The notes under the pieces were generated by a model. That model worked only from the letters and a program-made list of their open reading frames with translations. It was not told where the DNA came from and made no database searches. Positions 1 through 64,000 of a stretch of DNA of 64,000 nt are shown one piece after another (position 1 is the stretch's first letter; each line of letters begins with the position of its first letter). This stretch comes from Clostridia bacterium. GTDB lineage: Bacteria; Bacillota; Clostridia; Christensenellales; Aristaeellaceae. Location: contig JAGBBA010000075.1 of the NCBI GenBank assembly GCA_017938695.1, positions 1 through 64,000 of the forward strand, given 5' to 3'. The translations under genes and the position numbers were made by a program.

Positions 1-3000
1 AAGAACGAAAACGCGCTCAATGAACTGTGGGGACAAATCAAATATGTCTTATATCCACTCAACGAAGACGGATCATTGAGTACCGCAATCGTTGGCGGCA
101 ATGTTAACGATGAAGATATTCCCCTACTCCGCGATGATCAAGTATCTATCGTTGGTTCTACAGACCAATATCGTATTGCGACAATCAAGATAGACAATGT
201 GATTCCTGGATATCAGGCAGGAGAAAAATATGCCATCAAGTTCATCACTAAAGCAAGCGGATTGATCGGTGCAAAAGAAGTTGCCATAGAAGCTAAAAAG
301 AAGCTGATTGCTAATTTGGAGCTGGATCTTGAAAAAGAAATTGAAGACGATGAAAAAATTCGAATTCAAGAACAGATAGCTTCTATCGAGTCTGATATAG
401 CGTAGATCTACACAGGATCAGATGAGGCGGAAGGCTTGAACTCCATGATGTGTAGAGCAGCAGCTTAGGCAGATGTGGTCAATACAAATACTGTATCTTT
501 GACTTCCGCTCAGATCAGACAGAACAATGCAGAGTTTGAATTCTCATCCGTAATGGGCGATATGCTCAAAGATGGTTACTGGTCAAATACAAATTATATT
601 GTAGGCCAAGAAGTTTTCCTCTACGCCGACGCATTAGATGTGTCTGCGGAGATTTCCAAACCAAAGGTAACATACACTATTTCACTATCGGCGTTGTCAA
701 AAGAAATGGGCTATACTGATGAACATATGGAATTGAATTCTGCTGTTCGTCTATATGATGTTGAGTTGGAAATAAATGACATCGTGTTTGTAAAAAGGAT
801 TACAAGATATCTCGACGATCCCACAAAGAGCACGGTGGAAATTTCTAATGAAGACATTATCCTACAAGGTCAAACACTTGATTCTATCTTAAGCCGCATT
901 ACGCAGATAGCCGATCTGATTGATCAGAAGGGCAACCTACTGAACCGAGTTAGTGATACAATATCTTCAGATGGATCTGTCTTTATTGAAAGACTGAATG
1001 GACAAATTGATGTTTTGAAGAACCGTCTGCTATCAACTACATCCAATTGGTATACCGATGCGCAAGGCAATATAATCTTCGAAGAAGTAAACGGACGCTC
1101 TGCGATGATGTAGTGCGGCGAAGGTTTCATGATTGCCAACGGGAAGAATTCTCTTGGCGAGTGGAACTGGCGTACATTTGGTACAGGAGAAGGATTCACA
1201 GCGGATGCAATTATTGCAGGATATCTTTCTGCTGATAGAATCGAAGCGGGAAGCATTGGCAGCGGGAAACTTGAAAAACAACTGGCTACAGATATTGGCA
1301 AAATCCCAGCTATGCAGGAGGCGTTGATCGAACTGTCTCCGGAGAAGATCATTTCTACAGTATTGACTTCTACCGAATACAAGGAACAGATATCGACAAT
1401 AGAACAAACCTCCGACCAGATTAAGTCTACTGTAACAGATTAGACCGAGCGAGTTGGTAAGGCTGAAAGTTCTATCACCCAGAACGCCAATGAAATCAAA
1501 ACTAAGGTAAGCTACACCGACTATAACACAAAGATCAATTCTTTAGAAAGCTCCATAACTCAGAACGCAACACAAATTCAAGCTAAAGTATCTCAGTCTG
1601 TATATGACGAAGATATGAAGACCATTGAGACTGACATCTCCACGCTTACTCAAACAGCACAAGAAATCAGGTCAGACTTAACATCAACGACATCTGATTA
1701 GGATGGCCGCCTGACTAAGGCTGAAAGCAACATTACACAAAACGCGAACAGCATCTCCACAAAAGTAAGCTACACAGAATACAATACCAAGATCGGCACA
1801 ATGGAAAGCTCCATAACTCAGAACGCCGATAGCATTTCTACAAAGGTAAGCAAGGACGGCATCATCAGTTCCATCAACCAAAGCTCCGAAGCTGTGACTA
1901 TTAGCGCAGACAAAATCTCTTAGATCGGAGCAAGCAAAATATCTCTGGAAGGACTAACCACTGTAAATAGCAATTTTATTGTGAACACAGATGGCTCCAT
2001 CAAGGCTGTCAATGCGGATATCACCGGAACAATTACTGCCACAAACGGAAAGATCGGTGGATGGACAATTGGTACAGATTCTTTATATGCTGGAAGCGGA
2101 ACAAACAGAGTGTCACTAAGCACAGGAGATTCTACCTATGCTATCTGGGCTGGTGCTGAATCATCTTCTGCTGCTCCTTTCCGAGTGACCAAAGAAGGTA
2201 TCGTGTACTTGACTAAGATGTATGTGACAAATGAAGAAGGCGTTGCACAAAGCGATCCAGTCAATCTAAGAACAAGCTACTGGAAAATGGATGCGGCATA
2301 CAGTCATTCTGTTAAGACCCTTAGTGTTTCCAACAACACATAGACCATCGAATTATACAATGGTACATCTGTAAATTTTAAGAAGGCCGCTACTGGTACT
2401 CTGGTAGCATCTGGTAACGGCGCAGACAACTTTACAATTAGCTATATCACTGACTATGCAGGACCTGGAACTGGAACGACAGTCGATTCTGGATCTGTTA
2501 GACTGGCTCTTAACAGTACAACGTACAACGCATCATCCAGTGTGATCGCCTCCTTCGACGGAACGGCATATGGAACTATTCCCGTAGGTGGTGTATATAC
2601 TGCTGGTGTGAACAGTGTCACAGTTCCCAATGCTTCAATCGTCAGACAGGCTGCTGACTATTATGCTGGCGGAACAGACCATTCAACTACAGTATACATC
2701 AAGGCTACAGCAAGCAATGGCAATTACGGAACGCAGCGTTTCTCTGTGAGTGGTGCTAGTGCATATAACGCAGGAAAGTCAGCAGGAAATACAGAGGGAT
2801 ACAATTCTGGTTATAGCGTAGGAAAAACAGATGGTGCGAATAGTGTTACTCTCTCTGCTGGAGGATGGCAATCAAATGCCACGAACACAATTACTGCATC
2901 GAACGGACAGACAATATCTGTAAGTGTTCCTAATGTCACTGTATCTCAGGGAAGCTGGTCAAGTGGCAGCAAGACGGTTAGTGCGTATTATGGAAATAGC

Positions 3001-3141
3001 GGACGTTTAGGATATACAACTGTTACCATTCCAGACATATCTATTTCATGGTCAAACCCAGCACAAGGAAATGCAATGGTAACTGTTACTTGTGGTGGAA
3101 AAACAGTAACCTCTAGCAAAAACGTATCGAGTTACGTCTAA
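1..3141 (+). CDS. Phage tail protein (tail-tip/prophage-tail type), 5' partial, seven in-frame TAG
   Basis: The reading frame is open from base 1 to TAA at 3139-3141 once TAG is read as sense. The TAGs are at 403, 466, 1111, 1441, 1699, 1921 and 2341. The 1046 visible residues resemble the C-terminal part of Bacillota tail-associated proteins. There is a structural domain, a stretch around residues 372-430 with the GFMIAN and RIEAGSI motifs typical of these proteins, then two copies of a coiled-coil repeat (SITQNAN...TKVSYT-YNTK, from about 1444 and 1702). A beta-rich C-terminal part follows, rich in Ser, Thr, Gly and Asn. The TAGs at 1441 and 1699 fall at equivalent points of the two coiled-coil repeats. 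The N terminus lies outside the window. Its role, tail tip or host contact, is inferred from family and position. Confidence 0.85.
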
Positions 3142-3170
3142 TATCTTCTACATAGAAAGGAATATGATCA

Positions 3171-3353
3171 ATGAACTATAAACTTGTTATCGAAAATATT
3201 ATCAACACTTAGAATGGAATAACTACTTCTGGCCGAGACAATTGGGATAGACTACTTGGCTGCGACCAAGCTCTCAGAGCAATCTTGGCTGATATGCAGC
3301 AGCATGAAGTCGAGAAAGAAGCTGAGAAAGCAGAGAAGGATCAGGAGGAGTGA
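3171..3353 (+). CDS. Small phage protein, one in-frame TAG
   Basis: Sixty codons start with ATG at 3171, about ten bases after an AAAGGAA ribosome site, and end in TGA at 3351-3353. One TAG interrupts the frame at codon 14 (3210-3212). The C-terminal third is a charged Glu/Lys-rich helix (EKEAEKAEKDQEE). Small proteins of this kind commonly sit between tail genes in Bacillota phages, but I do not recognise the family. The TGA terminator shows that TGA is still a stop in this phage. If TAG were a stop, only a 13-residue peptide would result. Confidence 0.6.
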
Positions 3354-3404
3354 TATGCTCCTCCCCTTCTCAATTCTGACTTTCATTTGAGGAGGTAATA
3401 AACA

Positions 3405-4064
3405 ATGCCAGAAACCAGAACACGGTATGTCTCTGCTCCTTTTGTTGAAGGTTGCTATGTATTGACCATCCGTGGCATTTATCAATACGACCACGGCCTA
3501 AAGCTAAAGATCAGCGGATAGCCAACCAAGCAAATCCCGCAGATGCACTTTGCATATGACGGACAGCGGAATACAATACCTACTATACCCGTATGGGATG
3601 GTGACTATTTAATAGCAGATATCCCAGACACAATACTGATGCAGCCTAAAGAGGTATGGTGCTACATATACATCGAAGATGAAACAAGCGGATACACCAT
3701 CCGAGAGATTCATCTTCCATAGATTCCAAGAGGAAAGCCAACCGATACTTCGTTTACGCCAGAACAAATCAATAACTACAATGCACTTGTTTCTAACATG
3801 AATACCCTGATGCAAGACATGGATGTTTTGCAGAACATTGCAGTTGAGGTTGAAATGGTAAACCCAAGCGAAGATCCTACGGCAAAGGTAACACAAGATG
3901 AGTCACAAACCTTGTGGTCATTCAGCATACCTAAATCCAATGTAGCATATGCCACATTCGAAGTTGACCACACAGACGGATGCTTGTATATGACTACGCC
4001 AGAAGGATTAGAAGATATTGATTTTCAACTTTCTGATGATGGTGAAATACTTCTTATCATTTAA
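3405..4064 (+). CDS. Phage tail-associated protein (baseplate upper protein-like N-terminal region), two in-frame TAG
   Basis: The start is ATG 3405, nine bases after GAGGAGGT, and the stop is TAA 4062-4064, giving 219 residues when TAGs at 3519 and 3720 are read through. The N-terminal 100 residues look like the beta-rich domain found at the start of many Bacillota phage tail or fibre-linked proteins (motifs LKISG, GDYLIADIPD and an I-LP-IPRGKPTD linker). A short helical segment and a C-terminal beta domain follow. It lies directly upstream of the DGR-target fibre gene and may contribute to the same receptor-binding assembly. That role is an inference from position. Confidence 0.65.
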
Positions 4065-4067
4065 CTC

Positions 4068-4096
4068 TTGACAAAGAACATTCGTTCTCATATAAT
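4068..4096 (+). promoter_or_regulatory. Consensus sigma70-type promoter inside the late operon
   Basis: TTGACA (4068-4073) and TATAAT (4091-4096) are separated by exactly 17 bases. It lies in the 157-base gap before the fibre gene. Perfect consensus promoters are unusual in the middle of phage late operons. Predicted start is near 4103. Confidence 0.85.
4075..4088. promoter_or_regulatory. LexA/SOS-like inverted repeat between -35 and -10
   Basis: AGAACATTCGTTCT contains the GAAC-N4-GTTC half-sites of the Gram-positive LexA (DinR) box, and its outer bases also pair. It occupies the promoter spacer, where a bound repressor would block RNA polymerase. The inner four bases only partly fit the RNRY consensus, so a phage repressor with a similar operator is an alternative. 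Confidence 0.55.
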
Positions 4097-4101
4097 GTTG
4101 T

Positions 4102-4200
4102 TGCGGAGTAATCCGCACACAATGATATATAACCACACTCACGAAGACACAAGAACGCAAGGCCAATTATGTTTGGTCTTTATCTTGTGTCTTTTCATTT
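4102..4200 (+). ncRNA. Candidate structured small RNA or leader attenuator upstream of fibre gene
   Basis: The predicted transcript opens with a hairpin, TGCGGA-GTAA-TCCGCA (4102-4117), closed by a GNRA-type tetraloop. It ends with a compound hairpin: an outer 11-bp stem (4144-4154 with 4183-4193) enclosing an inner 8-bp stem (4159-4166 with 4173-4180), followed by a U-rich run. A promoter, a 5' cap hairpin and an intrinsic terminator within about 100 nt make a self-contained RNA unit. It could equally be an attenuator controlling the fibre gene at 4222. No open frame of note lies in it. Confidence 0.5.
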
Positions 4201-4221
4201 TTCTACGGAGGTGTAATACAA

Positions 4222-6039
4222 ATGCCTACAACTAATCTTGGTCGTGTTGGTTTTGTCCCCAAAGGACTTTATAGCGAAACCGCTACATACAAGCGGTTAG
4301 ACTGTGTTGTGTACAACGGAAACACCTATGCAGCACTAAAAGATACGACAGGTATCAACCCTGAGAATACTTCTACTTGGCAGATGCTCGTGGACAACAG
4401 CGATGCCACAGAAGCACTTAATAATGCCCGTAACGCCCTGAACAGAGCCAACGAGGCCAGCAACAGTATTCCTACTGAAATTCAAAATGAAATAGCCAAA
4501 CTAACTGACAACAATGCCGACATGGCAGAAGTAATCAGCGCAAGAACTACGGCTGACGAAACGGCATATCCAACATAGAAAGCTCGTTTGGATGCACAGT
4601 ACAATGAGCTGAAAACAGATATTCGCCGCATCGACTATAAGACTGGTACGCATATGTACGGTATCTTGTGGGATAAAACCACAGCTACTTGCACCAGATA
4701 GTATGATGCGGTTGGAATGGAAGCTGCGGCACACTTAGGAACATACAATGCCAACCTTGTAAATGACTTCGACAATGTATATCCTTGGAGCCACCGCAAA
4801 CTGTGCAATGTCGATTTAACAGAATACAGCCGTCTATACGAAGCTGGCGCAGATATAGAACAAGCCATTACTGCATGGGAGGGCGATCCTGATTTCTCCT
4901 ATACTGGCGAGAACGGAGCTGTGATGGTTTATACTCCTGCCTTCTATATGCATACAGAAGAAACAGATGAAGGAGTTCTTGTTGCTATTGCAGACGGAGA
5001 GCTGGAAGGCTGGATTAAAGTACCACGCTATATCGGTGGCCGATACACTGCATCCGATGACGGCAATGGAGGACTGACGAGCGTAGCTGAGGTTATGCCA
5101 ATTTCTCGTGTGACGCTGGGCAACATCCATAAGCAAGCAAAAACAAACCATATGACATTGGAAGACCTGTGGACATTCACAGCAGATACAGCATTGATGG
5201 CGGTTGAGTTTGCAACACTTAATATGCAAGCCGCAATTGGCAATGGTGTAAGCAGCCTGTACCGTCAGACTGAAACTGATAAACCTTTGATTGCCGAAAC
5301 AGCGACAAACAGAGTAATCCTTCCAACAGGAATCGGATCATACTGCATCCCTGGCGCGATTCTTGATATCGGTACATCTGCTGGCAGCGCATCTGTCGGA
5401 CATAAAGTTGTGATAGAAACTCAGGAATACCCAGACAATGCGGCATATCAGATTGTTGTGTTTGCAGGAGATCCAGTAGATATCACCACAGACCTTTTCT
5501 GTTCTATCCACGGCTTATGGCATACGATAGACGCAGAGATCGGTAGTGCTTCTGGCTACATCGGCGCAAACAGTCGCTCCCACGCCTATTATCGTGGTCG
5601 GATTGCTTATGCAAATACGTGGCGTTATGTCTTAGGTGCATACCGCGAACAGAATACAGGACATATATGGATTGCTCATGACCGTGAGGAAGCAGATGCC
5701 TATGATGCGTTAAACAAGACAGTTCATACGGATACAGGCTTTGTTCTTCCTTACATATTCGGAGAGGATGGAACAGCACCTGAATGGGGCGGATATATTA
5801 ACGATATTCACTTCCATGAAGAACTGCCTCTACTGCCATTTGCTAAATCTCGTGGCGGTAATAGCGATCAGCCAATTGGAGACTATGTATATCTGCCAAG
5901 TAGCACTGGTGGTAACACAATTTAGCTTGTTGGTGGTAACGCGGACCGCGGTGTTGGCTGCGGTCGTTTTTGCGGTGGCTGGGACATCACCTCTGGCGAC
6001 TCGAGCTGGGACTGCTCCGCCCTCCCCTTCTTAAAATAA
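4222..6039 (+). CDS. Phage tail fibre / DGR target protein with C-terminal variable region, three in-frame TAG
   Basis: ATG 4222 follows a strong GGAGGTGT site. Read through TAGs at 4576, 4699 and 5923, the protein has 605 residues and ends in TAA 6037-6039. The N terminus (residues 1-50) is a short domain (VPKGLYSETATYKRLDCV...) seen at the start of phage fibres, with a coiled coil at residues 55-140. The large middle and C-terminal part ends with a GRFCGGW...SGDSSW...CSA stretch like the C-type-lectin fold of DGR targets. Residues 569-601 are the VR. The TAG at codon 568 directly precedes it, so termination there would remove exactly the hypervariable ligand-binding segment. Receptor binding is the established role of such targets and is inferred here. 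Confidence 0.88.
5925..6024 (+). repeat. DGR variable repeat (VR)
   Basis: It matches the TR at 6155-6254 over 100 bases without gaps. There are 14 substitutions, every one at a position where the TR has adenine: 12 A to G, one A to C and one A to T. Eleven of the twelve AAC/TAC codons of the TR are changed. The 3' end (TCCGCCCTC) is invariant and GC-rich, as expected for the initiation-of-mutagenic-homology site. It encodes the last variable stretch of the fibre protein. Confidence 0.95.
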
Positions 6040-6056
6040 TCCTTTCCGAAGGGGTA

Positions 6057-6078
6057 CACGGGGAACGCTTTCCCCGTG
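6057..6078 (+). other. Hairpin downstream of VR (DGR target-recognition-like)
   Basis: A perfect 9-bp stem, CACGGGGAA (6057-6065) with TTCCCCGTG (6070-6078), encloses a 4-base loop, 33 bases past the VR end. In the Bordetella phage DGR a short stem with a tetraloop just after the VR is needed for efficient target recognition. The same role is inferred here. There is no U-run, so it is not an obvious terminator. Confidence 0.6.
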
Positions 6079-6154
6079 ATAACTGATAGGATTGGAATAC
6101 GATATATACTATAGTCTACATCGTTAGACATCGGCTCTTGATAACATTCTTCGG

Positions 6155-6254
6155 GCTTGTTGGTGGTAACGCGAACAACGGTGTTAACTGCGGTCGTTTT
6201 TACGGTAACTGGAACAACACCTCTGGCAACTCGAACTGGAACTACTCCGCCCTC
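6155..6254 (+). repeat. DGR template repeat (TR)
   Basis: This 100-base copy of the VR lies between target and reverse transcriptase. It carries ten AAC and two TAC codons in the VR frame; A-mutagenesis of those codons cannot create a stop. Similarity to the VR stops sharply after TCCGCCCTC on the 3' side and before GGCTTG on the 5' side. The flanks 6040-6154 and 6255-6398 contain no convincing gene. They presumably form the TR RNA needed for cDNA synthesis. Confidence 0.95.
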
Positions 6255-6398
6255 ACTTCTTTCGATAGGATGCAATAATATCGAGTTTTCAAGAGTCCGT
6301 GCCCCTTGGCAAAAATTAAGCATAAAGGATATGGTTTAGTAGGTTGGTCAGCTCCGCTGGCACTTCTCGGACGACCATCAGCGAAAGAAGGTCTACTC

Positions 6399-7481
6399 AT
6401 GCCGAAAAGAATCGGCTTTGTATATGAACAGGTCATCTCCCTGGACAACTGTATATTGGCTGTCCAGGAGATGGCTCGTTCTAAACCCAAAGTTCGTCGC
6501 GCTCAGTACATGAAAGAAAATGCTGAGTACTTTGGAAAGAAGTTGCATGAACAGCTTTCCTCTGGGACTTGGGAGCCTCGCCCTTACCATGAGAAAACCA
6601 TAGGTGATGGGATTGAAAAGAAACAGAGACACATTAAAGTTCCTTGCCTTTGGGATCAGTGTGTCCATCATGCATTGATGCAAATAACTGCACCCTATAT
6701 CCAACGTCGTAATTACTTTTATAACTGTGGCTCAATACCAGGAGCCGGACAGATCCGGATTACCCGTGCAATCAAACGATGGATGGCGAAAAAGAAAATG
6801 GTGAAGTATGGTGCTTCACTTGATGTTCACCACTTCTTTGAGAGCTGTAAGACAGAAATCGTTATGAAAGCTCTGCCAAGAATTTTCAAAGACAAAAAGT
6901 TTTTAGCTCTTCACCGCAAAGTATTAGATAGCATGGGAGGCTCATTAGCCATTGGGTTCTGTCCTTCCCACTGGTATGGCAATCTCGTCTTATCCTATAT
7001 CGACAATCTGATTAAGCAGCGTTTGTTGCCTCGTGCAGATTATGGCCGATATATGGATGATATGGTTATCCTTTTCAACGATAAACGCAAGATGCATAAA
7101 GCAATAAGGATAATCAGCAAGGTTCTAAAGAAATTAGGTCTATGTCTCAAAAAGACATGGCAAGTGTTTAAGATAGCAGGAAGAGGAATTCAGTTCTTAT
7201 CATATCGCTTCTTTCATGGATATACCCTTTTGACCAAGAAGCTGATGTATAGAATTACGAGACGTATCAAGGCTCAAACCAAGTGCAAATCTCCCTCCCC
7301 TCATGCTGCCGCATCAATCATTAGCTACATGGGTATCTTGAAGCATTGCAATAGCTATAACTATATGAAAGATAGAGTATACCCATACGTTAACATTAGA
7401 AAATGTAAAGGAGTGATCCGGAATGAAGCGCGTAGAATTCACAAACTTACCACCGAAGTTCGAAATCATAGAGCAGCGTAA
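6399..7481 (+). CDS. DGR reverse transcriptase
   Basis: This 360-residue retroelement reverse transcriptase copies the TR RNA with adenine-specific errors. The catalytic motif is YMDD (residues 218-221, bases 7050-7061), preceded by the DVHHFFESC motif near residue 145. The domain-4 motif reads IGFCPSH, the IGxxxS(Q/H) form typical of DGR enzymes rather than the QGxxxSP of retroviruses. I place the start at ATG 6399, nine bases after GAAAGAAGG. An upstream in-frame ATG (6306) would add 31 residues without a ribosome site. It contains no TAG codon, unlike most neighbours, so it can be made under the standard code. The stop is TAA, overlapping the next gene by 59 bases. No separate accessory variability (Avd) gene is seen. 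Confidence 0.95.
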   Translation: MPKRIGFVYEQVISLDNCILAVQEMARSKPKVRRAQYMKENAEYFGKKLHEQLSSGTWEPRPYHEKTIGDGIEKKQRHIKVPCLWDQCVHHALMQITAPYIQRRNYFYNCGSIPGAGQIRITRAIKRWMAKKKMVKYGASLDVHHFFESCKTEIVMKALPRIFKDKKFLALHRKVLDSMGGSLAIGFCPSHWYGNLVLSYIDNLIKQRLLPRADYGRYMDDMVILFNDKRKMHKAIRIISKVLKKLGLCLKKTWQVFKIAGRGIQFLSYRFFHGYTLLTKKLMYRITRRIKAQTKCKSPSPHAAASIISYMGILKHCNSYNYMKDRVYPYVNIRKCKGVIRNEARRIHKLTTEVRNHRAA

Positions 7482-8043
7482 TGGCAATGTGTTGCTGCTA
7501 TTCTATGATGAAACAAAAGAAGTGGTAAAAGAAGATGGACTTACCAGCTATGAAACGATCTGTTATGAAATGCAAACACGCAATGCGGCCAATTTGCATA
7601 GCAGAATCGAAAAAAATTATTCTGCTTGGCTTGAAAAAGCAAAGGAAAAAGATGGTGGCCTGACCTCTGTAAAAGCCCAAAGAATCCACGAATCAAAGGC
7701 GAAATTGGCTGAGTATTTAGCCTCTCACCCTCTCGTTTCCGATGTACATGGTGGACGCATTGGCATCTACTCTGTAACAGAAGAAAAGCAAACACTAATG
7801 ATGTCTCAGTACATCTCTTATCAAGCAGAAAAAATGCTGAACCCAAACGCTGTATTGACCTGGAATGAAACAGGAAAAGCGTGTGAACCTTGGACAGAAG
7901 AAGAGTTTGTTCAATTGGTATCTGAAATCCGCAACTATGTTTATCCCCGTGTATCCCATCAGCAAACTTTAGAGGAAGAGATCAATGCAGCCACTACGCT
8001 TGACGAAGTAGAAGCTGTTGTGATCCAGTATGAAACAATCTAA
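7423..8043 (+). CDS. Phage hypothetical protein downstream of DGR RT
   Basis: 206 residues start at ATG 7423 with AAAGGAGTG upstream and overlap the reverse transcriptase end. No TAG codon interrupts it. It has a small N-terminal beta region (VEFTNLPPKFEIIE), a long charged helical middle (residues 55-110) and an acidic C terminus. Its context, between fibre/RT and lysis genes, is where tail-fibre assembly or chaperone-like proteins occur in Bacillota phages. I do not recognise the family. It is too large and unlike the usual Avd bundle to be called Avd, though a DGR accessory role cannot be excluded. Confidence 0.7.
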   Translation: MKRVEFTNLPPKFEIIEQRNGNVLLLFYDETKEVVKEDGLTSYETICYEMQTRNAANLHSRIEKNYSAWLEKAKEKDGGLTSVKAQRIHESKAKLAEYLASHPLVSDVHGGRIGIYSVTEEKQTLMMSQYISYQAEKMLNPNAVLTWNETGKACEPWTEEEFVQLVSEIRNYVYPRVSHQQTLEEEINAATTLDEVEAVVIQYETI

Positions 8044-8452
8044 ACTAATCAAACCCCTGTCCCTCTTCTGCGTAGGAGGGACAGGGTATATTCTTATTGA
8101 GATTCTTTATCGGGGATATACACATTGGACAATGTTCTTGCTCGGCGGATTATGCTTCTTGTTGTGTGGTTTGGTCAATGAAAAACTAACATGGGATATG
8201 CCTATGTGGCAACAGCAAGGAGTATGTGCATAGATCATTACTGTCCTTGAATTCTTATTCGGTTGTATTTTGAATCTGTGGTTGGGGCTTGGTATTTGGA
8301 ATTATAGTTCGCAACCATTCAATATCTTAGGTCAAGTTTGTTTGCTATTCACGTTTGCGTGGTATTTTCTTTCTGCTGTTGCAATTATTCTGGACGATTA
8401 TCTACGTTATCGTTTATTCGGTGAGCAATTCCCACACTATATTTGGTGGTGA
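8030..8452 (+). CDS. Phage-encoded polytopic membrane protein (CmpB/putative ABC permease-like family), one in-frame TAG
   Basis: ATG 8030 overlaps the previous gene by 14 bases and TGA is at 8450-8452. Reading through TAG at 8231 gives 140 residues with four hydrophobic segments. Motifs such as GYILIEILYRGYTHWTM, IITVLEFLFG and NILGQVCLLF match the family annotated as putative ABC transporter permease (CmpB-type), which also occurs next to phage lysis genes. TAG falls immediately before IITVLEF in the third segment. As a stop it would leave half a membrane protein. A holin-like or envelope role is inferred from the neighbouring lysin. Confidence 0.75.
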
Positions 8453-9867
8453 TGCCTTTGTAGATCAAACTAAAAATAACAAGAAAATCAAATGCTGACT
8501 ACTTCAAAGTAGATCTAAACGATATAGTTTCTATTGACTTGGAAGATTATATTACAGGCGTAGTCGCCAGCGAGGTGGGAAACGCACACATTGAAGCTTG
8601 CAAAGCTCAGGCCATAGCTGCACGAACATTCGCTTGGCAGTACATTAAATCTGGCAAAGCAATCTCTGATGATTCATCAAGCGCACAAGCCTTTAGAACT
8701 GAGAGAATGCGTAGCGCATTATATCCTCATGTCAATGAAGCTGTAGACACTACAAGCGGAATGATCTTGACATATGGCGGAGTGCCATTGTCCACCTGTT
8801 CATATAGTGCTTCAAATGGCGGTAGAACTGTTTCCTCAGAGGAACGATGGGGAGGCAAGCGAGCATGGCTTATTGCGCAAGATGATCCGTGGGATCTCGC
8901 CGCAACTAATGGCAAGAAAACAGGACATGGTGTTGGTATGAGTCAAGCCGGAGCAAAGTATGCAGCATCAATCGGAAAAACATATCAAGAGATCTTATCG
9001 TTTTATTATCCCGAAACAACCATAATGGTTATGAAAGGAGGAAACATTACAATGTCTACAACTGTAAAAGCAAGCTATTAGGTGACAGGTTTTAACCAGA
9101 TGCTAAAAGAGCATTGGAAATATGTATGGGGCAGCGCAAAAGAAGGTGAAGTTGATTGTTCTGGTGCGTTTACATACCTATACAAAAAAGCTGGAAGCAC
9201 TATGTATCATGGTTCTAACACAATGTACCGCAACTATACCACATCAAAAGGGAAAATCGGTGAGATAGCATAGATACCAGGAATGGCAGTATTCAAACAT
9301 CGAAATGATGGCAAAGAACCAGACAAGTTCAAAAAGGATGGCCTCGGCAACTTTTTTCACGTCGGATTATATGTTGGTTCCGGATAGGTAATCGAAGCCA
9401 AAGGAACCGCATATGGAGTTGTCACATCAGACATAGATGAATGGAGCCATGCCGCAAGACTGGTTAATACTGAATACGATATGGATGAAGTTGCCGAATC
9501 AGAAAACAATGAATCATGTTTAACTGGTATAGTCACAACAGAAAGCGGTTCTCTAAATATCAGATCGGGACCATCAAAGAAACAAACTCGTATTGCGAAA
9601 GCTCCACAAGGTTCGACACTAATCATTAAGCAAGAAAATGTAAACAATACAGGATGGCATAAAGTTTCCTATAATGGCAAAGTGGGGTATGTAGACGGTA
9701 GCTTTGTGACCATTCAGCATAATCAAAAAACGCAGCCGACTACACATCACTACGCCTTGAAATTCCATGTTTGTGATAAAGTGAAAGCAGAAGAATTCCA
9801 GAAAGTACTACAAGAGATAGGTTTAGATGTTGAAGTAGTACCAGATGAAGCGGAGGATGATTTATAA
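8452..9867 (+). CDS. Lysin: SpoIID-like plus NlpC/P60 plus SH3b, four in-frame TAG
   Basis: The frame runs from ATG 8452 (sharing TGATG with the previous stop) to TAA 9865-9867, giving 471 residues. TAGs lie at 8461, 9079, 9271 and 9385. Residues 1-200 are a SpoIID-type lytic transglycosylase domain (DYITGVVASEVGNAHIEACK with its catalytic Glu; GHGVGMSQAGAKYAA near the end). Residues 205-345 are an NlpC/P60 peptidase (VDCSGAF catalytic Cys; FFHVGLYVG catalytic His). Residues 355-425 are an SH3b domain (LNIRSGPS, GWHKVSYNGKVGYV). An in-frame internal ATG at 9052 is preceded by AAAGGAGG, so the peptidase-SH3 part may also be made alone. The fourth codon is TAG, so the long form cannot start without recoding. 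Confidence 0.88.
9037..9054 (+). promoter_or_regulatory. Internal ribosome site and ATG within the lysin gene
   Basis: AAAGGAGG (about 9037-9044) lies 7 bases before the in-frame ATG 9052, exactly at the SpoIID/NlpC-P60 domain junction. It could yield a separate 271-residue peptidase. The reading frame of the upstream domain passes straight through it without a stop. Confidence 0.6.
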
Positions 9868-10193
9868 TGGATTGGGTCGAATGGATATTGCGTTATTGGG
9901 TAGATGTTTTATTTGGATAGATCTGTGCCGGACTAGCTGCCGGATGGAAATATCTACACAGCAAGATTAAAAAGCATACCGCAGAAGACGTAGCCATGAA
10001 GAACGCTACATAGGCTCTCTTAGATAATAGCATGGGGCGGTTATTCCAAGAATGCAAAAACAAAGGATATACTACCCGCGAAGAAGCAAGACGATATGAG
10101 CGTATGTATGTGGCATATCATGGACTTGACGGTAACGGAGCAGTAACGAACGAACATAATCACTTTCAGAAGTTGGATATTCGAGATGACTAA
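9867..10193 (+). CDS. Small phage membrane-anchored protein of the lysis region, two in-frame TAG
   Basis: ATG 9867 overlaps the lysin stop (TAATG) and TAA is at 10191-10193. The 108 residues contain TAGs at 9918 and 10011. The N terminus is one hydrophobic segment (WILRYWVDVLFG...AGLAAGWKYL), followed by a charged domain with EEARRYERMYVAYHGLDGNGAVT. This architecture is common for the small protein next to holin genes in Bacillota phages, where the Y-AYHGLGGNG motif recurs. Standard-code gene callers would miss it because the longest TAG-free piece is short. Confidence 0.75.
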
Positions 10194-10494
10194 AAAAGAA
10201 AATTGGCTTTCCGGATTAGATAAAGCTACAAAGAAAAAGCTTATCCAGTTTTCAAAGATAGTCGTTGCGTTTGTCGTTATTGTTGTTAGCGTCATGTGCT
10301 ATCATGGTATGATCTTAACTGCCTTACGAAATGATATGAGTACTGTATCAGATATAATCGGAAAGTATATTGACTTTGCTAAGTTAGCTTTTGTTTCTTA
10401 CAGTGTAAATAGCATTTCTGAAAAGGCTATATTCAGCAAAACATCTACTCAACAAATGGAAGAAAACGGTGAAAACGAAGGAGGAACTGGCTAA
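10186..10494 (+). CDS. Putative holin-like membrane protein
   Basis: 102 residues start at ATG 10186, overlapping the previous gene by 8 bases, and end in TAA 10492-10494. A strongly hydrophobic segment (residues 22-50, KIVVAFVVIVVSVMCYHGMI) is followed by a second weaker one and a Gln/Glu-rich tail ending in GGTG. No TAG interrupts it. Position between lysin and an LLH-type holin suggests holin or antiholin function. The family is not recognised with certainty. Confidence 0.6.
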   Translation: MTKKENWLSGLDKATKKKLIQFSKIVVAFVVIVVSVMCYHGMILTALRNDMSTVSDIIGKYIDFAKLAFVSYSVNSISEKAIFSKTSTQQMEENGENEGGTG

Positions 10495-10904
10495 TGGAAC
10501 TATATCAAATTATAATTATTTTGTTCGCGGTTATTATTGCAGGATTATATATCTATCGTCGCATTACAGGAATAGATCTGTTGCAAAAGATTGCATAGGC
10601 GAAACCTGTAGTGGCAGCAGTAGCATCTGCTGTTGAAGCAGCATATAAGCTTTGGCCGAACGACGCTCTGAGAATTGTCCATACAGTTCTGAAAGCTGGT
10701 GCTGAATCAGCAGAGACAGCCGAAAAAGCATGGCTCATGGGTGATCTTGAAAAGGAAAAACGGAATGAATATGCAAAGACTTTGGCTAAAGAAACTTTAG
10801 AAAAAGCCAATATCGAAATAACACCACAGATTGAAATGATTATCGGTGGCATCATTGAGGCAGTATGTATTCTTCTTCCGCATGGACAGACACCTAAAGC
10901 ATAA
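10494..10904 (+). CDS. Phage holin, LLH-like family, one in-frame TAG
   Basis: ATG 10494 overlaps the preceding TAA and the gene ends in TAA 10902-10904, giving 136 residues with a TAG at 10596 (codon 35). One N-terminal membrane segment (IIIILFAVIIAGLYIYRRI) is followed by a helical cytoplasmic part (VAAVASAVEAAYKL...EYAKTLAKETLEKANIEIT...IEMIIGGIIEAV), the layout of LL-H type holins. It is the last gene before the phage terminator. Confidence 0.75.
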
Positions 10905-10920
10905 CCCCAAAAATAAACAA

Positions 10921-10953
10921 GGGAACGGAGTAACATCCGTTCCCGATTTTTTG
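10921..10953 (+). terminator. Intrinsic terminator ending the phage late operon
   Basis: GGGAACGGA and TCCGTTCCC pair (9 bp) around a 6-base loop, followed by GATTTTTTG, 16 bases after the holin stop. Confidence 0.9.
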
Positions 10954-11156
10954 TTTTTGGGAGTTCTGTTTTGTTTCGTATGTATTTCAAAAATGTTTCA
11001 ATTCGAAAATTTATACTTATCTTTTCATCATCTTCGGTGCTGCTCCGAAGCCTTCTCAACTGTGAATGATGATAAAATTGCTTAGATTCCAATTTTTGCT
11101 ATTTTCAATTTATTGTATTTGTTATACATATCAAACCACTATATATTGTGTTTCCA
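10954..11156. other. AT-rich spacer between phage terminator and attachment-site remnant
   Basis: About 200 bases without a convincing gene. A small hairpin (CTTCGG...CCGAAG near 11033-11051) is the only structure noted. Short translations here have no ribosome site or family resemblance. Confidence 0.6.
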
Positions 11157-11205
11157 AGGGTCTCCAAAACCTTTGTTCTGGGTTCGAGTCCTAGTGCCCC
11201 TGCCA
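11157..11205 (+). other. 3' half of tRNA-Trp(CCA): likely right attachment site of the prophage
   Basis: Anticodon arm AGGGT-CTCCAAA-ACCTT (11157-11173) has the CCA anticodon. A T-arm with loop TTCGAGT (11183-11189), acceptor strand TGCCCCT (11195-11201), discriminator G and encoded CCA (11203-11205) follow. No D-arm or 5' acceptor (AGGGGCA) is found upstream, so this is a fragment and not a working tRNA. Integration into the 3' part of a tRNA gene leaves exactly such a fragment on the far side of the element. Confidence 0.85.
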
Positions 11206-11207
11206 GA

Positions 11208-11238
11208 AGAACCAGTTTCGCAAGAGACTGGTTCTTTT
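11208..11238 (+). terminator. tRNA-associated terminator, array copy 1
   Basis: AGAACCAGTTTC-GCAA-GAGACTGGTTCT, a 12-bp stem with a GNRA loop and TTTT, three bases after the CCA end. The same hairpin recurs at 11709, 12221 and 13046, so it moved or was duplicated together with the tRNA fragment. Confidence 0.85.
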
Positions 11239-11253
11239 CATTTGCATATCGGG

Positions 11254-11282
11254 TTGCGAAAGATGCTTGTTTCTGCTATACT
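11254..11282 (+). promoter_or_regulatory. Cassette 1 promoter
   Basis: TTGCGA (11254-11259), 17 bases, TATACT (11277-11282). It shares position and flanks with the promoters of cassettes 2 and 3. Confidence 0.8.
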
Positions 11283-11365
11283 ATTCTTAGTGAATTTCAG
11301 ATCTGTTATTCCTTCCCGGCATCTTCATCGTATCAATTGACACAATAAAAAAAGGAGGCAGCAAA

Positions 11366-11626
11366 TTGGACGACAAGAAAAAACTCGAGCTGAACGACGA
11401 AGACCTTGAAAAAGTGGTGGGCGGTTTCAACATCGGCGATCACGTGAGGGCCAATGCCCATATGATTCGCTATTGCCCCGGCTGCGGTAAGCTTGCAATG
11501 TATTCCTATGGAACTGTCGTAGGGATAACGTGGTATGAGAGAGAACAGCATTACTTCCTCGATATCAAAACAGATTGTTGCGGCCATGTAGAAAGAAGAG
11601 CTGATTTTGCCTGCGAGCTCTATTGA
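11366..11626 (+). CDS. Double-glycine-leader peptide with zinc-ribbon-like core (cassette 1)
   Basis: 86 residues start with TTG 11366, eight bases after AAAGGAGG. The leader LNDEDLEKVVGG (residues 8-19) matches the bacteriocin-type double-glycine signal cleaved and exported by C39-peptidase ABC transporters. The core (GDHVRANAHMIRYCPGCGKL...DCCGHVERR) has a CPGC knuckle and a CCGH pair, suggesting metal binding. The protein of cassette 4 is a clear paralogue, with the same GIGD/NIGD start, YCP-C and CCGH. No maturation enzyme or transporter is visible in the window. Confidence 0.75.
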   Translation: MDDKKKLELNDEDLEKVVGGFNIGDHVRANAHMIRYCPGCGKLAMYSYGTVVGITWYEREQHYFLDIKTDCCGHVERRADFACELY

Positions 11627-11682
11627 TTCGGCTGTATGAAATGAACTTGGTCATTTCCCAGTGCTGAGCCTAGTTTGTTATC

Positions 11683-11740
11683 ATTCGAGTCCTTCTGCCC
11701 CTGCCAGAAGAACCAGTTTCGCAAGAGACTGGTTCTTTTT
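11683..11740 (+). repeat. tRNA-Trp remnant and terminator, array copy 2
   Basis: The remnant starts at the T-loop (TTCGAGT, 11684-11690), continues through TGCCCCT and GCCA (11696-11706), then the same terminator hairpin (11709-11740). Confidence 0.85.
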
Positions 11741-11754
11741 ATTTCCGTCTTTGG

Positions 11755-11783
11755 TTGCAAACGATGCTCGCATCCGGTATAAT
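11755..11783 (+). promoter_or_regulatory. Cassette 2 promoter
   Basis: TTGCAA (11755-11760), 17 bases, TATAAT (11778-11783). Confidence 0.85.
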
Positions 11784-11867
11784 ATTTTCAGAGAAATCTC
11801 AGATTGGTTATACCTTTCCCAAATCTTCATCGTATCAACAAACACAACGACACAAGGAGATTTTACC

Positions 11868-12098
11868 ATGAACGAAGATATCCGCAAGAACATTCCTTCC
11901 GGGCAGGAAATTCAGAACAACGAACTGAACGAAGAACAGTTGGATGAGGTAACCGGCGGCCTTACGATTAGGATGCTTGGCGCGGGTGGTTCCCGTCAAT
12001 GCGCCGCCAATCCTTCTCATAGATATGCTGCACGCAACGCGAACGATGTGTGCCCCTTCTGCGGTGAGAAGGGCTTCATTGATTTAGTGCGCAACTGA
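11868..12098 (+). CDS. Double-glycine-leader peptide with C-x4-H/CPFC core (cassette 2)
   Basis: 76 residues start at ATG 11868 after CACAAGGAG. The leader ends ELNEEQLDEVTGG (residues 19-31). The core carries C-AANPSH and DVCPFCGEKGFIDL, a spacing of two half-sites (C...H and C-x2-C) like a tiny zinc ribbon. It is a different core from cassettes 1 and 4 but is nearly the same as the frame-shifted cassette 3. The function is unknown; export as a peptide is inferred from the leader. Confidence 0.75.
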   Translation: MNEDIRKNIPSGQEIQNNELNEEQLDEVTGGLTIRMLGAGGSRQCAANPSHRYAARNANDVCPFCGEKGFIDLVRN

Positions 12099-12173
12099 AG
12101 AACATTACTCATATCTGTGAGTTGGTTGTTATCAAGCAGTCGTTTTCTCGGGGAAGTTAATCCTCAGTGTGAA

Positions 12174-12250
12174 TCTCCTAAACCTTTGTTCTGGGGTCGA
12201 GTCCTAGTGCCCCTGCCAGAAGAACCAGCTTCGCAAGAAACTGGTTCGTT
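12174..12250 (+). repeat. tRNA-Trp remnant and terminator, array copy 3
   Basis: TCTCCTAAACCTT continues into a T-arm, TGCCCCT and GCCA (ending 12218), then a slightly decayed copy of the hairpin (12221-12250). The anticodon loop has one inserted base relative to copy 1, so it is a degenerate fragment. Confidence 0.8.
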
Positions 12251-12265
12251 TCATTTGCATCTTGG

Positions 12266-12294
12266 TTGCAAAAGTTGCTTGTATCCAGTATAAT
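12266..12294 (+). promoter_or_regulatory. Cassette 3 promoter
   Basis: TTGCAA (12266-12271), 17 bases, TATAAT (12289-12294). Confidence 0.85.
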
Positions 12295-12378
12295 ATTTGC
12301 AGAGAAATTACAAATCGGCTATACCTTCCCTGTATTTTCATCGTAACAATAGATGTAATAACACAAGGAGTTGTTACC

Positions 12379-12611
12379 ATGAACGAAGATACCCGCAAAA
12401 ACAATCCTTCCGAATATGAAGTTCAGAACAGCGAACTGAACGAAGAACAGTTGGACGAGGCGACCGGCGGAATGGATCTCAATGTTTCTGTGTTAAACCC
12501 TATAACCGTCGATGCGCCGCCAATCCTAGTCATGTCTATTATGCACAGAACTCATACGATGTGTGCCCCTTCTGCGGTGCGAAGGAATTCATCGAATTAG
12601 GGAACGTCTGA
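12379..12611 (+). pseudogene. Frame-shifted paralogue of the cassette 2 peptide (cassette 3)
   Basis: The leader (ATG 12379; ELNEEQLDEATGG) is nearly identical to cassette 2. After the double glycine the frame departs: the in-frame product ends at TAG 12598. From 12510 another frame encodes RCAANPSH...YDVCPFCGAKEFIEL up to TGA 12609-12611, a close match to the cassette 2 core. The interval between GG and the core is 42 bases against 40 in cassette 2, which explains the shift. It is either a decayed copy or a sequence error; promoter and ribosome site are intact. Confidence 0.75.
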
Positions 12612-12631
12612 ATCACATTAATCAACAAAAG

Positions 12632-12670
12632 CCTTGTTCCGGGGGCATGTCCTATTGCCCCAGCCAGAAG
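12632..12670 (+). repeat. Degenerate tRNA-Trp remnant, array copy 4
   Basis: CCTTGTTCCGGGGGC, TGTCCTATTGCCCC and GCCAGAAGA keep the order of the tRNA 3' end and the first terminator arm with several substitutions. The hairpin's second arm is lost, and no good promoter is seen before cassette 4. Confidence 0.6.
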
Positions 12671-12744
12671 AGCTAATTCTATTCAGTTCTTGCTATTACA
12701 TTACATTTTCCATACACCAAACCATCAATCAGGAGGTATCTTAT

Positions 12745-13017
12745 ATGGCCGAGCATTTGAACATAATTGAAAATGGCATTTCCGAATTGACTGACGATCA
12801 GCTGGATACTGTTGTAGGTGGTTACGGTATCGGGGATACTGTGACTTGTTCACTGACCGCGATCGCTTACTGTCCAAATTGTGCTGCCCTTCTGAAGAAT
12901 TTCAAAGCCACTATCACAGGGGTACGCGGCGTTCTGAAAGGAGAAACGATCTACTGGGTCACCTATCACTGTTGCGGACACAAAAGTAGCTTGATTGAAT
13001 CTGATATCTTGCGTTAA
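12745..13017 (+). CDS. Double-glycine-leader peptide with zinc-ribbon-like core (cassette 4)
   Basis: 90 residues start at ATG 12745 after a strong AGGAGGT site. The leader ends SELTDDQLDTVVGG, and the core starts YGIGDTVTC. It has AYCPNCAALL and HCCGHKSS at the same relative positions as cassette 1, with intervening ATITGVR and IYWVTY resembling GTVVGIT and HYFLDI of that protein. Two diverged copies keeping all four cysteines and the histidine suggest selection for a metal-binding fold. Confidence 0.75.
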   Translation: MAEHLNIIENGISELTDDQLDTVVGGYGIGDTVTCSLTAIAYCPNCAALLKNFKATITGVRGVLKGETIYWVTYHCCGHKSSLIESDILR

Positions 13018-13038
13018 GAGCTGTGCTTGGCAAATTTT

Positions 13039-13080
13039 CCTGCCAGAAGAACCAGTTTCAAGGGAAGCTGGTTCTTTTTA
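13039..13080 (+). repeat. tRNA-end remnant and terminator, array copy 5
   Basis: CCTGCCAGAAGAACCAGTTTC, then a variant loop and the complementary arm with a TTTTT run. Only the last bases of the tRNA (CCTGCCA) remain. Confidence 0.7.
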
Positions 13081-13109
13081 TTTACACTATCACTGATGTA
13101 TGCTATAAT
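13081..13109 (+). promoter_or_regulatory. Cassette 5 promoter
   Basis: TTTACA (13081-13086), 17 bases, TATAAT (13104-13109). Confidence 0.8.
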
Positions 13110-13184
13110 TTTCTTAAGATTACGTCTTTTCGTCTTCACATGTTTACTATTTCAGCACATATCAGACGCAAGGAGAAATTCGCC

Positions 13185-13571
13185 ATGACTGAGAAGATGA
13201 AGAATTTCCTGGAGATTGTGTCGGGCAAGGACGAGCTGACCGCAAAGTTCGGCGTAATGAGCAGGGATGAACTGATTCACTTAGCTAAAGAGTTTGGTAT
13301 CGCATTGACTGATGCCGACTTCGCACAACATGCCGTCGAATTGTCCGATGATGAACTGGATGCTGTAGCGGGCGGCGAGGTCTGCGCGTGCGTGATGGGC
13401 GGTGGTGGTACCGCTGATGAGAGTAGTACTTCCCATCGCAGTGATGCCGTATGTGCATGTGTGCTTGGCGGCAGCGGCGAAAACAAAGGCGGTTATTCAC
13501 GCTGCGTATGTGTTTTGTGTGGTGGCGGAAATAGCGTTGTTTGTCCCTGCATCGGCGGTGGAATAGGATAA
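13185..13571 (+). CDS. Nif11-type leader precursor peptide with C-x-C-V/I glycine-rich repeat core
   Basis: 128 residues start at ATG 13185 after CAAGGAG. Residues 1-65 form a Nif11-like leader (MKNFLEIVSGKDELTAKF, then LIHLAKEFGIALTDADF) ending ELSDDELDAVAGG. The core has four related units: CACVMGGGG, CACVLGGSG, CVCVLCGGGN and CPCIGGGIG, joined by Ser/Asp/Gly linkers. Nif11 leaders serve ribosomally made, modified peptides, in which Cys residues may become thioethers, heterocycles or disulfides. No modifying enzyme is in the window, so the mature product is unknown. Confidence 0.8.
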   Translation: MTEKMKNFLEIVSGKDELTAKFGVMSRDELIHLAKEFGIALTDADFAQHAVELSDDELDAVAGGEVCACVMGGGGTADESSTSHRSDAVCACVLGGSGENKGGYSRCVCVLCGGGNSVVCPCIGGGIG

Positions 13572-13739
13572 ACGGTAACGCATTCAATCCGGCAAAACAC
13601 ATCAATCTTGATCAATCCATATGTTTTTTTGCTTTATTAACGTGTCAAGCTCCCCCGCTTACAGATCCGGCATCGAATGATGCTGGTTCTTTTTTCATAT
13701 CTCCATAACCCAGGAAACCTTTTCCCTTCCCTTTCATGG

Positions 13740-13745
13740 TATAAT
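13740..13745 (+). promoter_or_regulatory. -10 box upstream of the AraC-kinase gene
   Basis: TATAAT at 13740-13745 has no clear -35. It follows a sixth, weak terminator-arm remnant (CTGGTTCTTTTTT, about 13683-13695), so the gene may use the promoter of a decayed cassette. Confidence 0.45.
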
Positions 13746-13791
13746 CATTCCATCCTGCAGGAACATCCCCACCGGAAAGGAGGCCCGCCGT

Positions 13792-15087
13792 ATGGCACCG
13801 GAAATCATGGACATCATTCAGCGCAGTTTGGATACCATCGAAGCCCATCTGCGCGCCGATATCACCCCAGGTGATCTGGCTGCTGCGGCCGGCTTCTCCC
13901 TTTCCCATTTTTATCATGTGTTCGAGGCCGTTATGGGCATCAGCGTCGGGCGGTACATCAGCTACCGGCGGCTGCTGCATGCGGCCTGGGACATCCATCA
14001 TGGCAAGGACGCTACCGCTGCCGCGCTGGAGTATGGCTTTGATACCCACGCAGGGTTTTACAAGGCATTCCGCAAGGAGTTCGGCTGTGGCCCAACGCAG
14101 TATCTGCGCACGCACCCGGCGGCGCGCCCTGCCAGGATCAACCTGAAGGAGGAACCCCGCATGACCGACATGAAAACCATTGCCAGCGCGCTGGCTGCCT
14201 GGAATATGGCGGATCAGCCCGTCGCTCACATTTACTACGCCAATACCGGCTACCGCAGCGACCATACCTTTGCCGTGGGCAACGGCCATTACATCAAGGT
14301 GTCGGATAAACCCGGCGAGCTTGCACGTCAGGCTTCGCTGCACCGTGCGCTATTGGCGCAGAACCTGACCGCGCCCATCGTTTCCGCACCTGATGGCAGC
14401 GATGTGCTGCACCTGAACGGCCTTGATTTCCTTTTGATGCAACGGCTTCAGGGACAGCCTGTCCAGGCCATGGCCCTGCTTGACTCCCCCAGTGACGCCC
14501 GCGCTATCGGCGAAGGTCTGGCCCGGCTGCACCGCGCCCTGCGCCAATGCGATCCCCTGCTGTGCTATGCCGAAGACTACCTGTGCACCATGCGCGACTG
14601 GGCCATCTCTGCCGCCAGGCCGCACCTGGATACACCGGCCACCTGGCTGGATGCCTTCCAGCAGCGCATCGGGCACACCTTCCCTGCGCTGCCTACGCAG
14701 ATCATCCACCGCGACCCCAACCCGGATAATATCCTGCTGCAAAACGGTCAAGTGGCTGGCTTCCTTGATTTCGACCTGACCCGCATTCTGCCGCGGATCT
14801 TCGACCTGTGCTATGCCGCCACGGGCATCCTGTGCGACACCTTCCCCCGGGCCACGGATGAGCAGAAGCTTCGTTTCTTTGACGTAGCCAATGCCATCTG
14901 GCAGGGCTATGATGCTTTGGAGCCGCTGTCCGCCATGGAAAAAGAGGCTCTGCCGGACATGGTGCTGGCCATTCAATTGACCTGTGTGGCTGCCTTTGCC
15001 GGGTCGGACAAGCTGGCGCAGCAGTTCGAGGTGAATCAGCAGATGTTGAACTTCATTCTGCAAAACACGGAGCGGTTCAGTGCATAA
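13792..15087 (+). CDS. AraC-type DNA-binding domain fused to an APH/choline-kinase-like domain
   Basis: 431 residues start at ATG 13792 after GGAAAGGAGG. Residues 1-108 are a two-helix-turn-helix AraC domain (LAAAAGFSLSHFYHVFEAVMG; ALEYGFDTHAGFYKAFRKEFG). Residues 125-430 are an aminoglycoside/choline phosphotransferase fold with the Brenner loop HRDPNPDNIL and the metal-binding LDFDL. The linker around LKEEPRMTDM could hold an internal start, since AAGGAGGAACCCCGC precedes ATG 14161. The fusion suggests a regulator with a small-molecule kinase or ligand-binding module. The substrate is not deducible. It ends at a shared terminator. Confidence 0.85.
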   Translation: MAPEIMDIIQRSLDTIEAHLRADITPGDLAAAAGFSLSHFYHVFEAVMGISVGRYISYRRLLHAAWDIHHGKDATAAALEYGFDTHAGFYKAFRKEFGCGPTQYLRTHPAARPARINLKEEPRMTDMKTIASALAAWNMADQPVAHIYYANTGYRSDHTFAVGNGHYIKVSDKPGELARQASLHRALLAQNLTAPIVSAPDGSDVLHLNGLDFLLMQRLQGQPVQAMALLDSPSDARAIGEGLARLHRALRQCDPLLCYAEDYLCTMRDWAISAARPHLDTPATWLDAFQQRIGHTFPALPTQIIHRDPNPDNILLQNGQVAGFLDFDLTRILPRIFDLCYAATGILCDTFPRATDEQKLRFFDVANAIWQGYDALEPLSAMEKEALPDMVLAIQLTCVAAFAGSDKLAQQFEVNQQMLNFILQNTERFSA

Positions 15088-15088
15088 G

Positions 15089-15116
15089 AAAAAGACTGGC
15101 AAATGCCAGTCTTTTT
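15089..15116. terminator. Bidirectional terminator
   Basis: A 12-bp stem, AAAAAGACTGGC with GCCAGTCTTTTT around AAAT, lies between convergent genes. Confidence 0.9.
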
Positions 15117-15745
15117 CACTCGAACCAGGGCTGAAATTTCTTGGCGATGGCCGTGATCACCGGGCCCAGGAAGAACCCCCTGATGATGGTCACCGCGCCG
15201 ATGGTGCCGCCCACGGCAAAGCCGATCACCGTGGCAGACACATCCCAGACCACACGCACCTTGGTGAAATTCCACTTCGTCCGCCCTGCAATGATCTGCG
15301 GTATGGCGTCATAGGGCGCAACGCCCAGGTCAACCACCATATAGAACGCCACCGCCACCAGGAACATCAGGATGGTGGGCACAAACACGATCAGCTTCAC
15401 CAGCAGGGTTTCGTGGGCCAAGGGGTGGATCATGTTGATCACCCAGGTGGAGAAGTCCGCTGAGTAGCCCACCAGCACCATGTTGGCCAGGGTGCCCAGG
15501 CCGATGCGCCCCGGCTCCTTCATCAACAGGATCAGCAAGATCAGCACCACATTGAACAGCAGCTGATAATTGCCGAAGCTCCAGCCGATCATCCGGCTCA
15601 CGCCCAGGTTCAGCACCGAGCACGGGTCCGTGCCGAAGCCCAGCTGATCCAGGATCGCCACACCCACGCCCATCATAAAAACACTCAGTATCAGCACCAG
15701 TACACGCCGCACCATATGCGGCTTTTTCAGCAGCTGTTCGATCAT
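15116..15745 (-). CDS. YczE/YyaS-family integral membrane protein
   Basis: 209 residues from ATG 15745, with AAGAAAGGGTG upstream. Five to six hydrophobic segments and the motifs GFGTDPCSVLNLGVS, GLGTLANM and DLGVAPYDAIPQII are those of the YczE/YitT-like membrane family. The function of that family is poorly defined, although YczE affects lipopeptide production in Bacillus. A promoter TTGTCA-17-TATAAT lies upstream on this strand (15799-15804 and 15776-15781). Confidence 0.75.
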   Translation of the reverse strand: MIEQLLKKPHMVRRVLVLILSVFMMGVGVAILDQLGFGTDPCSVLNLGVSRMIGWSFGNYQLLFNVVLILLILLMKEPGRIGLGTLANMVLVGYSADFSTWVINMIHPLAHETLLVKLIVFVPTILMFLVAVAFYMVVDLGVAPYDAIPQIIAGRTKWNFTKVRVVWDVSATVIGFAVGGTIGAVTIIRGFFLGPVITAIAKKFQPWFE

Positions 15746-15775
15746 CTTACACGCACCCTTTCTTAAGCCGGATGT

Positions 15776-15804
15776 ATTATAGCACGGTGCGAAAAAAGTG
15801 ACAA
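15776..15804 (-). promoter_or_regulatory. Promoter of the YczE-like gene
   Basis: Reading the minus strand: TTGTCA at 15804-15799, 17 bases, TATAAT at 15781-15776. Confidence 0.8.
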
Positions 15805-15821
15805 GCAAATTTGTTTTTATA

Positions 15822-15850
15822 TTGTATATTTTCAGAGAATATGGTACAAT
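15822..15850 (+). promoter_or_regulatory. Promoter of the GH94 gene
   Basis: TTGTAT (15822-15827), 17 bases, TACAAT (15845-15850), divergent from the YczE promoter. Confidence 0.65.
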
Positions 15851-15898
15851 GTCCCCCAGAAAGGAACGTTTGGATTTGGTTTATTTGCACACCTTTTC

Positions 15899-15910
15899 TA
15901 AAACGTTTTC
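15899..15910. promoter_or_regulatory. Candidate LacI-family/CcpA operator
   Basis: The palindrome AAAACGTTTT (15900-15909) with its central CG is typical of LacI-family operators and lies in the leader of the GH94 gene. It differs from the TGTAA-N4-TTACA sites of the uronate genes, so another regulator is likely. Confidence 0.4.
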
Positions 15911-15941
15911 GAGAATACACGCATCTAAGGAGGAACCTCTC

Positions 15942-18335
15942 ATGCAGTACGGTTACTTTAACGACGCGGCCCGCGAATATGTCATCACCAACCCTTGCAC
16001 CCCCATGGCCTGGGCCAACTACCTGGGCGACCCTGAATACGGTGCCATCGTGACCCAGAATGCCGGTGGCTACAGCTTCGTCAAGTCCGGCGCGGCTGGC
16101 CGTATCCTGCGTTACTCCTTCAACCAGTTCGACGAACCCGGCCGTTATGTCTACCTGCGCGACGACGAGACCGGCGACTACTGGTCTGCCTCCTGGCGTC
16201 CTGTGGAAAAGCCCCTGGACCAGTTCAAGACCATCACCCGCCACGGCACTGCCTATACCGAGATCGAAAGCGAGTATGCCGGCATTGCCTCCAAGGCCCT
16301 GTATTATGTGCCCCTGGGTGCCACCCACGAGGTTTGGCGCGTTGAGGTGACCAACACCTCCGACAAGCCCCGCAAGATCTCCGTGATGTCCTACTGCGAA
16401 TTCACCACCGAATCCAACTACGAGCAGGATCTGGTGAACCTGCAGTATACCCAGTTCATCACCTCCACCACCTTCCATGGCGATCATATCATCCAGCACA
16501 TCAACCAGTACTGCCATGTGGGCGAAAACGGCGAAAACGGTTCCGAGCGTTTCTTCGGTATCGCTGGCGGTGAAGTGAAGAGCTACACCGGCCGCCGCGA
16601 GCATTTCCTGGGCCGCAACCGCTTCCACAACCCCAAGACCGTGATCGACGGCAACCTGGGCAACACCCTGAACTTCAACGGCAACCCCTGCGGTGCCCTG
16701 CACACCGTGATGGAGCTGGCCCCCGGCGAAACCAAGACCATCGCCTTCCTGCTGGCCCAGAAGGGCCCCTCTGCTGCCCGCGCCCTGCTGGACAGCTACG
16801 CCGATGTGAAGACCAAGGTGGATGCTGAGCTGAAGGAACTGATCGCCTACTGGCACGGCAAGCTGGCCGCCCTGCAGGTGAACACCCCCGACGCCAACTT
16901 CAACACCATGATGAACACCTGGAATGCCTTCCAGTGCTTTATCACCTTCGTGTGGAGCCGTGCTGCTTCCCTCATCTACTGCGGCCAGCGCAACGGCCTG
17001 GGCTACCGCGACACCGTGCAGGACATTCAGGGCATCATCCATTTGGATCCTGAAATGGCCAAGGGCCGTCTGGTCCACATGCTGTCTGCCCAGGTGCACC
17101 ACGGCGGCGGTCTGCCCCTGGTGAAGTTCACCCACAACGCCGGCCACGAAGACTCCCCCGAGGACGAAAGCTATGTCCGCGCCACCCAGCACCCCCACTA
17201 CCGTGCCGACGACGCGCTGTGGCTCTTCCCCACCGTGTATAAGTACATTGCCGAAACCGGCAACACCGCCTTCCTGGACGAAGTCGTGCCCTATGCCACC
17301 CACGGCGAAGGCACCGTGCTGGATCACCTCAAGCGCGCCATCGACTTCTCCATGAACCACCTGGGTGTGCACGGCATGCCTGCCGGCCTCCATGCCGACT
17401 GGAACGACTGCCTGCGCCTGGGTGCCGCTGGCGAATCCTCCTTCGTGGCCATGCAGCTGTACCTGGCCATGAACATCCTGGACGAACTGATGCCCAACAC
17501 CCCCGAAAACGAAGAATACCGCGCCTATCTGCGTGAAAAGGCCGCCGAGCAGAAGCAGCTGATCAACGAGCACTTCTGGGAGGACGACCGCTTCCGCCGC
17601 GGTTACAGCGAGGACGGCCAGATCATCGGCAGCAAGGCCAATCCCGAGGCCTCCATGTGGCTGAATCCCCAGTCCTGGTCCGTGATCTCCAAGCTGGCCA
17701 CCCAGGAGCAGGCCGAAGCCGCCATGCAGTCTGTGTATGAGAAGCTGAACACCCCCTTCGGCGTGGAAGTGATGGCTCCCTGCTACAAGGAGCACGCCTT
17801 CGATGGTGCCAACATGCTGCTGTTCAACGCCACCACCAAGGAAAACGGCGGTATCTTCTGCCAGCCCCAGGGCTGGGTCATCCTGGCTGAGTCCCTGCTG
17901 GGCCACGGCAACCGCGCCTTCCAGTACTTCCAGGAGAGCTGCCCCGCCGCCTACAACGACCGTGCCGACCTGCGCGAGTGCGAGCCCTACGTCCACACCC
18001 AGTTCATTGAGGGCCACGAAACGCCTCAGCCCGGCCGCGCCCATGTGCATTGGCTGACCGGCACCGCCTCCACTGTGATGGTTGGCTGCGTGGAAGGCAT
18101 CCTGGGCCTGCGTCCCACCCCCGAAGGCCTGGTCATCTCCCCCTCCATCCCCGCTGAATGGGACGGCTTCACCATGGAAAAGACCTTCCGCGGCAAGAAG
18201 CTGCACATCACCGTGGATAACTCCGCCCACCACGAAGGCGGCGTGCAGAAGACCCTGGTCAACGGCGTGGAAGTCACCGGCGTCCTCACCGACGACGTGC
18301 TGACCGACGGCGCACAGATCACCGTTGTGATGTAA
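15942..18335 (+). CDS. GH94 glycoside phosphorylase (cellobiose phosphorylase-like)
   Basis: 797 residues from ATG 15942 after AAGGAGGAACC. The N-terminal beta-sandwich starts MQYGYFNDAAREYVITNPCTP, as in GH94 cellobiose and chitobiose phosphorylases. An (alpha/alpha)6 barrel follows with GLHADWNDCLRLG, whose Asp is the general acid, and the full length is near the 800-810 typical of cellobiose phosphorylase. It would cleave a cytoplasmic disaccharide with phosphate to give a sugar 1-phosphate, saving ATP. The exact sugar is uncertain. It is monocistronic, with its own promoter and terminator. Confidence 0.88.
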   Translation: MQYGYFNDAAREYVITNPCTPMAWANYLGDPEYGAIVTQNAGGYSFVKSGAAGRILRYSFNQFDEPGRYVYLRDDETGDYWSASWRPVEKPLDQFKTITRHGTAYTEIESEYAGIASKALYYVPLGATHEVWRVEVTNTSDKPRKISVMSYCEFTTESNYEQDLVNLQYTQFITSTTFHGDHIIQHINQYCHVGENGENGSERFFGIAGGEVKSYTGRREHFLGRNRFHNPKTVIDGNLGNTLNFNGNPCGALHTVMELAPGETKTIAFLLAQKGPSAARALLDSYADVKTKVDAELKELIAYWHGKLAALQVNTPDANFNTMMNTWNAFQCFITFVWSRAASLIYCGQRNGLGYRDTVQDIQGIIHLDPEMAKGRLVHMLSAQVHHGGGLPLVKFTHNAGHEDSPEDESYVRATQHPHYRADDALWLFPTVYKYIAETGNTAFLDEVVPYATHGEGTVLDHLKRAIDFSMNHLGVHGMPAGLHADWNDCLRLGAAGESSFVAMQLYLAMNILDELMPNTPENEEYRAYLREKAAEQKQLINEHFWEDDRFRRGYSEDGQIIGSKANPEASMWLNPQSWSVISKLATQEQAEAAMQSVYEKLNTPFGVEVMAPCYKEHAFDGANMLLFNATTKENGGIFCQPQGWVILAESLLGHGNRAFQYFQESCPAAYNDRADLRECEPYVHTQFIEGHETPQPGRAHVHWLTGTASTVMVGCVEGILGLRPTPEGLVISPSIPAEWDGFTMEKTFRGKKLHITVDNSAHHEGGVQKTLVNGVEVTGVLTDDVLTDGAQITVVM

Positions 18336-18347
18336 TCAAAATCAAGC

Positions 18348-18377
18348 CGGGTCGGAGTTTCTCCGGCCCGTTTTTTT
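18348..18377 (+). terminator. Terminator of the GH94 gene
   Basis: CGGGTCGGAG and CTCCGGCCCG pair around TTT, followed by seven T. Confidence 0.9.
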
Positions 18378-18429
18378 CTTTACATTCAATCATGTTTGAG
18401 TTACACTTTGTATTAGGAGGTGATTCACA

Positions 18430-18906
18430 ATGAAAAATGCAGCAAAGTTATCCATTTTTGCCATTATGTTGTGCGCGTTTTTTTGTGTTTCACATGCCTC
18501 CGCCGATATCCCATGTATTTGTCATAAAGAGAAATGTACCTGTTTCATTCAAATTGGAGATGAGGGTATTGCAGTCAAGGAAATCGGCAAAGTGCTCTTT
18601 GAACAGGGATATCTATATCATCCCTTTACAGTTTTCAACGAATCCTTTGAACAAGCCGTAAAGCACTTTCAAGAAAAACAAAACTTACCTGTCACCGGTA
18701 TGCTTGATGACAAAACGCTTACGCTCCTCCTTTGGGGTGAGCCTACTACACCTCTGGACAGCATAAATTTCGTATGGGTACCAACGGATGGTGGAAAGCG
18801 AGCGCATATCAAACCAACGTGCTGTCAAATGCTTGATCCTCGCCTTATTTCTGCAAAAAATGCCGAAGCATTAGGTATTAAGCCCTGTGGAATATGCAAT
18901 AAATAG
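18430..18906 (+). CDS. Small secreted protein with peptidoglycan-binding domain
   Basis: 158 residues from ATG 18430, preceded by AGGAGGTGAT, a near-complete complement of the 16S rRNA tail. Residues 1-25 are a signal peptide (IFAIMLCAFFCVSHASA). Residues 45-105 are a PG_binding_1 repeat (VKEIGKVLFEQGYL...FQEKQNLPVTGMLDDKTL). The C terminus has H-KPTCCQM and an ALGIKPCGIC ending like the Cys-rich tail found in secreted nuclease and Ada-type metal sites. Eight further cysteines lie in the mature part. It is AT-richer than its neighbours, and it stops at TAG, showing that TAG is a genuine host terminator. Confidence 0.75.
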   Translation: MKNAAKLSIFAIMLCAFFCVSHASADIPCICHKEKCTCFIQIGDEGIAVKEIGKVLFEQGYLYHPFTVFNESFEQAVKHFQEKQNLPVTGMLDDKTLTLLLWGEPTTPLDSINFVWVPTDGGKRAHIKPTCCQMLDPRLISAKNAEALGIKPCGICNK

Positions 18907-18946
18907 CGAATCCCCGGAAAGCACTTGCTCTCCGGGGTTCGTTTTT
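18907..18946. terminator. Bidirectional terminator
   Basis: CGAATCCCCGGA pairs with TCCGGGGTTCG across a 12-base loop, followed by TTTTTG; it lies between convergent genes. Confidence 0.85.
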
Positions 18947-18953
18947 GTTTTCA

Positions 18954-20345
18954 TCAGAATGCCTTCGCACCCTTCAGGAATGCGCAGTAGCACTTGTAGC
19001 CCTCGTACAGGTCAGCCTTGCTGATCATCTCCCAGGGGGCATGCATGCTCAGCACGGCGATACCGCAGTCGATGCAGTTCATGCCGTAGTTGGCGCAGAT
19101 GTAGGCGATGGTGCCGCCGCCGCCCACGTCCACCTTGCCCAGCTCGGCGGTCTGCCAATCCACATTGGCGTCGTCCATGATGGCACGCACCTGAGCGATG
19201 AACTCGGCATTGGCATCGTTGGAGCCGCCCTTGCCGCCGCGGCCAGTGAACTTGTTGAAGCACACGCCCCGGCCCAGGATGGCCGCGTTCTTCTTTTCGA
19301 ACACACCGGCAAAGTTGGGATCATAGCCCGCGCTCACGTCGCTGGAGAGCATGCGGCTGTTCTGCAGGGTACGGGTTACGCCCAGGGCGCAGTAGCCGTG
19401 CACGCAGTTGTACAGCTCAGCCACGGTATTCTCGAAATACTTGGCACCCATGCCGGTGGCACCCACGGAACCGATCTCTTCCTTGTCGGTCAGCACGGCG
19501 CACAGGGTATACTCAGGCGTGCCCTCATAGTCCAGCACAGCCGCCATGGAGGGATAAGAGCACACGCGGTCGTCGTGGCCGTAGCCAGCAATCAGCGCAC
19601 GGTCGAAGCCCACGTCGCGGCTCTTGCCGGCAGGCACGATCTCCAGCTCGGCAGAGAGGAAGTCTTCCTCTTCGATGTCGTACTTGTCCTTCAGCAGCTT
19701 GAGAACATTGGCCTTCACGGTTTCCTTCTCCTCGCCCTTCAGGGGCTGGCTGCCAACGATCAGGTTCAGGGCCTCACCCTCGATCACCTTGGAGGCGGGG
19801 GTGGTCATCTGGTCAGCGGCCAGATGGATCAGCAGGTCGGAAATGTAGAACACGGGATCGCTCTCGTCCTCGCCGATGGCGATGGTCACCGTGCTGCCGT
19901 CCTTCTTGCACACCACGCCGTGCAGGGCCAGGGGGATCGCCACCCACTGGTACTTCTTGATGCCGCCGTAGTAGTGGGTGTCCAGGTAAGCCAGGCCTTC
20001 CTCTTCGTAGAGGGGGTTCTGCTTCACGTCGATACGGGGAGAGTCGATGTGGGCACCCAGGATGTTCATGCCCTCCTGCATGGGCTTGGAGCCCACGATG
20101 AACAGCATGATGTCCTTGCCCATCCAGTTGCGGTACACGCGGTCGCCAGCCTGCAGCTTGCCGCCCTCGCGGATCACCTTGTCCAGGTCGATGAAGCCCT
20201 CGGCCTCGGCCAGCTTCACAGCCTCGGTAACGCACTCGCGCTCGGTTTTGCCGGCATCCAGATAAGCCTTGTACTTGGCCGCAAAGGCCTCGACCTTGGC
20301 CAGCTCGGCCTCGTCGTACTGCTCCCAGGCATTCTTCTTGTACAT
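18954..20345 (-). CDS. M18 family aspartyl aminopeptidase-like metallopeptidase
   Basis: 463 residues from ATG 20345, with GAAAGGAAG upstream. The in-frame ATG at 20369 would translate the ribosome site and is rejected. Family motifs: NILGAHIDSPRIDVK (first metal ligand, about residue 100), LTDKEEIGSVGATG (residues 285-298) and SMHAPWEMISKADLY near the end with the last His ligand. It removes N-terminal residues, often acidic, from peptides in the cytoplasm. It has its own promoter (TTGCAT-17-TATAAT) and is divergent from nothing in particular. Confidence 0.92.
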   Translation of the reverse strand: MYKKNAWEQYDEAELAKVEAFAAKYKAYLDAGKTERECVTEAVKLAEAEGFIDLDKVIREGGKLQAGDRVYRNWMGKDIMLFIVGSKPMQEGMNILGAHIDSPRIDVKQNPLYEEEGLAYLDTHYYGGIKKYQWVAIPLALHGVVCKKDGSTVTIAIGEDESDPVFYISDLLIHLAADQMTTPASKVIEGEALNLIVGSQPLKGEEKETVKANVLKLLKDKYDIEEEDFLSAELEIVPAGKSRDVGFDRALIAGYGHDDRVCSYPSMAAVLDYEGTPEYTLCAVLTDKEEIGSVGATGMGAKYFENTVAELYNCVHGYCALGVTRTLQNSRMLSSDVSAGYDPNFAGVFEKKNAAILGRGVCFNKFTGRGGKGGSNDANAEFIAQVRAIMDDANVDWQTAELGKVDVGGGGTIAYICANYGMNCIDCGIAVLSMHAPWEMISKADLYEGYKCYCAFLKGAKAF

Positions 20346-20399
20346 AAAACGATCTTCCTTTCTATTCAAATGGGATGGTTACAGCTTTTGACAGAATCC

Positions 20400-20428
20400 A
20401 TTATAGCCCTCTACCACACAAAATGCAA
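20400..20428 (-). promoter_or_regulatory. Promoter of the M18 peptidase gene
   Basis: Minus strand: TTGCAT at 20428-20423, 17 bases, TATAAT at 20405-20400. Confidence 0.75.
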
Positions 20429-20440
20429 GGTGGTACATGA

Positions 20441-20472
20441 TGAGAAAAGCCGGACAGGTTTCACTGTCCGGC
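20441..20472 (-). terminator. Terminator after uxaC
   Basis: GCCGGACAG and CTGTCCGGC pair around a 6-base loop, followed on the minus strand by TTTTCTC. Confidence 0.85.
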
Positions 20473-20489
20473 CCATGGTTCATAGCTTG

Positions 20490-21899
20490 TTACTTCTGCG
20501 CAAAGGCGAAGTACTTCTTGGCGTTCTCGTAGCTCACGCCGGTGACGATCTCGCCCAGGATGTCGTAATCCTGGGGGAAGCGGCCGTCCTCCACCCACTG
20601 GCCCAGCAGGCGGCACAGGATGCGGCGGAAGTACTCGTGACGGGGATAGCTCAGGAAGGAGCGGCTGTCGGTCAGCATGCCCACAAAGCCAGCCAGGTAG
20701 CCCAGCTGCGCCAGGGAGGTCAGCTGATCGGTCATGCCCTCGAAGTGGTCGTTGAACCACCAGGCAGAGCCGTGCTGGATCTTGCTCACAGCCTCGCTGT
20801 TCTGGAAGCAGCCGCACAGGGTGTCGATGGCGGCGTTGTCGTTGGGGTTCAGGCTGTACAGGATGGTCTTGGGCAGGTTGCCTTCCTTCTCCACCGCACC
20901 CAGGAAAGCAGCAGTCTGGGCTGCAGGAGCAAAGTTGTCGATGGTGTCGTAGCCGGTGTCCGGGCCCAGCTTGGCATACATGGTCAGGTTGTTGTCGCGG
21001 CGGCAGCCGTAGTGCAGCTGCATCACCCAGTTCAGCCGCTTGTACTCGCGGGCGAAGAACATCAGGCAGGCAGTCTTGTAAGCAGCCTCTTCCTTGGCGG
21101 AAACGGCTTCGCCAGCCATGCGCTTGGCGAAGATGGCCTCGATCTCTTCCTCGGTGGCGGGCTCGAACATCACATAGTTGATGCCGTGGTCGGACAGGCA
21201 GCAGTGATTAGCGTGGAAGTACTCCATGCGCTTCACCAGGGCGGCCTTCAGGTCAGCGAAGGACTTGATCTCCACCTCCGCCGCATCAGCCAGCTTGGCC
21301 AGGTAATCGGCAAAGTCGGGCTTCTCGATGTTCACGGCCTTGTCAGGACGCCAGGCGGGCCACACATTGGTCTTGAAGGACTTGTCGCCAGCCAGCTTCT
21401 GATGCCATTCCAGGTTGTCGATGGGATCGTCGGTGGTACAGATGGTATCCACATTGCTCATTTCGATCAGGCCGCGAACAGAATAACCGGCGGACTGCAG
21501 CTTGGCATTGGCAATGTTCCACACCTCGTCGGCCGTCTTGGCACTCAGCGCACCATGATAGCCGAAGAAACGCTGCAGCTCCAGGTGGCTCCAGTGATAC
21601 AGGGGGTTGCCGATGCCCTTGCCCACGACCTCTGCCCACTTGCAGAACTTTTCATAGTCGCTGGCATCGCCGGTGATGTACTTCTCGTCCACACCGGCGC
21701 AGCGCATCAGACGCCACTTGTAATGGTCGCCGCCCAGCCACACCTGGGTGATGTTCTCATACTGCAGGTCTTCCCAGATCTGCTTGGGGCTGATGTGGCA
21801 GTGATAGTCGATGATGGGGCACTTGGCCGCATAGTCGTGATAGAGCTTGCGGGCCGTTTCGGTATTCAGCAGAAAATCCTTGTCCATGAAAGCCTGCAT
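20490..21899 (-). CDS. uxaC: Uronate isomerase
   Basis: 469 residues. ATG 21899 is chosen because it sits eight bases after AAAGGAG, while ATG 21905 is only three bases from it. The amidohydrolase-like signature PIIDYHCHISPKQIWEDL lies near residue 28, and DTICTTDDPIDNLEWH and YHANHCCLSDHG are typical of UxaC. It converts D-galacturonate to tagaturonate and D-glucuronate to fructuronate, the first cytoplasmic step. It is 63 bases downstream of the LacI regulator gene and probably cotranscribed with it. Confidence 0.95.
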   Translation of the reverse strand: MQAFMDKDFLLNTETARKLYHDYAAKCPIIDYHCHISPKQIWEDLQYENITQVWLGGDHYKWRLMRCAGVDEKYITGDASDYEKFCKWAEVVGKGIGNPLYHWSHLELQRFFGYHGALSAKTADEVWNIANAKLQSAGYSVRGLIEMSNVDTICTTDDPIDNLEWHQKLAGDKSFKTNVWPAWRPDKAVNIEKPDFADYLAKLADAAEVEIKSFADLKAALVKRMEYFHANHCCLSDHGINYVMFEPATEEEIEAIFAKRMAGEAVSAKEEAAYKTACLMFFAREYKRLNWVMQLHYGCRRDNNLTMYAKLGPDTGYDTIDNFAPAAQTAAFLGAVEKEGNLPKTILYSLNPNDNAAIDTLCGCFQNSEAVSKIQHGSAWWFNDHFEGMTDQLTSLAQLGYLAGFVGMLTDSRSFLSYPRHEYFRRILCRLLGQWVEDGRFPQDYDILGEIVTGVSYENAKKYFAFAQK

Positions 21900-21962
21900 G
21901 TTCATTTCTCCTTTATGCTATGTCGTTACGGTTTATTATGTTCATCCGCACCTGCGGAAAAA

Positions 21963-22973
21963 TCACCTTCTGGTGGAGTCCCTCAGCACCATTTCGGCGG
22001 TGAACACCGTTTTTTGCGGCATTTCCTTGCCGTCCAGCACGCCCATCATGGTTTCCACAATGTGGTCGCAGATGGCCTTGAGCTTGTTGTCCACGCTGGT
22101 CAGCTCCGGCTCGGTAAACAGGCAGTAGGCGGAATTGTTGAAGCCCACCACGCTCAATTCACCGGGGATGTTCTTGCCAGTAGCGCGGGCATACTTCATG
22201 GCACCGATAGCCAGGCTGTCCTCGCTGGCCAGCACTGCATCGAATTTCACGCCCTGCTTATCCAGCTCCAGCAGATGGTCGCGCACGGTCTGCACATTGC
22301 GCTTGTCATCCTCAAAGTAGCACAGCAATTCTTCGTCCAGCTCCACGCCGCGGCTTTCCAGGGCAGCGCGGTAACCGGCCAGCTTTTTCTTGCCGGAATA
22401 GTTATTGCTGTGGTACAGGTACAGGATGCGCTTGCAGCCCGTGTCCAGCAGGTGCTGAGCTGCCTCCATGGTGGCGCGCTGGTCGTCGCACAGCACGCAG
22501 TAAACATGCTCGCAGGGGAAAGAGCCGTTCAGCAGGATCAGCGGGATATGCTTGGCCGCCTGGCGCATGTAGTCGTTGTCCCGGTCGTCATTCTCAATGA
22601 AGGACGAGCCCATCAGCACCATGCCGTCCACATGCCGGGTCTTGAGCAGCTCCACGCCGGCGATGCGGGCGTCCAGGCTCTTGCCCGTGCAGGACAGAAG
22701 GCAGTCATAATTCCTGCTGCGGAAGGCGTTTTCCAGATAAGCCAGCGCCTGCGCCAGATAGGGGTCGGAGGCATCGGGGCACAAAAGGCCGATGGTTTTC
22801 ATGGTGTTCAGGCCCAGACCTCTGGCAAAGGCGTTGGGCACATAGCCGCTGTCGTCGATCACCGCCATGACCTTTTCACGGGTGGCAGGGCTGACATGGG
22901 GGCTGTTGTTGAGCACACGGCTCACCGTGGCGATGGACACGCCTGCGCGTTTGGAAATATCATAAATGTTCAC
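21963..22973 (-). CDS. LacI-family regulator of uronate/pectin genes
   Basis: 336 residues from GTG 22973, with GGAGAGGGG upstream. Residues 1-50 are a LacI helix-turn-helix (NIYDISKRAGVSIATVSRVLNNSPHV is its first part). The rest is a periplasmic-binding-type sugar sensor (TIGLLCPDASDPYLAQAL, DAVLASEDSLAIGAMKYA, SVVGFNN). It is divergent from uxaB and upstream of uxaC. A TGTAA-N4-TTACA palindrome in its own promoter region and in that of uxaB suggests it autoregulates and represses both arms. The effector is probably a uronate or pathway intermediate. Confidence 0.9.
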   Translation of the reverse strand: MNIYDISKRAGVSIATVSRVLNNSPHVSPATREKVMAVIDDSGYVPNAFARGLGLNTMKTIGLLCPDASDPYLAQALAYLENAFRSRNYDCLLSCTGKSLDARIAGVELLKTRHVDGMVLMGSSFIENDDRDNDYMRQAAKHIPLILLNGSFPCEHVYCVLCDDQRATMEAAQHLLDTGCKRILYLYHSNNYSGKKKLAGYRAALESRGVELDEELLCYFEDDKRNVQTVRDHLLELDKQGVKFDAVLASEDSLAIGAMKYARATGKNIPGELSVVGFNNSAYCLFTEPELTSVDNKLKAICDHIVETMMGVLDGKEMPQKTVFTAEMVLRDSTRR

Positions 22974-22993
22974 GCGCTCATCCCCTCTCCTGT

Positions 22994-23007
22994 TGTAAGT
23001 GTTTACA
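22994..23007. promoter_or_regulatory. Operator for the uronate LacI regulator (own operon)
   Basis: TGTAAGTGTTTACA is a TGTAA-N4-TTACA palindrome starting about 18 bases downstream of the regulator's -10 box. Confidence 0.7.
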
Positions 23008-23025
23008 GATAGTTGTCCTTTTTGC

Positions 23026-23054
23026 ATTATACACGGTTTCATCGTCTTTTGCAA
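23026..23054 (-). promoter_or_regulatory. Promoter of regulator-uxaC
   Basis: Minus strand: TTGCAA at 23054-23049, 17 bases, TATAAT at 23031-23026. Confidence 0.8.
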
Positions 23055-23115
23055 CAAGATTTTTCCCATATCACACAATAAATTAAAATTCTTTGCGCCC
23101 ATACCACAAAAGCAA

Positions 23116-23144
23116 TTGACGAAACATGCAAATCAGGGTACAAT
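23116..23144 (+). promoter_or_regulatory. Promoter of uxaB-uxaA-transporter
   Basis: TTGACG (23116-23121), 17 bases, TACAAT (23139-23144). Confidence 0.8.
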
Positions 23145-23158
23145 GTTGGCGTGTATTG

Positions 23159-23172
23159 TGTAATCACTTACA
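23159..23172. promoter_or_regulatory. Operator for the uronate LacI regulator (uxaB)
   Basis: TGTAATCACTTACA is the same TGTAA-N4-TTACA palindrome, beginning 14 bases after the -10 box, over the transcript start. Confidence 0.75.
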
Positions 23173-23228
23173 TCATTATGCCGGATGGTTTCAACATGCG
23201 TACAAATAGAGATTTGGAGGGATTTTCA

Positions 23229-24698
23229 ATGGATCGACTGACCTCTGCCATGGCCCCTGCTGCCCAGCACCCTGTAAAAGTGCTGCAGTTCGGCGAAGGC
23301 AACTTCCTGCGCGCCTTTGTGGACTACTTCATCGACATCGCCAACGAGAAGGCTGATTTCAACGGCTCCGTGTTGCTGGTGAAGCCCATTTCCATCGGCA
23401 GCCTGTTCCCTGCCTTCAAGGAGCAGGACTACCGTTACACCGTGCTGCTGCGCGGCCTGGTGGACGGCGAGGCTGTGGAGCAGTCCCGTGTGATCACCTC
23501 CGTTTCCGGTGCCGTGGACGCCTATGCTGATTACGACGCCTATGCCGCCTATGCCAAGTGCGACACCCTGCGCTTCATCGTGTCCAACACCACCGAGGCC
23601 GGCATTGTGCTGGACGAGAGCGACAAGCTTGAGCTGTGCCCCCCTGCCTCCTACCCCGGCAAGCTGACCAAGTTCCTCTACGAGCGCGCTGAGCACTTCA
23701 ACTATGCCGAGGACAAGGGCCTGGTCATCCTGCCCGTGGAGCTCATCGACGACAACGGCATCATGCTGAAGAAGTGCGTCAAGGCCCTGACCAAGCTGTG
23801 GAACCTGGGCGAGAAGTTTGAAGCCTGGCTGGACAATGCCTGCGTGTTCACCTCCACCCTGGTGGACCGCATCGTTACCGGCTATCCCCGTGGCGAGGAT
23901 CAGGCCATCTGGGAGAAGCTGGGCTATGAGGACCGCATTCTGGTCACCGCCGAGCCCTTCGGCCTGTGGGTCATCGAGAGCGAGAAGGACATCTCCAAGG
24001 AGCTGCCCCTGCCCGAGTGCGGCCTGCCGGTGATCTACACCGACAACCAGAAGCCCTACAAGCAGCGCAAGGTGCGCATCCTTAACGGTGCTCACACCTC
24101 CTTCGTGCCCATGGCCTTCCAGTGCGGCTACGACTATGTGCTGGATGCCATGAACGATCCTATGATCAAGACCTTCATGCAGAAGACCCTCTACGACGAG
24201 GTCATTCCCACCCTCACCCTGCCCAAGGACGACCTGATGGCCTTTGCCGAGGCTGTCACCGGCCGTTTCATGAACCCCTACATCAAGCATGCGCTTTTGT
24301 CCATCTGCCTGAACAGCGTTTCCAAGTGGCGCGCCCGCTGCATGCCCAGCCTGCTGGTCTATGCCGAAAAAGAAGGCAAGCTGCCCGAGCATCTGACCTT
24401 CTCCCTGGCGGCACTGATGGGCTTGTACCACGGCGGCAAGATCGTGGACGGCAAGCTGGAGTGTGTCCGTGACGGCCAGCCCTACACCCTGCAGGACGAT
24501 GCCGCTGTGCTGGCGTTCTTCGCTGAGAAGTCCACCCTGCCCGCAGAAGACATGGTCAAAGCCTTCCTGGGCAACGAAGCCTTCTTCGGCCCCGATCTGA
24601 TCAAGGTGCCCGGCATTGTGGAGAGCGTCACCGAGTCCCTCAAGGACATTCTCGCCCGCGGCATGAAGACCGTGATGACCGAACGTTTCGGAGGCTGA
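23229..24698 (+). CDS. uxaB: Tagaturonate reductase (altronate oxidoreductase)
   Basis: 489 residues from ATG 23229, after GGAGGG; the frame is open further upstream but without a ribosome site. The nucleotide-binding start is VLQFGEGNFLRAFVDYFID, and FIVSNTTEAGI and KVRILNGAHT are signatures of the mannitol dehydrogenase/UxaB family. It reduces tagaturonate to altronate with NADH. It is followed by uxaA three bases after its stop, and the transporter completes the operon. Confidence 0.93.
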   Translation: MDRLTSAMAPAAQHPVKVLQFGEGNFLRAFVDYFIDIANEKADFNGSVLLVKPISIGSLFPAFKEQDYRYTVLLRGLVDGEAVEQSRVITSVSGAVDAYADYDAYAAYAKCDTLRFIVSNTTEAGIVLDESDKLELCPPASYPGKLTKFLYERAEHFNYAEDKGLVILPVELIDDNGIMLKKCVKALTKLWNLGEKFEAWLDNACVFTSTLVDRIVTGYPRGEDQAIWEKLGYEDRILVTAEPFGLWVIESEKDISKELPLPECGLPVIYTDNQKPYKQRKVRILNGAHTSFVPMAFQCGYDYVLDAMNDPMIKTFMQKTLYDEVIPTLTLPKDDLMAFAEAVTGRFMNPYIKHALLSICLNSVSKWRARCMPSLLVYAEKEGKLPEHLTFSLAALMGLYHGGKIVDGKLECVRDGQPYTLQDDAAVLAFFAEKSTLPAEDMVKAFLGNEAFFGPDLIKVPGIVESVTESLKDILARGMKTVMTERFGG

Positions 24699-24701
24699 AC
24701 C

Positions 24702-26183
24702 ATGGCTGAACTGCTTCGAATCACCGCCAAGGATAACGTGGCCGTGGCCCTCACTGGGCTCAACGCCGGCACCACCGTTACCGTGGAGGACGTAACCATC
24801 ACCCTCAAAACCGATGTACCAGCCGGCCACAAGGTAGCCCTGACGGATATCCCCAAGGACGGCCATGTGATCAAGTACGGTTTCCCCATCGGCTACGCCA
24901 AGGAGGACATCGCCCAGGGTAGCCACATCCATGTGCACAACCTGCACACCCTGCTCTCCGGCGAGCTGGAATACGAATATCATCCCACTTTCCCGTCCGT
25001 TGATGCAGCGGAGCCTGCCACCTTCATGGGCTATCCCCGGCACGACGGCAAGGTGGGCGTCCGCAATGAGCTGTGGATCCTCCCCACCGTGGGCTGCGTG
25101 AATGACATCGCCAAGGCCCTGGAAAAGGAGGCCCAGTCCCTGGTGGGCGGCGGCGTGGAGAACGTGTACGCCTTCCCCCACCCCTACGGCTGCTCCCAGA
25201 TGGGCGACGACCAGGACAACACCCGGCAAATTCTGGCCGACCTGGCCACCCACCCCAATGTGGGCGGCGTGCTGGTGCTGGGCCTGGGCTGCGAGAACAG
25301 CTCCGTCCAGTTCATCGAAGAGCGCATGGGCGACTACGACAAGTCCCGCGTGCGCTTCCTGGTGTGCCAGCAGGTGGAAGATGAATTCACCGAGGCTATG
25401 AAGCTTCTCGCCGAGTTGGCCGACCGCATGCGCGACGAAGTCCGTGTGCCCTGCCCTGCCTCCAAGCTGGTCATCGGCCTGAAGTGCGGCGGCAGCGACG
25501 GCTTCAGCGGCATCACCGCCAACCCGGTCATCGGCGGCTTCTCCGATCTGCTGGTGGCCCAGGGCGGCACCACCATCCTCACCGAAGTGCCCGAGATGTT
25601 CGGTGCCGAAACCATCCTGATGGATCGCTGCGAAACCGAGGACATGTTCCGTAAGACCGTGGCACTCATCAATGATTTCAAGCGTTATTTCGAGGAACAC
25701 CACCAGACCATCTACGAGAATCCCTCCCCCGGCAACAAGGCTGGCGGCATCTCCACCCTGGAGGACAAGGCTCTGGGCTGCACCCAGAAGAGCGGCTTTG
25801 CCCCGGTGAAGGACGTGCTGTCCTACGGCGAGAAGATCAAGACTCCCGGCCTGAACCTGCTCTCCGCCCCCGGTAACGACCTGGTGGCCGCCACGGCCCT
25901 GGCGTCCTCCGGTGCGCAGATCGTCTTGTTCTCCACGGGCCGCGGCACGCCCTTCGCTTGCCCTGTGCCCACCGTCAAAATTGCCAGCAACAGCCGTTTG
26001 GCCGGCTTCAAGCATGGCTGGATCGACTTCAACGCCGGTGAGCTGCTCTCCGGCAAAACCCTGCCCGAGCTTTCCCAGGCCCTGATGGACTTCGTTCTGG
26101 CCACCGCCTCTGGGCAGAAGGTCTGCTCTGAAAAGCATGGTTTCCACGACCTGGCCATCTTCAAAACCGGCGTGACCCTGTAA
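24702..26183 (+). CDS. uxaA: Altronate dehydratase
   Basis: 493 residues from ATG 24702. An N-terminal SAF-like domain (residues 1-95, with GHKVALTDIPKDGHVIKYG) is joined to the large dehydratase domain (YPRHDGKVGVRNELWILPTVGC, PHPYGCSQMGDD, GLKCGGSDGFSGITANP). It dehydrates altronate to 2-keto-3-deoxygluconate. The full length agrees with UxaA of other bacteria. The kinase and aldolase for the next steps are not in the window. Confidence 0.95.
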   Translation: MAELLRITAKDNVAVALTGLNAGTTVTVEDVTITLKTDVPAGHKVALTDIPKDGHVIKYGFPIGYAKEDIAQGSHIHVHNLHTLLSGELEYEYHPTFPSVDAAEPATFMGYPRHDGKVGVRNELWILPTVGCVNDIAKALEKEAQSLVGGGVENVYAFPHPYGCSQMGDDQDNTRQILADLATHPNVGGVLVLGLGCENSSVQFIEERMGDYDKSRVRFLVCQQVEDEFTEAMKLLAELADRMRDEVRVPCPASKLVIGLKCGGSDGFSGITANPVIGGFSDLLVAQGGTTILTEVPEMFGAETILMDRCETEDMFRKTVALINDFKRYFEEHHQTIYENPSPGNKAGGISTLEDKALGCTQKSGFAPVKDVLSYGEKIKTPGLNLLSAPGNDLVAATALASSGAQIVLFSTGRGTPFACPVPTVKIASNSRLAGFKHGWIDFNAGELLSGKTLPELSQALMDFVLATASGQKVCSEKHGFHDLAIFKTGVTL

Positions 26184-26205
26184 ACCAACATAAGGAGAAG
26201 CACCC

Positions 26206-27420
26206 ATGTTTTCCTTCATCAAAAACATGAGCAAGGCCAACCGCGCCTTGCTCCTCACCTGTTTCTTTGCATTTTTCTGCAACGGCTCCACTTCGTTGGT
26301 GATGGGCTCTGTCATGCCTGACCTGAAGGCAGTCTACGGCCTGAGCGACACCGTCAGCGGCTTGTTCCTGTCCGCCCATTCCGCAGGCAACCTGATCGCC
26401 GCCTTCATCACCGGCCTGGTACCCCTGTGGCTGGGCCAGCGCAAGTCCATCATGCTGTTGTCCTCCCTGGCCTTCATCGGCTTTCTGATGATGATCATCT
26501 GGGGCAATCCCATGTGGCTGTTCGTGGCCTTCCTGTTCACGGGCCTGGGCCGCGGCAGCGTCACCAATTTCGATAACCGCATGGTCAACCTGCTGTCCGG
26601 CGGCAGCCCCGCAGCGTCCAACCTGCTGCACTCGTCCTTCGCCATGGGTGCCATCCTGACGCCCCTGGTATTCCTGCTGCTGCGCACCCACATTTCCTGG
26701 CAGGCCGGTCTGGCGTATGTGATCCTTCTGGGCTGTTTCAGCGTTTTCAACTTCAGCCGCATGCGCCTTGAAAACGACAAGCCCGACCGCAAGGACAAGG
26801 TCAACAGCACCATGACCTTCCTCAAGAACCCCTCCTTCCTGATTCTGGCCGCCATGATGTTCTGCTACCTCTGCTCCGAGTACGCCATCAACGGCTGGCT
26901 GGTCACCTACATCCAGAACAAGGAAAACCTGGTGGCCTCCCTGGCGGCTTCCGGCTCTGACCCCGTCAGTTACAGCCAGACCATGTCCTCCCTGCTGTGG
27001 GTGGTCATTCTGATCGGGCGTCTGACCTGCGCGTTCCTGTCCAGCCGTTTCAGCCAGAAAAAGATGATGATGATCTCCTCCTTTGGTATCACCATCTTCT
27101 ATTTCCTGATGCTGTCCTCCTCCACCGTGCCCATGGTGACCATCTCCGTGGCCGGTCTGGGCCTGTGCATGGCTGGCATCTGCCCCATGATCTACTCCGA
27201 CGCCGCCATCTTCACCAATACCTACCCCATGGCCACCAGCATGCTGCTGTGCATCGGTTCCGCCGGTGCCATCCTCATGCCCACTATCGTCGGCACCCTG
27301 GCCGAGCGTTTTGGCTTCAACGGCGGCATGAGTGCCATCTTCGTCACCATCTGCCTGCTGATGGTCTTCGCCGTCCTCAACGTAGTCGTCAAGACCCGCG
27401 TCCCCAAGGAGGCACAGTAA
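26206..27420 (+). CDS. Major facilitator superfamily transporter, probably for uronate or oligouronide
   Basis: 404 residues from ATG 26206, with AAGGAGAAGC upstream. Twelve hydrophobic segments are evident, in two halves separated by a charged loop (LENDKPDRKDK, near residue 190). The N-terminal MGSVMPDLKAVYGLSDTVSGLF resembles the fucose-permease-like (FHS) branch. It is the last gene of the uxaB-uxaA operon, hence the substrate inference. The sequence itself does not identify the substrate. Confidence 0.8.
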   Translation: MFSFIKNMSKANRALLLTCFFAFFCNGSTSLVMGSVMPDLKAVYGLSDTVSGLFLSAHSAGNLIAAFITGLVPLWLGQRKSIMLLSSLAFIGFLMMIIWGNPMWLFVAFLFTGLGRGSVTNFDNRMVNLLSGGSPAASNLLHSSFAMGAILTPLVFLLLRTHISWQAGLAYVILLGCFSVFNFSRMRLENDKPDRKDKVNSTMTFLKNPSFLILAAMMFCYLCSEYAINGWLVTYIQNKENLVASLAASGSDPVSYSQTMSSLLWVVILIGRLTCAFLSSRFSQKKMMMISSFGITIFYFLMLSSSTVPMVTISVAGLGLCMAGICPMIYSDAAIFTNTYPMATSMLLCIGSAGAILMPTIVGTLAERFGFNGGMSAIFVTICLLMVFAVLNVVVKTRVPKEAQ

Positions 27421-27545
27421 CCTGGGTTTCGAAGGGGCTCTGCCCCTTCACCCCGCTTAAGGGCTTTGCCCTTAAGAATCCCACGAAGGGCTTTCAGCCC
27501 TCTCGACACCCATTCGGGGCGACCGCTTCTGGTCGTCTCTTTTGT
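27421..27545. repeat. Intergenic multi-hairpin repeat element A
   Basis: Successive perfect hairpins with 3-base loops are at 27431-27449 (GAAGGGGC-TCT-GCCCCTTC) and 27456-27476 (CTTAAGGGC-TTT-GCCCTTAAG). A third with a TTTCA loop is at 27487-27501, then CCCATTCGGGG and GCGACC...GGTCGTC. Elements B to E share the parts. Confidence 0.8.
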
Positions 27546-27557
27546 TTGGCGTTTGAA

Positions 27558-27585
27558 AAAGGAGCAGTGCGTTGACTGCTCCTTT
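27558..27585. terminator. Terminator after GH28 gene
   Basis: AAAGGAGCAGT and ACTGCTCCTTT pair around 6 bases; a T-run follows on the minus strand. Confidence 0.8.
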
Positions 27586-27591
27586 CTGTAT

Positions 27592-29142
27592 TTATTCTTC
27601 GACGATTTCTGTGCGTTGGGCTTCGATGCGCTCGCCCTCGTAGCCAGTGATCATCACGTCCTTCAGCACCATCTTGCGCACGTCGCTGCTGACAATGCCT
27701 TTATAGACGCATTCGGGCACGCAGTCGGCCATGGCAGGGCGCATGGGCTTGGCTGCACGGGCGCAGGAGATTTTCACATGCTCCATGGTGACCTTATGGA
27801 TGGGCTGTTCCGGCAGGCCCAGGAAGTACCCGGCACAGCTGACCTCTGTGGCGTTCACATGCCGGAAGGTGATGTCGCCCACGTAGGGGGTGCGTTCGTC
27901 CACGGGCTGGGGTTCCAGGGTCTGAACGTATTCGGTGTGGCCGTCGGGGTCGCAGTAGTACAGGCAGTTGACCACAAAGGGCGTGCCTACCTGCTGCATT
28001 TCCACGCGGTCGAATACGATGTCGTCGATCACGCCGTTTTTGCCGCGACCACGCCGGGTTTTGATGCGAAGGCCGCGGTCCGTGTTGCGCATCACGCAGT
28101 CGCGGACGCGCACATGCTTCACGCCGCCAGCCATTTCGCTGCCCACGGTCACGCCGCCGTGGCCGTCTTCCATCAGGCAATGAACAATGTCGATATCCTC
28201 GCAGGGGGTGGCATAGGTTTCGCCCATGTACAACTTACCCGCCTTGATGGCAATGCAGTCGTCGCCCAGGGAGAAATGCGCGCCTGCCACCAAAATGCCC
28301 TTGCAGCTCTCCGGGTCAAAGCCGTCAGTGTTGGGGCTGTTGGCTGGGGCCTGCACCGTGATATTCAGGAATTTCAGCTCGTCGCTGAAATAGGGGTGCA
28401 GGTTCCACGCCGGGCTGTTGCGGAAGGTGATGCCCTGCACCGTTACATGCTTGCACCGGCACAGATACAGCAGCCTGCCGCGCCAGGCACCGCGCTTCTT
28501 CTTGGTATCCACCCACCAGTCGCTCTGCTGGGCCATGCCGTCGGCCACGCCTTCACCGTAAATGGCTACGTCCTTCACGTCCACACCGGTGAACAGCGAG
28601 CCGAACATATCCAGCGGATTGCCTTCCCAGGTGCCCAGGTTGTAGTCCTTCTCCTCGTCGGTGGAACGGATCATCCCCGGCAAAATGGGGAACAAGCTGC
28701 GGTCACGCTCCAGCTGCAGCGCCGCGCCCTTCTGCAATTCAATGCGCACATGGCTCTTGAGGAACAGAGGCTTCACCCGGTACTCACCCGCCGGGATCAG
28801 CACGCGGCCCTTCTTTGGGCAGCAGGTGATCGCCGCCTGGATGGCCGCCGTATCGTCATGCTGGCCATCGCCCACCGCGCCAAAATGCCGCACATTCATG
28901 GTAAAGCTCTCGGCCTCGGTGCGGAACTGCACCTTGCCCAGCAGGTTTTTACCGTCAAACACCTTCAGGGTATACTTGGTGTCCGGCCACAGGCCATACA
29001 GGCTGGTGACCACCGTGCGGGCTTCACCGGCCTCCTGCCCATTCAGCATCAGCCGATAGGGCTTTGCCGTGGCATACAGGCCGCCGTCCTCGATCTGCAC
29101 TGTCGCGCTGCGTGCCGAGGTATATAGCTTCTTGATCTCCAT
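27592..29142 (-). CDS. GH28 polygalacturonase-like pectinase
   Basis: 516 residues from ATG 29142. After a short N-terminal beta domain, FGAVGDGQHDDTAAIQAAI starts the parallel beta-helix at about residue 107. All GH28 signatures are present: NTDGFDPES, LGDDCIAIK (catalytic Asp pair), GHGGVTVGSE and LRIKTRRG. No signal peptide is visible, so it likely acts inside the cell on imported oligogalacturonides, as an exo-type enzyme. It is nine bases after the GH105 gene, in one operon. Confidence 0.93.
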   Translation of the reverse strand: MEIKKLYTSARSATVQIEDGGLYATAKPYRLMLNGQEAGEARTVVTSLYGLWPDTKYTLKVFDGKNLLGKVQFRTEAESFTMNVRHFGAVGDGQHDDTAAIQAAITCCPKKGRVLIPAGEYRVKPLFLKSHVRIELQKGAALQLERDRSLFPILPGMIRSTDEEKDYNLGTWEGNPLDMFGSLFTGVDVKDVAIYGEGVADGMAQQSDWWVDTKKKRGAWRGRLLYLCRCKHVTVQGITFRNSPAWNLHPYFSDELKFLNITVQAPANSPNTDGFDPESCKGILVAGAHFSLGDDCIAIKAGKLYMGETYATPCEDIDIVHCLMEDGHGGVTVGSEMAGGVKHVRVRDCVMRNTDRGLRIKTRRGRGKNGVIDDIVFDRVEMQQVGTPFVVNCLYYCDPDGHTEYVQTLEPQPVDERTPYVGDITFRHVNATEVSCAGYFLGLPEQPIHKVTMEHVKISCARAAKPMRPAMADCVPECVYKGIVSSDVRKMVLKDVMITGYEGERIEAQRTEIVEE

Positions 29143-29151
29143 ATTCTTCCC

Positions 29152-30243
29152 TCACTCTGCTCTGAGGTATTCAGCCCAGGCCATCATCAGCGGGCCTACG
29201 CCCTTGCTGTCGTCATCCACCACGGGTTCCGAAAGGTAATACGCCACTGAGCCGTCGCGCTTTTCGCCGGGGCCCAGTCCAGCCACCTTGCAAATGTCCT
29301 TCACATGCAGCTTGCCATCAGCATCAGCCACCAGCTTGGTTGCCAGCAGGCTTTCCACCATGCGCTTGCCGATGGGCAGGTATTTCTCCCCATCCAGTAT
29401 GCCCAGGCGCACGCCCTTCAACACGCTGTACGCCACCATGGCCGAGCCGGAGGTTTCCAGGTAATTGCATTTTACCTTCGGGTGGTCGATCACCTGATAC
29501 AATAGTCCGGTCTTTTTATCCTGATATTGCAGCACGCCCCGAATGGATTCACGGAAGATATCCACCAGCGCGCGCCAGTGCTCGTACAGCTGCTGATCGC
29601 ACAGCTCGATGCAGTCCGCCAGACCCATCAGATACCAACCCGTGGACCGCAGCCAGAAGTTGGGGCTGGTACCCGTTTCTTTATCAGCCCAGGGCTGAGT
29701 TTTGCTTTCGTCCCAGGCGTGGTAGTTCAGGCCCTTTTCCGCATTGTACAGATGCTTTCTCACCTGCTTGAACTGGGCCGTCACATCGCTGATCTTCTCC
29801 ATTTTGTGCAGCTTCATCTCATATTCCATGTAGAAGGGCTGCGCCATGTAGAGCCCGTCCAGCCACACCTGGTTGGGGTACAGCTCCTTGTGCCAGAAGT
29901 TGCCGCACTTGCACCGCGGATGCTCCCGCAGCCGCTGCATATGAAACTCGATGGCCTTGCGGTAGCGTTGGTCGCCGGTTTCCTCCAGGCCGAAGAACAA
30001 GGCCTTGCCGCAATTGAAGCTATCGATGCTGTACTGCCGCATCTCATAATTCGGGATCTCGCCCTCAGCCGTCACATAGGTCTCCAGGTACTTCAGCACA
30101 AAATCCCGGTACAGCGGCTCTCCCGTGGCTTTGTAGAGATCCACGCAGCCCTTCAGCACACAGCCGTCCTCATAATTCCAATAGGTTTTATAGGGCGTAT
30201 ACGCCCCCAGATAGGCACTGATATACTCCTTGAACTCAGCCAT
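29152..30243 (-). CDS. GH105 unsaturated rhamnogalacturonyl hydrolase-like enzyme
   Basis: 363 residues from ATG 30243, with GGGAGGC upstream. It has an (alpha/alpha)6-barrel with YWNYEDGCVLKGCVDLYKAT at the N terminus, KELYPNQVWLDGLYMAQPFY (catalytic Asp region, near residue 130), NFWLRSTGWYLMGLAD and YLETSGSAMVAY, all as in YteR/YesR. It releases the unsaturated uronic acid from lyase products of rhamnogalacturonan or pectin. No signal peptide is seen. It is the first gene of the GH105-GH28 operon. Confidence 0.93.
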   Translation of the reverse strand: MAEFKEYISAYLGAYTPYKTYWNYEDGCVLKGCVDLYKATGEPLYRDFVLKYLETYVTAEGEIPNYEMRQYSIDSFNCGKALFFGLEETGDQRYRKAIEFHMQRLREHPRCKCGNFWHKELYPNQVWLDGLYMAQPFYMEYEMKLHKMEKISDVTAQFKQVRKHLYNAEKGLNYHAWDESKTQPWADKETGTSPNFWLRSTGWYLMGLADCIELCDQQLYEHWRALVDIFRESIRGVLQYQDKKTGLLYQVIDHPKVKCNYLETSGSAMVAYSVLKGVRLGILDGEKYLPIGKRMVESLLATKLVADADGKLHVKDICKVAGLGPGEKRDGSVAYYLSEPVVDDDSKGVGPLMMAWAEYLRAE

Positions 30244-30266
30244 GCAAACGCCTCCCATTCCGGAAA

Positions 30267-30280
30267 TGTAAGCATTTTCA
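30267..30280. promoter_or_regulatory. Operator for the uronate LacI regulator (GH105-GH28), one mismatch
   Basis: TGTAAGCATTTTCA fits TGTAA-N4-TTACA with one change and begins 14 bases past the -10 box on the minus strand, as at uxaB. Confidence 0.6.
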
Positions 30281-30294
30281 CACTTCTGATAATG

Positions 30295-30323
30295 ATTATA
30301 ATCCCTCTGCGGATTTCTGTCAA
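30295..30323 (-). promoter_or_regulatory. Promoter of GH105-GH28 operon
   Basis: Minus strand: TTGACA at 30323-30318, 17 bases, TATAAT at 30300-30295, a perfect consensus. Confidence 0.88.
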
Positions 30324-30332
30324 CAAAAGAAA

Positions 30333-30360
30333 GATACCCGCTACATTTGCAACGGGTATC
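30333..30360 (-). terminator. Terminator of the exopolysaccharide operon
   Basis: GATACCCG and CGGGTATC pair around 12 bases, then TTTCTTTTG on the minus strand, just after the last gene. Confidence 0.75.
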
Positions 30361-30368
30361 CATTGTTA

Positions 30369-32732
30369 TTAACCTCTTCTTGCCGCCATCCGTTGACGCT
30401 GCTGCTTGCGACGCGCCACCGCCTTGCGGCGATCCACCGTGCGCTGCACCCGCTCCTGCTGATTGAGCTTTTGCCGCTTTGCAGGTGCGCGGGGCGTTTT
30501 CAGTGCCGCACTCTGCGTGGATTTCTTCACCGCAGGCTTGCTGGCCTTTGCCGACACCATGGCACTCGCCTTTGCATTGACAGGTGCGGTTTTCTTTTGC
30601 ACCGCCTTGACAACCGGCGCAGGGATCACATCAGCCTCCACCAAGGAGTCAGCCGCTGCTTTCGCTTTGGTCGCCACTTCGGCAGCAGGGCTTTCCACAG
30701 CCACCGCTTCCGTTACGGCTTCCCCGACAACCTCTTCAGCGACTGGTTCGCTTGCTTCGGTTGCTGCTTCCTCGGTAGGTTCTTCCTCGGCAGCTTCGTC
30801 GTGGGCCTCTTCCTCGGTAGCTTCGCCAACTGTTTCCTCAACGGCTTCTTCCGCAACTTCCTCGGCCACCGTTTCAGATGCTTCGGTCACAGCTTCGTCG
30901 GTTGTTTCTTCTTCCTCGGCAGCTTCGGCCACCGTTTCCTCAACGGCTTCTTCCGCCGCTTCCTCGGCAACAGCTACCACGGACTCGTCTTCATCTTCCT
31001 CCGCCGCAGCCACAGAAACCAGGCTGTGCTGCACCGAACGTTCCGCCACGGCCTCCGACACGGACATGTGCACATGGCCTTCGCGCAGGGCCGTGTGCAT
31101 GTCGAAGTGGGTGTGATCGATCATGGCTTCTTCAATGCCCATCTCCGCCACCGGAACCAGCTTGACAGCAGGCTCTTCCGCCATGCGTTCACGCCAGCAG
31201 GCAACAGCCTGCACGCCCAGCAGGATCAGGAAGGGAATCATATTGTAGTGATAACGGACCTGCGTTTCCAGCAGCATGTGCGCCAGTGCCGTGCCCAGGA
31301 AGAACAGCACGTTCACCATCAGCATGGGCGGAGGTGCAGTATGCTTTCTCCATGCCTCGATGGCTCCGATCAGCGCAAACAGCAGCACCGCCATATACAT
31401 CACGCGGCCAGCAGGCCGGATGGACTCCAGCATGCTTTTCAGCTCTGGTGTCAGCGTGCCTTGCATGTCCGTCCATTGCAGGTTCCAGTCGATGCCGAAA
31501 TCATCCGTCTGCCACAGGTCGCGGAACTTGTACACCAGCAGGTTCAGCACATCCTCCGGTGCCTGCGTCACGCGCTCAATGGCCTTTTGCATGCAGGCCT
31601 GATGCGCCAGGTTGGCGTCGCCGGTTTCATCGAACACATCGCCGAAGAACCGTGCGTCCTCGTCGTTCCAGCGGCCGCCGGAGGTGGTGTTGACACCTAC
31701 CATCAGGTTGTAGCCAGAGGCTGTCAACCCGCTGGCCGGTTCGATCATGATGGTATCCGTGATCGTTTTGCTGATCACATTCCCCACTAGCAGGTAAGGG
31801 ATCGCCACCAGCAGCACACACATCCAGCCCCGGGCCAGGATCCACCTGGAACCGGACTGGGGCACTTCGCCCTTGGGATCGCCGCCGATGAACATCTGCA
31901 CCACTGCCCATGCTGCCAGCAGCACAATGGCCATCGGGCGGATCGCGCCAGACAACGCCAGCACCACGCCCAGCAAAAGCAGCAACAGCGTTGCACGGGC
32001 AGGGCCTGTTTCATACAGGCTGCCGTGGCCGCGATCCATGACGTGCACCATGATATCCGCAGCCAGCAGAATCATCATGGTGAAGGATTGCTCGGTGGCT
32101 ACCATGTTGGAATACAGGATATGCGACGGCCACAGGCTCATCAGTGCCACTGCCAGCACTGCGCCGATCTTGCCAGCCAGCTTTTTGCCGATGTGCCCGG
32201 CAATCAGCACAGACAGCATGCTGCACACCAGGTTGGCATACAGGGCCGTTTCCACGCTGGGGCCAGCCAGCTTAAAGGCCGGCAGCAGGATCAGCATCGG
32301 GAAGCCGATGGTATGCGGATACATGGCAGCATAACGCCTGTCCAGTGCAGCCGCAGGGGTCAGCATGGTATCGTTATACAGCTCTGTTGCCATGCGGTAG
32401 TAGGTTTCGAAGTCGGAATCCGGCTCCACAGGGATGTTAGCGATCACCCACAGACGCAGCCACAATCCAGCCAGAAAAAACAATGCGCAGGCACCAACCG
32501 CCATGGCGGTTTTCAGGTTTTTGCCCAAGCTTCCGCCAGCCTTATGCCCCAGCCGCACCGCAAAGAACGATGCAATCGCAATGCACAAAAGGCTCAGCAG
32601 CCACTTGCCCTGGCCCAGATATTCGCGTTCCGATCCAACTGTAACATATTCAAGTGCCGCACTCAGGGCCAGACCAATGCACATGATAAACAGGCCCAGT
32701 ATGCAGAACTCAAATACATTTTTTCTTCTCAT
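30369..32732 (-). CDS. GT-C/ArnT-like membrane glycosyltransferase with long Glu/Ala-rich and basic tail
   Basis: 787 residues from ATG 32732. About eleven membrane segments lie in residues 1-480. The extracytoplasmic loop EPDSDFETYYRMA (acidic residues after the second or third segment) and SLWPSHILYSNMVATEQSF match dolichyl-phosphate-mannose/ArnT-type transferases. From about residue 574 the chain becomes Glu/Ala/Val/Thr repeats (EEAAEEAVEETVAEAAEEEE and variants) to about 690, then a Lys/Arg/Ala-rich tail ending MAARRG. The repeat is visible in the DNA too (30720-30990). It is the last gene of the operon and probably adds a sugar to the polymer. Confidence 0.75.
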   Translation of the reverse strand: MRRKNVFEFCILGLFIMCIGLALSAALEYVTVGSEREYLGQGKWLLSLLCIAIASFFAVRLGHKAGGSLGKNLKTAMAVGACALFFLAGLWLRLWVIANIPVEPDSDFETYYRMATELYNDTMLTPAAALDRRYAAMYPHTIGFPMLILLPAFKLAGPSVETALYANLVCSMLSVLIAGHIGKKLAGKIGAVLAVALMSLWPSHILYSNMVATEQSFTMMILLAADIMVHVMDRGHGSLYETGPARATLLLLLLGVVLALSGAIRPMAIVLLAAWAVVQMFIGGDPKGEVPQSGSRWILARGWMCVLLVAIPYLLVGNVISKTITDTIMIEPASGLTASGYNLMVGVNTTSGGRWNDEDARFFGDVFDETGDANLAHQACMQKAIERVTQAPEDVLNLLVYKFRDLWQTDDFGIDWNLQWTDMQGTLTPELKSMLESIRPAGRVMYMAVLLFALIGAIEAWRKHTAPPPMLMVNVLFFLGTALAHMLLETQVRYHYNMIPFLILLGVQAVACWRERMAEEPAVKLVPVAEMGIEEAMIDHTHFDMHTALREGHVHMSVSEAVAERSVQHSLVSVAAAEEDEDESVVAVAEEAAEEAVEETVAEAAEEEETTDEAVTEASETVAEEVAEEAVEETVGEATEEEAHDEAAEEEPTEEAATEASEPVAEEVVGEAVTEAVAVESPAAEVATKAKAAADSLVEADVIPAPVVKAVQKKTAPVNAKASAMVSAKASKPAVKKSTQSAALKTPRAPAKRQKLNQQERVQRTVDRRKAVARRKQQRQRMAARRG

Positions 32733-32739
32733 CAATACT

Positions 32740-35700
32740 TCACCCCTCTTGTAAGGAAGTGTTTCTTCGTTCGTCCCTGATGCGTTTGACCAGGCACCAG
32801 GCACCGCTGGTCACAGCAGAAAGCACAAGCAGATCGTGGCAGAGCATAAAGCCGTACAGCTGCTTGTTGTTATCAGCAAAACCATTACCCACCACAGAAA
32901 GCGGATACTGGAATACACCTATTATCATGACACACAAGAACAAGACCGTCAAGAGTTTTTTCTCTATCTGCATATTTTTCCGTGTCATGTACCAGATGCA
33001 CCAGATGATCACCGCACCGTACAGCACCACATACTGCCAGAAGTGGCGGCAGGCCGTGACAGGCCGCAAATTGCGCCAGATGTTGAAGCGGTACAGGTCC
33101 TCGTGCTCCTCATAGATTTCATCCGTATAGGCCATGAAGCCCGTGTGCAGATCCACCGACTCCCCTGCCGCACGATCCAGCATGTACAGGAAATCCAGCG
33201 GATGGCGCAGATAGTAGCCCACCATGGTGAAGGTATTCACCTGGTCGTAGAAAGCGGTTTGCGCTTCGTCAGACAAAGGCGCATACACATAATCCTCATC
33301 GGGATAATAGGCATGCTTGCCGATGTCCACCTTCATTTCAGGGGCGATTCCGAGTTCCTCCATGGCAGCATCCACATCTTCCGCGATCATCAACGCGCCG
33401 AAGAAAACGCTCTGCCACACGGTATGCCGTTCCGACACACCGGCGTTTTTCTGGTACACCGTTAGCGTGTCAAAGCTTATGCCGCCCAGCAGGAACACCG
33501 TCACCATCACAGCGGCAATCGTTCTGATGATTCCCCGCGGACGATGATACCAGGCCAGCACAGCAATCAGTACCAGACCAATGGGCAGGGCCAGGGCCAT
33601 CTGCGCCTTGGCGCAGGCCAGGAAACGTACACTGAAGGCCAGAAGCAGCATCCACAGCCAGCTCTTCCAACTGCCGCGCTTCATCATGATCAAATGAATC
33701 GCGCAGGCTATGGTCATCATCAGGCCGGTGGAGATTGAGCTCTCACCAAACAATGCATTGTACCAGGCTACATAGTTTTCGCCAAAAACCATGGCGATCA
33801 ACCCTGCCGCTACCAGGAGCGTTGCCTTGCCCAGCAGCGGATACAGGTCGTGGATGATCAGCAGCACGCTCAGCGTTGTGAAGAACAAAAGGATCAACGC
33901 AAGCACCACCGTGTTGAAGGGCTCTCCGGTGATGTGGCTCCACAGCCGCACCAGGGCAGTGGGATAGATCAGGCTGTAATTGGGATCAAGGGGCGACAGC
34001 TTTGTTGCATCAAAGGGGTCGCTGTAATCGTACTCCTCTACCACATACACACCAGCCTGCTCGGACTGCTTGGCTTCCATTTCAGCCGTCCACTTAATGT
34101 CAAGCTGATCCATCATGCGCCCATAGTCGCCGTTGTTGATGCCACCCACATGCACATCCGAAAGCAGCAGCCAGCAGCTCAGCGCAACGCAAGCCAGCGC
34201 GCTCACCGCCACCAGACCATTCTGGGACACATGCACACGATCCAGCCAAGCCAGGCCCGTGCTTCCCTCGCCTGCAGCAGCCAGCTGCGGCTTGCGCGCA
34301 GCCTTGGCATCGCTCAGCCACTCCAGCAAACGAGCAGCCAGGCAAAGGCCCGCGACCACGGCACTGATCAGGCTGAACCAGCCAAGGAAGAAGAACACGA
34401 CCTTGAATTTATCCACGTCAATGCCGCCGGTCAGCATCATGGAGAACGGGAAATAGCACACAAAACCCAGATGCAGGCAGCCCATGGCGACGGCCAGCAG
34501 GCTCATGCCCGAGCGTTTGGGCGTCACCAGCAAAAGCAGGAAGCTCGCTGCCGCAGCGGCCAGCATCCAGCCGGTCATGCGGTTAAAATCACCCTCCCGG
34601 GTCAAAAGACGCACCAGCGGCAGCAGCGACGGCCGCACATAGCGCGTCTGCCCGTCGGTGGTCATCAGTCGCTGATTAAAGGCATCGTAAAGGTGATTCC
34701 CCAGCTGCTCGATGCGCCGCATCACCACATCAGGGTTCTGGATGCAGAACATCAGTCGTTTGCCCAGGCTGATGCTGTCCAGCATGGCTGTTTCTGCCTT
34801 GCTGTGAGGATCGTGCACAAAGTTTTCCGACGGCTCGTAATAGGAGCGGCCCACATCCGCTGCGTAGCTTTCATCAAGGCCAAACTGTGCAAGGTCACCC
34901 GTCACATCGTCCGAGGCCAGCATGTAGCCCTGAAACACAGCCAGGTAATCGTTGGCATCCTCGTCTGCCTCGGGGCTGGCCACAAAACCGTCGTAAACGC
35001 CCTGCACACAGAACAGCATGGCAAACGCACAAACCGCTGCATGCAGTGCCAACGCCTTGCCCCTGGGGCAGCAGTGGAACATCGCCAGCGCGATACCAAC
35101 CAGCACAAAGGGAACCAGCACCACCATTTGCGTTTGGCTGCGGATCAATGCCGTGCCCGACAGGGCGACCCATACCGCCCACTGAGCACCGCAGCCCCTA
35201 TCCTTGCACAGTGCATGAACCAGGCAACCCAAATACAGCACAGCAAAGGCGATCACTGCACCGATATCATAAAGCGAGTTCAGATACCCCACCAGGGTGG
35301 AGTGCATCATCAGCAGCACCAGGCCACAGGCCGTCAACACGCCAGCCATGGGCAGTCTGCGGTACAGTCCGCTCACCGCCAGATAGGTACCCACGGCGAT
35401 GATCAGCATGTATGCACAAGCCAGTAGCTTCGTAGAAAACAGCAGTCCAAAGGGCTCCGTCACCAGGCGCACCAGCATCGCCGGATAAGCCATGGCAATC
35501 TGTCCCGGCTTCAGGATGGATGTATAATCCAGCCGCTGATAAGCAAAGGTTTCCATCACCACGCCCGTCTGAAAGGTCGTCCCCTCCGGACAGGTCAGGT
35601 GGAGCTGACGCATGACCGTATCATACGAGCCATCTGCCACCGCGCCAATGCCCGGCGCAGAGAAGATCATATACAGCAGCACTGCAACGATTGCAACTGC

Positions 35701-35742
35701 CGCCACCAAACCGATCTCTTTGCTCCGCTTGATGTCGCTCAT
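32740..35742 (-). CDS. Large polytopic membrane protein made of two related halves (GT-C-like)
   Basis: 1000 residues from ATG 35742, after GAGGAG, with more than 20 membrane segments. The first half has GSYDTVMRQLHL near residue 37 and the second half NNGDYGRMMDQLDI near 530. Each is followed by a segment ending in YPAMLVRL or YPTALVRLW, then by membrane segments and a YYLRHP/FCIQNPDV-type region late in the half. The protein is thus an internal duplication. The gene at 45960-47480 carries one copy (NDGSFDDVLKDTG...). A glycosyltransferase or polymer-modifying function is inferred from membrane topology and operon context; the family is not firmly recognised. Confidence 0.7.
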   Translation of the reverse strand: MSDIKRSKEIGLVAAVAIVAVLLYMIFSAPGIGAVADGSYDTVMRQLHLTCPEGTTFQTGVVMETFAYQRLDYTSILKPGQIAMAYPAMLVRLVTEPFGLLFSTKLLACAYMLIIAVGTYLAVSGLYRRLPMAGVLTACGLVLLMMHSTLVGYLNSLYDIGAVIAFAVLYLGCLVHALCKDRGCGAQWAVWVALSGTALIRSQTQMVVLVPFVLVGIALAMFHCCPRGKALALHAAVCAFAMLFCVQGVYDGFVASPEADEDANDYLAVFQGYMLASDDVTGDLAQFGLDESYAADVGRSYYEPSENFVHDPHSKAETAMLDSISLGKRLMFCIQNPDVVMRRIEQLGNHLYDAFNQRLMTTDGQTRYVRPSLLPLVRLLTREGDFNRMTGWMLAAAAASFLLLLVTPKRSGMSLLAVAMGCLHLGFVCYFPFSMMLTGGIDVDKFKVVFFFLGWFSLISAVVAGLCLAARLLEWLSDAKAARKPQLAAAGEGSTGLAWLDRVHVSQNGLVAVSALACVALSCWLLLSDVHVGGINNGDYGRMMDQLDIKWTAEMEAKQSEQAGVYVVEEYDYSDPFDATKLSPLDPNYSLIYPTALVRLWSHITGEPFNTVVLALILLFFTTLSVLLIIHDLYPLLGKATLLVAAGLIAMVFGENYVAWYNALFGESSISTGLMMTIACAIHLIMMKRGSWKSWLWMLLLAFSVRFLACAKAQMALALPIGLVLIAVLAWYHRPRGIIRTIAAVMVTVFLLGGISFDTLTVYQKNAGVSERHTVWQSVFFGALMIAEDVDAAMEELGIAPEMKVDIGKHAYYPDEDYVYAPLSDEAQTAFYDQVNTFTMVGYYLRHPLDFLYMLDRAAGESVDLHTGFMAYTDEIYEEHEDLYRFNIWRNLRPVTACRHFWQYVVLYGAVIIWCIWYMTRKNMQIEKKLLTVLFLCVMIIGVFQYPLSVVGNGFADNNKQLYGFMLCHDLLVLSAVTSGAWCLVKRIRDERRNTSLQEG

Positions 35743-35788
35743 GCGCTCAGCTCCTCATCTCTTTCTTGATAAATTGTCCGGCCGCATT

Positions 35789-38437
35789 TCAGAATCGGCT
35801 TACGCCTTCCTGAACCGTTGACAATTCAGCCGCTTGCTCGTCAGTCAATGCACCATCTGTCATGGTCAGTTCATCAACCTTAGCTGTGGAAAAACGGAAC
35901 TTTTCGCCTTCAGTCGTTTCCTGGCAGCCAATCAGCAGCGTACCTTCATAGCTGTCGCAACTGCTTTCCAGACTGGTTTCCAGACTACCATTTCGATAGA
36001 TTGCATACTGGTTTCCGCGCTTTGTAACCACCAAACGCACAGTGCGATCCATTTCACTCAATTGAATTTTGTAGGAAAGTGCATTGCCGACCAGGATGGT
36101 TATGCTGTCTTCTGCCTCCTGACGGATCATAAACCCACGGTAGTTGCCGACTTCCTCGCTAAAGCAAGACAGATATACACCACTATTTTTCCCATATTCA
36201 AAATTCAAAGTGACTGCCATGGTCCAGTCTTTTTGCGGTATATCATAAAGCTGCACGCCTGTGTCAATATACCGATCCTGTCCATTACCCAGGAATCTGC
36301 TTGCAAGCGCATAGTTGACCGAAGTGGCCACACGCACCTGAGGCATGGGTGCATCGGTAAAGTTCCATTTTTGGATCTCACTTTCGTCCATAACGCCGCT
36401 TTTCACAGCGAAGCTGTTCACGCAAGTACTGCTCTGACGGAAAATATTTCCGTCGCCATCGCGCTGGGCGCCAATCAGCAATGTTCCTGCATACGGAGCG
36501 CACGCAGAATCAATCTGCTGCACCAGTTTTCCATCAACATAGACCGCATACTGATTCAGCGTCTTTACGATCGCCAGATCCATCATCTGTCCAGGGACAC
36601 ATGGGAGTGTAATACCGTGATTATTGCCAACAATCACGTTCAAAAGCTGATCTTCAAGCTGACGCACCAGCAGTCCGCGGTATTCGCCCGGAACCTCGCT
36701 GAATGTTGAGAAGAACACTTTGTCACCATCGACAACGCTGGGGGTAATACGGCTAAGAATGGTGAACGACGCAGCACTTTCTTCGTAAAGCTTCAAACCC
36801 GTATCAATATATGCATTCTGCACAAAACTGCCGCTATCGCCAACAAACTGCTCAGGAAGAACGTAAATGTCTTTCACCTGGCCATCCATGCCTAAGGGGG
36901 CAGCCATCGCAGGGAGCTGCGCAGGTGTCCAACCAAGAATCCGGCTTTCCCCCTGCACATTTTGATACACTTTCAAGTCCATCACTGTCGTGCAGCTATG
37001 ACGGAATTTTTCACCGCCTGGTGCGAGCTCCTGACAGCCGATCAACAGCGTCCCAGCATAGGATTTGGGGCAAGGCAATTCATAATCCTTGACGATCATT
37101 TTGCCATTTGCATAAACGGTATATTTTTCCACATTTTTCACAATTGCAAGATTGATAACATCCGAGTCGATCATGATATCCACGTCTATGTTGTTACCAA
37201 GCTTCACCGCCAAACGATCATCTGTTTTGCGCCGAATCAGTAATCCGTAATTGCCCTCCCCTGGTGTTTCACAGAAGCAAGACATGTAAACTTCCTCACC
37301 AGGATGCTGTGTCATATCCAAACTGGTTAACAGCGTCCAACTGCCATAACGATTTTCATACAGCTTAACGCCAGTATCTATGTAACGCGATACTCCGTCA
37401 CCTGTAAACTGCTGATCCATCTTCCAGACGCTACTGTCATCAGCTGCATTGATAACACCATTAGCCCAAATATGATCTTCTTCCAACCTGCGATCAGGCA
37501 AATCATATTGAGCAAGCAGGTAATGACTCAATTTTCTGGTGAATTTCGGAATACCCGATGCATTCAAGTGGCCTACATCCCAGAAGTCCGTTTTGGGATC
37601 CACATCATAGGCATCCAGATCTGCTAAACAGTTCAAGTAAGCAACGCCCTTTTCTGCTGCAATCTCTCCCACCCGATTCAACCGACGAAACTCATCTTCA
37701 GTTGCTTCAAAGGGAGCAGCAATCAGCAACAGCGGAACATCTTTGGAACTACACAGATCAATCAGCTTTCTCAAATATTTTTCTGATTTTTCTGATAAAG
37801 GCAAAGAATCTTTGATCGAAGCGTAATCCTTCAGGCGAATCGGATACGGCGGCTGTTCCTGCGTCAGTGTAGAATTCGCATTGATCTGGACTAAATCAAG
37901 CTCCTGAGCAAACTCATCGAATGTGAAGTCATCCTTTGCCAACTCATCAAAACGCGTATGATAGGTCGGCATGCCCCAAATGGCTTCTGCTGCCTGTTGC
38001 CATGTTGGAAAAGAGGCAACTGCAGCCCCCAGCTTATCAAGGCTCATTTTCATTGCCTGCACGCTTTTCAACGCCGCACTGGAATCACTGTATTCATTTA
38101 AGACAGAGCACAGAAAGACATCGACCACAACGAGCTTTGGATTTTGATATTTCAAGCCTTCTTTTACGAAGTAATAACTATTCCAAATTGGCTGCATGCC
38201 ACTCCATAAATTATAGGCGGCAATACCATGCTCATCCCACATTTGGGTAGGATTCACATTCATACCCATATGGGATGATCCGACCATTAACACATCCACA
38301 GTATCTTTAGGCAATTCATAATACTTTTTCATCGTACCAATGCCATCGGTTGTTTTTGTATGCAAGATACCATCGATCCATGTATATGCCACCATAAACA
38401 CCAGCAAAAAAGCCAATATCCGCATTCCGCGTTTCAT
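35789..38437 (-). CDS. SGNH/AlgX-like acyl-transfer protein with three LamG-like repeats
   Basis: 882 residues from ATG 38437, after AAAGGAGGT. The N-terminal membrane anchor (ILAFLLVFMVAYTWI) is followed by an SGNH-hydrolase-like domain (DVLMVGSSHMGMNVNP with the nucleophile Ser; FWDVGHLNASGIPKF with the Asp-x-x-His site). From about residue 335 there are three repeats of about 180 residues, each with RYIDTGVKLYE or a variant, WT-L, V-MSCFCE, N-YGLLIRR and GTLLIGCQE, like concanavalin/laminin-G folds. It pairs with the MBOAT gene 26 bases downstream, as DltD/AlgX partners do. The repeats probably bind the polysaccharide. Confidence 0.8.
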   Translation of the reverse strand: MKRGMRILAFLLVFMVAYTWIDGILHTKTTDGIGTMKKYYELPKDTVDVLMVGSSHMGMNVNPTQMWDEHGIAAYNLWSGMQPIWNSYYFVKEGLKYQNPKLVVVDVFLCSVLNEYSDSSAALKSVQAMKMSLDKLGAAVASFPTWQQAAEAIWGMPTYHTRFDELAKDDFTFDEFAQELDLVQINANSTLTQEQPPYPIRLKDYASIKDSLPLSEKSEKYLRKLIDLCSSKDVPLLLIAAPFEATEDEFRRLNRVGEIAAEKGVAYLNCLADLDAYDVDPKTDFWDVGHLNASGIPKFTRKLSHYLLAQYDLPDRRLEEDHIWANGVINAADDSSVWKMDQQFTGDGVSRYIDTGVKLYENRYGSWTLLTSLDMTQHPGEEVYMSCFCETPGEGNYGLLIRRKTDDRLAVKLGNNIDVDIMIDSDVINLAIVKNVEKYTVYANGKMIVKDYELPCPKSYAGTLLIGCQELAPGGEKFRHSCTTVMDLKVYQNVQGESRILGWTPAQLPAMAAPLGMDGQVKDIYVLPEQFVGDSGSFVQNAYIDTGLKLYEESAASFTILSRITPSVVDGDKVFFSTFSEVPGEYRGLLVRQLEDQLLNVIVGNNHGITLPCVPGQMMDLAIVKTLNQYAVYVDGKLVQQIDSACAPYAGTLLIGAQRDGDGNIFRQSSTCVNSFAVKSGVMDESEIQKWNFTDAPMPQVRVATSVNYALASRFLGNGQDRYIDTGVQLYDIPQKDWTMAVTLNFEYGKNSGVYLSCFSEEVGNYRGFMIRQEAEDSITILVGNALSYKIQLSEMDRTVRLVVTKRGNQYAIYRNGSLETSLESSCDSYEGTLLIGCQETTEGEKFRFSTAKVDELTMTDGALTDEQAAELSTVQEGVSRF

Positions 38438-38463
38438 ACAGAGTTACCTCCTTTCCCCTATCA

Positions 38464-39969
38464 TCAGAACTGGAAGTAAATGAACGCCGCAGCGTCGAAG
38501 CCAGGGCCATAGATGCCAAACAGAAGCACTGCGCCCAACGCCAGCAAGTAAATCACCCAGCGGAACCACATTTCCTGTTTAGCCAGGCCCTGCCGAAGCC
38601 GCAGGCCACTTTCCTGAAGCAAACCTAACACCAGCAGCACTGCAATGCCCAGCAGAAGCACGACCCACTCCGTTTGATCGTAGCCCATGTTCAGCAGGCT
38701 GCCGTCCACCAGCACCCAGGGGTTGAAATGGAAGACGCTGCCCAGAATGTGCATCGCATCGCCAAGCGTGTTAGCCCGGAAGAACACCCATGCGATGTCG
38801 ATCAGCACAAAGGTGATCAAGCTTTGTAGCACGCGATGACTGAAGCTTTCCGTTTTCATGCCGATGCGCACCATCAGCCGGGTACGCCAGGGTTTGGTCA
38901 CGCGGCCGATCACCTGGTAGATGCCGTTCAAGCCACCCCAGATGATGTATGTCCAGTTGGCACCATGCCACAGGCCAGAGCAAAGGAACACGATCATCAG
39001 ATTGATGTACTGCCGCACTTTGCCCTTGCGGTTGCCGCCCAGAGGAATGTAGAGGTAATCGCGGAACCAGGTGGACAGCGAAATGTGCCACCTGCGCCAG
39101 AAATCACCCACAGAAGTAGCGAAATACGGCCTGCGGAAGTTGTCCATCAGGTCAAAGCCCATCACTTGAGCCGCACCGATAGCAATGTTGGAATAGCCAG
39201 CAAAGTCGCCGTAGATCTGCACAGCAAAGAGCAGCATGGCTATAACGACCTCGAAGCCGCTGTAATACGATGAGTAGTTGAACACCTGGTTTACCAGGAT
39301 AGCCGCACGGTCAGCCACCACGATCTTCTGGAAAAAGCCCCACACCATCAGCAAAAGACCATCTCGGATGTTATCCATTTTAAGTGGCTTTTCCTCGTCA
39401 AACTGCATCAGCAGATGGCTGGAACGCTCAATGGGGCCTGCCACCAGCTGCGGAAAGAAGCTGACGAAGGTCGCATATTTGAAAAAGTTTTTTTCCACGC
39501 GCACATCGCCGCGGTACACATCCGCCGTGTAAGACAGTGCCTGGAAAATATAGAACGAGATACCCACCGGCAGAAGAACATCGAAGGCTGGCTTGACAGC
39601 TTCTCGGCCAAAGAGGCCAAGAACCGCATTCAGATTTTCCACAGCAAAATCAAAATACTTGTAAAAGAACAGGATCGCCAGGTTGATCGTGAAGCTTGCC
39701 CCGACCCAGATCTTGGCCCAGGGCAGCGACTTGCGCCCCTCTTCCGCCAGCTGGGCAGCGCGTTTTTTCGCGCCGCCAATCAGCAGGCCGGAAACAAAGG
39801 TCACACCCGTGGAAAACAACAGCAGCAGCGCATAGGTGGGGTTCCAGCCCATGTAAAACACATAGCTGGTCACCAGCAGCCAGTACAATCGCAGCTTTCC
39901 GGGCATCAGGTAATAAGCCAACACAACGGTTGGAAAGAATAGCAAAAATTCAATTGAATTAAACAGCAT
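38464..39969 (-). CDS. MBOAT O-acyltransferase (AlgI/DltB-like)
   Basis: 501 residues from ATG 39969. It starts MLFNSIEFLLFFPTVVLAYY and contains FWRRWHISLSTWFRDYLYIP and SGLWHGANWTYIIWG, whose His (near residue 335) is the MBOAT active-site residue. It transfers an acyl group, usually acetate, across the membrane onto a polysaccharide. The SGNH protein that would complete the reaction outside is the next gene. Confidence 0.95.
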   Translation of the reverse strand: MLFNSIEFLLFFPTVVLAYYLMPGKLRLYWLLVTSYVFYMGWNPTYALLLLFSTGVTFVSGLLIGGAKKRAAQLAEEGRKSLPWAKIWVGASFTINLAILFFYKYFDFAVENLNAVLGLFGREAVKPAFDVLLPVGISFYIFQALSYTADVYRGDVRVEKNFFKYATFVSFFPQLVAGPIERSSHLLMQFDEEKPLKMDNIRDGLLLMVWGFFQKIVVADRAAILVNQVFNYSSYYSGFEVVIAMLLFAVQIYGDFAGYSNIAIGAAQVMGFDLMDNFRRPYFATSVGDFWRRWHISLSTWFRDYLYIPLGGNRKGKVRQYINLMIVFLCSGLWHGANWTYIIWGGLNGIYQVIGRVTKPWRTRLMVRIGMKTESFSHRVLQSLITFVLIDIAWVFFRANTLGDAMHILGSVFHFNPWVLVDGSLLNMGYDQTEWVVLLLGIAVLLVLGLLQESGLRLRQGLAKQEMWFRWVIYLLALGAVLLFGIYGPGFDAAAFIYFQF

Positions 39970-40016
39970 GTTTCTTCCCCATTTCTGCCGCTATGGGCTT
40001 ATGGTTCAACGGGAGG

Positions 40017-42251
40017 TTACTCTTCCTTCTGCGCCTTGCGCATGCGCACCAGCACGATGATCACGCCCAGCAGCACCAGCAGCATGCAGCCCAGTCCCAC
40101 CAGCATGAAGAGCATGGGCTCGCGGTTCTCCACGATGATGGAGGAGAAGGTGGGCTTTTCTTCCTCGGTCACAGCGGCAGCCTTGGTGAACTGATAGGAG
40201 CTCACCTTGCCGTGGCCGTCTACCAACACGGCCTCTTTGGTGAGGGACCAGCGCTTTTCATCCTCGCTGATGCGGTCGATCAAAGCGTTGATGCCTTCTT
40301 CCGCCGGAGCGGACAGCACCATCACCGCACGGTTCTGGGCATAGGGGGAATGCAGCAGCTGCACCGTACCCACCTGGGCAGCGTAGCTCTCGTCCAGGAT
40401 GATCTTATCGTTGGACTTCACGCTGTCCATGGCGTCGCTGTACTGGAAGTGCAGCTTGTCGTTCATCTGGCGCAGCAGCGTATTGGTGCGGGGCATGCCG
40501 ATGACCACCATGTTGTAGTCGGCATCCGTCTGCATGAATTCAGCAGCGCGCTGCACCTTCAGGCTGCCATAGGGATCGGAACCGGCACCCAGCATGCTCA
40601 TGGTGTAGCCAGCCAGCTGCAGCTCGGCAGCGGTGGGGCTGTCGGCCAGCACCAGCAGCACGTCGTTCAGGCGGCTTCCGCGCTGGAAGGGTGCGGGGCG
40701 GTTGGCCAGGCTGAGGGTAGAGTTCTCCCCTGCCGGCAGATAGAATGTGGAATCCTCGGCCACATAGGCCCAGGGCATGTTCAGCTGACGGGGCGTGCAG
40801 TCCAGGTCCTTCACTTCCAGGTCAAAGGCAATAACCATGTAAGTGCTGGCCGCACCCACGGCATCGGCAGGCACAGCGAAGGTCAGGGTGTCGCCGGTGG
40901 CACCTTCCTTGCTCAGCTTTTTGCTGGCCAGGGGGATGCTATTGCCCCAGTACACGGTGATCAGGCTGCGGTCGAAGTCCAGGTTTTCGCTGTAACGGAA
41001 GTTCAGGGAGAAGCGGCTCTCGCTGGACAGGGCGTAGTCCTCTGCCACGGGCAGATACATGGTCACGCTCTGGTGGAAGGGGCCGGAGAAGCTGGCACCG
41101 TGGCCCAGGATATCCTTCAGGGTGTACTGGCCTTCCAGGGCCAGGGCACTGGTCTGCCCGGCAGCGATGATGCTGTCGGACTCACCTACGGACACATAGG
41201 CATCGGCAGAGTGGGCCTGCTCCACGCGGGAGGCATCCGCCAGGAAGCGGGCGGCTTCCATCAGGGCAGCAGCCTCGCGGGCCACCACCAGCAGGTATTC
41301 CTTGCCATCCTGGCTGGCACGGCGGATCATCGCGCCGGTGGGCGGCACTTCGCTGTCCAACAGGGCCAGCAGCTCGGCCGGGGTGTTGTCGCGCAGGCCG
41401 AAGTAAATCACATGCTTGCGGTCGATCTCGCCAATGCGGCCAAAGGCAATATCGTTGTCCAGGCTGACGGAAGCACCCAGATCAGCCATAATGGCCAGGG
41501 CAGCTTCCAGCTCCACGTTCTCCGCCTTGTCGGACACCGTCACCGCGCACTCCGCGCCGGTCTTGTCCATCAGGGAGATGAAGGGGTACGGGAACATGCC
41601 GATCTCTCCTGCGTCCTCGGACAGGCTGTAGCCAATGCGCAGACAGGTGGTATCGGCGATCTTGATCCAGTTGGCACCGTTGTAGTCGTCGGTGCAGCCC
41701 TCGTCGTCGGTCAGGCGGATGTACGCGCCGATCTCCAGCAGGTTGAAGCCGTTGTTCATCAGGTCAACGGGCACAGCGATGTACAAAACCGTGGGCACGT
41801 TGGCGCCCTTGGCCTCCACCCGGCAGGAATAGAAGGGCGTGCCGTTCATGTAGAAAGTCATGGAGGAGTACTCGCTCAGGATCAGATCGGAAGCGGTGTA
41901 GCTCAGGCGCAGGATGGCCTTTTCCGCCACGGCATAATCCGGCAGCTCGGCATACAGGGCAATGGAGGAGAAGATGCCGTGCATGGTCTGCACGCCGCTG
42001 AAGTAGTAATCAGCGTAGTCCAGACCCTCCATGCCCGCGCCATCAAAGTCGCTCTCCTGCATCAGGCTCTGGTTGGCCATGGCCTCCTGCACCTTCAGGT
42101 CGGTGGCACCCAGGGGCATCACATCAATGTCCGTTTCGGTGGCGATGATCTCTTCCTCCGCCACCGCTTCTGCCACAGTGGCCGCCGGTGCCATAAGCAT
42201 CAGCATCGCCATCATCAGGCTCACAAGACGCATCAGGATGTTCTTATTCAC
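40017..42251 (-). CDS. BcsB-like exopolysaccharide synthase accessory subunit
   Basis: 744 residues; GTG 42251 is preferred because GGAGGG lies seven bases upstream, while TTG 42257 is only two bases from it. A signal peptide (LVSLMMAMLMLMAPAATVAEA), two long beta-rich carbohydrate-binding/flavodoxin-like halves and a C-terminal membrane anchor (FMLVGLGCMLLVLLGVIIVLV) followed by basic residues match BcsB. It lies 14 bases after the GT2 synthase gene. It would guide the nascent polymer on the outer face of the membrane. Confidence 0.85.
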   Translation of the reverse strand: MNKNILMRLVSLMMAMLMLMAPAATVAEAVAEEEIIATETDIDVMPLGATDLKVQEAMANQSLMQESDFDGAGMEGLDYADYYFSGVQTMHGIFSSIALYAELPDYAVAEKAILRLSYTASDLILSEYSSMTFYMNGTPFYSCRVEAKGANVPTVLYIAVPVDLMNNGFNLLEIGAYIRLTDDEGCTDDYNGANWIKIADTTCLRIGYSLSEDAGEIGMFPYPFISLMDKTGAECAVTVSDKAENVELEAALAIMADLGASVSLDNDIAFGRIGEIDRKHVIYFGLRDNTPAELLALLDSEVPPTGAMIRRASQDGKEYLLVVAREAAALMEAARFLADASRVEQAHSADAYVSVGESDSIIAAGQTSALALEGQYTLKDILGHGASFSGPFHQSVTMYLPVAEDYALSSESRFSLNFRYSENLDFDRSLITVYWGNSIPLASKKLSKEGATGDTLTFAVPADAVGAASTYMVIAFDLEVKDLDCTPRQLNMPWAYVAEDSTFYLPAGENSTLSLANRPAPFQRGSRLNDVLLVLADSPTAAELQLAGYTMSMLGAGSDPYGSLKVQRAAEFMQTDADYNMVVIGMPRTNTLLRQMNDKLHFQYSDAMDSVKSNDKIILDESYAAQVGTVQLLHSPYAQNRAVMVLSAPAEEGINALIDRISEDEKRWSLTKEAVLVDGHGKVSSYQFTKAAAVTEEEKPTFSSIIVENREPMLFMLVGLGCMLLVLLGVIIVLVRMRKAQKEE

Positions 42252-42265
42252 TGTCAATCCCTCCG

Positions 42266-43522
42266 TTAATCAGCGGATCGTTCCGTTTTGTACCAGGTAA
42301 ATTCACTCTTGGTCGCGGCGCGCTTGATGCTCATCCACAGGGCCTTGAGCACCACCACCACCCACAGCTTGGCATAGCTGAACAGCATCAACAGCACCAG
42401 GAAGGCACTTTGCAGGCTGAACTCATTTTTCTCCAGGGCCAGGGTGAGCATCACGTTGCACACAAACAGCGTACAGGCCAGCACCCACACCAGCGTGGAC
42501 AAGCCGCCCAGCGACACATGGGCATAGCCCAGTATGCCAAGCACGAAGATGCTGTCCGAGCACACCAGGGCGGTCATCATCAGGATGTATACCAGCGTGT
42601 AGTACAGCACGTCCAGGCGCATCAGCCCGCCCTTGGGATCGAAGATGTACTTGAAGTTGTTCTTCAGCACATACAGGTTGCCCATGGCCCAACGCGTTCG
42701 CTGTTTGAACCATATGCTCAGCTTGAAGGGCTCCTGCTCCCAGGTCACCGCCTGGGGCAGCATGCGGATCTTGTAGCCCATGCGGTAGATGCGGAAGCTG
42801 ATCTCCGTGTCCTCCGACAGGGCATCCGGATCCCAGCCGCCGATCTCTTCGATGATGTGGCGGTGGATCACGAAATTCGTGCCCGGGATGGTGCAAAGCT
42901 TGAAGAAGAACCACCGTCCGGCCTGGTTCATGCACTGATGGGCCAGGGTTTCGATGTTCACAAAGCGGGTCATCAGCGAAGCGTTGCGGTTACGGGTGCG
43001 GAATTTGCCGATCACCGCGCCCAGGCTTTCGTCGGCCATGAGGTTTTCCACCAGCAGACGCAGGGCCTGGGGCTCAGGGGTGTTGTCCGCATCATAGATG
43101 GCGAACACCGTGCCCTTGGCCACCGAGAAACCGATATTCAGCGCGTTGGACTTGCCCTTGCCGCCCACCTTGTTGTCGGTATTGACCACGATGAGCATGC
43201 GGTCGGGGTTCTGGGCCTGAATGCGCTTAAGCTTCTCTGCGGTATCGTCGGAGGAATTATCGTTGATGACGATGACCTCGTAGCGGTCTTTGGGGTAATC
43301 GAAGTTCAGCAGGGCCCGCACCGTGCGCTGGATGACCGCGCTCTCGTTATGGGCGGGCACCATCACCGACACGAAGGGGTATTCCTCCAGGGGAATGTGG
43401 GGGTCCGTTTTGGCCATCCGGTAGTAGTAGATGAAGCCGCCCACCGACAGGAACACGTTAATGCCCATCAGCGTCCAGATGGCGATCATGGCAAAGAGCG
43501 TTAAATAGTCGGCTATGCTCAA
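42266..43522 (-). CDS. Processive GT2 glycosyltransferase (cellulose-synthase-like)
   Basis: 418 residues from TTG 43522, whose TTGA overlaps the previous stop; AGGAGGT lies about 11 bases upstream. One N-terminal membrane segment precedes the GT2 domain (VMVPAHNESAVIQRTVRALL, DNSSDDT, FAIYDADNTPEPQAL with the DxD-like site, ALSEDTEISFR with the catalytic Asp, QRTRWAMGNLY with the Q-x-x-R-W acceptor motif near residue 274). Several C-terminal membrane segments follow. There is no PilZ domain, so direct cyclic-di-GMP control is not evident. It is the polymerase of the operon. Confidence 0.93.
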   Translation of the reverse strand: MSIADYLTLFAMIAIWTLMGINVFLSVGGFIYYYRMAKTDPHIPLEEYPFVSVMVPAHNESAVIQRTVRALLNFDYPKDRYEVIVINDNSSDDTAEKLKRIQAQNPDRMLIVVNTDNKVGGKGKSNALNIGFSVAKGTVFAIYDADNTPEPQALRLLVENLMADESLGAVIGKFRTRNRNASLMTRFVNIETLAHQCMNQAGRWFFFKLCTIPGTNFVIHRHIIEEIGGWDPDALSEDTEISFRIYRMGYKIRMLPQAVTWEQEPFKLSIWFKQRTRWAMGNLYVLKNNFKYIFDPKGGLMRLDVLYYTLVYILMMTALVCSDSIFVLGILGYAHVSLGGLSTLVWVLACTLFVCNVMLTLALEKNEFSLQSAFLVLLMLFSYAKLWVVVVLKALWMSIKRAATKSEFTWYKTERSAD

Positions 43523-45099
43523 CCCTGATCCACCTCCTGCATTGTTGCTTCATTCTCCGCAGTTTTCACCTTCTGGCGTTTTTTGTTCATGCCCTGCACC
43601 AGCTCCTTGCGCATCACCCTGCGGGACAGAAGCGTAAAGGTGATGAACAGCGTGCAGGCAATGAATACGAAAATCAGAATCAGCTTGTTGCTGGTTTCGA
43701 TCTGGTCTGTCAGGTACTGGGCAAAGCCCCGGTCGAACTCGTAATCCGCTTCGTAAGAGAAAGGATAGAAGTTCAGGTCCACCTTCACCCCGTTCACAGT
43801 CACGCCCTGCTCGTTCTGCACGATATAGTTATCCGACAGGAACAGGGTGTTTTCCATCTGGGTCAGGCTCTTCAGCACGCGCCGGGAAGCCTTGATCCGC
43901 CGCACATACTGGCGCAGCGTTTCCACATCCTCGTTCACATCCAGGTAGATGGCCTGGGCGAAGGAGGTGGTGAACGCCTGATCATCCTCCCAAGCGGATA
44001 CGATGATCTGATGGCCGTCCTTGCGGGCCGCATTGGTGGTCAGCCGGTGGCCGGGAATGGGTTCAGCCGTCTTCACCGCAAAGATAGTGCGGAAGCTTTT
44101 CAGAATGTCGATGCCCTTTTCGCACAAAAGGTACACTTCCGGGGCCTGCAACGCCGTGGGATAGACCGCATAGGCACTGTAAGCCGAGTAGGCGATCTCC
44201 ATGTGCCGGATCAGCTCTTCAGAGTCCACCTGGCTCAGCGTCACCTGGGGCATGGACAGGATCATGCCTGCGCCCCGGTTTTGCAGATACCGCAGGTATT
44301 CGCAGAAGTGCTTCATGGCCGGGTACTCCGCATGGTCGTAGATGGGCATCAGGGCCAGGGCGAAGGGCACACCCTCCTCCTCCAGCATGTCGGTGATCTC
44401 CATCAGGCGCGAAGGCTCGTAGAAGGGATACACCCTGTCCAGCACCACATAGCTGCCGTAGGCCGTAGGCGCATTCTCGTAGGGCCACTGCCACAGCTGG
44501 ATCATGCTGGCCAGCATGGCGCACATCACATTGCTCTCGGCATCGAAGTACGCCAGGTGGGTGATATCCCCCACCGTTTTGCACAGGGGATAGCTTTCAC
44601 TATTCACAAAAACCTGGCCGCCCAGGGACTCCCCTTCCCCCTGCAGCAGCAGAATGCCGTTATCCTTCACCAGAATATCGCCGGAGCCCTCGCTCTCTCC
44701 CTCGGCACTCCAGCGCACCACCACCGAGCCCTCGGGCCGCATGGTGTTGGGTGAAAGCTGCTCCAGGCCGCCCGAACCAATCACGAAGGTCTTCACGCCA
44801 CTCTGGCGGATGGCCCATGCCGTGATATCCGACAGGCGGCGGTCAGGCTCCACCAGCACGATCACCGAGGTATAGGCGGAAACATCGCTGATGTCCGTCC
44901 AGGCGTCCTCGTAGGTGACCAGAGCATTGGTGTAGGCCATCAGGCGGTAGAGGTACTCAAAGGCGGCCTCCATGCGGCTGTCGCCCTCCACATCGGTGAG
45001 GATCAGCACATTTTCCTCGTCCGCCAGCGCAGCAGGGGCCGGGAGCATCCCCAGGCACAGCACCACCGCCAGCAGCAAGGTCAATACGCGCTTAAACAT
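43519..45099 (-). CDS. DUF2334/YdjC-like deacetylase-type protein, membrane anchored
   Basis: 526 residues from ATG 45099, which overlaps the previous stop by eight bases; a GTG at 45123 is possible but has no better ribosome site. The signal peptide LLLAVVLCLGMLPAPAALA is followed by a domain with VLDRVYPFYEPSRLMEITDMLEEEGVPFALALMPIY near residue 230, the start of the polysaccharide-deacetylase-like barrel of DUF2334. A C-terminal membrane anchor (KLILIFVFIACTLFITFTLL) and a basic tail complete it. The same family occurs beside GT2 synthases in other Bacillota exopolysaccharide operons. Possible deacetylation or chain editing is an inference. Confidence 0.75.
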   Translation of the reverse strand: MFKRVLTLLLAVVLCLGMLPAPAALADEENVLILTDVEGDSRMEAAFEYLYRLMAYTNALVTYEDAWTDISDVSAYTSVIVLVEPDRRLSDITAWAIRQSGVKTFVIGSGGLEQLSPNTMRPEGSVVVRWSAEGESEGSGDILVKDNGILLLQGEGESLGGQVFVNSESYPLCKTVGDITHLAYFDAESNVMCAMLASMIQLWQWPYENAPTAYGSYVVLDRVYPFYEPSRLMEITDMLEEEGVPFALALMPIYDHAEYPAMKHFCEYLRYLQNRGAGMILSMPQVTLSQVDSEELIRHMEIAYSAYSAYAVYPTALQAPEVYLLCEKGIDILKSFRTIFAVKTAEPIPGHRLTTNAARKDGHQIIVSAWEDDQAFTTSFAQAIYLDVNEDVETLRQYVRRIKASRRVLKSLTQMENTLFLSDNYIVQNEQGVTVNGVKVDLNFYPFSYEADYEFDRGFAQYLTDQIETSNKLILIFVFIACTLFITFTLLSRRVMRKELVQGMNKKRQKVKTAENEATMQEVDQG

Positions 45100-45955
45100 C
45101 GTACACCAGCTCGCTCTCCACACTGCGCTTGAAGCCCATCATGTCGCCCTTGAAGGTCTCCGCGCTGTACTGCTTGCAGGCAAAACGCAGATCCAGCTTC
45201 ACGCCGGGCTCCAGAATGCCATCGAAGGCACCGTCCTTGCGCAGGGCCGCCGTCAGACGGTTGCGGACGAACACGCTGTCCTTTTCCGTGGTGGTCAGAA
45301 GCACCGCCAGCGTGCCCTTTTCGTCGATGCAGTAGGTACGGTCCTCCACACGGACGGTCATGCGCACGGTGTCGGCCATCTTCTGGCGCAGCTCCACATA
45401 CAGCCGCTTGGGCAGGATGCCCCGCAGCTCGCTCTCGTAGCGCATCTGCACCAGCATCAGGGAGATGGGCAGGTTGTTACGCGCTGCATAGCCAGCCATC
45501 AGCCGCAGGTCGCGGTACAGGGCGCGCTGATTGTACAGGCCGGTGAGCTCGTCAACCAGCACCAGCTCTTCTACCTGGCGGCGCAGCATGGTGTTCTCGG
45601 TATCCATGCCCTTCATGCCCCGCAGGAACAGGCTGGCAGCCAGTGCACCCAGCAGCGGCACGGGCACCCACACATAGTCCGTCAGGGCCAGCAGCACACC
45701 GGACATGTAATACTCGTAGAGCTTATAGCACACCCACACGCAGGTCAGCGTGCCGCACAGCACCCAGCTCAGGGAGGAACGGCCCAGGAAGCCGATCATC
45801 ACAGCCACGTCCATGGCCAGGATCAGCACCAGGTAGATCACGCGGCTGTCCGCCGGGGCAAACGCCATGATCATCGCCTGGGCAAAGGCCCACAAAAGCA
45901 GCAGCAGCACTGCCAGATCTCTGACAGATGCCTCGCGGAGATTCTTTTTCTTCAT
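45092..45955 (-). CDS. Membrane GGDEF-like protein with degenerate active site
   Basis: 287 residues from ATG 45955, with GGAGGAATAAATAG upstream. Four to five membrane segments (residues 12-110) are followed by a short coil and a GGDEF-type domain beginning LVDELTGLYNQRALYRDL at about residue 133. Where diguanylate cyclases have the GG(D/E)EF loop, this protein has DEKGTLAVLL. The substrate loop is therefore missing and enzymatic activity is unlikely. Its place in the operon suggests a sensor or structural role, perhaps nucleotide binding without synthesis. Confidence 0.82.
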   Translation of the reverse strand: MKKKNLREASVRDLAVLLLLLWAFAQAMIMAFAPADSRVIYLVLILAMDVAVMIGFLGRSSLSWVLCGTLTCVWVCYKLYEYYMSGVLLALTDYVWVPVPLLGALAASLFLRGMKGMDTENTMLRRQVEELVLVDELTGLYNQRALYRDLRLMAGYAARNNLPISLMLVQMRYESELRGILPKRLYVELRQKMADTVRMTVRVEDRTYCIDEKGTLAVLLTTTEKDSVFVRNRLTAALRKDGAFDGILEPGVKLDLRFACKQYSAETFKGDMMGFKRSVESELVYDV

Positions 45956-45959
45956 CTAT

Positions 45960-47480
45960 TTATTCCTCCGTCTCAATGATCTTGGTCTTGTGCAGGATCT
46001 CACCCAGCAGAAGGATGAACAGCACGTCGATACAGCAGCCCATCAGGAACGACTCGCTGATCAATTCGCTGTCGCCGCTCATGATCACCACCGTCATGAT
46101 CTCCACCGTGGCAAAGCCTACCAGCACATAGAACAGGCTGCTGAACAGGCTCTTTTTGCGGTCTTCATCGGTGTCCTTCTTCTTTTTCTTGCGGATCAAA
46201 CCGAACGCCAGCAGGATGATCACCAGTGCGCCGGCGGTTTTGGGGGCCGACTGCTCCTTGAAGGTGGACCACAGTGCCATCCATGGCGATTTTGCCTTTT
46301 CCGGCAGGCCCACCGAACGCTCGTAGTTACCGCTGTAACTGGGGCGGGTCACAAAGGCGTCGTGAACGCCGATATCAAACATGCCGATCAGCGCACCGGG
46401 GTGGCGCACATAATGCAGGATCACCTCGCTGGTGGAATACCGGTCGAAGAAGCCTTCATCCAGCACACCGGAGGACGGCAGCACCACCGGGAAGGACTGG
46501 GTGGCGTAGGTTTCCGTCAGGATGGAGTACCGGGGCTCGATGCCGAATTCCTCCAGGGTTTTCTCGGGGTTATCTGTCTGAAACAGCACACCGCGGGTCA
46601 TCTGGTTGTATTGTTGCTCCAGGGTCTGGTTGGTGGTCATCTGCGCCGTGGCGATCACGCTGGACATGCACAGGATCAGCGAGCACACCAGGTACAGCGA
46701 GCGATGGATGTTGCTGATGTTCAGCCGCAGAAGCCCCCAGTAGATCATGGCGATAACTACACCCGCCAGTGCACAGTAGGGGTTCACCGTCATCAGCAGG
46801 ATGGTGGCCGCCGCCAGCACCACCGGGTACACGCCCATGCCTTCGCTTTGGGCAATGCCGTCGATCATGTCCACCATCAGCAACAGGAGCAGCCACTCCA
46901 GCGGCTGGGTGTACAGGGACGCCAGGCGGGTGATCATGCTCACATCGGCAAAGACCAGCACCGCCACCACGCCCACCGCCAGGCCCTCGGAGTAGATCGA
47001 TACCCGGCTGAGCACGCCGCGGATCAGCGGATACAAAAGGGCCAGGTAAAGCACCAGGTAAATGGCCGCCAGGAAGCGCATATCAAAATACTCGTCCCAG
47101 GTGACAGCATTGTCGATCAGCTGCGCCAAACCCACCGCTGCCCGCAGCAGGAAGGGCGTGGTATCGGGGGTATCCGGATAGGTATGATAGACATACACCC
47201 GGTCGTAATAGTTGAAATAACGGTCGTCCCGGTCGGGCTCCAGCAGCTGCATGCCGGTATCCTTCAGCACATCGTCGAAGCTGCCGTCGTTGGACAGGCC
47301 GAGATAAGGCGGTACAAACAGCATCACCGAGGCGATCACCGCGATCACCGCCACCACCCAGAAAGCAAGCTGGGCCGGACGGTATTTCTCGCGCATGCGC
47401 TTGTCAAAGCGTTTGATCGCGCCCGTGACCTTGAAGATCTGATGGTTGACCCACCGGAAAAACTGCACGATATGCTTCAC
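45960..47480 (-). CDS. Polytopic membrane protein related to the 32740-35742 duplication
   Basis: 506 residues from GTG 47480 after AAGGAGG. A membrane segment near residue 45 is followed by GLSNDGSFDDVLKDTGMQLL, the same motif as both halves of the larger protein. Its ending (HYVRHPGALIGMFDIGVHDAF, about residue 370) also resembles theirs. About ten membrane segments are predicted. A charged KKKKKDTDEDRKK loop precedes the last segments. It is GT-C-like by topology, with no firm family assignment. Confidence 0.65.
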   Translation of the reverse strand: MKHIVQFFRWVNHQIFKVTGAIKRFDKRMREKYRPAQLAFWVVAVIAVIASVMLFVPPYLGLSNDGSFDDVLKDTGMQLLEPDRDDRYFNYYDRVYVYHTYPDTPDTTPFLLRAAVGLAQLIDNAVTWDEYFDMRFLAAIYLVLYLALLYPLIRGVLSRVSIYSEGLAVGVVAVLVFADVSMITRLASLYTQPLEWLLLLLMVDMIDGIAQSEGMGVYPVVLAAATILLMTVNPYCALAGVVIAMIYWGLLRLNISNIHRSLYLVCSLILCMSSVIATAQMTTNQTLEQQYNQMTRGVLFQTDNPEKTLEEFGIEPRYSILTETYATQSFPVVLPSSGVLDEGFFDRYSTSEVILHYVRHPGALIGMFDIGVHDAFVTRPSYSGNYERSVGLPEKAKSPWMALWSTFKEQSAPKTAGALVIILLAFGLIRKKKKKDTDEDRKKSLFSSLFYVLVGFATVEIMTVVIMSGDSELISESFLMGCCIDVLFILLLGEILHKTKIIETEE

Positions 47481-47518
47481 GGCTCACTCGCCTCCTTCCC
47501 TGTTGCTTTCGTTAGGAA

Positions 47519-49114
47519 TCATTTCATGATATAGCTCTGCCACTGCTGCCAGGCCTGCATGGCCTGCACCACGTCGAAGGTGTACAGCAGCGTGCCGTTC
47601 GTTGCACCGTATCCACCCACGATGGGCTCCTCAAAGGTACGCAGCCTGTCCATTTCCTGCATGGCACACAGGGCCATGTCGGGTCGGTCGGCCGCAATGC
47701 CGATCTGCACCAGCAGCGCATAGGTGGCCGTGGATTCAAACTCATACCCGGCAGCCACCTGGCCCTCGGGGGTATATCCGGCAGCAATGTAGCCCTCCTG
47801 CAACCGGGCTTCCAGCCAGTCCAGGGTCTTTTCCTGGGGGATGCCCGCCTTGGCCGCATGGAGCACAGTGACCATGGCTTCGTTCATCTGCAAAAGATTG
47901 CCGGTGTAGCTGGCCTTGTCCACATCGTACCTGGGCCAGTACAGGGGGAATTCGTCGGATATCACGCCCTGCGCCAGCAGCTGCTCGGCCTGGTCAGCCA
48001 CAGCCTGCCACCCTTCGCGGTAGCTTGCCAGCGCACGCATGGCCGCCACGTCCTGATAGCACAGGGTCACTTCGCCGGATACCTGGTCGTTACTCAGGTC
48101 AACGTAGTCGCGCATCCAGCCGCCTTCGATGCACTTGGCATACAGCGCACGCTCCCGGTAGGCCAGTTCCTGCGTGTAGCCGCCCCACTTTTCCTCGGCG
48201 TAAAGCAGAGCCTCCACCAGGCGAAGGTCGTCCAGGCTGGCGTTCACGCTTGCCATTTCGCCGTTCACCGTCTGCCAGGCGCAAAGACCGCTGCGGGTCA
48301 TATGATTGCGGGCATAGGCCAGACTGTTGTCGAACAAGGGCTTGTTGTCCGTAGCCAGGGCATGGTGCATCATGATGCCCTGGGTTTCTGAAAGGACGGT
48401 ATTCCTGGGCAGCAGCTTGCCATGCTCGATCATGCAAGCCGAAGCAACGCCGCCGTTTTCCGTCATGGAGGCCAACAGCTGCTCCATCTGGGCCAGGGCA
48501 CCGCCGTTGGCGTATACCAGCATGGCGGACATTTCAGCCGCGTCCGGCGTATCGGCGGTGGCATGGGTCAGCGTACCATCCGCAGCGAAAAACGCCATGG
48601 AGGGTACGCTGTTCAGTCCCAGATTCTTGAACAAGGCGGCCCCGGGGTCCAGCAGTGTGCCGCAGGTGAAACCATAGCCAGCCAGGCATTCCTGGGCGGT
48701 TTGCAGCGTTTCGCCCCGCACACCCTCCCGGGCCACCAGCATAAGGCGTGCGCCTGCGGCCTCAGCAGCATCCATGGCCTGGGGAAACGCACCTGCAAAG
48801 TACTCCTTGCAGTCGCCGCACCAGCTGGACCAGAACAACAGCACCAGCGGCTGGCCTTGCAGCTCCGTCAGGGCAACGCTCTCCCCTTCCGCATTCTTCA
48901 GCGTTCCTTCATAAGAATGGTACAGCTTGCTGCGGTCGGGCAGATAGTCCTCACGGGTGGTCAGTTCGGCATTGGTAGCGGGGACAGGCGTAGCAACGGG
49001 TGCTTCCGGCTGCACGGAGATGAACATCCACACGCCTACACCCAGCAGGATTGCGATCATCACGGCAGTCAGGCACAGGGCAAGGATCAGCCGTGTCAAT
49101 GGTTTTTGCTGCAC
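47519..49114 (-). CDS. Thioredoxin-like domain fused to a GH8-like glycanase
   Basis: 531 residues from GTG 49114, which has GGGAGGGG upstream; ATG 49138 lacks a ribosome site. One membrane anchor (LILALCLTAVMIAILLGVGV) is followed by a TlpA/thioredoxin domain (LVLLFWSSWCGDCKEYFAG, WCGDC near residue 95). From about residue 250 there is an (alpha/alpha)6 domain with SETQGIMMHHALATDN and NASLDDLRLVEALLYAEEKWGG, the catalytic Glu and Asp regions of GH8 glycanases such as BcsZ. It is the first gene of the operon. A polymer-trimming role is inferred; the thioredoxin fusion is unusual. Confidence 0.8.
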   Translation of the reverse strand: MQQKPLTRLILALCLTAVMIAILLGVGVWMFISVQPEAPVATPVPATNAELTTREDYLPDRSKLYHSYEGTLKNAEGESVALTELQGQPLVLLFWSSWCGDCKEYFAGAFPQAMDAAEAAGARLMLVAREGVRGETLQTAQECLAGYGFTCGTLLDPGAALFKNLGLNSVPSMAFFAADGTLTHATADTPDAAEMSAMLVYANGGALAQMEQLLASMTENGGVASACMIEHGKLLPRNTVLSETQGIMMHHALATDNKPLFDNSLAYARNHMTRSGLCAWQTVNGEMASVNASLDDLRLVEALLYAEEKWGGYTQELAYRERALYAKCIEGGWMRDYVDLSNDQVSGEVTLCYQDVAAMRALASYREGWQAVADQAEQLLAQGVISDEFPLYWPRYDVDKASYTGNLLQMNEAMVTVLHAAKAGIPQEKTLDWLEARLQEGYIAAGYTPEGQVAAGYEFESTATYALLVQIGIAADRPDMALCAMQEMDRLRTFEEPIVGGYGATNGTLLYTFDVVQAMQAWQQWQSYIMK

Positions 49115-49180
49115 CGTGTCCCCTCCCTGTTTTGCCATTTTTGTCGCAAAATCGGCCTATTCCGCCAGTTTCACGTATAC

Positions 49181-49209
49181 ATTATAATATATTCATATTC
49201 TGATGACAA
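49181..49209 (-). promoter_or_regulatory. Promoter of the exopolysaccharide operon
   Basis: Minus strand: TTGTCA at 49209-49204, 17 bases, TATAAT at 49186-49181. The ten genes downstream follow with short gaps or overlaps and no other obvious promoter. The leader is about 60 bases, too short for a riboswitch. Confidence 0.85.
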
Positions 49210-49276
49210 CGAATTTTTCGTTTTTTTCTTGTTTCATTTTCCGGAAACGGTACCGGAATGTGCCATAAAACGCAAA

Positions 49277-49305
49277 ATGCGCCGATCCATCATGAATCGA
49301 CGCAT
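49277..49305 (-). terminator. Terminator of the tat operon
   Basis: ATGCGTCGATTCATG on the minus strand pairs with the following ATGGATCGGCGCAT and is followed by TTTTGCGTTTT. Confidence 0.7.
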
Positions 49306-49310
49306 TGACA

Positions 49311-50075
49311 TTATGCTCTTTCCCTAGGTTTGACAAACCTGGCGATCAGCACGCCGATTTCGAACAAAATCAGCATGGGAATGCCCAGCATCATCTGGGA
49401 CACCACATCCGGCGGCGTCAGCACGGCTGCCACCACTGCCACGGCCAGAATGATATACTTGCGCTTGCTGGCCAGCATCTGGTGATTGGTCCAGCCCATC
49501 CGGGTGGTCATATACAGCACCACCGGCAGCTCAAAGGCAATGCCGAAGGGCACCACGAACCCAAACAGGAAGCCCACATACTTATCCACGCTGAGCATAG
49601 GCACGGCCAGGTTTTCGCCGGCGATCAGGAAGAAATCCACCGCCAGCATATACACCGCGCCATAGCAGAACACAACGCCCAGCAGGAACAGCAGCAGGAT
49701 CACAAAAAACAGCACCCGGAAGGTCTTTTTCTCGTGGGGATACAGCGCAGGCTTGATAAAACTCCAGATCTGCCAGATGATCACCGGACTCGCCACCACG
49801 ATGGCGGCAACCAGTCCCACCTTCATTTTGGTGACCAGTGCCTCGGACATGGCCGTGTAGATGATCTCGATCCCCCTGGCCTCGATGGGCTGCAGGATGA
49901 GGCCCATCAGCCAGTCAATGGCGAAGTAGAAGATCAGCACAAAGGCGATGCCGATGGCCGCCGCACTGATGACCAGCACATTGCGCAGCGCAGCCAGATG
50001 CACCAGAACAGACTGCTTCTGCTCCTGCGGAGCCACCTTTTCAGGGGCTTCGGTCTGCTTATTCTGCCTTGCCAT
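49311..50075 (-). CDS. tatC: Sec-independent translocase subunit TatC
   Basis: 254 residues from ATG 50075, overlapping tatA by 17 bases. There are six membrane segments; IWQIWSFIKPALYPHEKK and FVVPFGIAFELPVVLYM are TatC signatures. The usual N-terminal HL-ELR motif reads LVHLAALRNVL. It is the receptor and core of the Tat pore, exporting folded proteins with twin-arginine signals. No obvious Tat substrate is in the window. Confidence 0.95.
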   Translation of the reverse strand: MARQNKQTEAPEKVAPQEQKQSVLVHLAALRNVLVISAAAIGIAFVLIFYFAIDWLMGLILQPIEARGIEIIYTAMSEALVTKMKVGLVAAIVVASPVIIWQIWSFIKPALYPHEKKTFRVLFFVILLLFLLGVVFCYGAVYMLAVDFFLIAGENLAVPMLSVDKYVGFLFGFVVPFGIAFELPVVLYMTTRMGWTNHQMLASKRKYIILAVAVVAAVLTPPDVVSQMMLGIPMLILFEIGVLIARFVKPRERA

Positions 50076-50241
50076 CGTCCTTCGCTTCGGCCTTGTCGCC
50101 GTCCTCGTCGTTCTTCATTTCATTCTTGAAGTCCTTGATGCTCTTGCCCAGGGCCTTGCCCACACCGGCCAGCTTGCCGCCGCCGAACAGCACCAGTGCC
50201 AGCACCAGGATCAAAACGATTTCCCAAATACCCAAACGCAT
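50059..50241 (-). CDS. tatA: Twin-arginine translocase subunit TatA
   Basis: 60 residues from ATG 50241. An N-terminal membrane helix (IWEIVLILVLALVLFGGGKLAGVG) and amphipathic helix (KALGKSIKDFKNEM) with an acidic tail are typical of TatA. The gene lies between tatB and tatC. Confidence 0.9.
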   Translation of the reverse strand: MRLGIWEIVLILVLALVLFGGGKLAGVGKALGKSIKDFKNEMKNDEDGDKAEAKDDGKAE

Positions 50242-50256
50242 AATTCCATTTCCTCC

Positions 50257-50556
50257 TTATGCTTCAACGTCTTTTTTGATATCCTTTATTTCCTTCTCGA
50301 TCTCCCTGGCCGCGCCTTGAATATCCTTGGTCACGTCAGCATCCTTGAAGGTTTGTGCGATATCTTCTTTGGTGTCCTTGAATTCCTTGGCGATGTCGTC
50401 CCAGCCGGTTTCTTTTTTCACCTCGCGCACAAACTTGCGGATGGTTTTCACCTGGCGGGCGATCCACTTCGCCACCTTGGGCAGATCCTTGGGGCCAACG
50501 ATCAGGAACGCCACCAGCAGCACCACGATCAGCTCTGCCATGCCGATATTGAACAT
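50257..50556 (-). CDS. tatB: TatB-like translocase subunit
   Basis: 99 residues from ATG 50556. FNIGMAELIVVLLVAFLIVGPKDLPKVAKWI has the GP-LP hinge of TatB rather than the FG hinge of TatA, with a long charged helical tail. A separate TatB is less common in Bacillota, many of which use a bifunctional TatA, so the distinction is tentative. Its promoter is TTGCGT-17-TATAAT (50617-50612, 50594-50589). Confidence 0.8.
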   Translation of the reverse strand: MFNIGMAELIVVLLVAFLIVGPKDLPKVAKWIARQVKTIRKFVREVKKETGWDDIAKEFKDTKEDIAQTFKDADVTKDIQGAAREIEKEIKDIKKDVEA

Positions 50557-50588
50557 TCCCGTCCCCCCTCTCTCTGCTTTGTGCTGAT

Positions 50589-50617
50589 ATTATAACCCAT
50601 GATGACAAAAAACGCAA
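50589..50617 (-). promoter_or_regulatory. Promoter of tatB-tatA-tatC
   Basis: Minus strand: TTGCGT at 50617-50612, 17 bases, TATAAT at 50594-50589. A weaker divergent promoter (TTTACG-17-TACAAT, -10 at 50671-50676) faces the next gene. Confidence 0.75.
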
Positions 50618-50709
50618 ATGAAACACATCAAATTTATTGTATTCATCTTTACGAATGCAACACCTTGCAGTACAATGTCAACATATTCACGAACAAAGGA
50701 GTGGATCCC

Positions 50710-51435
50710 ATGACAGACTTCCATGTCAACAGCGGCTTCCTTTATGGCGTAACCGCCGTCATCATCGTCTTTGTGCTGGCGCAATCCGCCTTTTTCCTGG
50801 TGAAGGCCGCCCGCCGCGCCAAGCAGCTGGGCATCACCGGTGCCACCATCCGCAAGACCATCGCCTCCAGTGCGCTGTTCACCGTTGCGCCTGCAGTGGC
50901 CATTCTCCTGGGCGTGATCACCCTGTCCAAGTTCATGGGTCTGCCCTTCCCCTGGCTGCGCCTGAGCGTGCTGGGCGCGCTCACCTATGAGCTGCCTGCC
51001 GCTACCTCTACCGCCACCGCCATGAATCTTTCCCTCTCCCAGCCCATTTCTGACGCGCAGGCCTTCGGTGCCATCGCCTGGGTGATGACCCTGGGCATCA
51101 TCCCCGGCATCTTCCTGGTGCTTTTCGGCCTGAAGAAGATCCAGGGCGGCGTGATGTCCATCAAGAACAAGGACCCCAAGTGGGGCAATATTTTCATGGA
51201 CAGCATGTTCCTGGGCATGATCTCCGCCTTCGTCGGCATGCTCTTTGCTGATATCCGCCTGGGCCTGCCCGGGTTTATCCCGATCGTGGTGGCTGCGATT
51301 TCCGCCGTCATCATGGGCATTTGCGGCGTGCTGATCAAGGTCTGCAAGGTCAAGTGGCTGGAACAGTACGCCCTGCCCATTTCCATGCTGGGTGCCATGG
51401 CAGCTTCCATCCCCGTGACCTGGCTGATGGCCTGA
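50710..51435 (+). CDS. DUF5058-like membrane protein
   Basis: 241 residues from ATG 50710, with AAAGGAGTG upstream; the earlier in-frame ATG 50599 overlaps the tat promoter and is rejected. Seven hydrophobic segments are seen, with VAILLGVITLSKFMGLPFPWLRLS and GALTYELPAATSTATAMN in the middle. This is a conserved membrane family of unknown function, probably a transporter half. The partner gene 16 bases downstream is also polytopic. Confidence 0.75.
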   Translation: MTDFHVNSGFLYGVTAVIIVFVLAQSAFFLVKAARRAKQLGITGATIRKTIASSALFTVAPAVAILLGVITLSKFMGLPFPWLRLSVLGALTYELPAATSTATAMNLSLSQPISDAQAFGAIAWVMTLGIIPGIFLVLFGLKKIQGGVMSIKNKDPKWGNIFMDSMFLGMISAFVGMLFADIRLGLPGFIPIVVAAISAVIMGICGVLIKVCKVKWLEQYALPISMLGAMAASIPVTWLMA

Positions 51436-51451
51436 GAAAGGAGCGAGCGAT

Positions 51452-52111
51452 ATGAATCAGAAATCTTATACCGATTCCGTGCACCTTTACGGCCGCATCT
51501 GGACGGCCACGGCCATCTTTCTTTTGCTGATGGCCCCCACCGCCATCTGTGTGCATTACAACGCCTGGCCTGAAATGCAGTACGTCCTCAAGGGGCTGCT
51601 GGGCGTGGCCCCCATTTACTGGACGGTGGGCATCATCGAGGTGCTCACCTACTCCCCCATGCTGGGCACCGCCGGCACCTATCTTTCCTTTGTGACCGGC
51701 AACCTCACTAACCTGAAGGTACCCTGCGCCCTCAACGCCATGGAAGCCGCCAAGGTCAAGGCTGCCTCCGAGGAAGGCGAAGTGATCTCCACCATCGCCA
51801 TCGCCACCTCCTCCATCGTCACCACGCTGATCATCGCCGCAGGCGTGCTGCTCCTGGGCTACCTGCAGCCCATCCTGGAGTCCCCCGTCCTGGCCCCTGC
51901 CTTCGATAACATCCTTCCCGCCCTCTTCGGCGGCCTGGGCGTCGTCTACATCTCCAAGAACCCCAAGATCGCCATTGTGCCCCTGCTCTTCATGGTGATC
52001 CTCTTCCTGCTGGTGCCCTCCCTGGCCTCTTCCGTGGGCATTCTCGTCCCCGTGGGTGCGCTCATCGCCATCGGCGTCAGCCGCATCCTCTACAAGAAGG
52101 GCCGTCTGTGA
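51452..52111 (+). CDS. Polytopic membrane protein, partner of the DUF5058-like protein
   Basis: 219 residues from ATG 51452, after GAAAGGAGCG. Six hydrophobic segments include APIYWTVGIIEVLTYSPMLGT and NILPALFGGLGVVYISKNPK. Cotranscription with the upstream gene suggests a two-component membrane complex. The function is unknown. Confidence 0.7.
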   Translation: MNQKSYTDSVHLYGRIWTATAIFLLLMAPTAICVHYNAWPEMQYVLKGLLGVAPIYWTVGIIEVLTYSPMLGTAGTYLSFVTGNLTNLKVPCALNAMEAAKVKAASEEGEVISTIAIATSSIVTTLIIAAGVLLLGYLQPILESPVLAPAFDNILPALFGGLGVVYISKNPKIAIVPLLFMVILFLLVPSLASSVGILVPVGALIAIGVSRILYKKGRL

Positions 52112-52195
52112 CCAGGGGCTTTGCCCCTGGACCCCACCAGAGGACGCTGTCCTCTGGACTCCTGCTTAAGGGATTTCATCCCTTAAGAATCCCTT
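52112..52195. repeat. Intergenic multi-hairpin repeat element B
   Basis: Three perfect hairpins with 3-base loops: 52112-52130 (CCAGGGGC-TTT-GCCCCTGG), 52137-52157 (CCAGAGGAC-GCT-GTCCTCTGG) and 52165-52187 (CTTAAGGGAT-TTC-ATCCCTTAAG). AATCCCTTTTT follows, so the last could terminate transcription. Confidence 0.85.
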
Positions 52196-52256
52196 TTTCG
52201 CGATGCTGCGTGGTTGCCCTGTTGTGAGGTGCTGCGCGTGTTTGTTGGAGGTTCGT

Positions 52257-53693
52257 ATGGTTTGGTTTTGTTTGATTTTGGCTGCGCTGATGGTGTTCAT
52301 CACGGTTTTGGTGATGCGGACGACGGCGTTCAAGCCGGAGGCGGAGGAGCCGGTTGCTTCTGAGCCGGAAGTGTTCGACGGAGATAAGGCTGTACGCGAC
52401 TTGCAGCAGCTGATCCGCTGCAAGACGGTGTCTTACCGGGATAAATCTTTGGAGAATGATGCGGAGTTCGCCAAGCTGGAGGCTCTGCTGCCGGCGATGT
52501 TCCCCCATGTGCACCAGGTATGCGAGTTCATCAAACCCGGGCCCAGGAGCCTGCTTTTCCACTGGAAAGGCAAGTCTGCCGAGGCTCCCGGGGTGCTAAT
52601 GGCCCATTACGATGTGGTTCCCGTCAATGAGGAATTGTGGGACAAGCCTGCCTTTGAGGGCATTATTGAGAATAATGTTCTCTGGGGGCGCGGCACGCTG
52701 GACACCAAGGGTACCTTTGTGGGCGTGCTGGAGGCTGCGGATAACCTGATCGCTCAGGGCTTTGTGCCGGAAAACGACCTATACCTGGCCTTTGCCGGCG
52801 ATGAGGAGATTTCCGGCGAAGGCGCGCCTACCATCGTCCGCTGGTTCAACGAGCACGGCGTGAAGCCTGCCTTTGTGCTGGACGAGGGCGGTGCTGTGGT
52901 GGAGAAGGTCTTCCCCGGTGTCAAGCAGCCCTGCGCGCTGATCGGCATTGGCGAGAAGGGCCCCATGGATGTAAAGCTCACCCTGGACACCAACGGCGGC
53001 CATGCCTCCACACCTCCGCCCCACACGCCCGTGGGACTGCTGGCCAAGGCAGTCACCAATATCGAAAAGCATCCCTTCCCCTTCACCCTCACGCCGCCTG
53101 CTGAGCAGATGTTCGATATCCTGGGCCGCCGCTCCACCTTCCTTTACCGGATGATCTTCGCTAACCTGTGGTGCTTCAAGCCCGTGCTGAACCTGTTCTG
53201 CCGGCTTTCCGGCGGCGAGCTCAACGCCCTGGTGCGCACCACCGTGGCCTTCACGCAGATGCAGGGCAGCGCAGCCTCCAACGTGCTGCCGCCCCATGCC
53301 TGGGTGGGCGCGAATCTGCGGCTCATCAGCGGCGAAACCGTCGAAGGTGCCCGCAAGCGTCTGCAAAAGCTTTGCGGCAGCAAGAAGATCAAGGTGGACG
53401 TGGTGATGGGCATGAACCCCTCGCCCATCAGCCGCACCGACGATGAACCCTACCAGCGGCTGAGCAAAGCCATCCGTGCCACCTGGACGGACGCGGTGGT
53501 TTCCCCCTACCTGATGCTGGCCTGCTCCGACTCCCGGCATTACGGCCCTATCAGCGACCATGTGTACCGCTTCTCCGCCATGGCCCTGAGCAAAGAGGAA
53601 CGCGGTATGATCCACGGCAACAACGAGCGCATTCCCTTGGAAACCATCAAGAAAACGGTGGCCTTCTACCAGCGGATCATCAAATCCTGCTAA
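52257..53693 (+). CDS. M20 family metallopeptidase, membrane anchored
   Basis: 478 residues from ATG 52257, after TTGGAGG. One N-terminal membrane segment (WFCLILAALMVFITVLVM) is followed by the M20 domain: VLMAHYDVVPV (first His and Asp), WGRGTLDTKGT (bridging Asp), AFAGDEEISGEGA (catalytic Glu pair) and SDSRHYGPISDHVYRF (last metal ligand). The length and anchor recall the PM20D1/carboxypeptidase S branch. It hydrolyses amide bonds of small peptides or N-acyl amino acids; the substrate is not determinable. Confidence 0.9.
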   Translation: MVWFCLILAALMVFITVLVMRTTAFKPEAEEPVASEPEVFDGDKAVRDLQQLIRCKTVSYRDKSLENDAEFAKLEALLPAMFPHVHQVCEFIKPGPRSLLFHWKGKSAEAPGVLMAHYDVVPVNEELWDKPAFEGIIENNVLWGRGTLDTKGTFVGVLEAADNLIAQGFVPENDLYLAFAGDEEISGEGAPTIVRWFNEHGVKPAFVLDEGGAVVEKVFPGVKQPCALIGIGEKGPMDVKLTLDTNGGHASTPPPHTPVGLLAKAVTNIEKHPFPFTLTPPAEQMFDILGRRSTFLYRMIFANLWCFKPVLNLFCRLSGGELNALVRTTVAFTQMQGSAASNVLPPHAWVGANLRLISGETVEGARKRLQKLCGSKKIKVDVVMGMNPSPISRTDDEPYQRLSKAIRATWTDAVVSPYLMLACSDSRHYGPISDHVYRFSAMALSKEERGMIHGNNERIPLETIKKTVAFYQRIIKSC

Positions 53694-53707
53694 AACCCAC
53701 ACAAAAG

Positions 53708-53739
53708 GCCAAGGTGCCCCCATGCACCTTGGCTTTTTT
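53708..53739 (+). terminator. Terminator of the M20 peptidase gene
   Basis: GCCAAGGTGC and GCACCTTGGC pair around six bases, followed by TTTTTT. Confidence 0.9.
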
Positions 53740-53761
53740 GTTGCACCATCGACCCCAAACA

Positions 53762-53880
53762 AAAGGAGCGACCAGTTACGGTCGCCCCGAATGGGTTTCG
53801 AAAGGGTCGAAGACCCTTCGCAGGGTGCAGGGGCAGAGCCCCTGCCGGGAGAGTCCAGAGAGGGCAGAGCCCTCGCTGGC
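53762..53880. repeat. Intergenic multi-hairpin repeat element C (opposite orientation)
   Basis: GCGACC...GGTCGC (53768-53785), CCCCGAATGGG, then hairpins at 53800-53820, 53827-53845 (GCAGGGGC-AGA-GCCCCTGC) and 53860-53874 (GAGGGC-AGA-GCCCTC). Loops are AGA where elements A and B have TCT or TTT, so this copy is inverted relative to element A. Confidence 0.85.
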
Positions 53881-53881
53881 G

Positions 53882-55531
53882 TTACTTCGCGGGTGCCTCG
53901 GGCACGGCCACGATGCGGCCCTGGCCGTAGGGATCGGCGTAGTCTTCGCCCACAACGCCGCCCAGGGTGGTGGTGATGTAGTCGATCAGCACCTGGTTGT
54001 CCAGCTTCACTTCATCCTGCAGGATGGTGCAGCCGTCGAACACGGTGTTGCCATCGCCGTTCTGCTTCAGCTTGTAGTTGTGAGAGGCCAAGGTGTAGAC
54101 CTTGTCCATGTCCAGAGGCTCGCCGCCGACCATCACGTTCTTCACGCGATACTCGCCGTCCACGGACACGAACATCTTGTTCTCGTCCATCTTCACAGAG
54201 GAAGGAATGTAGGTGTGGATCTCAAAGGTGATGCCGGACACCTGCAGGAAGCCGCCGAACTCGTTGGGCACGTCCTTGCAGGCATACTCGAGGGCATCCA
54301 GCACCTTCTGGCCGGTGATCTCGATCACGCACATGGCGTTGCCGAAGGGATGCACCTTCAGGATGTCGTTCAGGGTGATGTCGCCAGCCTTGATGGTGTC
54401 GCGCACGCCGCCGCCGTTGACGATGGCAATGTCAGCACCGGACTGGTCGCGGTAAGCATCGGCGCACAGGTCGCCCAGGTTGGTTTCAGCAGTACGCACG
54501 ATGCGCACGTCGGTTTCGGGATCGCGGATCACCAGGTCCACCTGGGTGGAAGCCACGACCTCAGCCAGCTTCTCGTTCAGGGCAGCGGTGGCGTTCTCCA
54601 CGGCTTCGGAGATCTCGTTCTTGATCAGCTCGGGAGCATCAAAGTCGTAATCCCACTCGTGGATGCCGCACTCCATGGAGCCGTCCTCAGCAGAAATGCG
54701 CAGGTAGCCGATGCCTTCCAGCTTGGTGCCGCAGCCGGAGCGCAGCACTTCCTCGCCGTCCTTGTTCAGCATGATGACCTGCTCCTTGTCATGGCTGTGA
54801 CCATCCAGGAAGGCATCGATGCCGTTGGTGTTGCCGATGATGTCAGCATAGGTCCAGGGCTTGCACTCGGCCTCGTTGCCCACATGGCCCATGGCCACCA
54901 CATAGGAAGCGCCTTCAGCGATGGCAGCATCCACAGCAGACTGCACGGCGTTGTAGAGCTTCTCGCCGGTTTCGTCCTGGAAGAAGCCGTAGATGAACTC
55001 GCCTTCTTCATTCTTGAAGTAGGCAGGAGAAGAGGAGGTCAGGGTCTTGGGGGTGGAGATGCCCACGAAGGCAACCTTCACGCCGTCGAATTCCTTGATC
55101 ACATAGGGATCAAAGACCAGCTCGCCTTCCTTGTTGAAGTTGGAGCTGATGTAGGGGAACTCAGCCTTCTCGGCCAGCTCCAGGAAGCGTTCCATGCCGT
55201 AGTCGAACTCATGGTTGCCGGGGGTGGCAATGTCGTAGCCCACAGCGTTCATCAGGTCGGTGATGGCTTCGCCCTTGGTCATGGTACCAACAGGCTCGCC
55301 CTGGATGGCGTCGCCATTGTCAACCAGCACCACATGGTTCTGGGCAGCCATGGCATCGCGCAGGGCAGCCAGGCCGGCATAGCCCCAGCCGGACTCGATG
55401 CCGCAGTGCACGTCGCTGGTGAACAGGATCACCAGGTCTTTGGTCAGCGCAGGAGCAGCAGCTTCTTCTGCAACAGCGGTGCAGCCCAGCAGCATAGCCA
55501 GCGCAAGGATCAGGCCAAGAATCTTTTTCAT
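53882..55531 (-). CDS. 5'-nucleotidase / 2',3'-cyclic-nucleotide phosphodiesterase family lipoprotein
   Basis: 549 residues from ATG 55531, nine bases after AAGGAGG. The lipoprotein signal is LGLILALAMLLGCTA. The metallophosphatase domain has LFTSDVHCG, VLVDNGDAIQGEP, TPGNHEFDYGMERF and GHSHDKEQV, all metal ligands of the UshA/calcineurin fold. The C-terminal 5'-nucleotidase domain contains IAIVNGGGVRDTIKAGDITLNDIL and KVHPFGNAM. It scavenges extracellular nucleotides. A promoter TTGAAA-16-TATAAT lies upstream on the minus strand (55604-55599, 55582-55577). Confidence 0.95.
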   Translation of the reverse strand: MKKILGLILALAMLLGCTAVAEEAAAPALTKDLVILFTSDVHCGIESGWGYAGLAALRDAMAAQNHVVLVDNGDAIQGEPVGTMTKGEAITDLMNAVGYDIATPGNHEFDYGMERFLELAEKAEFPYISSNFNKEGELVFDPYVIKEFDGVKVAFVGISTPKTLTSSSPAYFKNEEGEFIYGFFQDETGEKLYNAVQSAVDAAIAEGASYVVAMGHVGNEAECKPWTYADIIGNTNGIDAFLDGHSHDKEQVIMLNKDGEEVLRSGCGTKLEGIGYLRISAEDGSMECGIHEWDYDFDAPELIKNEISEAVENATAALNEKLAEVVASTQVDLVIRDPETDVRIVRTAETNLGDLCADAYRDQSGADIAIVNGGGVRDTIKAGDITLNDILKVHPFGNAMCVIEITGQKVLDALEYACKDVPNEFGGFLQVSGITFEIHTYIPSSVKMDENKMFVSVDGEYRVKNVMVGGEPLDMDKVYTLASHNYKLKQNGDGNTVFDGCTILQDEVKLDNQVLIDYITTTLGGVVGEDYADPYGQGRIVAVPEAPAK

Positions 55532-55576
55532 GGACATTTTCCTCCTTATGAAATTGACTTAAGGAAACCTTACTTT

Positions 55577-55604
55577 ATTATACCATAAACTGGACGAATT
55601 TCAA
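55577..55604 (-). promoter_or_regulatory. Promoter of the 5'-nucleotidase gene
   Basis: Minus strand: TTGAAA at 55604-55599, 16 bases, TATAAT at 55582-55577. Confidence 0.75.
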
Positions 55605-55647
55605 TATACGGACAACCTTGCTGAAACATTTTGCCGGGTGATTTTCA

Positions 55648-55676
55648 TCATACAGGGCAGACGGCGCGCATACATT
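55648..55676 (+). promoter_or_regulatory. Candidate sporulation (SigE/SigK-type) promoter
   Basis: TCATACA (55648-55654), 14 bases, CATACATT (55669-55676) resembles the mother-cell sigma consensus (CATACA-T at -10). It precedes the L,D-transpeptidase and spoIIIA genes. It is suggestive, not certain. Confidence 0.4.
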
Positions 55677-55702
55677 CACACCATCCGGAGGAGGTGGACA
55701 GC

Positions 55703-56350
55703 ATGCGCAGAGGTCTTGCCCTGCTGTTGATGCTGCTGTTGCTGCTGTTGCTGTCCGGCCCTGCATCTGCTGAATCCTACACGATCCATGTGGATGTGGA
55801 AAGCAAGTCCCTCACGGTATGGCAGGGTGCGCAGTGCGTGAAGCAATACACCGTGGCCACCGGGGCCTGGGACACACCCACGCCCCTGGGCACCTTTGTC
55901 ATCAACAGCCGTTTCAGCGGGCGGATGGGCGGCTTCGGCACCTGTTTTCTGGGGCTGAACGTACCCTGGGGCAGCTATGGCATCCACGGCACCAACAAGC
56001 CGGAGAGCATCGGCAGCAATGCCAGCCACGGGTGCATCCGCATGCATGTGAAGGACGCTGAGGAGCTCTACGCCCTGGTACCCAACGGCACCAAGGTGGT
56101 AATCGAGTGCGGCCCTTACGGTGAACTGGGCACCAGCCTGCGCCCCCTGAAAAGCGGCGACCGCAGCAGCATGGTCCGTGCTGTGCAAAGGAAGCTGCGC
56201 GCCCTGGGGTTCTATTATGGCTGGCCCGACGGCATCTACGGCGCGGCTACCCAGCAGGCGGTGGATGCCGCGAGAAAAGCCTGCCATCTGCCGCCCGGCG
56301 AAGTGGACTGGGCGTTCTATCAGGCCATTGGCCTGACGCTGTTTGAATAA
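55703..56350 (+). CDS. L,D-transpeptidase (YkuD) with peptidoglycan-binding domain
   Basis: 215 residues from ATG 55703, after GGAGGAGGTG. The signal peptide has an almost pure Leu run (LALLLMLLLLLLL). The YkuD domain contains GIHGTNKPESIG and SNASHGCIRMHVKDAEEL, with catalytic His and Cys. C-terminal residues 155-205 are a PG_binding_1 repeat (VRAVQRKLRALGFYYGWPDGIYG). It forms 3-3 crosslinks or attaches proteins to peptidoglycan. It lies 12 bases before spoIIIAA, so cotranscription and a spore cortex or germ-wall role are inferred. Confidence 0.92.
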   Translation: MRRGLALLLMLLLLLLLSGPASAESYTIHVDVESKSLTVWQGAQCVKQYTVATGAWDTPTPLGTFVINSRFSGRMGGFGTCFLGLNVPWGSYGIHGTNKPESIGSNASHGCIRMHVKDAEELYALVPNGTKVVIECGPYGELGTSLRPLKSGDRSSMVRAVQRKLRALGFYYGWPDGIYGAATQQAVDAARKACHLPPGEVDWAFYQAIGLTLFE

Positions 56351-56362
56351 CGGAGGTGCGCC

Positions 56363-57232
56363 ATGAACTGGGAGGAAACCAAAGCATTCCTGGCCCCTTG
56401 CTTTCCCCAGGCCATCCGGGATGAGATGGAGCTGCTGCTCCCCGGCGAGCTGCGGGAGATCCGCATCCGTGCAGGGCGGCCCGCCGTTTTCTGCACCGGC
56501 AGTCGCACCGCTTTTCTGGACTGGGCCCCGGACGTCCGCCAAGTGGAAACCCTGGCCGAAGCCCTGTCCGAGCACAGCCTCTACGCCCGGGGCGACGAGA
56601 CCCGGCAGGGGTACGTCACCCTGCGCGGCGGCCACCGCATGGGCCTGTGCGGCCGGGTAACCGCCCGCGGGCTGAAGGACATTGGCTCGCTGTGCATCCG
56701 CATTGCCGCCCAGTGGCCCGGTTGCGCCGACAACCTTCTCCCCTATGCCGACAACCTGCTGATCATCGGCCCGCCCGGCTCCGGCAAAACCACGCTCCTG
56801 CGCGACCTGGCACGGCAACTTGGGCACGGTAAGCAAGGCAAGCAGGTGGCTGTCATCGACGAGCGTGGCGAGCTCACCGCCTGCGTACAGGGCGTACCGC
56901 AGCTGGACGTGGGCGATGCCTGCGATGTGCTGGAGGGTTGCTCCAAGCCGGAGGCCGTGGCCTGGCTGGTGCGCTCCATGGCCCCCCAGATGATCATCAC
57001 CGATGAGCTTGGCGGCCCCGAGGACGCTGCTGCCCTGCTGGACGCCATGGCCTGCGGCGCGTCCGTCATCGCCAGCTGCCACGGCACCAGCCTGAACGAG
57101 GTGGCCAACCGTCCTGCCATGGCTGCCCTGATGGCCCGGCGCGCCTTTCATCATTACGCGCTGCTGCACCCCGAGGGCGGCGGCCGCATCGCTGCCCTGT
57201 ACGACCGCAACGGAAGCCCGGTGAAGCCATGA
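56363..57232 (+). CDS. spoIIIAA: Stage III sporulation protein AA, ATPase
   Basis: 289 residues from ATG 56363. The Walker A motif is IIGPPGSGKTTLLRDLARQL (near residue 135), and the Walker B region is MIITDELGGPEDAAALL. It belongs to the type II/IV secretion ATPase family and powers the SpoIIIA-SpoIIQ channel between mother cell and forespore. It overlaps spoIIIAB by ATGA. The complete order AA-AB-AC-AD-AE-AF-AG-AH follows. Confidence 0.96.
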   Translation: MNWEETKAFLAPCFPQAIRDEMELLLPGELREIRIRAGRPAVFCTGSRTAFLDWAPDVRQVETLAEALSEHSLYARGDETRQGYVTLRGGHRMGLCGRVTARGLKDIGSLCIRIAAQWPGCADNLLPYADNLLIIGPPGSGKTTLLRDLARQLGHGKQGKQVAVIDERGELTACVQGVPQLDVGDACDVLEGCSKPEAVAWLVRSMAPQMIITDELGGPEDAAALLDAMACGASVIASCHGTSLNEVANRPAMAALMARRAFHHYALLHPEGGGRIAALYDRNGSPVKP

Positions 57233-57711
57233 GCCGCGTGCTGTTTGCCATTTTTGCAGGGCTGATCTGCGGCGTGCTGGGCATGCGCCAAGCCCAGCGG
57301 CTGAAGGACAGCAGCCTGCGCCTCCACCGCTGGGAGATCCTCCTGCAGCACCTGTGCCTGCTGCTTCAGGAAAGCAGCCTGTCCCTGCCGGAAGCCTTCC
57401 GGCAGATCGCATCCGAAAACACCCCCGCCGACGAGCTGCTCCGCCGCCTGGCCGACGACATGCAGCAGCATCCCCTGCTGCCCCTGCCCCAGCTCTACCA
57501 GAGCGAAGGCCCCGAGGGGCCCATCCTGTCTCGGCTGATGGATCGCCTGTCCCGCGGCAGCCTGGACAGCCGCGTCCAGGCCGTGGAGCAAGCCGCCCAG
57601 GAGATCGCGCTATTGTCCGCATCCACCCAGCAAAAGGTGCAGCAGGACGCCCGCATGTGGCTCACCCTGGGCTGGACCTGCGGCGCATGCCTCACACTTC
57701 TACTGCTCTAA
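57229..57711 (+). CDS. spoIIIAB: Stage III sporulation protein AB
   Basis: 160 residues from ATG 57229. N-terminal (VLFAIFAGLICGVLGM) and C-terminal (LTLGWTCGACLTLLLL) membrane segments flank a helical domain with SLSLPEAFRQIA, like GspF-type platform proteins. The size is close to the usual 170. Confidence 0.93.
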   Translation: MSRVLFAIFAGLICGVLGMRQAQRLKDSSLRLHRWEILLQHLCLLLQESSLSLPEAFRQIASENTPADELLRRLADDMQQHPLLPLPQLYQSEGPEGPILSRLMDRLSRGSLDSRVQAVEQAAQEIALLSASTQQKVQQDARMWLTLGWTCGACLTLLLL

Positions 57712-57720
57712 GGAGTCCGT

Positions 57721-57918
57721 ATGCAGATCGAACTGTTATTCCAAATCGCTGGCGTGGGGGTGCTCACCACGGTAGTGGCCGCCATTCTGCAGCGTTCCGG
57801 CCGGGACGAGCTGGCCACCCTGTCCACCGTGGCCGGGCTGGCCATTGTGCTGCTGATGGTAGTAGGCCTCCTGGCTGACCTGTTCACCAGCGTCCGGACG
57901 ATATTCCAACTGTACTGA
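57721..57918 (+). CDS. spoIIIAC: Stage III sporulation protein AC
   Basis: 65 residues from ATG 57721, after AAGGAGTCCG. Two hydrophobic helices (VGVLTTVVAAILQRSGR and LAIVLLMVVGLLADLF) match the highly conserved SpoIIIAC, part of the channel base. Confidence 0.95.
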   Translation: MQIELLFQIAGVGVLTTVVAAILQRSGRDELATLSTVAGLAIVLLMVVGLLADLFTSVRTIFQLY

Positions 57919-57930
57919 GGAGGTTCCCCC

Positions 57931-58317
57931 ATGGATATTCTGCGCATGGCCGGTTTCTCCATGGCCTCGGCGGTCACGGTGCTGCTGCTGCGCCGCATGA
58001 GGCCCGAGATGGGCCTGGCCGCCGCCATCACCGCAGGGCTGATGCTGCTGCTCATGGTTCTGCCCCTTCTTTCGCAGATCGTCGAGGGCATCAGCGGCAT
58101 TGCCCGGGCAGGCGGCGTGAAAGGCGGCTACCTCACCCAACTATTGAAGGTGGCCGGTATCAGCCTGCTCATGGACTTTGCGGCCCAGACCTGCCGCGAC
58201 GCTGGCGAAGACGGCCTTGCCATGAAAACCGAGCTGGCCGGGCGCATCATGCTGCTCACCCTGGCCCTTAGCCCTATGCAGGCCCTGCTCCAGCAGATCT
58301 TCGCCCTGTCGCCATGA
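57931..58317 (+). CDS. spoIIIAD: Stage III sporulation protein AD
   Basis: 128 residues from ATG 57931, after TGAGGAGG. There are four hydrophobic segments; GYLTQLLKVAGISLLMDFAAQTCRDAGE holds the conserved family motif. It overlaps spoIIIAE by ATGA. Confidence 0.95.
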   Translation: MDILRMAGFSMASAVTVLLLRRMRPEMGLAAAITAGLMLLLMVLPLLSQIVEGISGIARAGGVKGGYLTQLLKVAGISLLMDFAAQTCRDAGEDGLAMKTELAGRIMLLTLALSPMQALLQQIFALSP

Positions 58318-59435
58318 TCCTGCTGCTATGCCTGCTGCTCCTGCTGCCTTCCCCGGCCCTGGCGGAATCCCTGGAGCAGTCCATCCATCAGGTGCTGGAC
58401 GGCCTGGACATGTCCCAGCTGGAGGCCTTCCTCCGCCCGGACGATCCCCTGGCGGCCACCGGCGGCCTGCACGCCACCATCGCCGCCATTGCCCGGGGCG
58501 AAATGACTCTCTCCTTCGACCAGGTCTTCGCCCTGCTGGGCCGTCACTTTGCCTCTGCCGTACAGGGCAGCCTGTGGCGGCTTTCCCGGCTGATGGCCCC
58601 CGCCATGCTGTGGAGCCTGCTGCGCCGCCTTACGGGCAAGAGCGGCGACACCGGCAAGGCCGTGTGCTACCTGCTGGTGTGCGTAGTGCTGACCCAGGAC
58701 CTCACCGAGCACCTCGCCCTTTGCACCGCCTCTATGGAAAAGATCTCCACCGGCATGCAGGGGCTGTTCCCCATGCTGCTCACCCTGATGGCCGCAGTGG
58801 GCGGCAGCGCATCCTCCACGCTGATGCAGCCCGCCATCGTGGCGGCAGCTGGCTCCATGACGGCGTTCATCCGCCATGTGACCCTGCCCCTGGCCACCGC
58901 AGCCGCGGTGATCACCATGCTCTGCCACCTGGGCGATGGTATCCGCCTGAACCGGCTCGCCAGCTTATTCCGCCAATCCGCCACCTGGACGCTGGGGCTT
59001 TGCTTCACGGCCTTCATCGGCGTGCTGGCCACCCGTGGCGTCACCGCTGCCGCTGTGGACGGCGTGACCATCCGCACCGCCAAATACGCCCTGGACAACC
59101 TCATTCCCGTGGTGGGCGGCCTCTTTGCCGATACGGTGGACACCCTCATCGGTTCCAGCATGCTGGTGCAAAGTGCCCTGGGCGTCACCGGGCTGATCCT
59201 CATCGTTTCCTGGGCCATGTCGCCCCTGTGCCAGACCCTGGCCGCCGCCCTGCTCTACCAGCTCACCTCCGCCCTTATGCAGCCCATTGCCGATGGCGAG
59301 CTGGCCCAGTGCATTCACGACTTCTCGCGCATCCTCATGCTCCTGTTCATCATCCAACTCTGCACCGCCGCTATGTTCCTGCTCCTCATCGCCCAGCTCA
59401 TCGCCGTATCCGGCATGACGCTCATGCTCCGGTAG
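58314..59435 (+). CDS. spoIIIAE: Stage III sporulation protein AE
   Basis: 373 residues from ATG 58314. A signal-like N terminus (LLLCLLLLLPSPALA) is followed by a polytopic C-terminal two thirds typical of SpoIIIAE. The stop is TAG 59433-59435, a true terminator here because the next sequence is repeat element D. That rules out host-wide TAG recoding. Confidence 0.95.
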   Translation: MILLLCLLLLLPSPALAESLEQSIHQVLDGLDMSQLEAFLRPDDPLAATGGLHATIAAIARGEMTLSFDQVFALLGRHFASAVQGSLWRLSRLMAPAMLWSLLRRLTGKSGDTGKAVCYLLVCVVLTQDLTEHLALCTASMEKISTGMQGLFPMLLTLMAAVGGSASSTLMQPAIVAAAGSMTAFIRHVTLPLATAAAVITMLCHLGDGIRLNRLASLFRQSATWTLGLCFTAFIGVLATRGVTAAAVDGVTIRTAKYALDNLIPVVGGLFADTVDTLIGSSMLVQSALGVTGLILIVSWAMSPLCQTLAAALLYQLTSALMQPIADGELAQCIHDFSRILMLLFIIQLCTAAMFLLLIAQLIAVSGMTLMLR

Positions 59436-59640
59436 CCAGAGGGGGCGTTGCCCCCTCTGGACTCCTCTACCAAAGGGCTTTCAGCCCTCTGGACTCCCAT
59501 TCGGGGATGCCGTTTGGTACGCTCCTAAGCATGGGTCCCGGCGCGAATACGGTCGCGCCGCGACGCGGGCAAAGCCGCAAATGAATAAGTGGGCCACTTT
59601 TCATTCCGAATTACGCATTCCGAATTCCGAATTATTTTAC
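59436..59640. repeat. Multi-hairpin repeat element D inside the spoIIIA operon
   Basis: The element begins at the base after the spoIIIAE stop with CCAGAGGGGGC-GTT-GCCCCCTCTGG (59436-59460). Then come AAAGGGC-TTTCA-GCCCTCT (59472-59490), CCCATTCGGGG, GGCGCGA...TCGCGCC (about 59537-59556) and an AT-rich tail of repeated CATTCCGAATT units. It separates spoIIIAE from spoIIIAF by 216 bases in an operon that is otherwise tightly packed. Confidence 0.85.
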
Positions 59641-59651
59641 CGGAGGTTCCT

Positions 59652-59906
59652 GTGGACTGGCTTCATCCTTTTGTTGCGCTGACGCTATGCTGCGGTCTGG
59701 TGTTGACTTTGCTGCCGGAGGGTACTCTGCGGCGCACCGCTGCGCTGGTCATCGGGCTGATGCTGACGCTGTGCTGGGCGGATAGTGTGCTGAATTGGCT
59801 GCATCTGCCGTCGCTGCCTGACTTGCCAGACACAGCCTTGACGATGACCGGGTATGATGCCCAGCGTACCTGGGAAGATTACGCAAGCACCCTGGGAGGT
59901 GAATAG
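59652..59906 (+). CDS. spoIIIAF: Stage III sporulation protein AF, short form
   Basis: 84 residues from GTG 59652, after CGGAGGT. Two membrane helices (LHPFVALTLCCGLVLTLL; LVIGLMLTLCWADSVLNWL) match the N-terminal part of SpoIIIAF, but the soluble ring-building C-terminal domain of the usual ~200-residue protein is absent. The stop is TAG. Identification rests largely on position between AE and AG. Confidence 0.75.
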   Translation: MDWLHPFVALTLCCGLVLTLLPEGTLRRTAALVIGLMLTLCWADSVLNWLHLPSLPDLPDTALTMTGYDAQRTWEDYASTLGGE

Positions 59907-59907
59907 C

Positions 59908-60261
59908 ATGCCCTTCGCCCATCTGAAGGAACGCTGGCGCAAGGATGGCTGGCTGTTGCTGGCACTGGCGTTGTCCATATTATTCTGTATGGTGCTGGGG
60001 TTGACGGAGTCTTCTTCCCCCAGCCAGACCGAGGAAGAAGCGCGCCTGGCTCGGGTGCTTTCCGCGATGGAAGGCGCAGGCAATGTGGAGGTAGCCGTGT
60101 TTTATCAGCAGGATGCCCCCATGCCCAGCGGCGCAGTGATCGTCGCTGCCGGGGCGGATGACGTGGGCGTTCGGTTGCAATTGACCCGTGCTGTGTGCAC
60201 CCTGCTGGGGCTTGAACCCAGCCAGGTGGATGTTTTCTGTTCAGAAGGAGGTCAGCCATGA
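59908..60261 (+). CDS. spoIIIAG: Stage III sporulation protein AG, short form
   Basis: 117 residues from ATG 59908, after GGGAGGTG. One membrane helix (LLLALALSILFCMVLGL) is followed by a ring-building domain with LARVLSAMEGAGNVEVAVFY and a C-terminal VRLQLTRAVCTLLGLEPSQVDVF. It is about half the Bacillus length. It builds the mother-cell ring of the feeding channel. Confidence 0.88.
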   Translation: MPFAHLKERWRKDGWLLLALALSILFCMVLGLTESSSPSQTEEEARLARVLSAMEGAGNVEVAVFYQQDAPMPSGAVIVAAGADDVGVRLQLTRAVCTLLGLEPSQVDVFCSEGGQP

Positions 60262-60755
60262 ATCAGTTTCTTGTCAAATACCGCAACTACTTTCTATTTG
60301 TGGCCCTGCTGGCTACCCTGGCCATCAGCTATTTCGCCCAGCAGGAACGCCTGCTGGAAGCCTCCACCACGGTGAATCTTCCGGTGGAGCAAGTCACTGT
60401 ATCGCCCTCCGGCAAGCTGGAAGAATTCCGCCTCCGCCGGGATGAGTCCCTGCAAACGGACATGGCTGCCCTGCAGGCCCTGTGCGATCAGGAGAACCTG
60501 ACTGCCCAGACCCGCGAGGACGCCGCAGCCAAGCTGCAAGCCCTCATCGATACCCGGCAGGCACAGCTGGCCCTGGAGGGAGCCTTGACCCAGAGCGGCG
60601 TATACCCCTGCGTGGCTGTGATCTCCCCCGGCAGTGTGACCATCGTGACCGAAAAGGCCACCCTTTCCGACGGCGAAAGTGCTCTGGTGATGACCCTTGC
60701 CCAGGCGCATGCAGGGGTAGAGCCTTCAGGTGTGCGGGTCATGACGGCCAATTAG
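60258..60755 (+). CDS. spoIIIAH: Stage III sporulation protein AH
   Basis: 165 residues from ATG 60258, after GAAGGAGGT and overlapping the previous stop. A membrane helix (NYFLFVALLATLAISYFA) is followed by an EscJ/ring-like domain (FRLRRDESLQTDMAALQALC; CVAVISPGSVTIVTE). It is the partner of SpoIIQ across the intermembrane space. The stop is TAG. Confidence 0.92.
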   Translation: MNQFLVKYRNYFLFVALLATLAISYFAQQERLLEASTTVNLPVEQVTVSPSGKLEEFRLRRDESLQTDMAALQALCDQENLTAQTREDAAAKLQALIDTRQAQLALEGALTQSGVYPCVAVISPGSVTIVTEKATLSDGESALVMTLAQAHAGVEPSGVRVMTAN

Positions 60756-60864
60756 CAAAAAATGTTTCACATCTGCCAAACCTGGGTATGATAGGAACAA
60801 GGGGTTTCCCTTCGCCGGAAAGTGTGGTATACTGGTGCCATCAACATGAGTGGAGCGATGAAGT

Positions 60865-61275
60865 ATGCAACGTACTGGCGAGGTAACCGCCGTTCACGGC
60901 GAAATGCTGGAAGTCACCTTCTGCCGGCCGGCGGATTGCGAGAAATGCAATGCCTGCCATGGCGGCGAAAAGGTCACCAAGCTGATGATCCACGGCAAGG
61001 CTCAGGTGGGTGATATCGCTGTTGTGGAAATGCCCACCAAAACCGTGATGCAGGCTTCCGGCCTGGCCTACGGTCTGCCCCTGGCCGGACTGATGCTCGG
61101 TCTGGCAACAGGCACGATGCTTTTCCCCCAGAACCAGGATATCGCCGGTGTGCTCTGCGGTGCGCTGGGCCTGGGCGCGATGGTGCTGTTTGTGCATCTC
61201 ACCGAGAGCAAGCGCCGCAACGACCCCCGCTGGAAGCCCCAGCTGATCGAGATCATTCCCAAGAAAGACGCTTAA
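60865..61275 (+). CDS. RseC/MucC-family membrane protein (SoxR-reducing type)
   Basis: 136 residues from ATG 60865. The N-terminal soluble domain has a Cys cluster (FCRPADCEKCNACHGG), followed by two membrane helices (LPLAGLMLGLATGTMLF; VLCGALGLGAMVLFVHL), the RseC layout. Related proteins work with Rnf-type electron transport to reduce redox sensors. Adjacency to thioredoxin (13 bases) fits a redox role. A likely -10 (TATACT) is at 60833-60838. Confidence 0.88.
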   Translation: MQRTGEVTAVHGEMLEVTFCRPADCEKCNACHGGEKVTKLMIHGKAQVGDIAVVEMPTKTVMQASGLAYGLPLAGLMLGLATGTMLFPQNQDIAGVLCGALGLGAMVLFVHLTESKRRNDPRWKPQLIEIIPKKDA

Positions 61276-61288
61276 GGAGGTCTGTAAT

Positions 61289-61606
61289 ATGGCAACTGAG
61301 ATCAAGCAGGAAAACTTTGATTCCTTTATCCGCGAAGCTGACAAGCCCGTTCTGGTGGACTTCTGGGCAACCTGGTGCGGCCCCTGCCGCATGCTGGCCC
61401 CCGTGGTGGACGAGCTGGCCCATGAAAACGAGGACAAGCTGATCGTCGGCAAAGTGGACGTGGACAACTGCCCCGACCTGGCCAAGAAGTTCGGCGTGAT
61501 GTCCATCCCCACCCTGATCCTCTTCAAGGACGGCCAGCCCGTGGACAAGCGCATCGGCTACATGCCCAAGAACGAACTGGAACAGATGGTGGAAAAGGCA
61601 TTCTGA
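61289..61606 (+). CDS. trxA: Thioredoxin
   Basis: 105 residues from ATG 61289, after TAAGGAGGT. VLVDFWATWCGPCRMLAPVVDELA holds the WCGPC active site, and the cis-Pro loop SIPTLILFKDG is present. A typical cytoplasmic thioredoxin. Confidence 0.97.
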   Translation: MATEIKQENFDSFIREADKPVLVDFWATWCGPCRMLAPVVDELAHENEDKLIVGKVDVDNCPDLAKKFGVMSIPTLILFKDGQPVDKRIGYMPKNELEQMVEKAF

Positions 61607-61620
61607 TCCCGCACACTTTC

Positions 61621-61665
61621 ATTGAAGAGCCATGAGTAACGCACTCATGGCTCTTCAATCTTTTT
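61621..61665 (+). terminator. Terminator after trxA
   Basis: A perfect 17-bp stem (61621-61637 with 61643-61659) around AACGC, followed by CTTTTT. Confidence 0.9.
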
Positions 61666-61773
61666 CTTTCCAATTTGCTGTGAAGTATGCTATAATGTAT
61701 TTTGTCTAACTATGGACAGTTTTCGTGCTGTTCATCGTTCTATGATTGACACTTGCCCGAAAGGAGCATTCTT

Positions 61774-62703
61774 ATGATGAAACGTATCGCATCCCTTCTC
61801 CTGGCACTGCTGATGCTGCTCACAGCCCTGCCCGCCCTGGCAGACGACCAGCCCCAGCCCATCGAGATCATCCCCTACGAACAGCTGCCTGAAAACCTGG
61901 ACGGCCAGCACCATTATCTTTTGCTGTGCACCGACAGCTGGAAGGCCAATCCCAAAAACCTGGGCAATACCGACGGCATCGTGCTGGTCACCCTGGACAC
62001 CCGTGCCCACCGCGTGATGCTCACCTCCATCATCCGCGACGCCCTGGTGCAGCGGCCCGACGGCAAGATCGGCCGTATCAACTACATTGCCAAGAATTAT
62101 TCCCCCGAGGATCTGTGCAAGGTCATTAGCCAGCACCTGAATGTGAAGGTGGAGGATTACATCCTGTTCGACTTCGGCCAGATCGCTCGCATTATCGACC
62201 ACCTGGGCGGCGTGGACATCACCGTGGATGCCTCCGAGGCCAGCTATCTGCGCCGTTATCCCCTGGAGAATCACCAGACCAGCCCTGCGATGGGCGGCGC
62301 AGGCACCTATAAGTTCTACGGCCGCGCAGCCGTGATCTACATGCGCATCCGCAAGGCTGGCGGCGGCGGCGACTTTATGCGCACCCAGCGCGTGCGTACC
62401 GTGCTCTCCACCCTGGCCGACCAGTGCCGTGAGATCACCTACGAGCAGGCCAACGATCTGCTCAACGCCGTGATGGAGAACACCCTGCTCACCAACATGA
62501 ACACCGAGCAGCTGGTGGCCGCCATGGACAAGGCTTACAGCCTGCGCGACTGCACCATCGAGGAGCTGCGCATCCCCCAGGATGACGCCGTGCACCCCAT
62601 CACCTACGCCGCCATGTCCGTTCAGGAGCTTGACTGGGATATGTGCCGCGAGGACTTTGCCGACTATCTCACCAGCTCCTGGCTGGTCATGGACGAGGAC
62701 TAA
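61774..62703 (+). CDS. LytR-CpsA-Psr family protein
   Basis: 309 residues from ATG 61774, with GAAAGGAGC upstream and a TATAAT box at 61691-61696. After a signal peptide (IASLLLALLMLLTALPALA), the LCP domain has NTDGIVLVTLDT, MLTSIIRDALV, INYIAKNY and HLGGVDITVD. MRIRKAGGGGDFMRTQRVRTVL is the conserved Arg-containing site that binds the lipid pyrophosphate. It transfers glycopolymers to peptidoglycan; here it could anchor wall polymers or the exopolysaccharide. Confidence 0.92.
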   Translation: MMKRIASLLLALLMLLTALPALADDQPQPIEIIPYEQLPENLDGQHHYLLLCTDSWKANPKNLGNTDGIVLVTLDTRAHRVMLTSIIRDALVQRPDGKIGRINYIAKNYSPEDLCKVISQHLNVKVEDYILFDFGQIARIIDHLGGVDITVDASEASYLRRYPLENHQTSPAMGGAGTYKFYGRAAVIYMRIRKAGGGGDFMRTQRVRTVLSTLADQCREITYEQANDLLNAVMENTLLTNMNTEQLVAAMDKAYSLRDCTIEELRIPQDDAVHPITYAAMSVQELDWDMCREDFADYLTSSWLVMDED

Positions 62704-62860
62704 CGCCGGTCAGGGCTCTGCCCTGACAACCCGGGAGGGGCACTGCCCCTCCACCCTGCGAAGGGTCTTCGACCCTTTCGAAACCCTTTCGGAGATGCCC
62801 GGCGTTCACGCTCAATTCCTAATTCATCATTCCTAATTCATCATTCATCTCTACAAAGGA
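62704..62860. repeat. Intergenic multi-hairpin repeat element E
   Basis: Hairpins with 3-base loops are at 62709-62727 (GTCAGGGC-TCT-GCCCTGAC), 62734-62752 (GGAGGGGC-ACT-GCCCCTCC) and 62759-62780 (CGAAGGGTC-TTC-GACCCTTTCG). CCCTTTCGGAG follows, then an AT-rich tail of repeated ATTCCTAATTCATC units resembling the tail of element D. Confidence 0.85.
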
Positions 62861-62868
62861 GCTGTCCT

Positions 62869-64000
62869 ATGAAGTGTCCCAACTGCGGCCAATGGAACCG
62901 CGCTTCCCTGCCACACTGCCAGAAATGCGGCACGCCCCTGGATGCTGCCGAAGGGCAGCTTCCTTCCTGGAAGACCACCCTGCGGGACGATCAGAAGGGC
63001 AAGGAGTATATCCGCGTGGATGAAGACGGCGAAGCCAGCGTGACCGCCGACAGCCGTGATGCACTGGCCCAGGAAATGGCCGAGCTGAAGAAGCGCAAGG
63101 CCGAGGGTACCCGTGTGCAGCGTCAGCTCCGCCGCGAGAGTGCTGAGCGCGGCTCTGCGCCGTCCTCCATGACCATCCGCACCCACGCCACCGTGGACAC
63201 CTTCTGGAATGTGGAGGACAATCCGCGCTCCACTGTGCGCATCCGCCGCAGCGGCGAGAAAGACCCGGAAGAAGGCCGCACGCACCGCATCAACAATGCC
63301 TGGCAGGACTCCCGCAGCTATGACCCCCTGTGGGAGGAGCAGGAGATGTACGGCACCTGGCAGCTGCCCCAGAACACCCAGTTCACCGGCAAGCTACCCA
63401 GCCGCTCCCGCGGCCTGCGCCACCTGGCACGCGTTCTTGTTGCCATCATCATGGCTGCGCTGCTGGGCCTGACCATTTTCTTCGGCTATAACTACTTCAA
63501 GGATCGCCAGGCCGAGCGCAACCTGGCCAACCAGGCCAGCGTTACTGCCTCCATCAAGGATGACCTGGCCGCCCATACCATCCTCATTCCCGGCGAGGAC
63601 GGCCAGCAGATCTACATCCGCGAGCTCCACACGTCCTACATCGTCACCGGCGGCTTTGCCACGGTGGAGATCGCCGACCACGTCTGGTATGACGAGCTGA
63701 CCGATTTCATCGGCGAAAGCATGGACGTGACCCTCACCCCCTTTGTGAAGACCTCCGGCGGCCAGCAAAAGCCCCTGGACCCCATCACCTACGAGATCTC
63801 CATCCCCCTCAGCCCCATCACGCTGAACACCCCTGACGGTCTGCGTACCGAGGTCGCAACTGCCATGTACAGCATGAACTTCACCGTGCGCCCCGGCTCC
63901 ACCGTGTACATTAACGATGAAGATGTGTCCGACACCGTTAATTCCGATGACGGCTCCTTCACCTACAACGCCACCGTGCAGCCCATTGGCGATAACAACT
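62869..64000 (+). CDS. Zinc-ribbon membrane protein with extracellular domains, 3' partial
   Basis: The frame is open from ATG 62869 (AAAGGAGCTG upstream) to the window end, 377 residues so far. The N-terminal double zinc ribbon is MKCPNCGQWN...HCQKCGTP. A charged cytoplasmic linker (residues 30-185), a membrane segment (VLVAIIMAALLGLTIFFGYNYF, near residue 195) and an extracellular beta-rich region (TILIPGEDGQQIYI; IYNGS-like VYINDEDVSDTV) follow. The architecture resembles zinc-ribbon envelope sensors of Bacillota, such as the TcaA/YvbJ type. The C terminus is outside the window. Confidence 0.8.
   Translation, partial: MKCPNCGQWNRASLPHCQKCGTPLDAAEGQLPSWKTTLRDDQKGKEYIRVDEDGEASVTADSRDALAQEMAELKKRKAEGTRVQRQLRRESAERGSAPSSMTIRTHATVDTFWNVEDNPRSTVRIRRSGEKDPEEGRTHRINNAWQDSRSYDPLWEEQEMYGTWQLPQNTQFTGKLPSRSRGLRHLARVLVAIIMAALLGLTIFFGYNYFKDRQAERNLANQASVTASIKDDLAAHTILIPGEDGQQIYIRELHTSYIVTGGFATVEIADHVWYDELTDFIGESMDVTLTPFVKTSGGQQKPLDPITYEISIPLSPITLNTPDGLRTEVATAMYSMNFTVRPGSTVYINDEDVSDTVNSDDGSFTYNATVQPIGDNN

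Follow-up and report, generated by a model that had tools for sequence, protein, structure and literature searches.

The first 11.2 kb of the DNA analysed here, a stretch of 64,000 nucleotides referred to below as the window, are best explained as the end, with the late genes, of a temperate phage that integrated in a tRNA-Trp gene of its host, a Clostridia bacterium using the standard genetic code. In this phage TAG would be a leucine codon, and a phage-encoded tRNA-Leu(CUA) would be the probable switch; we assign this reading a probability of roughly 0.8. Contig C56 (131,004 bases) starts with the window and begins inside the phage. Eleven ORFs tile positions 1-10904 (Table 1). A previous sequence-only reading had delimited the phage part at position 10904 and had expected more prophage to the left of the window; however, there is no DNA to the left of the contig start, and the right edge of the phage lies at 11157/11158, at an attachment site in tRNA-Trp. 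At the DNA level the first 11 kb had no close match in the phage collection, no relative of g1 was detected among the viral contigs scanned with this gene, and the PF03354 profile revealed no terminase in the host genome bin (G000).

Table 1. Features of the prophage part of the window, with positions of in-frame TAG codons
Feature	Coordinates	Strand	In-frame TAG	Basis
Prophage right part (late genes)	1..11157	+		ORF tiling, PHROG matches, att site
g1, tail/tail-tip-like structural protein, 5' end missing	1..3141	+	403, 466, 1111, 1441, 1699, 1921, 2341	PHROG tail and minor head families
g2, small protein	3171..3353	+	3210	
g3	3405..4064	+	3519, 3720	phrog_16164
g4, tail protein and DGR target	4222..6039	+	4576, 4699, 5923	phrog_5302, E=1.3e-28
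DGR variable repeat (VR)	5925..6026	+		comparison with template
DGR template repeat (TR)	6155..6256	+		
RT-18 RNA motif	6300..6390	+		Rfam RF03021, 46.4 bits (gathering score 41.3)
g5, DGR reverse transcriptase	6399..7481	+	none	PF00078; phrog_1423, E=3e-80
g6, tail-fibre-like	7423..8043	+	none	phrog_1348
g7, probable membrane protein	8030..8452	+	8231	PF06541; phrog_20274, E=1.6e-39
g8, SpoIID + NlpC/P60 + SH3 cell-wall enzyme (probable lysin)	8443..9867	+	8461, 9079, 9271, 9385	
g9	9867..10193	+	9918, 10011	phrog_4105
g10, small protein	10186..10494	+	none	
g11	10494..10904	+	10596	homologues in G264 and G174
attR, 3' half of tRNA-Trp (CCA), prophage right edge	11158..11205	+		

TAG is a sense codon in the phage genes of the window. 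Eight of the 11 genes contain 21 in-frame TAG codons (seven in g1, four in g8, three in g4, two each in g3 and g9, and one each in g2, g7 and g11) and none contains an in-frame TAA or TGA, while the terminal codons are TAA in nine genes, TGA in two and TAG in none. Frames that are not kept open would be expected to contain about 220 stops over these 3,456 codons. When the two other forward frames, where TAG accounts for 99 of 439 stops, are used as the chance baseline, the probability that all 21 in-frame stops are TAG is ~3e-14. Reading TAG as sense increases the mean length of the tiled ORFs in positions 1-11000 from 575 to 1001 nt; applied to four 11-kb stretches of the host, the same reading changes this mean by -4% to +14%. 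The recount thus agrees with the sequence-only reading, which had reported 21 TAGs splitting eight genes, no gene ending in TAG and TAG as a sense codon, and stop counts and ORF lengthening both support it. The frame of g5 is open already from TTG 6306, upstream of its ATG at 6399, and alignment suggests that the true start of g8 is near 8452-8458. By position only, g10 may be holin-like. The explanation that the prophage is decaying and the TAGs are nonsense mutations has nothing in its favor besides the TAGs themselves and is hardly credible, given the complete lack of TAA and TGA among the 21 codons, the NlpC/P60 domain of g8 that runs across two TAGs, and the pattern of differences in a diversity-generating retroelement (DGR). 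The variable and template repeats of this element differ at 15 of 102 positions, every one at a template adenine, and such adenine-specific differences together with a reverse transcriptase identify a DGR. As in other DGRs, template repeat, variable repeat, reverse transcriptase and RT-associated RNA are all present; unlike the usual ones, this DGR sits in a recoded phage, with a reverse transcriptase that is free of TAG. No DGR accessory (Avd) protein was identified.

The host, in turn, uses TAG as a stop codon. TAG endings claimed previously were confirmed for the gene at 18430 and for those that the sequence-only reading labels spoIIIAE, spoIIIAF and spoIIIAH, and RF1 (TIGR00019) scores above its curated cut-off in the host genome, on C11. 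The claim of a lysogenised phage also gains support, from the phage-host junction at the tRNA-Trp attachment site: at the right end, an att repeat corresponding to the 3' end of the tRNA lies at the junction, and an intact tRNA-Trp is present in 12 of 17 other genomes of the genus. Neither a left att site nor an intact tRNA-Trp was found in the host bin, where the contig begins inside the phage and contains neither its left end nor an integrase. It is unlikely that the phage is free and that the assembler joined it to the host contig via an identical tRNA-Trp segment. This segment measures 48 nt, and the phage of the window, like that of G264 (below), runs off a contig end, as a misjoined free phage might; however, repeats of 48 nt are usually resolved by assemblers, an att repeat at the 3' half of the tRNA is what integration predicts, and a lysin-related fragment lies ~5 kb from tRNA-Trp in G119.

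The residue encoded by TAG was assessed from homologues aligned at the TAG positions, which indicate that in the window phage it is most likely leucine and not glutamine. For most genes distant homologues left the residue ambiguous, and closer ones settled the assignment; g1 has partial homologues of 45-53% identity, and no homologue covers either TAG of g3 at any identity cut-off. The nearest homologue at 19 window TAGs has Leu at eight (g1 156, 371 and 781; g2 14; g4 160 and 568; g8 213 and 277), Val or Ile at four and Gln at none. Homologues under a stated identity were left out, so that 19, 18 and 16 of the 21 TAGs were kept at cut-offs of 25, 33 and 38%; leucine was the best of 20 residues at all three, and glutamine scored below it at each. 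The recovery controls of this test drew on the very alignments from which the emission tables had been built. Leucine is the commonest homologue residue at 7 of 18 positions, compared with baselines of 6% for Gln positions and 47% for Leu positions. Some columns fit poorly: the Leu-over-Gln score is below zero at 7 of 18, and polar or variable columns include g8 315 (mostly Lys), g9 49 (Arg/Gln), g11 35 (Met/Gln), g4 119, g1 135 and g8 7.

A second prophage, in G264, also shows leucine as the best of 20 residues at its TAG columns. In its lysin, 69 of 71 homologues have Leu opposite TAG103 and 28 of 42 opposite TAG332, and Leu is the commonest residue at TAG205 (12 of 42); two further TAGs face Leu/Ile/Val, and the sixth, in the ORF after g11, has no homologue. 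When window and G264 were pooled (23 positions at 33%), the scores were +10.2 for Leu, +3.6 for Ile, +3.1 for Val and -5.3 for Gln. Near-duplicate loci were left out of these tests (23 in the window tests and 31 in the pooled one; a few pairs lost both copies). A standard code-15 phage, with TAG read as glutamine by a tRNA-Gln(CUA), is highly improbable here, and the code-15 assignment of the sequence-only reading was rejected by the window cut-offs and the pooled score. In its favor, TAG=Gln is the commonest known phage recoding, glutamine is among the residues at g9 49, g8 315 and g11 35, and a parallel control on 24 recoded loci that encode a related lysin gave Gln as the best residue in 21 and a negative score for Leu in all 24. 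The same control, which returns glutamine at other loci, also counts for leucine in the window phage. The 24 loci were picked by eye for coding gain with TAG open and are not all independent; two have at most four positions, and in two the best score, that of Gln, is still below zero. Against it, Gln scores below Leu at all cut-offs in the window and in the pooled set, and the observed Leu-over-Gln score was not reached once in 20,000 sets drawn at random from Gln positions. The pooled score counts against pure leucine in one respect, as it lies below 98-99% of equal-sized draws of true Leu positions.

Mixed or ambiguous decoding, in which Leu shares the TAG codon with another residue, or a lineage caught between assignments, would account for this low score, for the seven negative window columns and for CAG opposite TAG in 2 of 13 columns of sister phages. 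Such decoding is nevertheless distinctly unlikely: most of the non-leucine columns are variable, the homologues of G264 show mainly Leu, or Leu together with Ile/Val, at each of the five TAGs that they cover, and a conserved leucine of an anaerobic NTP reductase is spelled TAG in two phages. A broad and noisy test that included spurious ORFs gave leucine as the best residue in five of six records. Of seven Gln-majority positions in one record, G313, one is in a helicase and six are in minus-strand ORFs, four of these in ORFs overlapping the plus-strand reverse transcriptase; the terminase of G313 had no PDB match. G314, the record of locus L262, provided two usable positions, with Trp as the best residue.

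Leucine as the meaning of TAG is further consistent with CTA tRNAs in phages of the host family. CTA tRNAs were found in G186, G060, L261, L262 and L298, and the first four are Leu-type by comparison; within the host family, 2 of 308 genomes have a Leu-type CTA tRNA, and a class-level search for tRNA-Leu(CUA) gave none in 245 genomes. The tRNAs of G186 and G060 are 85 nt long, with tRNA-Leu the nearest among 15 tRNAs compared; for G060 and L262, tRNA-Trp ranks second after one tRNA-Leu and ties with another. A weak tRNA-like match in G300 was discarded, its anticodon loop being without CTA. G186, G060 and L261 represent one lineage, whose late genes are unlike those of the window; its reverse transcriptase alone matched the window, at 24-25%, and searches for g1 gave nothing in G186, in G060 or in the records of L261 and L262. 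At thirteen TAG columns of this lineage a sister phage carries a sense codon instead, for Leu in 10, Gln in 2 and Ile in 1 (distinct columns, replacing a per-phage count of 11/14 Leu from the first alignment only). The reductase reads 'SCCR-TAG' in G186 and G060 and SCCRL in L261 and PDB 4coi; its TAG 141 faces Ala in solved structures. Compared with 8e2l, the TAGs of the L261 helicase face Leu, Leu and Ile at 140, 300 and 324, and His, Ala and Glu at 328, 375 and 518. The Leu-type decoder was demonstrated in these other TAG-using phages and not in the window phage: of 46 tRNA matches in the host bin, which is incomplete and whose contig begins inside the phage, 44 were typed and none was CTA, and the same holds for 54 typed of 56 in G264.

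In the mechanism considered most likely, the missing part of the prophage would carry a tRNA-Leu with anticodon CUA, which the host leucyl-tRNA synthetase would charge. In the lysogen this suppressor would be silent and host RF1 would terminate at TAG, so that the tail, DGR-target and lysis proteins would stop short; on induction its appearance would allow the late proteins to be made in full. The late genes may thus be locked until the suppressor appears, an idea that gains from the occurrence of Leu-type CTA tRNAs in other phages of this host family that use TAG. In E. coli, leucyl-tRNA synthetase recognises its tRNAs independently of the anticodon. Leucine may therefore be an easy route to recoding, since under the same proposal a change of the tRNA-Leu anticodon would give a working lysogeny/lysis switch. 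For the family as a whole, we consider it likely that temperate phages of one gut Clostridia family read TAG as leucine through a phage tRNA-Leu(CUA); this code would differ from code 15 and be shared by two phage sets with unmatched late genes, in cells that use TAG as stop.

TAG=Leu corresponds to NCBI table 16. In E. coli, the leucine amber suppressor supP (leuX) is a tRNA-Leu with CUA that inserts Leu at UAG, but this is a laboratory mutation of a host tRNA and not a phage code. We found no published phage with TAG=Leu in the literature. The window phage resembles the code-15 gut phages (crAss-like, phAss-1 and others) in that TAG occurs as sense in structural and lysis genes and never as a stop, and differs from them in its leucine-like TAG columns and its junction with a host chromosome. 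For phages, the stop-codon recodings usually described are TAG=Gln and TGA=Trp, and TAG=Gln was shown by proteomics for two crAss-like phages (PMC9523058). Phage CTA tRNAs were proposed as an on-switch for late genes in suppressor-tRNA phages with theta ribozymes; the isotypes of the 180 suppressors listed there are Gln, Trp, Ile and Tyr, with no Leu among them (PMC10879173). In contrast to those phages, the first 14 kb of the window match no ribozyme family. In uncultured phyllopharyngean ciliates nuclear UAG encodes Leu, with a suppressor tRNA most like tRNA-Leu (PMC11687900); that code is eukaryotic and genome-wide, whereas the window contains a phage in a cell with TAG as stop.

Coding density was the sole basis on which at least one large survey gave code 15 to TAG-open phages (PMC13037316). 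If a set of temperate phages does read TAG as leucine, the encoded residue has to be inferred lineage by lineage, some published code-15 proteins may contain wrong residues, and the recoding switch would have evolved with at least two amino acids. With lysin and tail genes that contain TAG, in a chromosome where TAG is a stop, the timing of late-gene expression by recoding would be directly testable in a lysogen.

The eleven open reading frames of the phage hold 21 in-frame TAG codons, spread over eight of them, and terminate in TAA (nine) or TGA (two), as the sequence-only reading had observed; TAA and TGA are absent in frame. In the other forward frames, TAG makes up 99 of the 439 stops, and the probability that all 21 in-frame stops are TAG by chance is about 3e-14. 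With TAG as sense, recognisable products are obtained: tail proteins (g1 and g4), a SpoIID-NlpC/P60-SH3 wall enzyme (g8, the probable lysin), and g3, g6, g7 and g9 as members of PHROG families. Three genes lack TAG: the reverse transcriptase, g6 and g10. Without suppression, the TAG at 8461 would block almost the whole lysin. The phage also carries a diversity-generating retroelement, whose variable repeat differs from the template repeat at 15 of 102 positions; the template has adenine at every one of these (15 of 24 adenines, 0 of 78 other bases).

The window covers the first 64,000 of the 131,004 bases of its contig, in a draft genome of 76 contigs that is 87.5% complete. Release factor 1 of the host is present, above the curated cut-off, and some host genes terminate in TAG. 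The 3' half of a tRNA-Trp gene begins at 11158. Since homology to the window begins exactly at this base in 12 genomes (search of 18 same-genus genomes, 17 plus the source draft) and all 12 fetched same-genus loci hold an intact tRNA-Trp(CCA) at the matching position, the 48 bases that start here are attR, and everything to the left is phage. Downstream, the host sequence is syntenic with the window in genomes G064 and G131. Neither tRNA-Trp nor a CTA-anticodon tRNA is among the 44 typed of 46 tRNA matches in the source bin, and the lack of tRNA-Trp among them means that the prophage's left portion is absent from the bin. A chimeric join via the 48-base repeat remains a reservation about lysogeny and does not touch the code.

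To the right of the phage, the tRNA-Trp 3' end recurs, the first three copies being spaced about 500 bases apart, each with a hairpin and upstream of a small gene; by our reading, these genes carry a double-glycine leader-like sequence. Five small proteins of this region have no Pfam matches. Repeated 3' ends likewise follow tRNA-Trp in other same-genus genomes (loci L155, L156, L158, L159 and L162), and the arrangement resembles a cassette array of peptide genes that sits at an integration hotspot. Second tRNA-Trp 3' ends at two further loci (L163 and L160) probably represent further small elements integrated here, and locus L230 hints that this phage group may have long used the tRNA-Trp site.

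Coordinates of features in the window and at compared loci
Location	Coordinates	Feature
Window	1-11157	Phage sequence
Window	5925-6390	Diversity-generating retroelement: variable repeat in tail gene g4, template repeat, RT-18 RNA, plus reverse transcriptase
Window	8461	TAG among the opening codons of the lysin (the second, should TTG 8458 be the start)
Window	11158-11205	attR
Window	11158-13600	Apparent cassette array
Window	11165, 11666, 12178, 12626	Four tRNA-Trp 3'-end repeats
L163 (G203:C79)	1550-1599, 6674-6720	Second tRNA-Trp 3' end, 5.1 kb from the intact gene
L160 (G024:C25)	1808-1855, 3086-3133	Second tRNA-Trp 3' end, 1.3 kb from the intact gene
L230 (G119:C2)	11428-11499	tRNA-Trp, with a fragment akin to the window lysin some 5 kb away
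L298 (144.8-kb viral contig)	1435-1519, minus strand	CTA tRNA (tRNA-Leu pattern), beside five other tRNAs
L292 (record G313)	18032-19630	Serine recombinase (integrase family) with 3 in-frame TAGs
L186, L188, L193-L196, L198-L202, L204, L205, L207-L213		Phage loci with SpoIID-type lysin for which the residue test returns Gln

The residue opposite each TAG was read in homologues taken from viral contigs, phage records, contigs of named genomes and 308 host-family genomes. At the 19 TAGs with any homologue, the nearest one has Leu (8), Val or Ile (4), Ala (2), or Asn, Met, Gly, Lys and Arg (one each). In a likelihood test with one vote per position and emission tables built from sense codons of these alignments, Leu ranked first of the 20 residues at identity cut-offs of 25, 33 and 38%; draws of equal size, made on the very alignments behind the tables, regained known residues in 95-100% of cases. 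Leu is the commonest homologue residue at 7 of 18 TAGs, a share close to that of true Leu positions (47%) and far from that of Gln positions (6%; binomial P 5.5e-5), and the Leu-over-Gln score is positive at 11 of 18 TAGs (78-85% of Leu codons, 13-19% of Gln codons). Glutamine, the residue of code 15 and that assumed by the sequence-only reading, stands opposite none of the 19 in the nearest homologue and never ranks first; the recoded prophage of that reading is retained, and its glutamine gives way to leucine, which the alignment columns indicate as the most likely meaning of TAG in this phage.

A second prophage, in G264 from another genus of the host family, has at a contig end a lysin 52% identical to that of the window, with three TAGs. 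Leu stands opposite TAG103 in 69 of 71 homologues and opposite TAG332 in 28 of 42, and is the commonest residue (12 of 42) opposite TAG205, which shares a column with a window TAG; the TAG of the g10 homologue faces Leu, Ile and Val (two each of six) and that of the g11 homologue Leu or Val (three rows). Pooled over the 23 positions of both phages, the scores are Leu +10.2, Ile +3.6, Val +3.1, Gln -5.3, Tyr -19.9 and Trp -22.4, and none of 20,000 Gln draws reached the observed Leu-over-Gln score. This score also falls below 98-99% of true-Leu draws, so either some TAG positions carry a weak signal or decoding is impure. The single TAGs of two tail homologues face Leu of the window (G095) and Ala (G277). 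No CTA tRNA is among the 54 typed of 56 tRNA matches in G264, whose phage is cut off too.

The lysin family is also present in many other TAG-using phages, including a large group with a SpoIID-type lysin that gains coding with TAG open. In a parallel residue test of 24 loci from TAG-using phages with this lysin family, Gln came out best in 21, Glu in L014 and L203, and Lys in L189; the Leu score was negative for all 24. The test thus detects code 15 where it is used, and the window and G264 stand out. Among the scanned loci sharing the lysin, only the L014 record has a CTA tRNA within the stretches scanned.

A tRNA-Leu(CUA) pattern matched two of the 308 host-family genomes (G186 and G060), against no match for the reversed control pattern, and also three viral contigs; none of the 245 genomes drawn from the class as a whole had a match. 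ARAGORN placed a CTA tRNA at all five matched places, printed as Pyl from the anticodon. Four of these tRNAs, of 83-85 nt, were compared with 15 others, 14 from the source genome plus a tRNA-Trp of G131. The best match of each is a tRNA-Leu; for those of G060 and viral contig L262, tRNA-Trp ranks next, tied with a second tRNA-Leu. By our reading, all four have a long variable arm and A73. The CTA tRNA of control locus L014 (75 nt) is closest to Trp, with no Leu in its best five. Since leucine identity in E. coli hangs on A73 and not on the anticodon (PMC9976931), the Leu-type CTA tRNAs should, by analogy, be charged with leucine.

In G186, the CTA tRNA lies inside a phage region with a TAG-free tyrosine integrase. 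This phage, that of G060 and viral contig L261 form a single lineage (75-93% identity over most shared proteins, 59% for one) with TAG in several genes, among them those for the primase-helicase, DNA polymerase III alpha and anaerobic ribonucleotide reductase. The 13 TAG columns with a sister sense codon give Leu 10, Gln 2 and Ile 1; in nine further columns all aligned sisters have TAG. The reductase motif SCCR-TAG, carried by G186 and G060, reads SCCRL in L261 and in structure 4coi, but TAG141 of the L261 reductase faces Ala in the solved structure. Four aligned TAGs of the L261 polymerase (172, 497, 833 and 895) face Ile, Val, Leu and Leu in 2hpi. The helicase TAGs are mixed: against 8e2l, Leu at 140 and 300, Ile at 324, His at 328, Ala at 375 and Glu at 518; against T7 helicase 5ikn, Leu at 518, Thr at 324 and Arg at 328. 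In the L261 record (G313), the terminase has 8 TAGs and the portal 6, and plus-strand open reading frames in the 45-64 kb region have none. The TAGs of the L292 recombinase, in this same record, are unexpected if the enzyme is needed ahead of any suppressor. In its late genes the lineage is unlike the window, the reverse transcriptase being the sole match (24-25%); hence the lineage, as read from its genes, shows that phages with TAG as leucine and a decoder exist in the host family, but does not show such a tRNA for the window phage.

Recoding is reportedly concentrated in late genes, according to Borges et al. 2022, the key paper on recoded phages. In the available text of the sources, phage suppressor tRNAs are of Gln, Trp, Ile and Tyr isotypes (PMC10879173), TAG is Gln under code 15 (PMC10607447, PMC13037316), as proteomics showed in a study whose available part has no occurrence of the word "leucine" (PMC9523058), AGG is Met in some phages (PMC8629427), and UAG is Leu in ciliates (PMC11687900). 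No phage with TAG as leucine was found in the literature searched, which mostly excluded subscription papers and preprints and leaves absence from print unproven. Leucine, the most likely meaning of TAG in this recoded prophage, would be a new form of phage stop-codon recoding, with the cognate tRNA and a leucine-bearing peptide predicted for this phage.
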